Both the position numbers and the translations under genes were made by a program. From Planctomycetota bacterium (GTDB lineage: Bacteria > Planctomycetota > UBA1135 > UBA2386), in contig VGZG01000025.1 of assembly GCA_016872675.1 (NCBI GenBank), positions 1-43,139 of the forward strand: DNA of 43,139 nucleotides, read 5' to 3'. Under the pieces are notes generated by a model, which had not been told where the DNA came from, made no database searches, and saw nothing but the letters and a program-made list of their open reading frames with translations. This document shows positions 1-43,139 of the stretch, piece by piece (within the stretch, counting starts at the first letter, position 1; every line of letters begins with the position of its first letter).

Positions 1-1
1 C

Positions 2-943
2 GCGCTGCTGCTGCACGCGCGCTGGCGCGACGAAGCCGCCGTCGAAGCCGCGCCCGGCGCAGCGTCGCCGTGGCTGGCGCTGCCGTTGTGCGCCGCCGCG
101 TTCGCCGTCGTCGTCACCACGATGCGCTTCTGGCCGGCGTTCGGCCGTGGCCGCGCTGGCCGCGATTGGATCGATCGCCTGCAGCGCGGACGCCTCGGCG
201 GCTGCGGCTGCGCGCTTGCTGGCGCGCTGGTGGCGTACGCGCTGCTCGCCCTGCCCGTGCTGCTCGCGCTGCCGCCGGGGCTCGGCGCGCCCGCCGAGGC
301 GTTCGCCGCGCACGCGCTGCAACCGCAGGGTGGCGGCCTGCTCGCCGCCGCGGCGCCGCGGCTCGAACTGCGCTGCCCCTCCGGCGAGCCCGTGCGCGAA
401 CTGCGGCTGCGGCCGCTGGTCGGCCTGCCGACCGGCGCATGGCAGGGCGCCGTGGTGCGCGCCTACGCGGACGGCGAAGCATTGCCGCCGCTGCCGGCGG
501 CGTTCGGCGACAACCGCCAACCGGTGCGCCTCGCCTTTCCACCGCGGCCGGTCCGCGCCTTCACGCTCGTCTACGAAAGCGGCGCCGTGCCGCTCGGCTT
601 CGACGCGAGCGCCGCCGAGGCGATCGGCAGCGCGCCGCGGCCGCGCTGGGGCAACGCCCTGGCCGCGCTGCTGCTCACCGCCGTGCCGGCGTTCGTCGCA
701 CTCGCGCTCGGCGCGCTCGTCGGCCAAGTCAGCCGGCCGGCGACGGCGCTGGCCACCGCCGCCGCCGCCCTGTTCCTCGGCGCCATCGGCGGCCAGGGCC
801 CTTTCCTGCCCGCCGTGCTCGGCGTGCTGCGCGGCGAGTGGCTGGCCACCACCGCGCTTTTCCGCGCCGGCGCGCCTTCCCTCACCCTGGGGGCCGCGGC
901 CATGATCGTCGCGATGTTCGTGCGCGCGAAGGTGCAGCGATGA
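2..943 (+). CDS. Integral membrane protein, C-terminal part (cut by the window edge)
   Basis: The reading frame is open from the first complete codon, so the true start lies outside the window; an internal ATG-type start is not needed. Hydrophobic helices are visible at the beginning, around 'ALAGALVAYALLALPVLLAL', and again near the end (ALAALLLTAVPAFVALALGALVG and two further segments). Between them lies a soluble stretch of roughly 120 residues, rich in short beta-like segments, probably outside the membrane. The stop overlaps the next start as ATGA, so the two genes are probably translated together. I do not recognise the family. The arrangement would fit the C-terminal half of an ABC-2-type permease, but no motif proves this. 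Confidence 0.6.
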   Translation, partial: ALLLHARWRDEAAVEAAPGAASPWLALPLCAAAFAVVVTTMRFWPAFGRGRAGRDWIDRLQRGRLGGCGCALAGALVAYALLALPVLLALPPGLGAPAEAFAAHALQPQGGGLLAAAAPRLELRCPSGEPVRELRLRPLVGLPTGAWQGAVVRAYADGEALPPLPAAFGDNRQPVRLAFPPRPVRAFTLVYESGAVPLGFDASAAEAIGSAPRPRWGNALAALLLTAVPAFVALALGALVGQVSRPATALATAAAALFLGAIGGQGPFLPAVLGVLRGEWLATTALFRAGAPSLTLGAAAMIVAMFVRAKVQR

Positions 944-1719
944 CGGCCGGCGTCCTCGGCGTGACCCTGATGGTCGTCGCCGCCGCCGCCGCTGCCGCGC
1001 TCGCCGCCCCGACGCCGGCCGACGTCGGCACGGTCGCGCAATGGGCCGCGCGGCCGGCGGCCCTGCCGTTCGCGTGGCGCGGCGTGCGCGCCGCCGAGCG
1101 CCACGGCGACCCGGTGGAGGCCTTCGTGCGCGCCCGCAGCCTGATGCGCCTGCTGCCGGAGTGGGCCGATGGCTTCGCCGCCTTCGCCTACCGCTACACG
1201 CTCGCCCCCGACCTCGCCGACGGCGCCCCCGAAGCGCGAGCCGAGCGCACTCGCGCCCGCCTGCTGCTGGCGCTCGGCTGGATGGACGCCGCGCGCGCCG
1301 ACGCCGGCCGCCACGAGCCGTCGTTGCTGCAGGCGATGGCCTTCCTGCCGGAGGTCGCCGCGCGCGGCCAACCGGGACTCGCCGACGCGCTGCGGGCCGA
1401 AGGCGGCCCGGCGGCGCTCGCCGACCGCTGGCTCGCCGTCGCCGAGGCGCGCTTCCCGTCGCCCGAGGCCGGCGAGCAGCGCACGTTCTACGCCGCGCGG
1501 CTGGCGGCCGGGCTGCTGGCTGCTGGCGACCGCAACGCCGCGCTGGCGGTGCTGCAGACCGCGAGCGAACGCAGCCGCGCCGTGCGCGACCAGCAACTCG
1601 CGACGACGTGGCGCGCGCACGTCGACCTCGCGGCGCGCGCCCTGCGCGGCGAAGCCGTCGACCTCGGCCCGGTGTTCGCCGACCCGCGCTTCGCCGACCT
1701 CTACCCCCACTTGCGCTGA
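940..1719 (+). CDS. Exported alpha-helical protein of unknown function
   Basis: The 259-residue product starts with a hydrophobic signal or anchor segment (about residues 2-23, ending in ALAAPTPA). The rest is almost entirely Ala/Arg/Leu-rich helix, in helix-turn-helix units such as 'RARLLLALGWMDAARADAG' and 'AARLAAGLLAAGDRNAALA' that resemble TPR-like repeats without matching the consensus closely. I chose the ATG at 940 because it overlaps the upstream stop (ATGA); a longer reading of the same frame from position 70 would run through the neighbouring membrane gene and is not credible. It is probably a periplasmic or membrane-anchored partner of the upstream membrane protein. No enzyme motif is visible. 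Confidence 0.6.
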   Translation: MTAGVLGVTLMVVAAAAAAALAAPTPADVGTVAQWAARPAALPFAWRGVRAAERHGDPVEAFVRARSLMRLLPEWADGFAAFAYRYTLAPDLADGAPEARAERTRARLLLALGWMDAARADAGRHEPSLLQAMAFLPEVAARGQPGLADALRAEGGPAALADRWLAVAEARFPSPEAGEQRTFYAARLAAGLLAAGDRNAALAVLQTASERSRAVRDQQLATTWRAHVDLAARALRGEAVDLGPVFADPRFADLYPHLR

Positions 1720-1729
1720 GCGACGAGCC

Positions 1730-2437
1730 GTGTTCGACCAGATCGTCGCCCTGATCGCGCAGTACCCGTACCTGTCGGTGGCGACGCTGTGCGTGCTGTG
1801 CGGGCTCGGCCTGCCGCTGCCGGAGGAGATCATCCTGCTGGCCGCTGGCTACGTCTGCGCGACGTTTCCCGAGCACGCCGAGCTGCCGGTGATGATGGCG
1901 TGGAGCGCGGGCGCCATCCTGACCGGCGACCTGTTGCCGTACCTGCTCGGCCGGATCTTCGGCGTGCGGTTGCTGCGGCTGCGCTGGCTGCGCTACGTCG
2001 TGACGCGCAAGCGGTTGGCCCGGTTCGACCGCTGGTTCCGCCGGCGCGGCGATTGGGTGGTGTTCATCGCCCGCTTCATCCCCGGCATCCGCGTTGTCGC
2101 GTTCTTCACCGGCGGCACGATGAAGCTGCCCTGGCAGCGCTTCCTGTTCCTCGACGCGCTCGGCATCGCCCTGACGGTGCCGCTGTTGTCGTGGCTGGGC
2201 TTCCACGGCGCCGGCGTGATCGAGGAGGTCATCACCACGGTGAAGCGGGTCGAACGCGGCATCCTGTGGGCGGCGCTCGGCGGCGGCGCGGCGGTGGCGC
2301 TGGTCTGGTGGCTGCGCCGCCGCCGTCGCCAGCGCCTACTGCGGCTGACGCGGCCGACCGAGGCGATCGTGCACCCGCAGCGCGCCGGCACGGACAACGC
2401 CGCGCCGGCGGACGGCGAACCGCCATTGGCGCCCTGA
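1730..2437 (+). CDS. DedA-family membrane protein (VTT/SNARE-associated domain)
   Basis: The 235-residue protein has the DedA hallmarks: the N-terminal 'GLGLPLPEEIILLAAGY' re-entrant segment with its acidic pair, and the downstream 'FIARFIPGIRVVAFFTGG' block with the conserved Arg and Pro-Gly. Hydrophobic helices flank both, and a last helix is followed by an Arg-rich cytoplasmic tail (RRRRRQR). DedA proteins belong to the lipid-scramblase/undecaprenyl-phosphate flippase superfamily; which lipid this one moves cannot be told from sequence. The GTG at 1730 lies 10 bases after the previous stop, giving the usual family length of about 200-240 residues. It probably closes the operon that starts left of the window. 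Confidence 0.88.
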   Translation: MFDQIVALIAQYPYLSVATLCVLCGLGLPLPEEIILLAAGYVCATFPEHAELPVMMAWSAGAILTGDLLPYLLGRIFGVRLLRLRWLRYVVTRKRLARFDRWFRRRGDWVVFIARFIPGIRVVAFFTGGTMKLPWQRFLFLDALGIALTVPLLSWLGFHGAGVIEEVITTVKRVERGILWAALGGGAAVALVWWLRRRRRQRLLRLTRPTEAIVHPQRAGTDNAAPADGEPPLAP

Positions 2438-2468
2438 ATCAAAGCCGTCGCGGCGCTCAAGGTCGCGC

Positions 2469-2498
2469 TTGCCCGAGGCGTAGGGCCGCGGCTACCTT
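2469..2498 (+). promoter_or_regulatory. Predicted promoter of hppA
   Basis: A TTGCCC box at 2469-2474 and a TACCTT box at 2493-2498 are separated by 18 bases, a sigma70-like layout. They lie 52 bases before the hppA start, in the 113-base gap after the DedA gene. Prediction from consensus only. Confidence 0.45.
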
Positions 2499-2550
2499 CG
2501 TCGCCCGACAAACCGACCCCGTCCCTCTCCCGGGCGGCGGAACCCACTCC

Positions 2551-4623
<2,073 letters not shown>

Positions 4624-4671
4624 TGTAGCGTCGGCCTGAGCCGACCACCGCCGGGTCCGACGGCCCGGCCC

Positions 4672-4720
4672 ACCGGACCCCGCCCCCGCGCCCGCCGCGG
4701 TGGCGGGGTCCGGTCGTTTC
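4672..4720 (+). terminator. Hairpin terminator after hppA
   Basis: A perfect 13-bp inverted repeat pairs 4672-4684 (accggaccccgcc) with 4702-4714 (ggcggggtccggt), followed by a short T-containing run (cgtttc). It lies about 50 bases after the hppA stop and before rsfS. Confidence 0.6.
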
Positions 4721-4809
4721 CGTCGCCCCGCGCCGGCGCAGCCTTTCGGCGCCGTGCGCCGGACGGGGCTTCTGCCCTGCTCCCCCGCCGCTATCCTCGG
4801 CGGCCTTCC

Positions 4810-5346
4810 GTGGCCTCCCAACCGACCCCCAAGCCTGATTCGTTGACCGTTCCTGCCCGCGCCGCCGCCCGCCCCCACCGCGTTCCCGATGCGGCCACCC
4901 GCGAACTCGCCCTGCGCATCGCGCAGATGCTCGACGAACGGCAAGCCAAGGACGTCGTCGTGCTCGACGTGTCGGGCCCACTGGTCATCGCCGACTACTT
5001 CGTCATCGCCACGGTGACCAGCACGCGCCAGGGCCAGGCCCTGGCCACGGACCTCGACGTCGAGCACAAGGCGCTGCGCGGCAAGCGCCGCACCAACACC
5101 GGCGGCATGGAGACCGAGGAGAGCAACTGGGTGCTGCTCGACTTCGACGACATCGTCGTGCACCTGTTCCTGCCCGAGGCGCGCGCCTACTACGACCTCG
5201 AGACGATGTGGGCCGACGCGACGCGCCTGCCGTTCACGCCGGCGCCGAAGCCCGCCACCGCGCCTACCGAGCGACGCCAACCGACGCTGGACGGATTTGG
5301 CGCGTTCCAGCCGGGCGGCGACGACGCGCTGAAGGACGACGCGTAG
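4810..5346 (+). CDS. rsfS: Ribosome silencing factor RsfS (YbeB/Iojap family)
   Basis: The product is 178 residues. The RsfS domain spans about residues 35-145 and shows the family blocks 'KDVVVLDVSG', 'ADYFVIATVTSTRQ', 'ESNWVLLDFDDIVVHLF' and 'ARAYYDLETMWADA'. RsfS binds ribosomal protein uL14 on the 50S subunit and blocks subunit joining when nutrients are low. There is an N-terminal extension of about 30 residues and a C-terminal tail of about 35, both low-complexity and without known function. The GTG at 4810 has no Shine-Dalgarno sequence, but TATCCT at 4792-4797 lies 12 bases upstream, consistent with an almost leaderless transcript. A start further inside the extension cannot be excluded. 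Confidence 0.92.
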   Translation: MASQPTPKPDSLTVPARAAARPHRVPDAATRELALRIAQMLDERQAKDVVVLDVSGPLVIADYFVIATVTSTRQGQALATDLDVEHKALRGKRRTNTGGMETEESNWVLLDFDDIVVHLFLPEARAYYDLETMWADATRLPFTPAPKPATAPTERRQPTLDGFGAFQPGGDDALKDDA

Positions 5347-5457
5347 CGCGCGTCGCCGCGGCGCTGCCAAGGCGCAGCCGGCGGCGACCGCGAGGGGCCG
5401 CAGGCGGCGAACGCCTGCGGCAAGAGGGCCAGCCAGCGCCCCGCGCCAGGCCGACCG

Positions 5458-5478
5458 GAGCCGCCGCGCGGGCGGCTC
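5458..5478. terminator. Possible bidirectional terminator between rsfS and rpoZ
   Basis: An 8-bp perfect stem (gagccgcc / ggcggctc) with a 5-base loop lies in the 145-base gap between these convergent genes. There is no T run on either side, so it is a weak candidate. Confidence 0.35.
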
Positions 5479-5491
5479 GGGATCCAGTTCC

Positions 5492-5716
5492 TCAGATCTC
5501 CAGCTTGGTCGGGCCGGTCTGCTCCTCGTCGGGCACCAGCTCGATGAGGCCGCGCTTCAGCTCCTCGGCCGCGATCTTGATGTAGTTGCGCTCACGGGTC
5601 TCGAACAAGGGGCGCTGGCCGCGAACAAGTTCGCGAACGCGCTTCTGCAACAAGGCGGTGAGGCGGAACGAACCGCCGACCTGCTTGACGAGCTCCTGGG
5701 GGAGGCTCTGGTCCAT
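5492..5716 (-). CDS. rpoZ: RNA polymerase omega subunit-like protein
   Basis: The 74-residue product resembles omega: 'GGSFRLTALLQKRVRELVRGQ' corresponds to the conserved helix (family pattern R-x-x-L-V-x-x-A/K-x-x-R-x-x-x-L), and a C-terminal helix 'IKIAAEELKRGLIEL' follows with the usual acidic tail. Omega wraps the beta-prime C-terminus and helps assemble core RNA polymerase. The length is typical (70-90 residues). The ATG at 5716 is preceded by a good promoter (5756-5784), so the gene is transcribed separately from the pseudopilin genes upstream on the same strand. The family is divergent and short, so the assignment rests on the helix pattern and length. Confidence 0.8.
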   Translation of the reverse strand: MDQSLPQELVKQVGGSFRLTALLQKRVRELVRGQRPLFETRERNYIKIAAEELKRGLIELVPDEEQTGPTKLEI

Positions 5717-5755
5717 AGGGGGCTGCTGCGGTTAGGGGGCCGAAAGGGGCGGAGG

Positions 5756-5784
5756 AGTCTAGGCACCTCCCCTACCCGGCGCAA
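5756..5784 (-). promoter_or_regulatory. Predicted rpoZ promoter
   Basis: On the minus strand TTGCGC (5779-5784) and TAGACT (5756-5761) are separated by exactly 17 bases, the best sigma70-like promoter seen in the window. The -10 box ends 39 bases before the rpoZ start, just after the end of the upstream pseudopilin gene. Confidence 0.6.
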
Positions 5785-5803
5785 TCCCCGAGCCGCACCG
5801 GAC

Positions 5804-6832
5804 TCACAGGTCGCGAGCGTCGATGACCACCTGGGCGTCGCTCCAGGCGCGCTGGCCGCGGCTGTTCGTGCTGGTGACGAGCAGGTGGAACAGCGTCTGG
5901 CGGCCATTCGACGGGCCGACGATCTGGACCTCGAACCCGTGCGGGAAGCCGCCGCCGGCCTGGTTCATCACCGAGTAACGGCTGACGCCCTGGCTCGCCG
6001 GTCCGAAGTTGGTCACGACCGAGTGGTAGCGGAAGCTCAGCAGTCCGCGGAGCACGCCGCCGGAGGGCAGGATCGACCAGCCGCCGCGTCCATCCGTCGG
6101 CGCGGACGACAAGGCGCCCGCGGCGGTGATGCCCCGCAGCGTGCCCGCGACCGACGGCAGCACGCCACGCCGCCAAGCAACGTAGCTGCGGTCGCGGCTG
6201 ACGCCCGTCGCGTCCGGCGTGCCGGCGCGCAGGTGCAAAAGGACCTGGGCGCGGTCGCTGGTGTCGGTGATGCGGTCGATCGACTCGGCGCTGACCAGCG
6301 GCTCGCTCTCGAAGCGGACGAGGTTGAGGCCGATCGAGGACCCGGGCGTCGGTCCGACGCCCTCGGTCGTCAGGTAGTAGTAGTTCCAGCGGTAGACGTC
6401 GACGAGGTAGCTGTCGCCGCTCGTGGCCTCGAAGTGAGCGGACCAAGCCAATCGCGCGAAGAACAGCGAGTTGCCGGTGATCTCGTCGTCGGCCGTGTCG
6501 GCGCGGATCGACAAGTCCGAACGGATCGTCGGCAGGCGCGTGCCGGCGAGCCGCGGCGGTTGCCCGTCGAGGTCGACGAGCGCGAGGTTGGCCTCACCCT
6601 CGGCGTCGTCGCCGAACAGGCGGACCGACGAGACGAGCTCGCCGCGCACCTCGTCGATGATCTCCTGCGTCAGCTCCGTGGCGCGGTTGATTCGGTTGGC
6701 GTACTGCTGCGCGTCGCCGCCGTGCATCGACAGAGTCGCCAGCGAGTAGATCAGCATGCCGAGCAGGCCCGCGACGATGACCAGTTCGACGATCGTGGAG
6801 CCGTCCTGGCGAGATCTGTTGCGGTTGCTCAT
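5804..6832 (-). CDS. Pseudopilin-like protein with type IV prepilin leader
   Basis: The 342-residue protein begins with a short basic leader ending in Gly11, followed by STIVELVIVAGLLGMLIYSL. This is a type III signal peptide (cleavage after Gly11, Glu at mature position 5, then a hydrophobic helix), so it should be processed by a PilD-type peptidase and enter a type II secretion or type IV pilus-like fibre. After the helix comes 'ATELTQEIIDEVRGELVSS' and a long beta-rich region without a known domain; the C-terminus reads 'LLVTSTNSRGQRAWSDAQVV'. It starts only 8 bases after the stop of the small remnant at 6841-6924, so it is probably co-transcribed with the giant pseudopilin locus. No pilus ATPase or secretin lies in the window. 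Confidence 0.75.
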   Translation of the reverse strand: MSNRNRSRQDGSTIVELVIVAGLLGMLIYSLATLSMHGGDAQQYANRINRATELTQEIIDEVRGELVSSVRLFGDDAEGEANLALVDLDGQPPRLAGTRLPTIRSDLSIRADTADDEITGNSLFFARLAWSAHFEATSGDSYLVDVYRWNYYYLTTEGVGPTPGSSIGLNLVRFESEPLVSAESIDRITDTSDRAQVLLHLRAGTPDATGVSRDRSYVAWRRGVLPSVAGTLRGITAAGALSSAPTDGRGGWSILPSGGVLRGLLSFRYHSVVTNFGPASQGVSRYSVMNQAGGGFPHGFEVQIVGPSNGRQTLFHLLVTSTNSRGQRAWSDAQVVIDARDL

Positions 6833-6840
6833 GGTGGCAC

Positions 6841-6924
6841 TCAGCGTTGGATGAACAACTGCGTCAGGTGGTCGGCGCAGTGCCGCGAGAAGCCGGACGG
6901 AATGCGATCACGTTGGATCTCCAT
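6841..6924 (-). pseudogene. Putative remnant of a third giant-pseudopilin copy (start and extreme C-terminus only)
   Basis: This tiny frame reads MEIQRDRIPSGFS directly followed by RHCADHLTQLFIQR and a stop. The first part looks like a prepilin leader up to the cleavage site (G|FS). The second resembles the extreme C-terminus of the intact gene upstream (CHHAAHQTRVFVQR). The DNA before it (6925-7053) is a diverged copy of the spacer before the intact gene. I read it as a copy that lost almost its whole interior in frame. The frame can be extended upstream to an ATG at 7020 (59 residues). It could instead be a real small leader peptide; the homology is short. Confidence 0.4.
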
Positions 6925-7053
6925 TGCTGGCGTCTCCGTGCGCGAGTGCGTCGACGTGCTCCCAGAGGTATCGGCGGCCGGCCCCTCCGGGCGTGATGCG
7001 GCACCAACGATTCGTCCCATGCCTGAACCCGCCGATGGCGCCGCGACTTGGGG
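6925..7053 (-). repeat. Diverged copy of the pseudopilin upstream spacer
   Basis: This spacer, between the giant pseudopilin stop and the small remnant, aligns along most of its length with 10597-10692. The best-conserved part on the minus strand is TGGGACGAATCGTTGGT here against TGGGACGATTCGCTGGT in the other copy. Both then continue to a CCGAT[A/T]nCT-like element and CTGGGA close to a start codon. The likely role is a duplicated promoter/5' region. Read as protein, the conserved part gives AWDESLV / TWDDSLV, so a decayed coding segment is an alternative. Confidence 0.5.
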
Positions 7054-10000
7054 TCACCGCTGCACGAACACGCGGGTCTGGTGGGCGGCGTGATGACAGG
7101 CGGAGCCGACCCGGAAGCACTCGACGCGCAGCAGGTAGACGCCCTCGGGGTAGCCTGACGACACGTCCCAGGCGAAGGTCTCGTCTCCGGGCCCCTGGTC
7201 GAGGAACTCGTGTGCCGGACCGGGAGGAACGCCGGGCGTCGCTGGCGCGCCATCCGCGACATGGACCCACGACCGGCCGCCGTCGCGCGAGCACATGACG
7301 GCGTAGCGCAGTAGGGACTCGCTCTCGCCGAACGTACCAGTGGCCGTGTAGGGCCGACCGTCCCAGCGCCGCCACTCCGTCGCGACGACGACGTTGATGC
7401 TTGACGGGTTGTCGAGTTCGGAGACCGAGGTCGGCGACTCGATCTCAATGCGGGGCTGCGGCTGGATCCGGAACGAGTTCGTCGACCGACCGGCTTCGAG
7501 CATCGTGTGCAGCATCGAGAGGATGCTCCACTCGGCGATGAACGATGTGCCGTTGGTGACCGTGTTGGCGATGCCGTTCACGGCGACGTACGCCGCGGCC
7601 GTGTTGGCCGGATCGAACAGCTTGACGACGCCGGCGCCCGTGCCGCCGGAGTGCGTGATGTACGTCTGGAAGGCCGCGGCGGTGCCCTTGGCGGCGTGCG
7701 GGACCAGCGACCAGTGCTCGCCGACCGTCGTCGACGCATTGAGCCGATAGGGCCGTGCGACCGGGATCGACGCCGGCGCCGTCGTGCCATAGTTGGCGGC
7801 GAGTTCCTGCCCGATCGAGGACAGCGTGCCGTCGGATGTCGACGTCGAATGCTGGAAGGTCGAAGCGCTCGTGCCGATGTTGAAGAAGGTCGTGCAGCCG
7901 TAGGCCGCCGAACGGTGCCCGGTGTCGACGAGCGCCGTGCCGAACGCCTGGCGCGCGCTGGCCGCGTAGGCCGCGTTGCACGCCTGCTGATGGAACTGCC
8001 CGGCGGCCAGGCCGGCGGGCAGGTTGCCGCGCGCCGCGCCGCTCGTCGTGTCGAGCCACGCGGCAGCCGCCGCGTCGGGGTACAACTCGCCGAGCCACGG
8101 TATGCCCCACCAGAAGCCGCTGCCGGACGCGCGCACGAAGCGGCGGGCGCCGGTGATGGTGTTCACGAAGCCGGACGTCGCCGGCGAGCCGAACGGCGTC
8201 AGGTCGGTCGGGATCGAGTTGGGGTAGCCGTTCGCGGCGTCGTACCCGATCTCGCCGCCGAGGCCGACGTAGTAGTTCGACCAGCCCGTGATCGACGTGT
8301 AGACGCTACCGCTGCGCACCAGGCCCTCGCGGAACAGCTGCAGGCAGCGCGGCACGTCGAAGCCCATCGTGCCGGCGGCCCAGCCGTCGCGCAGCATGGA
8401 GGCGTCGATGGACGGGAAGTCGGCGACCGCGCTCTCGGCCCAAGCGCCCGAGCCGCTGGTCAGGTCGGTCAGGTACCAGTTGTAGGAGTTGGGGAAGTCG
8501 CCGCCGTTGCGGAAGCAGTCCCGGTACGGCAGATGCCGCGGGTCGCCCTGGATCTGGGCGCGCTCGGTCACCGGCACGTCCTGCGCGCTGTTGGTCCACC
8601 ACGCGTAGGTGACGCTCAGGTTGTCGGGGTCGTTCGGCGTCGGCCACATCACGCCGCCGTCGCGCCACGAGTCATCGCCCGCCGAATGACCCCGCGCGAT
8701 GCGGGTGCGCACTGCCAGCACGACGTCGCCCGCCGGGTCGTAGGGCGCGCCGGACGGCTGCACGAAGCGACTGCCGGTCAACACCTGCGCGCCGATCGCG
8801 AGCGTCCAGCGCGCGGTGTTCTTCGGGCCAGCGCCCGACGACGTCAGGTCCGGCGTGAACGTCGGCATGGCGGCCGCGGGCGCCGACAGCGGGCAGGGCA
8901 CGTAGGCCATGCCGTACAGGCGCGCGCGCTTCGTCGCCGCGAGGCCGTACTGCTGCCCGCCCTGCGTCACCGGCGGTGCGCCGACTGGCGTGTTGTGCAG
9001 GAACACGCGCGTGAAGCCCTCCTGGCCGAGGGTCGGCGGCACCCACTGCGCCACGTAGTGCATCTCGCCCGTCGCCGGCGTGTCGGAGACGTGCTTTGCC
9101 GTCTGCCACGCCAGCGCGTAGTTGGAGGAACCCGACACCGGCACGCCGCCGGGCGCGTTCTGTAGCGCGCAGAACGCCGCCAGCCGCGTCGGATCGCCGT
9201 TGTCGGTCAGGTTGACGCCAACGAACTCGACGACCATCGGGTCGGCCATGCGCGACGGACCCGCGTACGGCGCCGAGAGCGTCTCGTGCGCGTATGCGTA
9301 CATGCGGAACCGCAGCGCGTCGGTCTGGCCACCGTCCTTGTTGCGGGTGCGCAGCTCCTCGGGATGCGTGACGACGCGCAGATCCGGATGAGCGATCGGG
9401 CTCTTCGCCGCGTCGCTGTAGTTGCGAACCGGCGGCATGGGTAGCAGTTCGCCGTGCAGGTTGATGACGAGCGCATGTCGGTACTTGTCCGGCGACGACC
9501 AGAGGTCCTCGAGGAACAGCCGCAGCGTCGGCTCCTTGGACATGTCGGCGAGCTCTTCGGGCGCCTCGAAGCCGCCGGCGTTCGCCTGGGCGATCAAGGC
9601 TTCGCGCTGCTCGATCGCCGCAACCCGCCGCGTCCACGCCGCCAGTTCGTCCGGCAACCGCGCCGCATGGTTGAACCCGTCGGCGAGCGCGTAGGGATGC
9701 GGATTGCGGTTGGCGTCGTAGCCGTTGGTGTCGACGCCGTCGAGGTCGATGCGGCCCGTCAAGTTGTCGGGCACGTAGTAGAACTGCGAAGCCGATCCGG
9801 TCGGCATGCGGCCGGGGTAGCAGTAGACGAACGGCGCGAGGTCGGTGCTCGGCGTCGCGTCGTTCGTGCGCGGGCGGTACGCCGCATTGCGGCCGATGCT
9901 CGACTTGGTGATCCAGTGCGTGCGGAACTGCAGGCCTGGATTGCGCGCCTCCAGGCTGTCGAGCCTCGACTCGACGAAGGGACGCAGCGAGTCCATGTGC

Positions 10001-10596
10001 ACCCACCAGCCCGGCACGTTCTCCAGCGCCAGCAGGAAGACGTCGTACACCTGCGTCGTGGGATAGGCGTCGCCGGCGGAGCTGACGACGGCCGACAGGT
10101 CGGCCAGCGAGCGCTCCGTGCCGTCCGCGTCGCGCCGCAGCACGCGCACCGTCACGTACCGCAGGTTGCGCCCGCCGATGCCGGGCATCGGCTGGACGGT
10201 GATGTTCCGCGACCACAGCCACTGGCCGCCTCGCAGCAAATTGCCGGACAGCGCATGGTCGGCGGGCAGCGGCAGCCCGCTTTCGGCGCGCTGCACGGTC
10301 AGCTGCGGCCGCGTCGTGACGCCATCGTCGAACTCGTCGACCTCCGCGGCGTCGAGGCCCGTTCGGTCGCAGTGGTTCTGGATCTCGGCGAGCATCGCCT
10401 GCGCCTTGCTGAACGCGAACACGCGATCACGCTCGCTCGCCGTCGTCTGATAATTGATGGTGAGGTGGTTCAGCAGCGCCGTCGAACTGATCACGAGGAT
10501 CACCAAGCCGATCAGGAACTCGACAAGCGAGAAGCCAGCCGCGCGGCCGACGGTTGCCGCGGCGGACAGCGACTGCAGCCTGGCGGACGATGACAT
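7054..10596 (-). CDS. Giant pseudopilin-like protein (1180 residues)
   Basis: The N-terminus carries a 21-residue leader ending in Gly21, then FSLVEFLIGLVILVISSTAL, a classical type IV prepilin signal with Phe at +1 and Glu at +5. After the helix comes a heptad-like stretch 'RVFAFSKAQAMLAEI'. More than 1000 residues of Trp/Tyr/Asn-rich extracellular-type sequence follow, with no domain I can name. The C-terminal 80 residues (from about 'ESLLRYAVMCSRDGGRSW') look like a beta-sandwich, ending 'ETFAWDVSSGYPEGVYLLR' and VECFRVGSACHHAA before the last strand VFVQR. Ordinary pseudopilins have 150-300 residues, so this is probably a fibre-tip or surface-displayed protein. It is flanked by decayed copies of itself. 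The ATG at 10596 places the leader correctly. Confidence 0.75.
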   Translation of the reverse strand: MSSSARLQSLSAAATVGRAAGFSLVEFLIGLVILVISSTALLNHLTINYQTTASERDRVFAFSKAQAMLAEIQNHCDRTGLDAAEVDEFDDGVTTRPQLTVQRAESGLPLPADHALSGNLLRGGQWLWSRNITVQPMPGIGGRNLRYVTVRVLRRDADGTERSLADLSAVVSSAGDAYPTTQVYDVFLLALENVPGWWVHMDSLRPFVESRLDSLEARNPGLQFRTHWITKSSIGRNAAYRPRTNDATPSTDLAPFVYCYPGRMPTGSASQFYYVPDNLTGRIDLDGVDTNGYDANRNPHPYALADGFNHAARLPDELAAWTRRVAAIEQREALIAQANAGGFEAPEELADMSKEPTLRLFLEDLWSSPDKYRHALVINLHGELLPMPPVRNYSDAAKSPIAHPDLRVVTHPEELRTRNKDGGQTDALRFRMYAYAHETLSAPYAGPSRMADPMVVEFVGVNLTDNGDPTRLAAFCALQNAPGGVPVSGSSNYALAWQTAKHVSDTPATGEMHYVAQWVPPTLGQEGFTRVFLHNTPVGAPPVTQGGQQYGLAATKRARLYGMAYVPCPLSAPAAAMPTFTPDLTSSGAGPKNTARWTLAIGAQVLTGSRFVQPSGAPYDPAGDVVLAVRTRIARGHSAGDDSWRDGGVMWPTPNDPDNLSVTYAWWTNSAQDVPVTERAQIQGDPRHLPYRDCFRNGGDFPNSYNWYLTDLTSGSGAWAESAVADFPSIDASMLRDGWAAGTMGFDVPRCLQLFREGLVRSGSVYTSITGWSNYYVGLGGEIGYDAANGYPNSIPTDLTPFGSPATSGFVNTITGARRFVRASGSGFWWGIPWLGELYPDAAAAAWLDTTSGAARGNLPAGLAAGQFHQQACNAAYAASARQAFGTALVDTGHRSAAYGCTTFFNIGTSASTFQHSTSTSDGTLSSIGQELAANYGTTAPASIPVARPYRLNASTTVGEHWSLVPHAAKGTAAAFQTYITHSGGTGAGVVKLFDPANTAAAYVAVNGIANTVTNGTSFIAEWSILSMLHTMLEAGRSTNSFRIQPQPRIEIESPTSVSELDNPSSINVVVATEWRRWDGRPYTATGTFGESESLLRYAVMCSRDGGRSWVHVADGAPATPGVPPGPAHEFLDQGPGDETFAWDVSSGYPEGVYLLRVECFRVGSACHHAAHQTRVFVQR

Positions 10597-10692
10597 GGTC
10601 CCAGCAGAATCGGCACCGGGCAGGCTCTAGCGTGACGCCAGACCAGCGAATCGTCCCACGTTGGAACCGACCGTCGGCATCGGCGGTTCCGG
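10597..10692 (-). repeat. Spacer/promoter region upstream of the giant pseudopilin, duplicated at 6925-7053
   Basis: Ninety-six bases separate the stop of the remnant copy (10693-10695) from the start of the intact gene. The segment matches the spacer downstream of the intact gene, so the duplication unit was gene plus spacer. A GATTCT element 9 bases before the start codon could be the -10 box. Confidence 0.5.
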
Positions 10693-10990
10693 TCAGCGCT
10701 GGCTATGAAGTCGGGGCTGGCGGGCCGCATGGTGGCAGGTGGCGCCGACCCGGAAGCACTCGACGCACAGCAAGCAGGAGCCTGCCGAATAGCCGCTCAA
10801 CACGTTCCACTCGATGGTCTCGTCGCCGAGGCCCTGGTCGACGAAGGATGGATCTCGGCGAGGATCGCCTGCGCGCGACCGAACGCGAACACGCGGCCCT
10901 TCTGGGTCGCGGTGACGCGACAGTTGATCGCGAGGTGACTGAGCAAGACCGCGCCGCTGAGCACGATCAGGGTTGGATTGCCGTGGTGGC
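10693..10990 (-). pseudogene. Decayed giant-pseudopilin copy with large internal deletion and frameshift
   Basis: The minus strand first encodes RVFAFGRAQAILAEI (about 10861-10905), matching RVFAFSKAQAMLAEI of the intact gene's N-terminal helix; before it LLSHLAIN matches LLNHLTIN. Directly after a junction near 10845, in a different frame, it encodes FVDQGLGDET, then VECFRVGATCHHAA and a stop, matching the intact C-terminus (FLDQGPGDET, VECFRVGSACHHAA). About 1100 central codons are missing and the two halves are out of frame. The prepilin cleavage site is also lost. This is a clear internally deleted paralogue, not a functional gene; an open frame at 10797-11129 covers only its N-terminal half. 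Confidence 0.75.
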
Positions 10991-11149
10991 GCGCTCGGTC
11001 AGGCGCGTCGGTGCGGCCGTTGTCGATCGACGCGAGCGAAATGATCGGCGATAGGCGACGTTCTATCGCCAGTTCGGGATGACCCCGGCGAGCCGCGCCG
11101 GGCCAAGCCGGATTGCATCCCCAAGGCACCCGACCGATGCTGGCCGCCC
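10991..11149. other. Gene-free stretch between pseudopilin remnant and ABC exporter
   Basis: About 160 bases before the exporter's TTG start. I see no convincing gene; the region must hold the exporter promoter (no clear two-box match found) and possibly the eroded 5' end of the pseudopilin remnant. Confidence 0.4.
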
Positions 11150-12916
11150 TTGTCCTGGCTTCGCCCGCTCCGCCGCGCCTTCGGCCGCCCCACCAAGCTG
11201 CTCGTCCGCCACTGGCGGCGGGTCGCCATCGGCTGCGCGCTCGTGCCGGTCCACGCCGCCGTGATGCTGTGGATGCCGCGCCTGCTCGGCGACGCGCTCG
11301 ACGCGATGGCCGCCGGCGGCGACCCGGCGGGCCTGGCGGCGACCTGCAAGCTGCTGCTGCTGCTCGCCGTCGCCGAGGCGGCGTCGCGCTACGTCTCGCG
11401 CCAGACGCTGGTCGACGCCTCGCGCTACGTCGAGCGCGACCTCAAGGACGCCCTGGTCGCGCACCTGCAGCGCCTGCCGATGGCGTGGTACGACCGCGCC
11501 CGCACCGGCGACGTCACCAGCCGCCTGACGCAGGACGTCGAGCTGGTGCGCTTCGTCATGGGGCCGCTGCTGCTGCACGGCGGCAGCGCTCTGTGCCTGC
11601 TGCCGGCGGGTCTGTGGCTGATGCTCGGCATGGACGTGCCGGTGACGCTCGCCAGCCTCGGCGGCTTCGCCGTGCTGTTCCTGACGATGCGACTGCTGGT
11701 GCCGCGGCTGCATGGCTGGAGCAAGAAGTCGCAGGAAGCGATCGCCGAGGTTTCGCAGCGCGCGCAGGAGGACTTCGCCGGCGTCCGCGTGGTGCGGCAG
11801 TTCGGCCTCGTCGACCGCGAACGCGCGGCGATGGCGACGCGCAACCGCCGCTACCTGCTCGCCAACCTGCGGCAGACGCGCCTGCGCGCGTTGATGCACG
11901 CGCTGACGCACTCGACCAGCGGCCTCGTGATGCTCGGCGTGCTCGCAGTCGGCGGCTGGCAGGTGATCGACGGCGCGCTCACCGTCGGCCAGCTGTTCCA
12001 GTTCACCGGCTACCTCGGGCTGATGACGTTCCCGCTGGAGATCCTCGGTTGGACCGTCGCGACGCTGCCGCGCGCCTACGCCGCCGGCATGAGAATCGCC
12101 GAACTTTTCGAGGAGCAGGCGGAGCCCGACGTCGGCGACGACGCGTCGCTGCGCGCCGGACTGCGCGCCGCCGGCCTGACGTTCACCTACCCGGGCAGCG
12201 CCGAGCCCGCGCTCGCGGACATCGCGTTCGAACTGCCCGTCGGCGGCAAGCTCGGCCTCGTCGGCGGCGTCGGCAGCGGCAAATCGACGCTGCTGGCGCT
12301 GCTGCTGCGGTACTACGACGCGCCGCGCGGCGCGCTGCAGGTCGACGGCCGCGACGTGCTCGACCTGCGGCCGTCGGCGCTGCGGCGGCTGTTCGCCTAC
12401 GCGCCGCAGGAACCGTTCCTGTTCAGCGACACCGTCGCCGCCAACGTCGCCTTCGCGCGCGACGGCGCCAGCGCCGCCGATGTCGACGCCGCCGTCGCCG
12501 CGGCCGCGCTCGACCAGGACCTGCCGGCGCTGAAGGACGGCCTTGCGACCATCGTCGGCGAACGCGGCGTGACGTTGTCCGGCGGCCAGAAGCAGCGCGT
12601 CGCGCTCGCCCGCGCGCTGCTCAGCGACCGTCCGGCGCTGCTGCTCGACGACACGCTGTCGGCGGTCGATACGGCGACCGAGGCGCGCATCCTGCGCGGC
12701 CTCGCCGCGCGGCGCGGCGACCGCACGATGGTCGTCGCCACCCACCGCCTGTCGGTCGTCGCTGACGCCGACTTGATCCTCGTGCTCGACCGCGGCCGCG
12801 TCGTCGAGCGCGGCACGCACGGCGAGCTGCTGGCGCATGGCGGCCGCTACGCCGCCGCGTGGCGGCTGCAGACCGAGGCCGAAGCGCTCGGCGGCGACAC
12901 GGAGGGCGCGGCGTGA
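11150..12916 (+). CDS. ABC exporter subunit with degenerate catalytic site (MdlA/BmrC-type half-transporter)
   Basis: The 588-residue protein has six N-terminal transmembrane helices (about residues 20-320; 'YVERDLKDALVAHLQRLPM' and 'RTGDVTSRLTQDV' are the typical exporter blocks) and a C-terminal ATPase domain. Walker A is GGVGSGKST (Lys378), the signature is LSGGQKQ, and Walker B is LLLDDTLSAVD. The residue after the Walker B Asp, normally the catalytic Glu, is Asp501, as in the degenerate subunit of heterodimeric exporters. It overlaps the next gene (GTGA), which supplies the canonical Glu. Together they should form one inner-membrane exporter of hydrophobic compounds or lipids; the substrate is unknown. 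The start is uncertain: TTG at 11150 has no in-frame ATG nearby. Confidence 0.9.
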   Translation: MSWLRPLRRAFGRPTKLLVRHWRRVAIGCALVPVHAAVMLWMPRLLGDALDAMAAGGDPAGLAATCKLLLLLAVAEAASRYVSRQTLVDASRYVERDLKDALVAHLQRLPMAWYDRARTGDVTSRLTQDVELVRFVMGPLLLHGGSALCLLPAGLWLMLGMDVPVTLASLGGFAVLFLTMRLLVPRLHGWSKKSQEAIAEVSQRAQEDFAGVRVVRQFGLVDRERAAMATRNRRYLLANLRQTRLRALMHALTHSTSGLVMLGVLAVGGWQVIDGALTVGQLFQFTGYLGLMTFPLEILGWTVATLPRAYAAGMRIAELFEEQAEPDVGDDASLRAGLRAAGLTFTYPGSAEPALADIAFELPVGGKLGLVGGVGSGKSTLLALLLRYYDAPRGALQVDGRDVLDLRPSALRRLFAYAPQEPFLFSDTVAANVAFARDGASAADVDAAVAAAALDQDLPALKDGLATIVGERGVTLSGGQKQRVALARALLSDRPALLLDDTLSAVDTATEARILRGLAARRGDRTMVVATHRLSVVADADLILVLDRGRVVERGTHGELLAHGGRYAAAWRLQTEAEALGGDTEGAA

Positions 12917-14709
12917 GCGATCCGTACGCCGACGACGCGCCAGAAGGGCGCATCCAGCTGGGCTTCCTGCGGCAACTGTGGCCGTTCGCGCGCCCCTACC
13001 GGCGCGGCTTCGCCGCGTGCCTTTGCATCCTGCTCGTCTCGTTCGCGCTGGAGCTGCTCGGTCCGTGGGTGCTGCGCCACGCCATCGACGGCCCGATGCG
13101 CGGCTCCGGCCCGGCCGACGAGCGGCTGCGCGCGCTCGGCTGGCACGGCCTCGCCTTCCTCGGCGTCACGCTCGCCGGCGCCGGGCTGGGCTACGTCTAC
13201 GGCCTGCTGACCGCGTGGAACGGCCAGCGCGTGATCCGCGACGTGCGGCGCGCGCTGTTCGACCGGCTGCTGCGCGCAGGGCTGTCGTTCCACGAGAAGC
13301 AGACGGCCGGCAAGCTGACGACGCGCGTCACCAGCGACGTCGAGAACCTCAACGAACTGATCGCCACCGGCGTGCTGCAGTCGGTGTTCGACCTCTTGAA
13401 GATCGGCGGCGTGCTCGTCGTGCTGTTCTGGCTCGACGTCGGGCTCGCGCTGTTCACCGTGGCGACGACGCCGGTGGTGATCGCGCTGAGCCTGCTGTTC
13501 CGCCGCAACGCCCAGCGCGCCTACCGCGCCGTGCGCGGCCGGCTGGCGCTGCAGAACGCCTACACCGCCGAGCTGATCGGCGGCGTGCGCACGACGCGCG
13601 CCTACGGCCGCGAGGACGGCGTCGCGCTGCACTACGGCGAGCGCAACGGCGCCACCAACACCGCGTGGCTGGCAACGGTGTTCCACTTCTCGGTGTTCTT
13701 CTCGCTCGTCGACCTCGCGCTGCGCGCGACCACGGTCGGTCTGCTGTGGTTCGGCGGCACGGCGGTGCTGGATGGCTCGCTGCAGCCCGGTCAGTTCGTG
13801 CAGTTCTGGCTCTACTACGGCCTGCTGTCCGGGCCGGTGAAGGAACTCGGCGAGAAGTACAACGTGCTGCAGGCGGCGTTCGCCAGCTGCGAGCGCGTGT
13901 TCGGCCTGCTCGCCGAGCCGGCGTTCCCGCCGCCGCGCCCGGATGGCACGCCGAGTCGACCGAGCCCAAGGCGCGGCGCGGCGCGCGTCGAGTTCGACGC
14001 CGTCGACTTCGCCTACGGCCCGCACGCCGAGGTGCTGCGCGGCGTGTCGTTCACCGCCGAGCCGGGCCAGACGATCGCCGTCGTCGGCCCGACGGGCGCG
14101 GGCAAGACCACGCTGCTCGGCCTCGTCGGCCGTCTGCGCGACGCCAGTGGCGGCAGCGTGCGCGTCGACGGCGTCGACGTGCGCGACCTCGACCCGGCGC
14201 AACTGCGCGCGCGCGTCGCCTACGTCGCGCAGGACCTGTTCCTGTTCACCGGCACGGTGCTCGACAACGTGCGGCTGTTCGATCCGACGGTCAAAGAAGC
14301 CAAGGTCTGGTCGGCGCTCGAAACCGTTGGCGCCGCCGAGTTCGTGCGCAGCCTGCCGCAGGGCCTGCAGTCGCCGGTCGCCGAGCGCGGCGGCACGTTT
14401 TCGCAGGGCCAGCGGCAGTTGCTCGCGTTCGCGCGCGCGCTGGTCGTCGATCCCGACGTGCTGGCGCTCGACGAGGCGACCGCGAGCATCGACAGCGAGG
14501 CCGAGGCGCGCCTGCAGCAGGCGCTGGCGGCGGCGTTGCGCGGTCGCACCGCGCTGGTCGTCGCGCATCGGCTGTCCACCGTGCGCGCCGCCGACCGCAT
14601 CCTCGTGCTCGAGGACGGCCGCGTGGTCGAGGCGGGCGACCACCGCCAGCTCGTGGCCCGCGGCGGCCGCTACGCCGCCATGCTGGCGCACGCGGCAGCG
14701 CGCGCCTGA
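12913..14709 (+). CDS. ABC exporter subunit with intact catalytic Glu (MdlB/BmrD-type half-transporter)
   Basis: The 598-residue partner of the preceding gene has the same layout of six membrane helices plus ATPase domain. Walker A is GPTGAGKTT (Lys398) and Walker B is LALDEATASID with the catalytic Glu521. The signature motif is changed from LSGGQ to FSQGQRQ. In the heterodimer the consensus ATP site would combine this subunit's Walker motifs with the partner's LSGGQ, while the other site is doubly degenerate (Asp501 plus FSQGQ). The GTG at 12913 overlaps the upstream stop as GTGA and is preceded at 8 bases by GGAGG, a good Shine-Dalgarno sequence. It ends 22 bases before the convergent peroxidase gene. 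Confidence 0.93.
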   Translation: MSDPYADDAPEGRIQLGFLRQLWPFARPYRRGFAACLCILLVSFALELLGPWVLRHAIDGPMRGSGPADERLRALGWHGLAFLGVTLAGAGLGYVYGLLTAWNGQRVIRDVRRALFDRLLRAGLSFHEKQTAGKLTTRVTSDVENLNELIATGVLQSVFDLLKIGGVLVVLFWLDVGLALFTVATTPVVIALSLLFRRNAQRAYRAVRGRLALQNAYTAELIGGVRTTRAYGREDGVALHYGERNGATNTAWLATVFHFSVFFSLVDLALRATTVGLLWFGGTAVLDGSLQPGQFVQFWLYYGLLSGPVKELGEKYNVLQAAFASCERVFGLLAEPAFPPPRPDGTPSRPSPRRGAARVEFDAVDFAYGPHAEVLRGVSFTAEPGQTIAVVGPTGAGKTTLLGLVGRLRDASGGSVRVDGVDVRDLDPAQLRARVAYVAQDLFLFTGTVLDNVRLFDPTVKEAKVWSALETVGAAEFVRSLPQGLQSPVAERGGTFSQGQRQLLAFARALVVDPDVLALDEATASIDSEAEARLQQALAAALRGRTALVVAHRLSTVRAADRILVLEDGRVVEAGDHRQLVARGGRYAAMLAHAAARA

Positions 14710-14731
14710 TCCGGCCACTCCCGGGCTGGGC

Positions 14732-15817
14732 TCACTTCGCCGCGGCGTGCTCTTCCGGCAGCTTGCCCGTCAGCGCCTTCATGAAGGCGACCAGCCCGCG
14801 CAGCTCCTCGTCGGTCAGCGTCTTGCCGAGCTGGATGTCGGCCATCATCTTGATGGCCTCCTCCAGCGTCGCGACCTTGCCGTCGTGGCAGTACGGCGCG
14901 GTCTTCTCGACGTTGAGCAGCGACGGGACCTTGAAGAAGTGCTTGTCGGCCTCGCTCTTGGTCACCTGCATGCGGCCGGTGTCCTCGAGGTGCGCGTACG
15001 GCTTCAGCAGGCCGTTCTTCTGGTACATGTTGCCGCCGAGCAGGCGGGTCATGTGGCAGGTCGTGCAGCCGACCGTGATGAACGTCTTGAGGCCGTAGAG
15101 CTCGTCGTTGTTCAGGGCGCGCTGGTTGCCGTCGAGGTACTCGTCCCACTTCGACCTGGTGACGAGCGTGCGCTCGAAGGCGCCGACCGCGAGGCGGAAG
15201 TTGGCGACGCTGACCGGGTCGGCGTCGGCCGGGAACGCCTTCTTGAAGCCGTCGACGAGCTCCGCCTTCTCCTTCATCTTGGCGACGAGTTGCGCCTCGT
15301 CGGCGACGCCGTGCTCGACCGGGTTCATCACCGGCATCGAGGACTGCTCCTCGACCGTGCTGGCGCGACCGTCCCAGAACTGGCGGAAGTGGCGGAAGGC
15401 GTTCCAGGTCGTCGGCGTGTTGCGGTCGCCGTTCTTGCCATCGGTGCCCGGCGACGTCGGCTTGCCGTCGACGCCGTAGTTGGCGAGGTCGTGGCAGGAC
15501 GCGCAACTCAGGTTGCCGTTCTTCGACAGGTGCTTCTCGTGGTACAGCGCCTTGCCCAGCGCGACCTCCTCGGCCGTGCTCGCGCGCGCCTGCCCGAGCC
15601 CGAACGGCCCCGCCTTCTCGTCGGACGCCGGGTCCTTGCCGAACAGCGTCTTGACCATGGTGTAGTCGATGCGCACCTTCGGCAGGGGCTTGGGATCCTG
15701 CGCGACGGCGACCGGCGCGACGGCCGACAGCAAGGCGTTGGCGGGAACGGGGTCGCCGCCGAGGGTCAGGGACAGCAGCGCAAGCGCGCCGCACGAACCG
15801 ACGATGTGGGTCAGCAT
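14732..15817 (-). CDS. Dihaem cytochrome c peroxidase family protein, periplasmic
   Basis: The 361-residue protein starts with a signal peptide (residues 1-39, ending AVAPVAVAQ). Two c-type haem sites are present: CASCH (Cys105-His109) and CTTCH (Cys251-His255). The family blocks 'GNRNTPT'-like (GDRNTPTTWNA), 'FWDGRA' and the C-terminal 'VPSLLNVEKTAPYCHDG' are clear. Such enzymes (CcpA/MauG family) reduce peroxide with electrons from small cytochromes or oxidise protein substrates. The usual Phe in APYFHDG is Cys310 here. I chose the ATG at 15817 because it begins the signal peptide; the frame continues upstream without signal-like sequence. TAACCT (complement of 15831-15836) lies 13 bases before the start, suggesting a very short leader. 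Confidence 0.92.
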   Translation of the reverse strand: MLTHIVGSCGALALLSLTLGGDPVPANALLSAVAPVAVAQDPKPLPKVRIDYTMVKTLFGKDPASDEKAGPFGLGQARASTAEEVALGKALYHEKHLSKNGNLSCASCHDLANYGVDGKPTSPGTDGKNGDRNTPTTWNAFRHFRQFWDGRASTVEEQSSMPVMNPVEHGVADEAQLVAKMKEKAELVDGFKKAFPADADPVSVANFRLAVGAFERTLVTRSKWDEYLDGNQRALNNDELYGLKTFITVGCTTCHMTRLLGGNMYQKNGLLKPYAHLEDTGRMQVTKSEADKHFFKVPSLLNVEKTAPYCHDGKVATLEEAIKMMADIQLGKTLTDEELRGLVAFMKALTGKLPEEHAAAK

Positions 15818-16107
15818 TTGGAAGGCAAACAGGTTAGGCCGGGGCGAGCCGGTAGCCAGGATGGGTTCGCGCGAAGCTCCGCTCCGGATGCGCTCCCACG
15901 CCGCCGAGTCGACACAACACCGTGCCAACTAAAGGATTGACGCGCCGTGGCCGGCGCGAGCCGACCGCGGCGGTCGCGGCGCGCGCCGCAGCAATCCGAT
16001 CACCGGCCAGGAAACCGTCGAACCGATCACGCGCTGGCGCGACGTGCCGAAGACGCTGGCGAACGGCGCGATCGCATGGCCGCAGCGGCGCAGTACCCTG
16101 CCCTGCC

Positions 16108-16689
16108 ATGCCGCCGCCGTTGGTCCTCGCCAGCACGTCCCGGTATCGCCGCGAGTTGTTGGCGCGACTGCGCCTGCCGTTCGCGTGCGAGAAGCCAGGC
16201 GTCGACGAAGACGCGGTCAAGCAGGCGCTCGGCGAGCCGCTGGCGATCGTGCGCGAACTCGCGCGCACGAAGGCGCTCGCCGTCGCCGTCCGCCATCCCG
16301 GCGCCGTGGTGATCGGCGGCGACCAAGGCGCTGCAATCGACGGCGCGCTGCTCGACAAGCCCGGCGACGCGACGCGCGCGACGGCGCAGTTGCAGCGCCT
16401 GCGCGGCCGCGAGCACCGCTTGCTGACGGCCGTCGCGCTGGCGCATCCGGGCGGCGTCGTCGAATGGGTCGAAACGACGCGCCTCTCAATGCGTGCGCTC
16501 GACGATGACGAGATCGTGCGCTACATCGCCGCCGAGCAGCCGTTCGACTGCGCGGGCAGCTACAAGATCGAAGGCCAGGGCATCGGCCTGTTCGACGCGA
16601 TCACCGGCGACGACCAGACCGCGATCATCGGCCTGCCGCTGCTGCGGCTTGGTCGCGAGCTGCGCGCGCTCGGCTTCGCCGTGCCGTGA
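16108..16689 (+). CDS. Maf-family nucleotide pyrophosphatase, YceF-like
   Basis: The 193-residue protein has the Maf motifs: LASTSRYRREL near the N-terminus (substrate phosphate binding), the catalytic Asp72 in VVIGGDQG, LLDKPGD, and the C-terminal 'FDCAGSYKIEGQGIGLFD' with 'DDQTAIIGLPL'. The CAGS(Y/F)KxEGxGIxLF and DDxTAxIGLPL blocks are those of the YceF subgroup, which hydrolyses 7-methyl-GTP, rather than the dTTP/UTP or pseudo-UTP groups. It probably cleans non-canonical nucleotides from the pool. GGDQ replaces the more usual GSDQ. The ATG at 16108 has no Shine-Dalgarno sequence; TACCCT at 16094-16099 lies 8 bases upstream, consistent with a leaderless mRNA. Confidence 0.9.
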   Translation: MPPPLVLASTSRYRRELLARLRLPFACEKPGVDEDAVKQALGEPLAIVRELARTKALAVAVRHPGAVVIGGDQGAAIDGALLDKPGDATRATAQLQRLRGREHRLLTAVALAHPGGVVEWVETTRLSMRALDDDEIVRYIAAEQPFDCAGSYKIEGQGIGLFDAITGDDQTAIIGLPLLRLGRELRALGFAVP

Positions 16690-16861
16690 GCAGGAGCGGC
16701 TGCTGCGAGCGCGCGTCCACCGGCTACGAATGGCGCGTTCATGGCGCCGTCGCCGCAGCGTGATCGCGATCGCAGGCAGCCCGAGACTGCCAGCACGCCG
16801 AAGGGGTTCCTCGTGTTGCGGTCGGTCGGCGCCGCCCACCACCGCGCCCCACACCCCGCCC

Positions 16862-17524
16862 TCACCCGCCCAACCACGCCTCCCAACACGCCATCACCCG
16901 CGCCGCCACTTCGCGCCCTTGATTCCGCAACATGGTCCCGGCCGAGTACTCGAACCCGTACGGCGCCTCGACGCCGTGCGCTTCCAGCCCGACGCCGCGC
17001 GCGAGGAACACCGACCGATGCACATGGAACGGGTTGGTGACCACGACCACGCGCCGCAGGCCGAACGTATCGCGACAACGGCGCATGGTATCGATCGTCC
17101 GCAAGCCCAGCGGGTCATCGATCATCGCCGTGTCCGGCACGCCGCGCGCCGCCAGAAAACGCCGCATCGCCGCGACCTCGTCCTCGGCGACGCCGCCGCC
17201 GCCGCGTCCCGACAGCAGCAGCACGGGCGCCGTGCCGCGTCGCCACAGGGCCTCGGCAGCGACCAACCGGTCGACGAGCAGCGAGTACGGCCGGCCGTCG
17301 GCGTGGATGCGCGCGCCGGGCACGACGACTGCGTCGGCCGCCGGCGCATCGGCTGCCGCGCATACGAATGGCGTCGCGGCGCGCACAACGCGCAGGTTGG
17401 CGGCGACGACGACCGCGAACTGCGCGACTGCGAGCGCCAGCAGAACGCGCCGCCAAGCGCGCCGGCTCGCCGGACGCGCCGGGGCTGCCACCGCCGACGC
17501 TTCATCGTTGCGCACGTTCGTCAC
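16862..17524 (-). CDS. SanA/YdcF-like (DUF218) membrane-anchored protein
   Basis: The 220-residue protein has a basic N-terminus, one membrane helix ('[19 protein letters not shown]') and a DUF218 domain. Domain marks are '[19 protein letters not shown]', '[21 protein letters not shown]', '[15 protein letters not shown]', the '[12 protein letters not shown]' block and '[19 protein letters not shown]'. SanA and its relatives are linked to envelope integrity; no reaction is firmly established. The GTG at 17524 follows AGGGAGG on the minus strand by a suitable distance and gives the expected leader, so I prefer it over longer upstream readings that run into typA. It is divergent from typA, with both starts 126 bases apart. 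Confidence 0.82.
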
Positions 17525-17553
17525 GGATACGGCCTCCCTGGCCGGCGCGGGAG

Positions 17554-17581
17554 TTGACCGTTCGCGCAGGGCCGGCACAAT
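17554..17581 (+). promoter_or_regulatory. Predicted typA promoter
   Basis: TTGACC (17554-17559) and CACAAT (17576-17581) are separated by 16 bases, about 70 bases before the typA ATG. The -35 box matches the sigma70 consensus at five of six positions. Confidence 0.5.
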
Positions 17582-17650
17582 CCTCGCCCCCCATTCCCGG
17601 CCGTCGCCACGACCGCCGCGAGCCCGGGCTCCCCACGCCCGCACGACACC

Positions 17651-19489
<1,839 letters not shown>

Positions 19490-19541
19490 CGGCTGGAGGC
19501 TTTCCGGCGCGCGGCCGTGCGCTAGCCTTGGCGCGCCTGCC

Positions 19542-20255
19542 ATGCCCTCGTCCCAGGACCTACCGACCGCGGCGCGCCAACGCACGCTGCGCGAGCTGAG
19601 CAAACGCCTCGGCCACGTTTTCGAGGACCTCGGCCTGCTCGATCGCGCGCTGACGCACGCTTCGACCGGCAACGAGGGCAAGGCCAGCTACGAACGGCTC
19701 GAGTTCCTCGGCGACGCGTTCCTGAACTTCGCCGTCGCCGATGTGCTGTTCTGCGCTGACGCCGAAGTCGCCGAGGGCCACCTGACCGAGACCCGTGCGC
19801 GCATCGTCAGCCGCAAGCCGCTGGCCGAGGCGGCGCGCCGGCTGGACCTCGTCACCCACCTCGCCTCGGGCAAGGGCCTGCGCGACGCCGAGCGCAACAG
19901 CGAGCGCATCCTCGCCGACCTCGTCGAGGCGGTGCTGGGCGCCGTGCTGATCGACGGTGGCGTCGCGGCGGCACGCAAATTCGTTCGCCGCCACGTGCTC
20001 CCCAAGGGCGAACTCGGGGACAACCCTCACAACGGCACCGACAGCAAGACCGCGCTGCTGCATTGGTGCCAGCACCACAAGCTCGGCCAGCCGCGGTACG
20101 AGTTGGTCGAGACCAACGGCCTGCAGCATGAGCAGGAATTCGTGGTCGCTGCCAAGGTCATCGACGGCCGCGACGCGGTGGGCCGCGCGCGCACCAAGCG
20201 CGCCGCCGAGAAGCTCGCCGCGGCCGCGTTGCTGTCGACGCTTCGCCGCGATTGA
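19542..20255 (+). CDS. rnc: Ribonuclease III
   Basis: The 237-residue protein cuts double-stranded RNA and matures rRNA. The nuclease domain carries the signature ERLEFLGDA (residues 51-59; catalytic Glu54 and Asp58) and the second acidic cluster in 'ERILADLVEAVLGAVLIDGG'. A double-stranded RNA-binding domain fills the C-terminus (about residues 165-235: 'DSKTALLHWCQHHKLGQP' to 'RTKRAAEKLAAAALL'). The length is normal. The ATG at 19542 has no Shine-Dalgarno sequence; TAGCCT at 19523-19528 lies 13 bases upstream, another very short leader. It follows typA closely but probably has its own promoter. Confidence 0.96.
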   Translation: MPSSQDLPTAARQRTLRELSKRLGHVFEDLGLLDRALTHASTGNEGKASYERLEFLGDAFLNFAVADVLFCADAEVAEGHLTETRARIVSRKPLAEAARRLDLVTHLASGKGLRDAERNSERILADLVEAVLGAVLIDGGVAAARKFVRRHVLPKGELGDNPHNGTDSKTALLHWCQHHKLGQPRYELVETNGLQHEQEFVVAAKVIDGRDAVGRARTKRAAEKLAAAALLSTLRRD

Positions 20256-20784
20256 GAGCGGCAGACCGCGCGGAACACAACCCTCGCCCGTCGGCGCCGT
20301 CGAGCGCAGGGACTTCCCCGGCTCGATGCGCTCGCCGGCATCCCGGATGACCGGCGCGCGCGACGCGTTGCGCGCGCAAGCAGCGCCGTATGCGCCGCGC
20401 CGTGGGCGTTGTGGAATCGCGCCGGCCCCGGTTCGTAGCGGGTAACTCCTCATCATTCGGCCCAGAGCGCACGCCAACCTTCCCTTTGCGCGCAGCAGCG
20501 CGCCCGTCCGGCAAGAAGCGAGACGACTTGAGGAAGCGTGGCCTACGGCGCCGTTCAGCGCCGACACGCGGCTCGCCGCAAGGCGGCCCCCCCAGTCCTC
20601 GCGGAAGCGGACGGTGACCCCATGAGCGAGGCAACGGGATGGAACAGCGTCACCACGGCTGGCAACTCACGACTGCCGTCACCACCCGCTTCGGCGCGGC
20701 AATCGACTGCCGGGCGCGCACAGCTGGTCGTCGAGCTACAACCAGCTCTTCCCGCTGCTGCCGCTGTTCGCCGCGCCCGGCCTC
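20256..20784. other. Long gene-poor stretch with a segment shared with the 23.6-kb region
   Basis: Over 500 bases without a supported gene. The segment 20505-20526 (cgtccggcaagaagcgagac + ga) matches 23648-23669 at 19 of 22 positions, and the neighbouring GCGCACGCC[A/G]AC and ATnGGCCCA[C/G]AG-like words also recur in the same order. Both copies lie upstream of genes with the same C-terminal module. The frame of the next gene is open from 20626 but has no ATG there; a different frame holds an ATG at 20623. The end of this stretch may therefore be the frameshifted 5' part of the next gene. Confidence 0.45.
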
Positions 20785-21279
20785 GTGCAGCAACTGGACC
20801 TACGCCAGGACGGCAGCATGGACCTGGTCGTGCTCGGCATGCGCGGAGCCGGCGGCACGGCCGCGACGACCTGCGTCGCGACGCTGATCAACATGACGCC
20901 GGGCCAGTTCGGCGACGCGCGCATGGCGAAGGTCGGCGAGCCGAGCGGCGGCCTGCCGAAACCGGGCAATCTCGGCTTCGCGTGCACGCTGCAGAACATC
21001 CAGGGCGGCAGCCTGTGCGGGCTGGCCTGGGGCCCGCTGGGCTACGAGCGCCTGTTCACGTCCTACGGCATCGATGTGCACATGGTTCCGGTCGAGTACA
21101 GCGCCGCAGCCCTGGCCTCGGGCGCCGGCATCAACGATGGCTTCTTCAGCGTCGCGCTGCCGATCCCGAACGTCCCGGCGCTGGTCGGCGACGCCGGCTA
21201 CTTCCAGTTCGCCTACTACGACCACGTATCGGGCACATTCGGCGGCACGCAAGCAACCGGCCTGTCGATCGGTCACTGA
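20785..21279 (+). CDS. Secreted-protein fragment with FG-GAP end and C-terminal surface module; probably truncated
   Basis: The 164-residue product aligns with the last 200 residues of the protein at 23772-25643. DLRQDGSMDLVVLGM matches DLKGDGAPDLLVLAL (a final FG-GAP calcium-loop repeat). CTLQNIQGGSLCGLAWG matches CTLQNVQGGCLAGLIWG, and ALPIPNVPALVGDAGYFQF matches ALPIPNDPALVGEFGAFQY, to the end. The roughly 430 N-terminal residues, including a signal peptide and five repeats, are missing. The first possible start is GTG at 20785, inside the repeat, with no Shine-Dalgarno sequence. I take it as the remains of a deleted or frameshifted paralogue, though the coding sequence that remains is clean. 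Confidence 0.55.
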   Translation: MQQLDLRQDGSMDLVVLGMRGAGGTAATTCVATLINMTPGQFGDARMAKVGEPSGGLPKPGNLGFACTLQNIQGGSLCGLAWGPLGYERLFTSYGIDVHMVPVEYSAAALASGAGINDGFFSVALPIPNVPALVGDAGYFQFAYYDHVSGTFGGTQATGLSIGH

Positions 21280-21295
21280 CTCGGACAACCGGCAC

Positions 21296-21315
21296 GCGGA
21301 GCTACCGCGCTCCGC
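21296..21315 (+). terminator. Weak hairpin after the truncated secreted-protein gene
   Basis: A perfect 7-bp stem (gcggagc / gctccgc) with a 6-base loop begins 17 bases after the stop codon at 21279. There is no T run. Confidence 0.3.
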
Positions 21316-21555
21316 CCATGCCATGGCGGCCCGCCTTAACCGTGTTCGCCCGACCGCACGCGACGCGCACGGGCGCGCGTCCCGCGACGCAACGCCCCTA
21401 CCCCAACGTACACGGACGTGGTACCATGCGTGCGTAGGGGAACGTTGCACCGTGGCACTTTGGGACTGCCCACCACCAGCGCCGCGATCGACGACCCGCT
21501 CGTTTTACTCTTTGCTCGCCACTTTTCTCGCAAGCCGTCACGGCACTAAACACCC

Positions 21556-23328
21556 ATGCACAAGATTCTCGCCGCCTTCGTTGGCACTGCGACCCTCGTC
21601 GCCACCGCCCAGGCTCAGGTCAACTACCCGCTGCAGACATTCAACGCGAACTCCGCCGGCTGGACCATCACCGGCGGCTACCTGCCGGCGTGGAACGGCA
21701 CGATGTCCGTCTGCAGCGGCGGCCACCTGCGCACCAACCTCTACGTGCCCGGCACGCAGGGCAACTTCACGTCGCCGCTGCTCGGCGCGTCGAACGGCGG
21801 CTCGACGACGCTGACGTTCGACTACCGCATCCACGATTACGTCAGCAACACCTCGATCGGACCGCCCTCGGCGCCGCCGTTCGGCACCACCAACATCCAG
21901 ATCGGCGCGTCCGCGGCCGGCCCGTGGACGACGGTGTCGACCTTCTCCGACGAGGCGCAGTCCGCGACCTGCATCAACAAGTCCATCACGTTCGCGCCGC
22001 CGGCCGGCGCGCTGTTCGTCCGCCTGAACAACGTCTACTCGGGCGGTGACAACTGGTGGTGCTTCGACAACATCTCGGTCGTCGAATCGGCGGGCGGCTG
22101 CTCCGGCACGCCGGCGCCCGGCAACACGACCGGTCCGGCCGCCGCCGTCTGCCCCGGCCAGTCGTTCACGCTCGGCCTGCAGAACTCGACGTCGGGCAAC
22201 GGCGTGACCTACCAGTGGTTCGAGAGCGCCGTCGGCGCGACGGGTCCGTGGACCGCGGTCGGCACGAGCTCCGCGTCCTACACGACGTCGCAGGCGGTCG
22301 ACACGTGGTACTACTGCGCGGTGACCTGCGCCGCCTCCACGGCGACGGGCAACAGCGCCGTCCTGGCGGTCCCGATGGCGGCTGCCGTCGCGGCGTTCCC
22401 GCGTGACTTCGAAGGCGGCTGCGGTGGCATCAGCGCGGCCGGCTGGTCGGTCAGCGGCGCCAACCTGCCGTTCCTCGCGCCGGTCAGCGCCTTCGGCATC
22501 GGCAACAACGCGGCGAAGTTCGACTTCTGGAACTGGGCCGCCGGCACGTCGGCGATCCTTACCAGCCCGACCTTCCCGGCCACGGCCGCCGGCACGAAGT
22601 GCTTCTTCGACGTCGCCGGCACGCAGTACCTGCCGGACCTGACCCTGATCGACCAGATCACGCTGGAAGCGTCGAACGACGGCGGCGTCACCTGGGCCGC
22701 GGTCGCGGTCATGAACAACGCGGCGACGGGCGTGCTCCGCACGGCCAACCCGGTCAACCCGAACTTCGCGCCGACGGCTGGCGACTGGGCGAGCCTCGAC
22801 TATGTGCTGCCGGCCGGCACCACCACGATCCGCTTCAACGCGCTGTGCGGCTACGGCAACACGGTCGTGCTGGACAACATCTCGGTCGGCATCCTGCCGT
22901 CGTCGCGTCACACCAAGTACGGCGCCGCGTGCCAGGCGGGCTTCGCGCTGGGCGCGTCGCCGGCGCCGGTTGCAGGCACGACGTACGCCTACAACCAGGC
23001 GGGCATCCCCGAGGCCGCGACGGGCTCGAGCATCTACTTCGGCGTGATGATCCTGAGCTTCGGCCAGGACTTCGTCGGCACGCCGCTGAACGTCCTCACC
23101 GCCGGCGTCGTCGACTCGCCGTGCAGAACGCACGTCACGTCGTTCGACGCGCTGCTGACCTACGTCAGCCCGACGCCAATCAACAACTCGGTCACGCTGG
23201 CGATCCCCGGCGGCGTCTCGGGCGTGCTGCTGTACGCGCAGTCGGCCGCCCTGGTCGTGCCGGTCGCCCCGAACAACGCGGGCATCGTCACCAGCAACGC
23301 CATCCGCACGTTCATCAACACGTTCTGA
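21556..23328 (+). CDS. Secreted multidomain beta-sandwich protein with Ig-like domain
   Basis: The 590-residue protein has a signal peptide (MHKILAAFVGTATLVATAQAQ). The first domain (about 22-180) resembles MAM or 'choice-of-anchor' folds ('SGGDNWWCFDNISVVE' at its end). Next comes an Ig-like domain (about 185-275) starting 'GNTTGPAAAVCPGQSFTL', with a cysteine pair at each end, of the type common in secreted Bacteroidota proteins. A second MAM-like domain (about 280-450) ends 'NTVVLDNISVGI'. The last 140 residues begin 'HTKYGAACQAGFALG' and look like a C-terminal surface or sorting module of planctomycete secreted proteins. No catalytic residues are evident; binding or adhesion is a guess. 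A strong terminator follows. Confidence 0.7.
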   Translation: MHKILAAFVGTATLVATAQAQVNYPLQTFNANSAGWTITGGYLPAWNGTMSVCSGGHLRTNLYVPGTQGNFTSPLLGASNGGSTTLTFDYRIHDYVSNTSIGPPSAPPFGTTNIQIGASAAGPWTTVSTFSDEAQSATCINKSITFAPPAGALFVRLNNVYSGGDNWWCFDNISVVESAGGCSGTPAPGNTTGPAAAVCPGQSFTLGLQNSTSGNGVTYQWFESAVGATGPWTAVGTSSASYTTSQAVDTWYYCAVTCAASTATGNSAVLAVPMAAAVAAFPRDFEGGCGGISAAGWSVSGANLPFLAPVSAFGIGNNAAKFDFWNWAAGTSAILTSPTFPATAAGTKCFFDVAGTQYLPDLTLIDQITLEASNDGGVTWAAVAVMNNAATGVLRTANPVNPNFAPTAGDWASLDYVLPAGTTTIRFNALCGYGNTVVLDNISVGILPSSRHTKYGAACQAGFALGASPAPVAGTTYAYNQAGIPEAATGSSIYFGVMILSFGQDFVGTPLNVLTAGVVDSPCRTHVTSFDALLTYVSPTPINNSVTLAIPGGVSGVLLYAQSAALVVPVAPNNAGIVTSNAIRTFINTF

Positions 23329-23364
23329 CGTGCTGACTGCAGGCCCGGCCGACGCCGGACCCGC

Positions 23365-23412
23365 CGCCGCCGGCCCGCCGTCGCCCTGCGCGATGGCGGG
23401 CCGGCGGCGTTT
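23365..23412 (+). terminator. Strong rho-independent-type terminator
   Basis: A perfect 15-bp GC stem pairs 23365-23379 with 23395-23409. It can be extended inward by four more pairs (one G-T) to a 7-base loop, and TTT follows at 23410-23412. It starts 36 bases after the secreted Ig-like protein gene. Confidence 0.75.
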
Positions 23413-23771
23413 CCGGCCGACGCCTCGCGCGGCCCCTGCCGTGCCGGCCGCTCGTGCCAGTGCGGATTGTTCGCTGATCGCGCCGAGGCCTGCGGCGCGG
23501 AACGCTGCCTCGCGCGCACCCCAAGCTTATGCATTTCGCGGGTTTGCGCCCTTCCGGCACGCGTCTGCGCACATCGGCCCACAGGAAAATCCCCCTTCAG
23601 GTCCGCCGCCGCGCACGCCGACTTCCTTGCTGAACAAGCATGCGCCGCGTCCGGCAGGAACCGTGACGAGGCGATGCGATCCGGGCCGCGACGGCACACC
23701 GCCGCGACCAGACCCCCGCGGACCGCATCCCCCGCCTTCGGCTGCCGTCGCGCACGCACCGAGGTGCAGCG
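23413..23771. other. Gene-free upstream region of the FG-GAP protein
   Basis: About 360 bases with no supported gene. It contains 23648-23669, the partner of the segment at 20505-20526, about 100 bases before the start of the FG-GAP gene. I could not place a convincing promoter. On the minus strand both shared copies can be read as SSRFLPD, so a decayed coding origin is possible. Confidence 0.4.
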
Positions 23772-25643
23772 ATGGGCAAGCAAGGGAAGCATCGTGGCCG
23801 TGGTGATCATCGCGCCGCACTGCGCGGCACGACGTGGTTGGCGTTCGCGGCTTCGGCCGTCGGGCAGGTCCCAGCGCCGTTCCTGCCGCCGGTCCCCGTC
23901 CTCGCGAACAGCCGCAGCGCCATCGCGGCGATCGCCGAGTGCAATCGCGACAGCAGCCCGGACATCCTGGCGCTCGGCGAGAACGCGATGACGAGCGGCT
24001 CGGCCGTGCCGGCCAGCGGCGGCGTGTCGCTGCCCGGCATGCTGGTGACGTCGCTCGACGAATCGGGCCGCGCGCTCGCCGTCGACGCGCCCGGCCCGCT
24101 GCTGCCGGTGTTGCCCGACGACGGCACGACGGGCGCTGCGGCGCTCGCCGCCGGCGACCTCGACGGCGACGGCCGCGACGACCTCGTCGTCGTCGGCCTC
24201 GACGGCGCGATCGAGTGGCGGCGCAATCGCGGCGCCACGACGCTCGGCGGCTCGGACTTCGGCGTCGGCGGCGCGCTCGCCGACCTGACGTGGCTCGGCG
24301 AGGTCGCGCCGCCGCATGCGCGGTACCGCGTGCCCGCGGCGCGCGTGCTCGACGTCGACCGCGACGGCGACCACGACGTGTTCGTCGCCGGCACGGTGCA
24401 CGAGCGCGGCACGAACCACCCGCTGGCGTCGTTCGTGCTGCTGTGTCGCAACCAGGGCAATGGCGCGTTCACGACCTTGCGGCGCAAGTTCGCCGGCAAC
24501 GTCGTCGACGCCGCGTTCGCCGACTTCGATCGCGACGGTGACTTCGAGCAGATCGCCGTCCTCGTCGAGGTCGGCGCGCCGGGCGCGTTCGCCGACGAAC
24601 TGCGCCACTTCGCCTTCGGCGGCAGTTCGCTGCTGCCGGTCGGCAGCCCGCTGCCGCTCGGCCCCGGTCGCGCGACCGCGCTCGCGCTCGCCGACGTCGA
24701 CGGCGACGGGCAGATGGACTACGTCGTCGCGCAGAACGACTGGTCGCCCGCAGGCCCGATCGGCGCGCTGGCGTGGTACGGCGGCAATGGCCAAGGCCAG
24801 CTGCTCGCCGGCTCGTGGGGCGCGATCCCGCTGCCGGCGAACGGCACGGGCCTCGGCGATCCGATCGTCGCGCTCATAGCGGGCGACTGGAACAATGACG
24901 GCGTCGACGACGTCGCCGCGATCCGCGCGTACGCGACTTCAACGATCACGCCGAACGGCATCGCCACGGCAAGCGCGCCAAGCGATCTCTTGATCGCGTG
25001 CGGACCCGGCTTGCCGTTCTACACGGCGATCGCGCTGCCGCTGCCGGGCGCGCACAACGCCACAACCATCGCGCTGCCGCCGTCGGTAGCGATGCCACTC
25101 GATGCGCTGCCCGCGCTACTCCGGCCGATCGACCTCAAGGGCGACGGCGCGCCCGACCTGCTGGTGCTCGCCCTCGACGCCAGCGACGGCGTTGGCGCCA
25201 TGGCGATCGCCGTCAATGACGCGCCGCTCGCCCCGGGCGCGCCACGCCTCGCGGCGCTCGGCCAGGGCACTGGCGGCAATCCGCTGCACGAAGCGCGCCT
25301 GGGCTTCGACGGTGGCGCGCCGCGCATCGGCAACGCCGCCTTCCGCTGCACGCTGCAGAACGTGCAGGGCGGCTGCCTCGCCGGCCTGATCTGGGGCTGG
25401 TTCGGCTACGCCGACCTGTTCCCGGTCCACGGCTTCATGATGCACCTGATGCCGTCCGAGTTCGGCGTCGCGTCGCTGACCAGCGGCACAGCCGCCGGCG
25501 AAGGCTTCGCGACCTTCGCCTTGCCGATCCCGAACGACCCCGCGCTGGTCGGCGAGTTCGGCGCGTTCCAGTACGCGTACTACGACCATGTCGTCGGCGC
25601 GTTCGGCGGCTCGCAGGGCACGAGCCTCTGGATCGGCCAGTAG
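23772..25643 (+). CDS. Secreted FG-GAP/VCBS-repeat protein
   Basis: The 623-residue protein has a basic N-terminus and a short hydrophobic segment ('TTWLAFAASAVGQ') that probably acts as signal peptide. It carries six DxDxDG-like calcium loops of FG-GAP/VCBS repeats: DLDGDGRDD, DVDRDGDHD, DFDRDGDFE, DVDGDGQMD, DWNNDGVDD and DLKGDGAPD, which together should form a beta-propeller. The last 120 residues are the module shared with the truncated gene at 20785 (CTLQNVQGG..., ALPIPNDPALVG...). Such proteins are surface or matrix proteins; no enzymatic residues are evident. The ATG at 23772 is the first in frame after the gap. The N-terminus is unusually polar for a signal, so a start slightly downstream is possible. 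Confidence 0.75.
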   Translation: MGKQGKHRGRGDHRAALRGTTWLAFAASAVGQVPAPFLPPVPVLANSRSAIAAIAECNRDSSPDILALGENAMTSGSAVPASGGVSLPGMLVTSLDESGRALAVDAPGPLLPVLPDDGTTGAAALAAGDLDGDGRDDLVVVGLDGAIEWRRNRGATTLGGSDFGVGGALADLTWLGEVAPPHARYRVPAARVLDVDRDGDHDVFVAGTVHERGTNHPLASFVLLCRNQGNGAFTTLRRKFAGNVVDAAFADFDRDGDFEQIAVLVEVGAPGAFADELRHFAFGGSSLLPVGSPLPLGPGRATALALADVDGDGQMDYVVAQNDWSPAGPIGALAWYGGNGQGQLLAGSWGAIPLPANGTGLGDPIVALIAGDWNNDGVDDVAAIRAYATSTITPNGIATASAPSDLLIACGPGLPFYTAIALPLPGAHNATTIALPPSVAMPLDALPALLRPIDLKGDGAPDLLVLALDASDGVGAMAIAVNDAPLAPGAPRLAALGQGTGGNPLHEARLGFDGGAPRIGNAAFRCTLQNVQGGCLAGLIWGWFGYADLFPVHGFMMHLMPSEFGVASLTSGTAAGEGFATFALPIPNDPALVGEFGAFQYAYYDHVVGAFGGSQGTSLWIGQ

Positions 25644-25695
25644 GCCGCGCCGCGCCGTTGCGCGCGTCGCGTCGGCCCACCACCATGGTCCGACG

Positions 25696-26538
25696 ATGAC
25701 GACGATCGCATTGCTCGGGACTGGCCTGCTCGGGTCGGCCATGGTCGAGAACCTGCTGCAGAAGGGCTGCGCCGTGCGCGTGTGGAACCGTACGCGCGAC
25801 AAACTGGCGCCCCTGGTGGCGAAGGGCGCCATCGCCACCGCCGACCCCGCCGACTGCGTCCGCGGCGCCGACCGCGCGCACCTCGTGCTGACCGACGACG
25901 CTGTCGTCGACGCGGTGCTGGCGCAGGCGCTGCCGGGCCTCGGCCGCAGCGTGCCAGTCTACGACCACAGCACCAACCTGCCGGCCAAGGTCGCCGCGCG
26001 CTTCGCCGCGCTGCGCGCGCAGGGCGTTCGCTACGTCTCGGCGCCGGCCTTCATGTCGCCGACCAACGCGCGCGAAGCGTCGGGCCTGCTGGTCTACGCC
26101 GCGCCGGCCGCCGAGCACGCGGGCATCGAGGCCGACCTCGCGCCGATGACCGGCAAGGTGTGGCACGCTGGCGAACGGCCCGATCTTGCCGCCGTGCACA
26201 AGCTCGCCGGCAACTCGGTGTTCTTCGCGCTCGCTTCCGCGATGGCCGACGTGCTGGCGATCGGCGCCGGCAGCGGCGTGCCGGCCGAGCAGATGCTCGC
26301 CTTCTACGACGTGTTCAAGCCGGGCATGGCGCTCGGCTACCTCGGCCACCGCGTCGCGCGGGGCGGCGCTGGTCGCGCCAGCTTCGAACTGCAGATGGCG
26401 CGCAAGGACGTGCGGCTGTGCCACGAGGCGGCCGGCAAGGAACCCTTGCTGGTGCTGCCCGCGGTGGCGGCGGCGATGGATCGCGCGCTGGCGCAGGGCC
26501 AGGCGCAGAACGACTACGCGGTGTTCACGCGCGCGTGA
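25696..26538 (+). CDS. NAD(P)-dependent beta-hydroxyacid dehydrogenase family protein
   Basis: The 280-residue protein belongs to the 3-hydroxyisobutyrate dehydrogenase-like family. It has the Rossmann GTGLLGSAM loop (Gly8, Gly10, Gly13) and WNRTRDK after the second strand, where Arg suggests NADP preference. 'VYDHSTNLPAK' takes the place of the usual DxST substrate loop, 'SAPAFMSPTNAREAS' the place of DAPVSGG, and Lys169 in HKLAGN is the catalytic lysine. An all-alpha C-terminal domain follows ('FELQMARKDVRLCHEAAGK'). The deviating 'PAFMSP' loop makes the substrate unpredictable: a small 3-hydroxy acid or an aldehyde (glyoxylate reductase-type) are options. The ATG at 25696 directly precedes the first beta strand. 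Confidence 0.85.
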   Translation: MTTIALLGTGLLGSAMVENLLQKGCAVRVWNRTRDKLAPLVAKGAIATADPADCVRGADRAHLVLTDDAVVDAVLAQALPGLGRSVPVYDHSTNLPAKVAARFAALRAQGVRYVSAPAFMSPTNAREASGLLVYAAPAAEHAGIEADLAPMTGKVWHAGERPDLAAVHKLAGNSVFFALASAMADVLAIGAGSGVPAEQMLAFYDVFKPGMALGYLGHRVARGGAGRASFELQMARKDVRLCHEAAGKEPLLVLPAVAAAMDRALAQGQAQNDYAVFTRA

Positions 26539-26854
26539 GCGATCGTCTGAGGTCGGCCTTCGGAAATCAGCCGACGGAATCTGCTTGCGGCGCCCCGCGC
26601 CGCGCCGCCGGGACCTCCCGCGCTCGCTTGCGCCCGGCCGTCCCGGCATCATCTCGCCGCTGCACATCCAGGGAGGCGGCGGGGCGGGGCGTGAATCGCG
26701 CAGCGCAGGCGGTCTCTCCTTCGCAATGACCGGACCGACGCGATCGGCCCACCGTCGCGATCGCCTGAGCGGGCACCGACGCGGACCCTGCGAACACGGC
26801 AACAGCAGGATGGCGCCTCGCCGCTCCGGCCGCCTAACCTCTCCGCCCCGCAAC
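26539..26854. other. Gene-free stretch before mfd
   Basis: About 315 bases. A 6-bp hairpin with a long loop lies just after the dehydrogenase stop (26552-26575). CCTAACCT at 26833-26840 is the likely mfd -10 region. Nothing else is recognisable. Confidence 0.4.
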
Positions 26855-29800
26855 GTGCCGCCCTCCCCCGCCCAACGCCTCGTCGACGCCTTCGCCGGCC
26901 TGCCGGTGACGCGCACGCTGTGCGAACAGGTCGCCCTGGGCAGCCAGCGCAAGGCCGGCGGGCTGTGGGGCGCTTCGGCCGGCCTGCTGGTCGCCGTGCT
27001 GCAGCAACGCCACAAGGGTGCTTCGCTGATCCTGACCGCCGACGACGTCGACAGCCTGCAGCTGCAGACCGATCTCGCGGCCTTCGGCGTGCCGTCGCAC
27101 GTGCTGCTGCGGCAGGAGCAGAGCGACGACGGCCAGCCCGATCCGACGACGCGCAGCGAGCGGCAGAAGGCGCTGCAGCGGCACGCCGCCGACAAGGCGC
27201 CGCTCTTGTGCGGCATCGAGGCCTTGCTGCAGCCGGTGGCGACGCCGAAGGCGCTAGCGCGCGCGCAGCTCGGGCTGCACGCCGGCCAGACGATCGACCG
27301 CGTGCAGGTGCTGCAGAAAGCGCAAGCTGCCGGCCTGCGGCAGGTGCCGCTGGTGCTCGCACCCGGCGAGTGCAGCGTGCGCGGCGACGTCGTCGACCTG
27401 TTCCCGATGGCGGCCGAGCAGGCCGTGCGCCTGGAGTTCTTCGACCGCACGCTGGAGTCAATCCGCACGTTCGACCCGAGCACGCAGCGCACGCTCGTCG
27501 TGCACGAGCGCTACGCGCTGGCGCTCGGCGGCAAGGACGCCGACGAGGATGGGGCGGTGCTGCGCCACTTGACGCCGTCGCGCACGCTGGTGCTCGCCTA
27601 CGAGCCGCTGCGCATCGAGGAGCGCATCGCGCGCCTCGCCGCGTTCGCGCCCGACCTGCGCGCCGCCGTGCAGGAGATCCAGGACACGCTACGGCCGTGC
27701 GCGCGCGTCGACATCAGCTCGCTGCCGAGCCACGACCTCGACTACAAGGTGCTCTCGGCCGGCAGCGCCGTCGGCTCCGGCGAGGCCGATCCCGCCGGCC
27801 GGCTGCGCAGCATCCGCGGCGTGCTGGGCCGCGTGCTGCTGTTCTGCCGCAGTGACGACGAACGCGACCGCTTGCAGGAGATCTTCGCGCACAAGGGCGT
27901 CGACCTCGCGGCCGAGAAGGTCGAGCTGCTGCCCGGCGCGATCAGTCGCGGCTTCCGCGTCCCCGACCTGCAGACAACGGCGCTGAGCAATGTCGAGTTC
28001 GCCGGCGTGCCGCAGCAGGCGCGCGTGCGCGAGCGGCAGGTGATGCCGAGCCGCGCCATCCAGAGCTTCTTCGAGCTCGGCCCCGGCGACCTCGTCGTGC
28101 ACGCGGTGCACGGCATCGCGCGCTTCGAGGGCACCGAGCTGGTGACGCGCGGCCAGGGCGCCGAGGAACACCTGCGGCTGTGCTTCCAGGACGAGGTCAA
28201 GCTGCTCGTGCCGGCGAGCAAGATCCACCTCGTCCAGAAGTACGTCGGTAGCGGCGGCAAGGCGCCGCTCGACAAGCTCGGCGGCAAGGGCTTCCAGAAG
28301 CGCAAGGAGCAGGTGCAGGAGGCCCTGTTCGACCTCGCCGCCGAACTGCTGGATGTGCAGAGCAAGCGCGCGCTGGTCAAGCGCCCGCCGTACCCGCAGG
28401 ACGCGCTCGAACGCGACTTCCTCGACGCCTTCGCCTTCCGCGACACACAGGACCAGGCGCGCGCGTGGACCGAGATCCAGGCCGACCTCGCCAAGGAATC
28501 GCCAATGGACCGGCTGCTGTGCGGCGACGTCGGCTTCGGCAAGACCGAGATTGCGTTGCGCACGGCCTTCCGCGTGGCGCTCAGCGGCCGACAGGTCGCC
28601 GTGCTGTGCCCGACGACGATTCTCGCCGAGCAGCACGCGCGCACGTTCGCGCGCCGCTGCGAGCCCTTCGGCCTGTCGGTCGAGATGCTGTCGCGCTACC
28701 GCACCGGCGCCGACCGGCGCGCGATCGAGGACAAGCTCGGCAGGGGCAACGTCGACATCGTCATCGGCACCCACCAGCTGCTCGGCAACGACGTCGCCTT
28801 CCACGACCTGGCGCTGGTCGTCGTCGACGAGGAGCAGCGCTTCGGCGTGCGGCAGAAGGAGCGGCTCAAGCAGTTGCGCGCCGAGGTCGACGTGCTGACG
28901 CTGTCGGCGACGCCGATCCCACGCACGCTGCACGGCTCGCTGCTCGGCATCCGCGGCATCAGCACGCTCGACAACCCGCCACCAGGCCGCCAGGAGGTCG
29001 AGACGCGCGTGCTGTTCCGCGACGACCGCGTGCTGCAGGACGCGATCGCGCGCGAGCTCGCGCGCCAGGGGCAGGTGTTCGTGCTGCACAACCGCATCAG
29101 CGAGCTGGAGCCGCTGGCGGTCCGCGTCCGTCAGCTGTGCCCCGGCGCGCGCGTCGCCATCGGCCACGGCCAGATGACCGAGGCCGAGATCGAGAAGACC
29201 GTGCGCGCGTTCGTGCGCGGCGACTTCGACGTGCTGGTCAGCACCACCATCGTCGAAAACGGGCTCGACATCGGTCGTGCCAACACCATCTTGATCGACA
29301 AGGCCGACCTCTTCGGCCTCGCCGAACTGCACCAACTGCGCGGCCGCGTCGGCCGCAGCAGCGAGAAAGCCTACTGCTACCTGCTGCTCGACCGCGACGA
29401 GCCGCCGGGCATGGAGGCGAAGGCCCGGCTGAAGGCGCTCGAGGAGTTCTCGCACCTGGGAGCTGGCTTCGCGATCGCGATGAAGGACCTGGAGATCCGC
29501 GGCGCTGGCAACCTGCTCGGCCCGCAGCAGTCCGGCCACATCGCCTCGGTCGGCTACGACATGTACTGCCAGCTGCTGCGCGCCGCCGTCGACACGGCGA
29601 AGACACAGCGGCCGAACGCGGCGCAGGTGGTCGAGGTCGACGTCGACCTGCGCGTGCAGGCGTTCCTGCCGCAGGACTTCCTCGCCGACCCGCGCCAGCG
29701 CCTCGAACTGCTGCGCGAGATGGACGAGGCGACCGACGACGACAAGCTGCGCGAGCTCGAGGCCGAGCTCAAGGACCGCTACGGCAAGCTGCCGACGCCA

Positions 29801-30169
29801 GTGCGCACGCTGCTGCGCGTGTTCCGCCTCAAGCACGGCCTGATGGCGCTCGGCGCGCACGGCGTGCAGTGGGTCGAGAACGACCGCGTCGTCGTCCGCC
29901 ACGCGCCGGGCGTGCCGCTCGGCGGCAGCTGGCTCGACTGCTGCCAGGACGTGCGCCCGGTCGAGGCCGGCAAGACCCACCTGATCCTGCCCAAGCAGCG
30001 CGGCGGCAAGGCCTGGGAGGCCGACGACGTGCTCGAGTTCCTGCTCGCCGCGGTCACCGGCCGCCTCGCCCCCGCCATCCGCGCGGCCAAGCCCCTGCCG
30101 ACCACCGCCCCGCCGCCGCGGCCGACGCGCCGGCCGACCAGCCGCAGCAAGCCGCTGCCGTGGGAGTAG
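26855..30169 (+). CDS. mfd: Transcription-repair coupling factor Mfd
   Basis: The 1104-residue protein frees stalled RNA polymerase from DNA lesions and recruits UvrA. The N-terminal UvrB-like, ATPase-dead module ('GASAGLLVAVLQQRHKGASL', 'GECSVRGDVVDLFP') is followed by the RNA-polymerase-interaction domain ('LGPGDLVVHAVHGIARFEG'). The RecG-like motor has Walker A GDVGFGKTE (Lys563), DEEQ (658-661), 'LSATPIPRTLHGSLLGIRG' and the translocation motif 'IGHGQM'. The C-terminal TRCF domain ('VDVDLRVQAFLPQDFLADP') is complete, then a basic Pro-rich tail. The GTG at 26855 gives the usual N-terminus; an in-frame ATG at 26810 would add 15 residues. TAACCT at 26835-26840 lies 14 bases before the GTG, suggesting a nearly leaderless mRNA. 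Confidence 0.97.
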   Translation: MPPSPAQRLVDAFAGLPVTRTLCEQVALGSQRKAGGLWGASAGLLVAVLQQRHKGASLILTADDVDSLQLQTDLAAFGVPSHVLLRQEQSDDGQPDPTTRSERQKALQRHAADKAPLLCGIEALLQPVATPKALARAQLGLHAGQTIDRVQVLQKAQAAGLRQVPLVLAPGECSVRGDVVDLFPMAAEQAVRLEFFDRTLESIRTFDPSTQRTLVVHERYALALGGKDADEDGAVLRHLTPSRTLVLAYEPLRIEERIARLAAFAPDLRAAVQEIQDTLRPCARVDISSLPSHDLDYKVLSAGSAVGSGEADPAGRLRSIRGVLGRVLLFCRSDDERDRLQEIFAHKGVDLAAEKVELLPGAISRGFRVPDLQTTALSNVEFAGVPQQARVRERQVMPSRAIQSFFELGPGDLVVHAVHGIARFEGTELVTRGQGAEEHLRLCFQDEVKLLVPASKIHLVQKYVGSGGKAPLDKLGGKGFQKRKEQVQEALFDLAAELLDVQSKRALVKRPPYPQDALERDFLDAFAFRDTQDQARAWTEIQADLAKESPMDRLLCGDVGFGKTEIALRTAFRVALSGRQVAVLCPTTILAEQHARTFARRCEPFGLSVEMLSRYRTGADRRAIEDKLGRGNVDIVIGTHQLLGNDVAFHDLALVVVDEEQRFGVRQKERLKQLRAEVDVLTLSATPIPRTLHGSLLGIRGISTLDNPPPGRQEVETRVLFRDDRVLQDAIARELARQGQVFVLHNRISELEPLAVRVRQLCPGARVAIGHGQMTEAEIEKTVRAFVRGDFDVLVSTTIVENGLDIGRANTILIDKADLFGLAELHQLRGRVGRSSEKAYCYLLLDRDEPPGMEAKARLKALEEFSHLGAGFAIAMKDLEIRGAGNLLGPQQSGHIASVGYDMYCQLLRAAVDTAKTQRPNAAQVVEVDVDLRVQAFLPQDFLADPRQRLELLREMDEATDDDKLRELEAELKDRYGKLPTPVRTLLRVFRLKHGLMALGAHGVQWVENDRVVVRHAPGVPLGGSWLDCCQDVRPVEAGKTHLILPKQRGGKAWEADDVLEFLLAAVTGRLAPAIRAAKPLPTTAPPPRPTRRPTSRSKPLPWE

Positions 30170-30476
30170 CGAACGCATCGGTGGCAGAAAGCCGTGGGGC
30201 ATACCGCCACAGCCAAGGCAGCATGCGCGCTTGCGACTCGCCGCAGCGAAACCGGGTCGGACACCGGCGCCGCGCGCTTGGGCGCGGGCCGAACGCGACG
30301 CCGCTGTAGGTGGCTTCCTCGCCCACTCCGCCCGACCGCAACCCCTTCGCCCGCCGAGACGAACGCTTGCGAGCCCGGTACGTCACCGCGGGCAAAATCC
30401 GTTAGTGTCCCCCTAACCTGACTGCCTGCAAACATCGCCGTTCGCGACCCCTTCGTCGGCATTCCGACTTCGCCTC
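30170..30476. other. Upstream region of the amidohydrolase operon
   Basis: About 300 bases without a gene. CCTAACCT at 30412-30419, the same octamer seen upstream of mfd and the peroxidase gene, lies 57 bases before the first operon start. It is the best -10 candidate for the whole 12.6-kb cluster; I see no clear -35 box or operator. Confidence 0.4.
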
Positions 30477-32213
30477 ATGCGGATTCCACGCTCGCCGTCC
30501 TTCCTTGGCGCGTCGTTGTGCGCCCTCGTCCTGCTGCTCGCAGCGCCCCACGGCCGCGCGCAGGAGCCGCCAGTCCCTACGCCTGTCCCCGCCGAGCGTC
30601 CGGCCGAGACGCCAGCAGGGGAAGCGCCGCAAGGTGAGCAGCCCCGCCGGCCGCGCCGCCAAGGCCGCCTGCCGCCGGGCTTCGCGCCGGTCGTCATCGA
30701 GGCCGGCTCCGTGCATCCGGTCACCGGCCCCGCGATCGAGAACGGCGTCGTCGTGATCCGTGGCGAGCGCATCGTCGCCGTCGGCAAGAAGGGCGAAATC
30801 GACGTGCCGCAGGGCGCGGTCGTGCGCAGCTTCCCGACCGGACACGTCTATCCCGGCCTGATCGACGCCGCGACCGACGCCTACACCGACCCATCGCTGC
30901 GCGGTGACGGCAGCAGCGACGGCGGCACGGCGTTCGTCGACGACCTGCGCAAACAGGACAGCCGCGTCCACGACCTCGCGGCCCAGGGCATCACTACGGC
31001 GTACGTCACGGTGCGCTCGCCGGCGTTCGTGCGCGGCCAGGGCGCGATCGTGCGGCCGAAAAAGGACGGCGGCTTCGAGCCGTGGTCCGGCAAGGACAAG
31101 GCGGCGCTACAGGTGCGCATGACCAACGGCCCCGGCAGGTCGCACGCGCTCGAGCGCCAGCAGCAACTGCAACAAGCCGACGGTTTGTTCGAAGGCCTCG
31201 ACGAGTATCGCAAGGCGCTGACCGACCACGAGGACGCGCTCAAGAAGTACGACAAGGAGTTCGCCGACTACCTCGCCTTCCACCAGAAGAAGAAGGACGG
31301 CGACAAGAAGCCCGAGGGCGACAAGCCAACCGGCAGCAACAAGCCGGCGGGCGACGGCAAGCCCGCGGACGCGCCCGCCGGCGCGGGCCAAGGCGGCGGC
31401 GGCAACGACCCGCCCAAGGATGAACCGCCGAAGAAGGACCCGCCGAAGCAACTCGACGGCGAACAGGCCGCCGCGTTCGAAGCGGCGCTGCTGACGCTGC
31501 TCGAAGCGATCGCGCAGGACCCCAAGCCCAAAGAGCCGCCGAAGCCGGACGCGCCAAAGCCGGACGGCCAACAGCCCGCCCCCGCCGGCGGCGCACCCGC
31601 GGCCGAGAAGAAGGACGAAGGCCCCAAGCGCCCGACCTACCCCAAGGCGCCGTCGAAGGAGCCCCAGCGCGACGCGCTGCTCAAGGTCCTCGACGGCGAA
31701 CTGCCGCTGCGCGTCGAGGCCCACCGCCCCGACGAACTGCGCGCGGCGCTCGCGCTGCAGCAGGCGCGCAAGGTGCCGGTGCTCGTGCTGGAGCAGGCCT
31801 ACGGCGCCGCCGCGCTCGCCGACGAGATCGCCAAGGCCGGCGCGGCGGTGGTCCTGACCGAGTGCCTGCCGATCCCGTTCGAGCCGCCGTACGACCGCTT
31901 CGACGCCACCAAGCTGCCGGCGAGGCTCGCTGCTGCCGGCGTGCCGTTCGCGATCGCGACCGGCCGCGCCTCGTGGTCGTCGCTGCTGCCGCTGCAGGCC
32001 GCGGCTGCCGTCGGCGGCGGCCTCGCGCCGGCGGAAGCGCTGCGCGCGATCACGCTGACGCCCGCCGAGATCCTCGGCGTCGCCAAGGACGCCGGCTCGC
32101 TGCAGCCGGGCAAGTACGCCGACGTGCTGGTCACCGACCGGCCGCTGTTCTTGACCGATAGCCGGGTGCTGCTCGTGCTGGGCAAGGGCAACGCCGAATA
32201 CGAGGTGAAGTGA
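30477..32213 (+). CDS. Secreted amidohydrolase-fold pseudoenzyme A, with low-complexity insertion
   Basis: The 578-residue protein has a signal peptide ending GRAQ (about residue 28) and a Pro/Glu-rich spacer. The N-terminal amidohydrolase beta-sandwich follows ('IENGVVVIRGERIVAVGKKG'). At the position of the metal-binding HxH the text is PGLIDAATDAYTD, so both histidines are absent. Around residues 241-262 comes a helix (DEYRKALTDHEDALKKYDKE), then a Lys/Pro/Asp/Gly-rich low-complexity linker to about residue 395. The barrel then resumes ('DGELPLRVEAHRPDELRAAL'; one His kept) and closes with the family C-terminus 'GSLQPGKYADVLV'. Metal-dependent hydrolysis is unlikely. It is the first gene of the operon; its stop overlaps the next start as TGATG. 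Confidence 0.8.
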   Translation: MRIPRSPSFLGASLCALVLLLAAPHGRAQEPPVPTPVPAERPAETPAGEAPQGEQPRRPRRQGRLPPGFAPVVIEAGSVHPVTGPAIENGVVVIRGERIVAVGKKGEIDVPQGAVVRSFPTGHVYPGLIDAATDAYTDPSLRGDGSSDGGTAFVDDLRKQDSRVHDLAAQGITTAYVTVRSPAFVRGQGAIVRPKKDGGFEPWSGKDKAALQVRMTNGPGRSHALERQQQLQQADGLFEGLDEYRKALTDHEDALKKYDKEFADYLAFHQKKKDGDKKPEGDKPTGSNKPAGDGKPADAPAGAGQGGGGNDPPKDEPPKKDPPKQLDGEQAAAFEAALLTLLEAIAQDPKPKEPPKPDAPKPDGQQPAPAGGAPAAEKKDEGPKRPTYPKAPSKEPQRDALLKVLDGELPLRVEAHRPDELRAALALQQARKVPVLVLEQAYGAAALADEIAKAGAAVVLTECLPIPFEPPYDRFDATKLPARLAAAGVPFAIATGRASWSSLLPLQAAAAVGGGLAPAEALRAITLTPAEILGVAKDAGSLQPGKYADVLVTDRPLFLTDSRVLLVLGKGNAEYEVK

Positions 32214-33376
32214 TGTTGCGCTGCACGCTGCTGCCGACCGCTCTCGTCGGGCTCGCCGCGACGCTGTCCGCGCAGGACCTGCTGGTCCGCGCCAAGACGG
32301 TCGTCATCGCCCCCGACGCCGTGCTCGCCGACGGCCGTTTCCTCGTGCGCGCCGGCAAGGTCGCGTACGTCGGCCAGGACGTGCCCGCCGACGCCGCCGC
32401 GAAGGCGACCGCGATCGACTGCGGCGACGCCCTGGTCGTGCCCGGCTTCGTGCTGCCGCCGACGACGCTGGGCCGCGACCGCGACCTCGCCGAGGCGGCG
32501 CTGCCGTTCACGCCGGACCTGCGCGCTGTCGAGGCCTTCGATCCGTGGCACGAAGAGCTCGCCAAGCTGCCGCACGGCGGCTTCACCTCGGCGATCCTGT
32601 CGCCGTCGCCGCGCAATATCGCCGGCGGCCTCGGCGCGCTGGTCAAGCCGGGCGCTGGCGGCGGCAGCGTCGCCGCGCCGGATCTGCACCTCGCGCTGTC
32701 GCTGAATGCCGCGGCCCGCAACCCCGAGCGGCCGCCGACCTCGCTGATGGGCGCCGTCGACCTGCTGCGCAGCGCCTTCGCGCAGGCAAAGTCGTCGGCC
32801 GCCGCCGGCCCGGACGTCGCCGTGCTGCGCAGCGCGCTGCAGGGCAACCGCAAGATCGCCATCGCCGCCGACACGCTGAGCGAGATCCAGCAGGCGCTCG
32901 ACCTCGCGCGCGACTTCGGCTTCGACGCGGTGATCGTCGGCGCCCGCGACGCTGACAAGGCGCTCGACCGCCTCGTCGCCCAGCGCGCCGCGGTGGTCAT
33001 CGGCGGCCTCGCGCCGGAGATGCGACTCGCCCAACTGCAGTTCCCCGCCCGCCTCGCCGAGGCCGGCGTGCCGTTCTGCTTCACCGGTCGGCCCGATCAG
33101 GCCCGACTGTCGGCCGCGCTCGCGGTGCGCCACGGCCTCGACCGCAAGTCGGCGTGGGCCGCGCTCAGCCGCGCGCCAGCGCAGATGTTCGGCGTCGCCG
33201 GCCAGGTCGGCGCGCTGCGCCAAGGCTGCGCCGCCGACTTCGCCGTCTGGAGCGGCGACCCGCTCGACCTCGGCTCGGCCCTGCGCGCCGTCTACGTCGA
33301 CGGCGCGCGCGTTCATGGCGAACTGCCATCGGCCGCCGCCAACCCCGCTTCGTCCCCCGCCGCCGGAGTCCGCTGA
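32213..33376 (+). CDS. Secreted amidohydrolase-fold pseudoenzyme B
   Basis: The 387-residue protein has a signal peptide (MLRCTLLPTALVGLAATLSA). The fold is recognisable from 'GRFLVRAGKVAYVGQDV', from 'SPSPRNIAGGLGALVKPG' (the family's PGxxxxxGGxGxxxK block) and from the C-terminal 'GALRQGCAADFAVWSGDPL'. The HxH site reads VVPGFVLPPTTLGRD, with no histidine; the second and third ligand sites read 'KIAIAADTLSEIQQAL' and 'AVIVGARDADKALD', also without His. It is therefore predicted to be catalytically inactive. There is no insertion: it is the smallest member. The ATG at 32213 overlaps the upstream stop (TGATG) behind GAGG; a GTG one codon earlier is equally possible. Confidence 0.78.
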   Translation: MLRCTLLPTALVGLAATLSAQDLLVRAKTVVIAPDAVLADGRFLVRAGKVAYVGQDVPADAAAKATAIDCGDALVVPGFVLPPTTLGRDRDLAEAALPFTPDLRAVEAFDPWHEELAKLPHGGFTSAILSPSPRNIAGGLGALVKPGAGGGSVAAPDLHLALSLNAAARNPERPPTSLMGAVDLLRSAFAQAKSSAAAGPDVAVLRSALQGNRKIAIAADTLSEIQQALDLARDFGFDAVIVGARDADKALDRLVAQRAAVVIGGLAPEMRLAQLQFPARLAEAGVPFCFTGRPDQARLSAALAVRHGLDRKSAWAALSRAPAQMFGVAGQVGALRQGCAADFAVWSGDPLDLGSALRAVYVDGARVHGELPSAAANPASSPAAGVR

Positions 33377-34605
33377 TGATCCGTTCGCTTCCCCTCGGCG
33401 CCATCGCGCTCGCGCTCGCCGCGCTGCTGCCAGCACAGGACGGCGTCACTGTCTATCGCAACGCCCGCATCCTGCCAGGCGGCGCGCCCGCCATCGACAA
33501 CGGCGTGCTCGTCGTCGGCGGCGGCAAGATCCTCGCCATTGGCGGCGCCGACACAAAGGCGCCGAACGGCGCCGCAGTCGTCGACTGCGCCGGCAAGACC
33601 ATCACGCCGGGCCTGATCGACGCGTCGTTCCGCGCCGGCAATACGCCGGACATGAACGAGAACGGCGACGAGGTCACGCCGCACCTGCGCGTGCTCGACA
33701 GCCTCGAACCCGCGGACCCGTCGTTCGTGCGCGCGCGCAGCGCCGGCGTCACCGCCGTGCACGTCATGCCCGGCGCGCGCAGTGTCATCGGCGGCCTCGG
33801 CGTCGTGCTCAAGACGCACGCCAAGGACCCGCAGGCGATGGTCGTCAAGCACGATGCGAGCCTGCGCATCGTCATGGGCGCCGAGCCGTCGATGGGCAAC
33901 CGCGCGATCCGCGGCGGCAGCGTCGACTCGATCTACTACCGCCGCCCGACGACGCGCATGGGCGTGGTGTGGGCCGCGCGCAAGGCCTTCTACGACGCCA
34001 AGGAAGCGCTCGAGAAGTCGGCCGACGCGCCACCGGCGACGCCGAGCCCCGGCGTCGAGGTGCTGACGCGCGTGCTGCGCGGTCAGGTGACCGCGGTCAC
34101 CACCGCGCGCTCCGAGCAGGACCTGCGCACCGCCCTGCGGCTCGCCGCCGAGTTCGGCTACCGCACGGTGCTCGATGACGCGCAGGACGCGCACATGCTG
34201 GTCGACGAGCTGAAGGCGGCGCAGACCACCGTGATGCTCGGCGCGCCGAGCGCGACCGCGATCGCCGGCAGCGCTGGCGCCGACGGCGCCGACCCGCGCA
34301 GCGTGACCGCCCGCCTGCTCGCCGACGCCGGCGTGCCGTTCGTCATCACGACCGGCAGCAACGCCGCGTCGCTCGACCTCGTGCGCGAGGCGATGTTCGC
34401 CGCGCGCAACGGCATCTCCTCCGCCCGGGCGCTCGACGCGGTGACGATCGAGCCCGCCAGGCTCCTGGGCATCGACCAACGGACCGGCAGCCTGCAGAAG
34501 GGCAAGGACGCCGACTTCGTGGTCTGGTCCACCGATCCCCTCGACCCGGCCGCTGCGGCCGAGTCGGTCTTTGTCGACGGCATCGCCGTGCAGGTCCTCC
34601 GATGA
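33376..34605 (+). CDS. Secreted amidohydrolase-fold pseudoenzyme C
   Basis: The 409-residue protein has a signal peptide (MIRSLPLGAIALALAALLPA). 'IDNGVLVVGGGKILAIGGAD' and 'GSLQKGKDADFVVWSTDPL' are the two halves of the family's beta-sandwich. HxH is replaced (ITPGLIDASFRAGNTPD). The block 'GVTAVHVMPGARSVIGGLG' and 'RRPTTRMGVVWAARKAFYD' follow the pattern of the planctomycete amidohydrolase subgroup more closely than A or B, but the later His ligands read 'VTAVTTARSEQDLRTAL' and 'RTVLDDAQDAHMLVDEL'. It is predicted inactive. The start lies within CGGAGTCCGCTGATG (33364-33378), a coupled stop-start junction that recurs before gene E. The stop overlaps the next ATG as ATGA. Confidence 0.8.
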   Translation: MIRSLPLGAIALALAALLPAQDGVTVYRNARILPGGAPAIDNGVLVVGGGKILAIGGADTKAPNGAAVVDCAGKTITPGLIDASFRAGNTPDMNENGDEVTPHLRVLDSLEPADPSFVRARSAGVTAVHVMPGARSVIGGLGVVLKTHAKDPQAMVVKHDASLRIVMGAEPSMGNRAIRGGSVDSIYYRRPTTRMGVVWAARKAFYDAKEALEKSADAPPATPSPGVEVLTRVLRGQVTAVTTARSEQDLRTALRLAAEFGYRTVLDDAQDAHMLVDELKAAQTTVMLGAPSATAIAGSAGADGADPRSVTARLLADAGVPFVITTGSNAASLDLVREAMFAARNGISSARALDAVTIEPARLLGIDQRTGSLQKGKDADFVVWSTDPLDPAAAAESVFVDGIAVQVLR

Positions 34606-36023
34606 ACGCCATGTCGCTCTCCGCTCCGTTGCTCCGCAGCATCCTCCGTTGCGCCGTCGCCGCCGCGATCGCGGCATCGCCCGTGTTCGCCCAGGACCTG
34701 CTCGCCGTCAAGGCGGGCCGCATCCTGACCGTGAGCGGCCCCGTGGTCGAAGACGGCGTCGTGCTGATCCAGAACGGCCGCATCACCAAGATCGGCAAGC
34801 AGGCCGAGGTCGAGATCCCGTGGGCCGCGAAGGTCATCGACGCGACCGGCAAGACCGTCATGCCGACGTGGGTCGTCGCCCACTCGCAGGGCGGCATGCG
34901 CAACTTCAACGAGAACATGCAGAACGTGCCGTGGCTGACGGTCGGCGACGCCGTCGACCCCGCCTCGCCGTACTTCGAGGACTGCCTGCGCAACGGCGTC
35001 GGCGCGATCCACGTGATGCCCGGCAACCAGACGCTGCTCGCCGGCCAGGGCATGGTCGTCCGGCCGTTCGGTCGCACGGTCGAGGACATGACGATCGCCG
35101 CCAACACCGGCATCAAGATGTCGCTCGCCGCCGGCGGCAGCGGCCGCCTGCAGCAGATCCGCAAGCTGCGTCGCGCCATCGCCGACGTGCGCGAGTACCT
35201 CGCCGACTTCGACCGCCGCAAGGCCGAGTTCGACAAGGAGAAGGCGGCGGGCGCGATCCCGGCCGACAAGAAGTGGACCGAGGAGGTCGACCGCACCAAG
35301 AAGGGCGCCGTCGACCTTGTGCAGAAGAAGGCGAAGGGCTGGCTGTACGTGCCGAGCTTCGCCGAACTGGACGAGGCGCTGCGGCTGGCACAGGACCTCG
35401 ACCTGCAGGTCGTGCTCGGCAACAACATCGACGAGGGCGTCGGCCTCGTGAAGAAGCTCGGCAAGCCGGTCGTGCTCGACGACGCCATCGAGTACTTCGA
35501 GACCGACGAGGAGACGCAGAAGGAGAAGCGTTTCTGCAGCGCCAAGCTGCTCGCCGACGCCGGCGTGCCGTTCGCGCTGACGCTCGGCCAGGGCGGCCCG
35601 ACGGCCTACCCGTGGTGGCAGCTCGGCACGTGCGTCCGCCACGGCATCGCGCGCGACAAGGCGATCGAGGCGCTGACGATGGTCCCGGCGCAGCTGATCG
35701 GCATGGGCGACCAGCTCGGCTCGCTCAGCGAGGGCAAGCTCGGCAACCTGCAGATCTTGACCGGCGACCCGCTGCAGGCGACGTCGTGGGTCGAGACCGT
35801 CGTGCTCGAGGGCCAGGTGGTCTACGAGCGCAGCAAGGACCCGCGGCTGCAGTACCTGTTCGAGGCCGAGAAGGCCAAGGCCAGCAAGGCCGCCGGCCCG
35901 GAGAAGAAGGAGACCGAGAAGAAGGACGGCGCCGAGCCCGCCAAGGCCGAACCGGCGAAGGCCGAGGGCGGCAAGCAGGACGCGCCCAAGTCCGGCAACG
36001 GCAACGGCCGCGGAGTCCGCTGA
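34602..36023 (+). CDS. Secreted amidohydrolase-fold pseudoenzyme D
   Basis: The 473-residue protein has a signal peptide ending ASPVFAQ (about residue 31). The N-terminal sandwich is clear ('VEDGVVLIQNGRITKIGKQ'). At the HxH position the text is VMPTWVVAHSQGGMRN: one His next to the site but no HxH. The loop carrying the insertion in relatives is here a charged helical segment (about 197-245, 'REYLADFDRRKAEFDKEKAA'). The later sites read 'WLYVPSFAELDEALRLA' and 'QVVLGNNIDEGVGLV'. The C-terminus has 'GSLSEGKLGNLQILTGDPL' and a Lys/Glu/Ala/Pro-rich tail of about 45 residues. It is predicted inactive. The ATG at 34602 overlaps the upstream stop; the TGATG at its end starts gene E. Confidence 0.8.
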   Translation: MNAMSLSAPLLRSILRCAVAAAIAASPVFAQDLLAVKAGRILTVSGPVVEDGVVLIQNGRITKIGKQAEVEIPWAAKVIDATGKTVMPTWVVAHSQGGMRNFNENMQNVPWLTVGDAVDPASPYFEDCLRNGVGAIHVMPGNQTLLAGQGMVVRPFGRTVEDMTIAANTGIKMSLAAGGSGRLQQIRKLRRAIADVREYLADFDRRKAEFDKEKAAGAIPADKKWTEEVDRTKKGAVDLVQKKAKGWLYVPSFAELDEALRLAQDLDLQVVLGNNIDEGVGLVKKLGKPVVLDDAIEYFETDEETQKEKRFCSAKLLADAGVPFALTLGQGGPTAYPWWQLGTCVRHGIARDKAIEALTMVPAQLIGMGDQLGSLSEGKLGNLQILTGDPLQATSWVETVVLEGQVVYERSKDPRLQYLFEAEKAKASKAAGPEKKETEKKDGAEPAKAEPAKAEGGKQDAPKSGNGNGRGVR

Positions 36024-38845
36024 TGCGCGCCGCCGCCTTCGTCCGCCTGCTGCTCGCCGCCGCGGCGTTCGCCGCCGCGGCGCCAGCGCAGGATCCCGCC
36101 GTCCCGTCGCGCACGTTCGCCGTGCGCTGCGGCACGCTGTTGCTCGGCGACGGCAAGGCGCCGCTGCGCGACGCGTGGCTCGTCGTCGTCGACGGCAAGG
36201 TGCGCAGCGTCGGCATGGACGCGCCGCCGGCCGGCACGCCGGTCGTCGACGCGTCGGGCCGCGTGGTGATGCCCGGCATCGTCGCGGCCGACAGCGACCT
36301 CGCCAACGCCGCCGACTCCGAGTACCAGTTCGCGCCGGACGCGCTCGCCGTCGACCAGTTCGACTTCGAGCGCAGCCAGCTCGCCGCGCTGCAGGGCGGC
36401 GTGACCACCGCCTACCTGTCGCCGGGCCGCGCGCGGCTCGTCGGCGGCCAGGGCGCCGTCGTCAAGCTCGCCGGCAGCGACCTCGTCGCGCGCGTGCTCG
36501 ACGACTCGGCCGCGCTGCGCGTCAACTTCGCCGAGGCCGCGCTCAACGCGCCGCGCGTGTTCGAGCCGACGCCGCACCCGACCGACGAGGATCCGTTGGA
36601 GGCCGCGCGCATCCAGACGCCGACCGCGCGCATCAGCGTGCTCGCCGAACTGCGCGCCGCGTTCGCCGCGGCGACCGACAAGGACCTGCGCGCCGGCGGC
36701 GAAGGCCCGGCCGAGCACCGCTTCGACGAACGGCCGCTCGCCGACGTCATCAAGGGCGCGCTGCCGCTGCGCGCCGGCGCCTTCCTCGCCAACGACATCC
36801 GCCGCGCGCTGTTGTTCCAGCAGGAACTCGGCGTGCGCATGGTGCTCGAGGACCCGCAGGAGATCGCCGAGGTGATCGACCTCGCCGCGGCACAGAAGGT
36901 CGCGGCGACGTTCCGCGTGCCGGTGCGCTTCGGCCGCGCCAATCCCGGCGGCGAGGACCGCCTCGACAAGTCGCCGGAGCCGCGCGCCGACGCCGCCGCC
37001 AAGGCCGCGGCCAAGGGCCTGCTGGTCGGGCTCGCGCCGGCCCCCGGCGTGCCGCTGCGCGACTACCTGATGGCGGTCGCCGTCGCCGTGCGCCACGGCC
37101 TGCCCGCCGCCACCGCGCTGCGCGCCGTCGGCGCCGATGCCGCGGCGATCCTCGGCGTCGACGGCCGCGTCGGCACGCTGCAGCCCGGCAAGGACGCCGA
37201 CTTCATCGTGCTGAGCGGCGATCCGCTCGCGGTCGGCACGCTGGTCGAGCAGACCTGGGTCGACGGCGAGCGCGCGTACGCGCGCAAGGCGTCGTCGACG
37301 GCGCTGGCGATCCGCGCCGGCCTGATCCACGACGGCGTCGGCCGCTCGTTCCGCAACGGCGTCGTGCTGATGCAGGACGGCCGCGTCAAGGCGGTCGGCG
37401 AGGACCTCGCGATCCCGTACGGCGCGCAGGTCGTCGACCTGCCGACCGCGGTGGTCACGCCGGGCCTGATCGACGCGTTCTCGCACCTCGGCCTCGCCGG
37501 CGAAGGCATGTTCGTGCCGCCCGGCGCGCCCAACCAGCGCGTGCACGACGCGATCGCGCACGACGACCCGATGTTCGCGCCGGCGCTGCGCGAGGGCATC
37601 ACCACGGTGCTCGTCGCCGGCAAGGACGGCGGCCCGGTCAGCGGCCGGCTCGCGGCGGTGAAGACCGGCGCCGCCGACCACGCGTCGATGACGGTGCGGC
37701 CGATCGCCGGCCTGCGCATGAGCCACGACGCCATCGGCCCCGACGCGATCCGCGGCTTCGCCGAGCAACTCAACCGCGGCAAGCAGTACGTCGAAGCCTG
37801 GAAGAAGCACGAGAAGGACCTCGCCGACTGGCAGGCCGGCAAGAAGGCCGAGAGCCAGCCCGCGCCGGCGCCGGCGCCGACCGAGGACAAGCCCGAGGCC
37901 GCGCCGGTCGATCCGGTGAGCGGCGTCTGGGAGGGCGACCTCGACGTGCAGGGCCAGATCCAACTGAAGTTCACGCTCGACCTGAAGCTCGACGGCACGA
38001 AGGTCGACGGCACCATCAAGATCAGCTTCGCCGGCCGTGAAGTGCCGGCGCAGCCGATCGCCGGCGGCTCGTTCGAGGGCGGCAAGCTCAAGATCGAGTT
38101 CCGCGGCATGGGTGGCTCGGCGACGCTCGAAGGCACGATCAAGGACGACGTGCTGACGTCGAAGATCACGCTCGGTCGCATGGGCGACCAGGACCTGATC
38201 GCGCGCCGCATCAGCAAGTCGTCGGGCGCGCCGGCGCCGCGTCGCGCGAGCGCCAGCAAGCCCGACGAGGACGGCAAGCCCAAGGCCCCGAAGGTCGACG
38301 AAGGCCTCGAACCGATGCGCGCCGCGATCGAGAAGAAGGCGGCGCTGGTCGTGCGCTGCAACCGCGGCGCCGCCATCGGCGACGTCGTCGAACTGCTGGA
38401 GAAGGAAGGCATCCCCTACGTGCTGACCGGCGTCGAGGACCTGTACGACGACGCCGCGCCGCTGAAGGGCCGCAAGCCCGCCGTGCTCGTCGGCCCGGAG
38501 ACGGTGTTCGAGGACAAGGGCGAGCTGAAGAACGTCGCGTCGATGCTGGCCGACATGGACCTGCCGGTGCTGTTCGGCAGCGGCGAGTGCAAGAACGCCA
38601 AGCTGCTGCCGCTGCACGCCGCCTACTCGGTGCGCTACGGCCTCAGCCCGGCCGACGCGCTCGCCGGCATGTCGTCGGCGACCGCGCGCGCGTTCCGCCT
38701 CGACGACCGCGTCGGCTCGCTGCAGAAGGGCAAGGACGCCGACCTCGTGGCGTTCTCGGGCAATCCGTTCGAGCCGCAGAGCCGCGTGCTCGTCGTCGTG
38801 TGCAACGGGCGGATCGTCGTCGACCGCCGGGAGGAGAAGCAGTGA
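36023..38845 (+). CDS. Secreted double amidohydrolase-fold pseudoenzyme E with inserted beta domain
   Basis: The 940-residue protein has a signal peptide (to about residue 23) and two complete amidohydrolase-like units. Unit 1 (about 24-425) ends with 'GTLQPGKDADFIVLSGDPL'; its HxH site reads VMPGIVAADSDLAN. Unit 2 (about 426-940) starts 'FRNGVVLMQDGRVKAVGED' and ends 'GSLQKGKDADLVAFSGNPF'; its site reads VTPGLIDAFSHLGLAG, with only the second His kept. Unit 2 is interrupted by a charged helix, a Pro/Ala linker and a beta-rich domain (about 631-733, 'GVWEGDLDVQGQIQLKFTLD' to 'LTSKITLGRMGDQDLIARR') that resembles a small lipocalin-like barrel. No full metal site is present in either unit. Translation is coupled to D (CGGAGTCCGCTGATG) and to F (GTGA). 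Confidence 0.8.
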   Translation: MRAAAFVRLLLAAAAFAAAAPAQDPAVPSRTFAVRCGTLLLGDGKAPLRDAWLVVVDGKVRSVGMDAPPAGTPVVDASGRVVMPGIVAADSDLANAADSEYQFAPDALAVDQFDFERSQLAALQGGVTTAYLSPGRARLVGGQGAVVKLAGSDLVARVLDDSAALRVNFAEAALNAPRVFEPTPHPTDEDPLEAARIQTPTARISVLAELRAAFAAATDKDLRAGGEGPAEHRFDERPLADVIKGALPLRAGAFLANDIRRALLFQQELGVRMVLEDPQEIAEVIDLAAAQKVAATFRVPVRFGRANPGGEDRLDKSPEPRADAAAKAAAKGLLVGLAPAPGVPLRDYLMAVAVAVRHGLPAATALRAVGADAAAILGVDGRVGTLQPGKDADFIVLSGDPLAVGTLVEQTWVDGERAYARKASSTALAIRAGLIHDGVGRSFRNGVVLMQDGRVKAVGEDLAIPYGAQVVDLPTAVVTPGLIDAFSHLGLAGEGMFVPPGAPNQRVHDAIAHDDPMFAPALREGITTVLVAGKDGGPVSGRLAAVKTGAADHASMTVRPIAGLRMSHDAIGPDAIRGFAEQLNRGKQYVEAWKKHEKDLADWQAGKKAESQPAPAPAPTEDKPEAAPVDPVSGVWEGDLDVQGQIQLKFTLDLKLDGTKVDGTIKISFAGREVPAQPIAGGSFEGGKLKIEFRGMGGSATLEGTIKDDVLTSKITLGRMGDQDLIARRISKSSGAPAPRRASASKPDEDGKPKAPKVDEGLEPMRAAIEKKAALVVRCNRGAAIGDVVELLEKEGIPYVLTGVEDLYDDAAPLKGRKPAVLVGPETVFEDKGELKNVASMLADMDLPVLFGSGECKNAKLLPLHAAYSVRYGLSPADALAGMSSATARAFRLDDRVGSLQKGKDADLVAFSGNPFEPQSRVLVVVCNGRIVVDRREEKQ

Positions 38846-40251
38846 ACGCCCCGTTCCGCCTCGTCGCCGCCGCAGCGCTCGCGGCCACCCTCGCCGCCCA
38901 GGACGGCGCGCCGGCCGCCGCGGCGCCCACGCAAGCTCCGCAGTCCGGCCCCAACCTGCCGGCGAAGCCGTTCGAGCTGTGGCGGCCGCGCCGTCCCAAG
39001 GAGGAGAAGGACTACCAGGTGGCGAAGTGGGGTCCGCGCGGCCTGCCGAGCCCCGGCTACGCCTTCCGCGCCGCCAAGGTGCTGCCGATCACCGCGGCGC
39101 CGATCGTCGACGGCGTCGTGCTGACGAAGAACGGCCTCATCGAGGCCGTCGGCACGGCGAAGGACGTCGCGATCCCCGCCGGCTACGAGGTCGTCGACTG
39201 CGGCGACGCCGTGATCGTGCCGGGCTTCATCGAGATGCACTGCCACATCGCGTCGGAGAGCTTCGACCTCAACGACACGGTGCACCCGACGAACCCCGAG
39301 TTCCGCACGCTCGACCTGATCAGCATGGAGCACGACCAGATCCGCGTCGGGCGCGCGGGCGGGATCAGCACCGCGCTGTACATCCCGGGCTCGGGCTCCA
39401 ACATGGGCGGCTTCGGCACGCTGACCAAGACGTGGGCGAAGTCGCCGGAGGAGGCGCTCGTGCGCTTCCCGGGCAGCCTCAAGATCGCGCAGGCCGGCAA
39501 CCCCGAGCGCGGCAGCGGCGACCTCGGCACCGACATGATGGGCATGAGCGAGGGCATCCGCATGACCCTGCTCGACGGCAAGCGCTACTGGGAGCAGCAC
39601 GAGGCCTGGCAGGCGGGCAAGGGCGCGAAGCCGAAGTTCGACCCGACGCTCGAACTGCTGCGCGGCCTGTTCCGCCACGAGTACCTCGTGTCGGTGCACA
39701 CGCAGATCTACCAGGTCGTGCTGCAGACGCTGCAGATGCTGCGCCACGAGATGGGCCTGTGGACCGTCGTCGTGCACGGCGAGTTCGACGCCTACCGGCT
39801 GTCGGGCAACGCCTACGAGTCGGGCATGGCGGTCGCCGCCGGCCCGCGCAACTACCACTTCGACCGCGCGACGTCGCAGTTCCTCGGCCTGATGCAGACC
39901 TGGCACGACGGCGGCAAGTACTACGCCTGGCGCGACCCGGTGCTCGGCCTCGGCCGCGACGGCGTCGGCGTCAACACCGACTCGCCGGTCGTGCCGCAGG
40001 AACAGCTGACGGTGCAGGCCGCCATCGGCGTGCGCCTCGGCCTGCCGCACGAGGTCGCGCTGCGCGCGCTGACGATCAACAACGCGCGCTTCGCCGGCAT
40101 CGACCACCGCGTCGGCTCGCTGACCGTCGGCAAGGACGCCGACCTCGGCGTCTGGAGCGGCGACCCGATCGACCCGCGCAGCGCCGTGCAGGTCATGGTG
40201 ATCAACGGCCAGATCTGCTACCGCCGCGATCCGTCGCGGCCGGTCTGGTGA
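38842..40251 (+). CDS. Secreted metal-dependent amidohydrolase F (metal ligands intact)
   Basis: The 469-residue protein has a signal peptide (VNAPFRLVAAAALAATLAAQ). It retains all ligands of a mononuclear amidohydrolase: HxH as His133 and His135 in GFIEMHCHIAS, His286 in LVSVHTQIY, His312 in TVVVHGEFD and Asp380 in VGVNTDSPVV. The subgroup blocks 'LYIPGSGSNMGGFGTLTKT' and 'AGNPERGSGDLGTDMMGM' are present, and the C-terminus has 'GSLTVGKDADLGVWSGDPI'. The ligand set is like that of imidazolonepropionase-type enzymes, but the substrate is unknown. It is probably periplasmic or extracellular. The GTG at 38842 overlaps the stop of E (GTGA) behind a good GGGAGGAG Shine-Dalgarno sequence. Paralogue G follows after 15 bases. 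Confidence 0.88.
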   Translation: MNAPFRLVAAAALAATLAAQDGAPAAAAPTQAPQSGPNLPAKPFELWRPRRPKEEKDYQVAKWGPRGLPSPGYAFRAAKVLPITAAPIVDGVVLTKNGLIEAVGTAKDVAIPAGYEVVDCGDAVIVPGFIEMHCHIASESFDLNDTVHPTNPEFRTLDLISMEHDQIRVGRAGGISTALYIPGSGSNMGGFGTLTKTWAKSPEEALVRFPGSLKIAQAGNPERGSGDLGTDMMGMSEGIRMTLLDGKRYWEQHEAWQAGKGAKPKFDPTLELLRGLFRHEYLVSVHTQIYQVVLQTLQMLRHEMGLWTVVVHGEFDAYRLSGNAYESGMAVAAGPRNYHFDRATSQFLGLMQTWHDGGKYYAWRDPVLGLGRDGVGVNTDSPVVPQEQLTVQAAIGVRLGLPHEVALRALTINNARFAGIDHRVGSLTVGKDADLGVWSGDPIDPRSAVQVMVINGQICYRRDPSRPVW

Positions 40252-40266
40252 CCGCGAGCCGCTGAC

Positions 40267-41478
40267 GTGACCTCCCCCGCCGCCATCGCCTGCGCGCTGC
40301 TCGCGTTCGCCGCCGCCGCCTCGGCGCAGGCGACCGCGCACCTCGCCGCGCGCATCGTCCCGGTCGACGCGGCGCCGATCGACGGCGGCGTGCTCGTCGA
40401 GGACGGCGGCCGCATCGTCGCGCTCGGCGCGAAGAAGGACGTGGCGATCCCGACGGGCGCGAACGTCGTCGACCACGGCGAGGCGTGGCTGTGCCCCGGC
40501 TTCGTCGACCTGCACCACCACGTCAGCGGCGGCGGCGGCGACATCAACGACATGGTGCTGCCGCTCAACGCCGAGCTGCGCACGCTCGATGTCGTCAAGC
40601 CGAGCGAGGAGGCCGTGCGGCGCACCGCCGCGGGCGGCGTGACGACGACGCTGTTCATCCCGGGCTCGGGCACCAACATCAGCGGCTTCGGCGTGCTGCT
40701 CAAGATGCGCTGGGGCGGCTCGCTCGACGCGATGGTGCTGCGCCAGCCGGGCGCGATGAAGGTGGCGCAGGGCTTCAACCCCGAGCGCGGCAGCGGCGAC
40801 CTCGGCGCCACGCGCATGGGCAGCAAGGAGCTGCTGATGCGCCAGCTGGAGCGCGGCCAGGCCTACGAGGCGGCGTGGCGCGCGCACCGCGACGGCAAGG
40901 GCGCCAAGCCGAGGTTCGAGCCCGAGCTCGAACAGCTGCGCCAGGTCTTCGCCCGCGAAGTGCCGGTGCTGATCCACACCGCCGGCCTGCGCGACTGCAT
41001 CGCCACCGCGCGCATGTTCCAGGACGTCTTCCCCGTGCAGATGGTGCTGTCGCACGGCTGCTTCGACGGCTGGCTCGCCGCCGAGTCGCTCGCGCGCCGC
41101 AAGACGCCCCTCAACCTCGGGCCGCGCATGTTCCAGTTCGATCCGTACGGCCGCATGCAGGGCATGTGCCAGGCCTACTGGGACGCCGGCTGCACCGACA
41201 TGAGCATCAACACCGACGCGCCGGTCGTCGCCGCCGAGGAGTTCCAGCTCCAGGGCGCGATGGCGGCGCGGCTCGGGCTGCCGTGGAACGCCGCATTGAT
41301 GGCGCTGACGCTCGCCCCCGCCCGCCAGATCGGCGTCGCGGATCGCGTCGGCTCGCTGACGGTCGGCAAGGACGCCGACTTCCAGGTCGTCGACGGCGAC
41401 CCGCTCGACCCGCGCCATGCGCCGCGCGCGGTCTACATCGAAGGAACCTTGGTCCACCGACTCGGAGACGTGCGATGA
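40267..41478 (+). CDS. Secreted metal-dependent amidohydrolase G (metal ligands intact)
   Basis: The 403-residue protein has a signal peptide (VTSPAAIACALLAFAAAASAQ). Ligands: His83 and His85 in GFVDLHHHVSGG, His237 in VLIHTAGLRD, His263 in VLSHGCFDGWL and Asp317 in SINTDAPVV. It is the closest relative of F in the window: 'FIPGSGTNISGFGVLLKM' and 'GFNPERGSGDLGATRMGS' match F almost block by block, so F and G are probably a duplicated pair or two subunits of one enzyme. Substrate unknown; cyclic amides or small peptides are typical for the superfamily. The GTG at 40267 lacks a good Shine-Dalgarno sequence, and coupling to F over 15 bases is likely. The stop overlaps the next ATG (ATGA). Confidence 0.88.
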   Translation: MTSPAAIACALLAFAAAASAQATAHLAARIVPVDAAPIDGGVLVEDGGRIVALGAKKDVAIPTGANVVDHGEAWLCPGFVDLHHHVSGGGGDINDMVLPLNAELRTLDVVKPSEEAVRRTAAGGVTTTLFIPGSGTNISGFGVLLKMRWGGSLDAMVLRQPGAMKVAQGFNPERGSGDLGATRMGSKELLMRQLERGQAYEAAWRAHRDGKGAKPRFEPELEQLRQVFAREVPVLIHTAGLRDCIATARMFQDVFPVQMVLSHGCFDGWLAAESLARRKTPLNLGPRMFQFDPYGRMQGMCQAYWDAGCTDMSINTDAPVVAAEEFQLQGAMAARLGLPWNAALMALTLAPARQIGVADRVGSLTVGKDADFQVVDGDPLDPRHAPRAVYIEGTLVHRLGDVR

Positions 41479-42953
41479 CCCCAGTTCGAACCGCCCTCTC
41501 GGCCCTGTTGGCGCTCGCCGCCGCGACCGCCTGCCTCGCGCAGGACGCGCGGCCGATCGCGTTCACCAACGCGCGGCTCCTGCCCGTCTCCGGCCCCGCC
41601 ATCGAGCGCGGCACGCTGGTGATCCGCAACGGCAAGATCGAAACCATCGGCGCCGACGCTGTCGTGCCGCCGGGCGCGCGCGTCGTCGACTGCGCCGGCA
41701 AGACCGTGATGCCGGGCCTGGTCAGCGCGTGGTCGCGCGCCGGCCTCGCCGGCCAGAGCCAGCCGCGTGGCGACGCGCCGATGGGCGGCAGGCGCGGCGG
41801 CATGGAGCTCCCGATGCCGATGGGCGGCGGCGGCACGCAGAACAAGCCGGCGACCAAGGTCGTCGACGGCCTCTACGCCAAGCAGCCGGTGTTCGGCGAA
41901 CTGCTGCGCGCCGGCGTCACGTCGCTGGCGCTCAATCCCAACGGCAGCGGCTTCCCCGGCCTCGGCGCGGTGCTGCGTCCGGACGGCAAGACCGTCGAGC
42001 AGTTGACCGTCGACGACGACGCGTTCGTGCAGGTCGGCATGGTGCGCGACAGCGGCACCAAGAAGCTGCTGAAGGAGCAGTTCGAGAAGGCGCAGAAGGT
42101 CGTCGACGAGCGCAAGAAGCCGCCAGCGCCGCCGACCCCGCCGCCCCAGCCGCAGCAACCGCCGGCGGAAGCCAAGCCGGGCGAAGCCAAGCAAGAACCG
42201 CCGAAGGGCAACGAACCGCCGAAGCCGGGCCCGAACCCGACCCCCACTCCCACGCCGCCGCCGACGCCGAATCCCACGCCCACCCCGCCGCCGACCCCCA
42301 CTCCCACGCCGCCGACGCCGGCACCTGCGCCGCAGGGCCAGCCAGCGCCGCAGCAACCGCCGCAGCAGGCCCCGAAGGCGCCGCCGAAGGATCCCAACCT
42401 CGAGGTGCTCGCCGACCTGCTCGAAGGCAAGCGCCGCGCCATCGTGCAGATCGACTCGGCCGCCGACCTGCTGCACTGGCAGGACGCCGTCGGCGACAAG
42501 CTGACGTTCCCGCGCGCCGTCGCGGTCGCGCGCCACGATCCGACGTCAGGCACCCTCGACGTCGTGCTCGAGCAGGTCAAGGCGTGGAAGTGCCCGGTGC
42601 TGCTGCCGCCGGACCTGACGACGCTGCCGCGCTCGCGCTACCTCGTGCACCCCGCGCTGCAGTTCCACGACGCCGGCGTCGAGGTCGCGTTCGCCATCGG
42701 CGAGAGCGGCCAAGCCGTGCGCCAACTGTTCTTCAACCTGATGCAGGTCTGCCGCTACGGCTTGCCGCAGGACGTCGCGCTCAAGGGCGTCACGTTGCTG
42801 CCGGCGAAGATCCTCGGCATCGACAAGACGACCGGCTCGCTCGACGTCGGCAAGGACGCGAACCTGCTGGTGTTCACCGGCGACCCGATGTCGCCCGCCG
42901 GTGAACTGCACTCCGTCTGGCTGCGCGGCGTCGAGACCAAGAAGGAGCCGTGA
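41475..42953 (+). CDS. Secreted amidohydrolase-fold pseudoenzyme H with Pro-rich insertion
   Basis: The 492-residue protein has a signal peptide ending TACLAQ (about residue 23). 'IERGTLVIRNGKIETIGAD' and 'GSLDVGKDANLLVFTGDPM' frame the fold. The HxH position reads VMPGLVSAWSRAGLAGQ, without histidine. At about residues 195-213 a charged helix (KKLLKEQFEKAQKVVDERKK) is followed by a Pro/Thr/Gln-rich linker to about residue 307, including PTPTPTPP-type repeats. The barrel resumes with 'EGKRRAIVQIDSAADLLHW'. The layout matches pseudoenzyme A. It is predicted inactive. The ATG at 41475 overlaps the upstream stop. The repetitive DNA of the linker (42115-42395) could vary in length between strains. 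Confidence 0.78.
   Translation: MTPVRTALSALLALAAATACLAQDARPIAFTNARLLPVSGPAIERGTLVIRNGKIETIGADAVVPPGARVVDCAGKTVMPGLVSAWSRAGLAGQSQPRGDAPMGGRRGGMELPMPMGGGGTQNKPATKVVDGLYAKQPVFGELLRAGVTSLALNPNGSGFPGLGAVLRPDGKTVEQLTVDDDAFVQVGMVRDSGTKKLLKEQFEKAQKVVDERKKPPAPPTPPPQPQQPPAEAKPGEAKQEPPKGNEPPKPGPNPTPTPTPPPTPNPTPTPPPTPTPTPPTPAPAPQGQPAPQQPPQQAPKAPPKDPNLEVLADLLEGKRRAIVQIDSAADLLHWQDAVGDKLTFPRAVAVARHDPTSGTLDVVLEQVKAWKCPVLLPPDLTTLPRSRYLVHPALQFHDAGVEVAFAIGESGQAVRQLFFNLMQVCRYGLPQDVALKGVTLLPAKILGIDKTTGSLDVGKDANLLVFTGDPMSPAGELHSVWLRGVETKKEP
42115..42395 (+). repeat. Imperfect Pro/Thr codon repeat inside gene H
   Basis: Short CCG/ACG/CCC units repeat imperfectly and encode the Pro/Thr/Gln-rich linker of the H protein. 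The densest part, about 42235-42320, encodes NPTPTPTPP twice. It looks like a low-complexity tract prone to slippage. Confidence 0.6.
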
Positions 42954-42955
42954 CC

Positions 42956-43139
42956 ATGGCCACGCCGACGAACCAACCCCACCGCACCATGCGTCCGCAC
43001 ATCCTGATCGGCGGCGCGCTCGCGCTGCTCGCCGCCTGCGACCTTCCCGCCCAGGGCCGCGGCCGCCGCGGCCAGCGCCCCGACGGCGCGCCGCCAGCCG
43101 CCGCGCCGAGCGAGGCCGCGCCGACCGCAAAGACCGACG
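42956..43139 (+). CDS. N-terminus of a further exported protein (cut by the window edge)
   Basis: Sixty-one codons are visible. After a short polar start comes a hydrophobic signal segment (MRPHILIGGALALLAACDLPAQ), then a Gly/Arg-rich and Pro/Ala-rich spacer (GRGRRGQRPDGAPPAAAPSE) like the one after the signal peptide of gene A. It begins 2 bases after gene H's stop and is thus part of the same operon. A ninth amidohydrolase-family gene is plausible, but no fold is visible in the window. LAAC could be a lipobox (LAA|C), making it a lipoprotein. Starts at 42956 or at the internal ATG at 42989 are both possible. Confidence 0.6.
   Translation, partial: MATPTNQPHRTMRPHILIGGALALLAACDLPAQGRGRRGQRPDGAPPAAAPSEAAPTAKTD

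Follow-up and report, generated by a model that had tools for sequence, protein, structure and literature searches.

Pseudoenzymes have mostly been studied singly. Within the amidohydrolase superfamily, the principle that a dead copy can serve as a partner subunit is already known: in Pseudomonas aeruginosa, an inactive pseudo-dihydroorotase chain is required for ATCase activity within a dodecamer (PMC7053772), and the CRMP or dihydropyrimidinase-related proteins have the amidohydrolase fold, lack dihydropyrimidinase activity and prefer to form heterotetramers (PMC4051505). Here we describe an operon found in many families of Planctomycetota that, across the phylum, contains eight dead amidohydrolase domains together with one to four paralogues that have kept the metal site, all in a fixed order. 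It offers, within a single operon, a direct way to test why dead copies are retained.

The window, by which we mean the whole 43,139-nucleotide stretch that was analysed, is contig C25 of a high-GC genome of 3.58 Mb that is 95% complete. A contig scan with gene F alone, which reaches close relatives only, named mostly Planctomycetota MAGs, and a search of a plasmid collection returned distant matches only. Positions 30477 to 42953 of the forward strand hold eight ORFs, A to H, that encode nine amidohydrolase domains (E is counted twice), and the operon extends past the window, as a tenth domain gene, I, follows H and is cut at the contig end:

30477..32213, + strand, gene A: predicted exported dead domain, DAATD in place of HxH; long Lys/Pro-rich insert; no metal ligand kept
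32210..33376, + strand, gene B: predicted exported dead amidohydrolase domain, LPPTT
33376..34605, + strand, gene C: predicted exported dead domain, DASFR; >=80% conservation in 71 columns
34602..36023, + strand, gene D: predicted exported dead domain, AHSQG; first His and Lys kept, other four ligands lost
36023..38845, + strand, gene E: two fused dead domains, E1 at aa 1-426 (AADSD) and E2 at aa 427-940 (DAFSH)
37922..38215, + strand, beta insert of E2: eight-stranded beta domain, aa 634-731, from the secondary structure of the model
38842..40251, + strand, gene F: predicted exported, active-type; H133, H135, K214, H286, H312, D380
40267..41478, + strand, gene G: predicted exported, active-type; H86, H88, K168, H240, H266, D320
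41475..42953, + strand, gene H: predicted exported dead domain, SAWSR; Pro-rich insert
42956..43139, + strand, 5′ end of gene I: tenth domain, dead; begins at 42956 or 42989 and is truncated where the contig ends

A preliminary description of this DNA had pointed to eight consecutive, mostly overlapping genes, and that is the arrangement we find: adjacent genes overlap by 1-4 bases, the exception being F and G, which lie 15 bases apart. All eight proteins match PF01979/PF07969, E twice; A and C-H score above the Pfam threshold for PF01979, and B falls slightly under both cut-offs (28.9 vs 29.7 and 22.3 vs 25). Full-length identity among most of the domains is only 24-42%. When the N-termini are read by eye, all eight proteins appear to carry an N-terminal Sec signal peptide whose last residues are AQ, and gene I and the relatives also carry an apparent signal peptide. 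An LAAC motif in the window's gene I raised the possibility of a lipoprotein anchor, which we dropped because the motif is not conserved in relatives. Directly upstream of the operon lies a gene for transcription-repair coupling factor (26186-30169), and further upstream one for an FG-GAP repeat protein (23772-25643).

An alignment of the nine domains bears out the central claim of the preliminary description, that the metal site has been lost from seven of them. The ligand set of a binuclear site (HxH, Lys, His, His, Asp) is complete within the window only in F and G, where HxH reads HCH and HHH, respectively, and the carboxylatable Lys on beta-4 (K214 in F) is also kept, making six of six ligands. 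In the other seven domains HxH is replaced by exactly the motifs that had been quoted, with loss of the later His, His and Asp as well. Because gene I is likewise dead in all relatives (none of 20 full-length orthologues has any metal ligand), eight of the ten operon domains are dead. The split recurs in 21 operons of the order, and thus is not due to chance: all six ligands are present in 40 of 41 F/G domains, the exception being a frame-split gene, and in none of 167 other domains, which keep at most four and in 105 cases none. The other Planctomycetota families show the same split, and every operon read across its F-G region has at least one six-ligand domain. All six ligands of F are invariant in 25 sequences. 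Conservation at the ligand positions lies at the 97th percentile in F/G and at the 32nd-66th in the dead groups. F and G are therefore probably active as enzymes, although the substrate class can only be guessed, from the type of metal site, to be a small amide or dipeptide.

AlphaFold2 predicts two amidohydrolase folds plus the eight-stranded beta insert for E (pLDDT 82.4, pTM 0.54, so that the relative placement of E1 and E2 is uncertain) and a single one for F (pLDDT 82.7, pTM 0.84). Both models show a TIM barrel with a small composite beta domain, and for both the best match in the PDB is the Thermotoga maritima amidohydrolase 3ooq (TM 0.83 by target length in each case); by profile, F matches 3ooq with an E-value of 1.8e-76. 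The beta insert of E2 has no Pfam match; it is present in the alignment of 21 orthologues and absent from E2 in several other families. Together, the E model and the orthologue alignments indicate that the dead domains keep the fold while their former ligand positions drift.

The operon is ancient and phylum-wide in Planctomycetota. The arrangement A-B-C-D-E1E2-F(-F2)(-G)-H-I is shared by 20 relatives of the order (17-20 kb read in each) and by 14 other families, even as orthologue identity drops from about 90% to 25-35%; conservation of gene order in related genomes had been suggested as a check, and scattered genes or pseudogenes there, the outcome that would have counted against the idea, are not what we see. 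This recurrence also led us to reject an assembly artefact. An E profile picked up the E fusion in every one of the 63 genomes sampled from the order; at an E-value below 1e-110 it added 51 genomes belonging to 22 other families, for a total of 114 of 392 by hand count. Loci from 14 of those families, a few of them cut by contig ends, again gave the order A-B-C-D-E1E2-F-H-I. G is absent in families f6 and f7, F2 or G2 copies are found in some other families, and in f73 the active domain of the operon is of type G. The genes flanking the operon vary from family to family, which argues that the block is a unit. We considered a conserved additional partner gene and rejected it, as no such gene recurs from family to family; just downstream of gene I on the same strand, L040-L051 carry a gene of ~137 aa that looks NTF2-like by eye, restricted to families f1 and f6.

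The dead paralogues are old lineages. In a tree of 160 domains (built by a quick method without a mixture model, and with long branches flagged), each of the groups C, D, E1, E2, H and I is set apart from all other domains by one branch (SH-aLRT 98-100), A and B each come close to such a separation, and F is intermixed with F2. Since the paralogue groups separate in this way, the metal site was most likely lost before the families arose. The F2 duplicates are not a single clade, and F has therefore probably undergone more than one duplication. Pairwise dN/dS was estimated by the Nei-Gojobori method, whose values are rough at >70% GC. Against a relative of the same genus, the dead genes gave 0.21-0.44 and F and G gave 0.37-0.46; against two other relatives the ranges were 0.42-0.61 and 0.37-0.44, respectively. 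The dead genes are thus under purifying selection comparable to that on F and G. The earlier impression that these genes are maintained rather than decaying is borne out by gene order, open frames and dN/dS. That they are tandem duplicates in decay, as the loss of catalytic residues might suggest, has a negligible chance of being right: frames are open in nearly all relatives, the clades are ancient, and conservation already contradicts it.

That active domains are accompanied by dead ones is a repeated theme, found also outside this operon. On another contig of the window's genome (C35; L060 8810-11460), an active paralogue (HSH, His, His, TDD) adjoins a dead one; this pair recurs in relatives and becomes a single chain of 870-930 aa in families f62 and f82. 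A third type of locus encodes a dead-active-dead chain of 1493 aa (L132 8635-13113 and L072 5630-10108), which at L068 6197-10653 is split into proteins of 628 and 865 aa. Active and dead domains share one chain at L133, L141, L132 and L072, in two paralogous locus types. In the operon itself, A and B are fused into one protein in families f80 and f22 (L131 14393-17614 and L136 12997-15864). The fusions of active with dead domains are our best indirect evidence of physical contact.

We think it fairly probable that the products of the operon are subunits of a single exported hetero-oligomeric amidohydrolase, with the dead domains as non-catalytic subunits. We favour this reading because the dead domains constantly co-occur with at least one active domain in overlapping genes, and because of the A-B and E1-E2 fusions and the active-dead fusions at paralogous loci. 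It is further supported by the drift of the former ligand positions in a retained fold, the comparable dN/dS of dead and active genes, the gene order common to the 20 relatives and 14 other families, the separation of six paralogue groups in the tree, and the behaviour of the block as a unit amid differing neighbours. In the periplasm, F, with G or F2 where present, would hydrolyse a small substrate resembling an amide or a peptide. The eight dead paralogues would have lost their metal site before the families of Planctomycetota separated and would now be non-catalytic, filling positions in the assembly and holding or regulating the active subunit; they may also shape access to it. In this they would be much like the inactive beta subunits of the proteasome. 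The domains themselves, the pattern of kept and lost ligands, the ancient paralogy, the conserved gene order and the constraint are direct observations; from them we infer that the products assemble with one another, that F and G are catalytically active, that the dead subunits are required for activity and what kind of substrate is hydrolysed.

Several other readings share part of this evidence. Gene order alone fits separate, co-regulated exported proteins as well as one complex, and an expanded family whose dead members do unrelated jobs without contact would sit well with the low identity among the operon domains. We nevertheless regard this as unlikely, since both the set and its order stay constant across families at 25-35% orthologue identity, and active-dead fusions are seen repeatedly. 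Another reading, and to our minds a rather unlikely one, is that each dead domain is an exported binding protein that holds a small molecule of its own in the old TIM-barrel pocket, with F and G processing the ligands. In its favour, A has a Glu at the position of the beta-5 His in 18 of 21 orthologues, D keeps a His and the Lys in most orthologues with an aromatic residue at beta-5, and 65-76 columns are strongly conserved in each of C, D and I despite the lost site. Yet the former ligand positions of B, E1, E2, H and I carry different residues even from one orthologue to the next, and comparison of neighbourhoods across families revealed no transporter or receptor gene regularly adjoining the operon.

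The conserved columns of C, D and I include Arg, Glu, Asp and Trp, and could also be taken to mean that the dead domains are still enzymes, but of a different type that uses a new metal site or needs no metal. We consider this very unlikely: alternative metal ligands, named beforehand as the finding that would undo the idea of dead domains, did not turn up in a search at the level of sequence, which gave no conserved His/Cys cluster in any dead group, and a His is conserved at >=80% in just two of them, one each (H94 in D and H334 in H). The preliminary description had left the choice open between a complex or scaffold and ligand binding; the former is what co-occurrence, overlaps and fusions favour, and the latter loses ground for most paralogues, whose pockets are not conserved, with A and D as the exceptions. 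In these two, the conserved residues of the old pocket would not be needed for a purely structural role and argue against one.

Annotation by family profile calls nearly all of these proteins simply amidohydrolases, and no paper found in the open-access literature describes an operon of tandem or dead amidohydrolases. The earlier statement that no such system has been described therefore stands for the operon in the literature searched and not for the principle of a dead partner. Similar dead/active tandem amidohydrolases may occur in Bacteroidota. The closest solved relative of F is 3ooq, a COG1228-type protein that also provides the fold match for a domain of E; its sequence has the full set of HxH, Lys, His, His and Asp found in F. 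It differs in being a single complete protein whose function is uncharacterised (a literature search found no paper on it). Among the next best structural matches, from the same superfamily, are the Xaa-Pro dipeptidase and L-Lys, L-Arg carboxypeptidase Cc2672 group (3mtw, 3mkv, 3n2c), at only ~15-20% identity; we know of no dead companions for these enzymes. The operon proteins do not belong to the pseudo-dihydroorotase/CRMP family proper: their best matches are 3ooq and COG1228-type enzymes, with those to CRMPs far weaker (E-values of about 1e-5 to 1e-2). Should the products assemble into a single complex, a widespread bacterial phylum would possess a large exported enzyme assembly that is still uncharacterised. 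The boldest version, possible but doubtful, is a secreted heteromeric machine of nine or ten domains, common to families of Planctomycetota, in which a single fold has been duplicated about ten times and eight specialised dead subunits form an ordered shell around the catalytic one or ones. It would be a periplasmic counterpart of the proteasome ring. The beta ring of the 20S proteasome is heteromeric, with some paralogous subunits lacking catalysis; fold and function are unrelated, and the likeness is an analogy only. The P. aeruginosa complex is cytoplasmic and has one dead chain, whose partner, ATCase, is not an amidohydrolase, and the CRMPs are eukaryotic and cytosolic, come from no operon and act in neuronal development. 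Both are precedents for the role proposed for the dead subunits of the Planctomycetota operon, which would build or regulate the enzyme.
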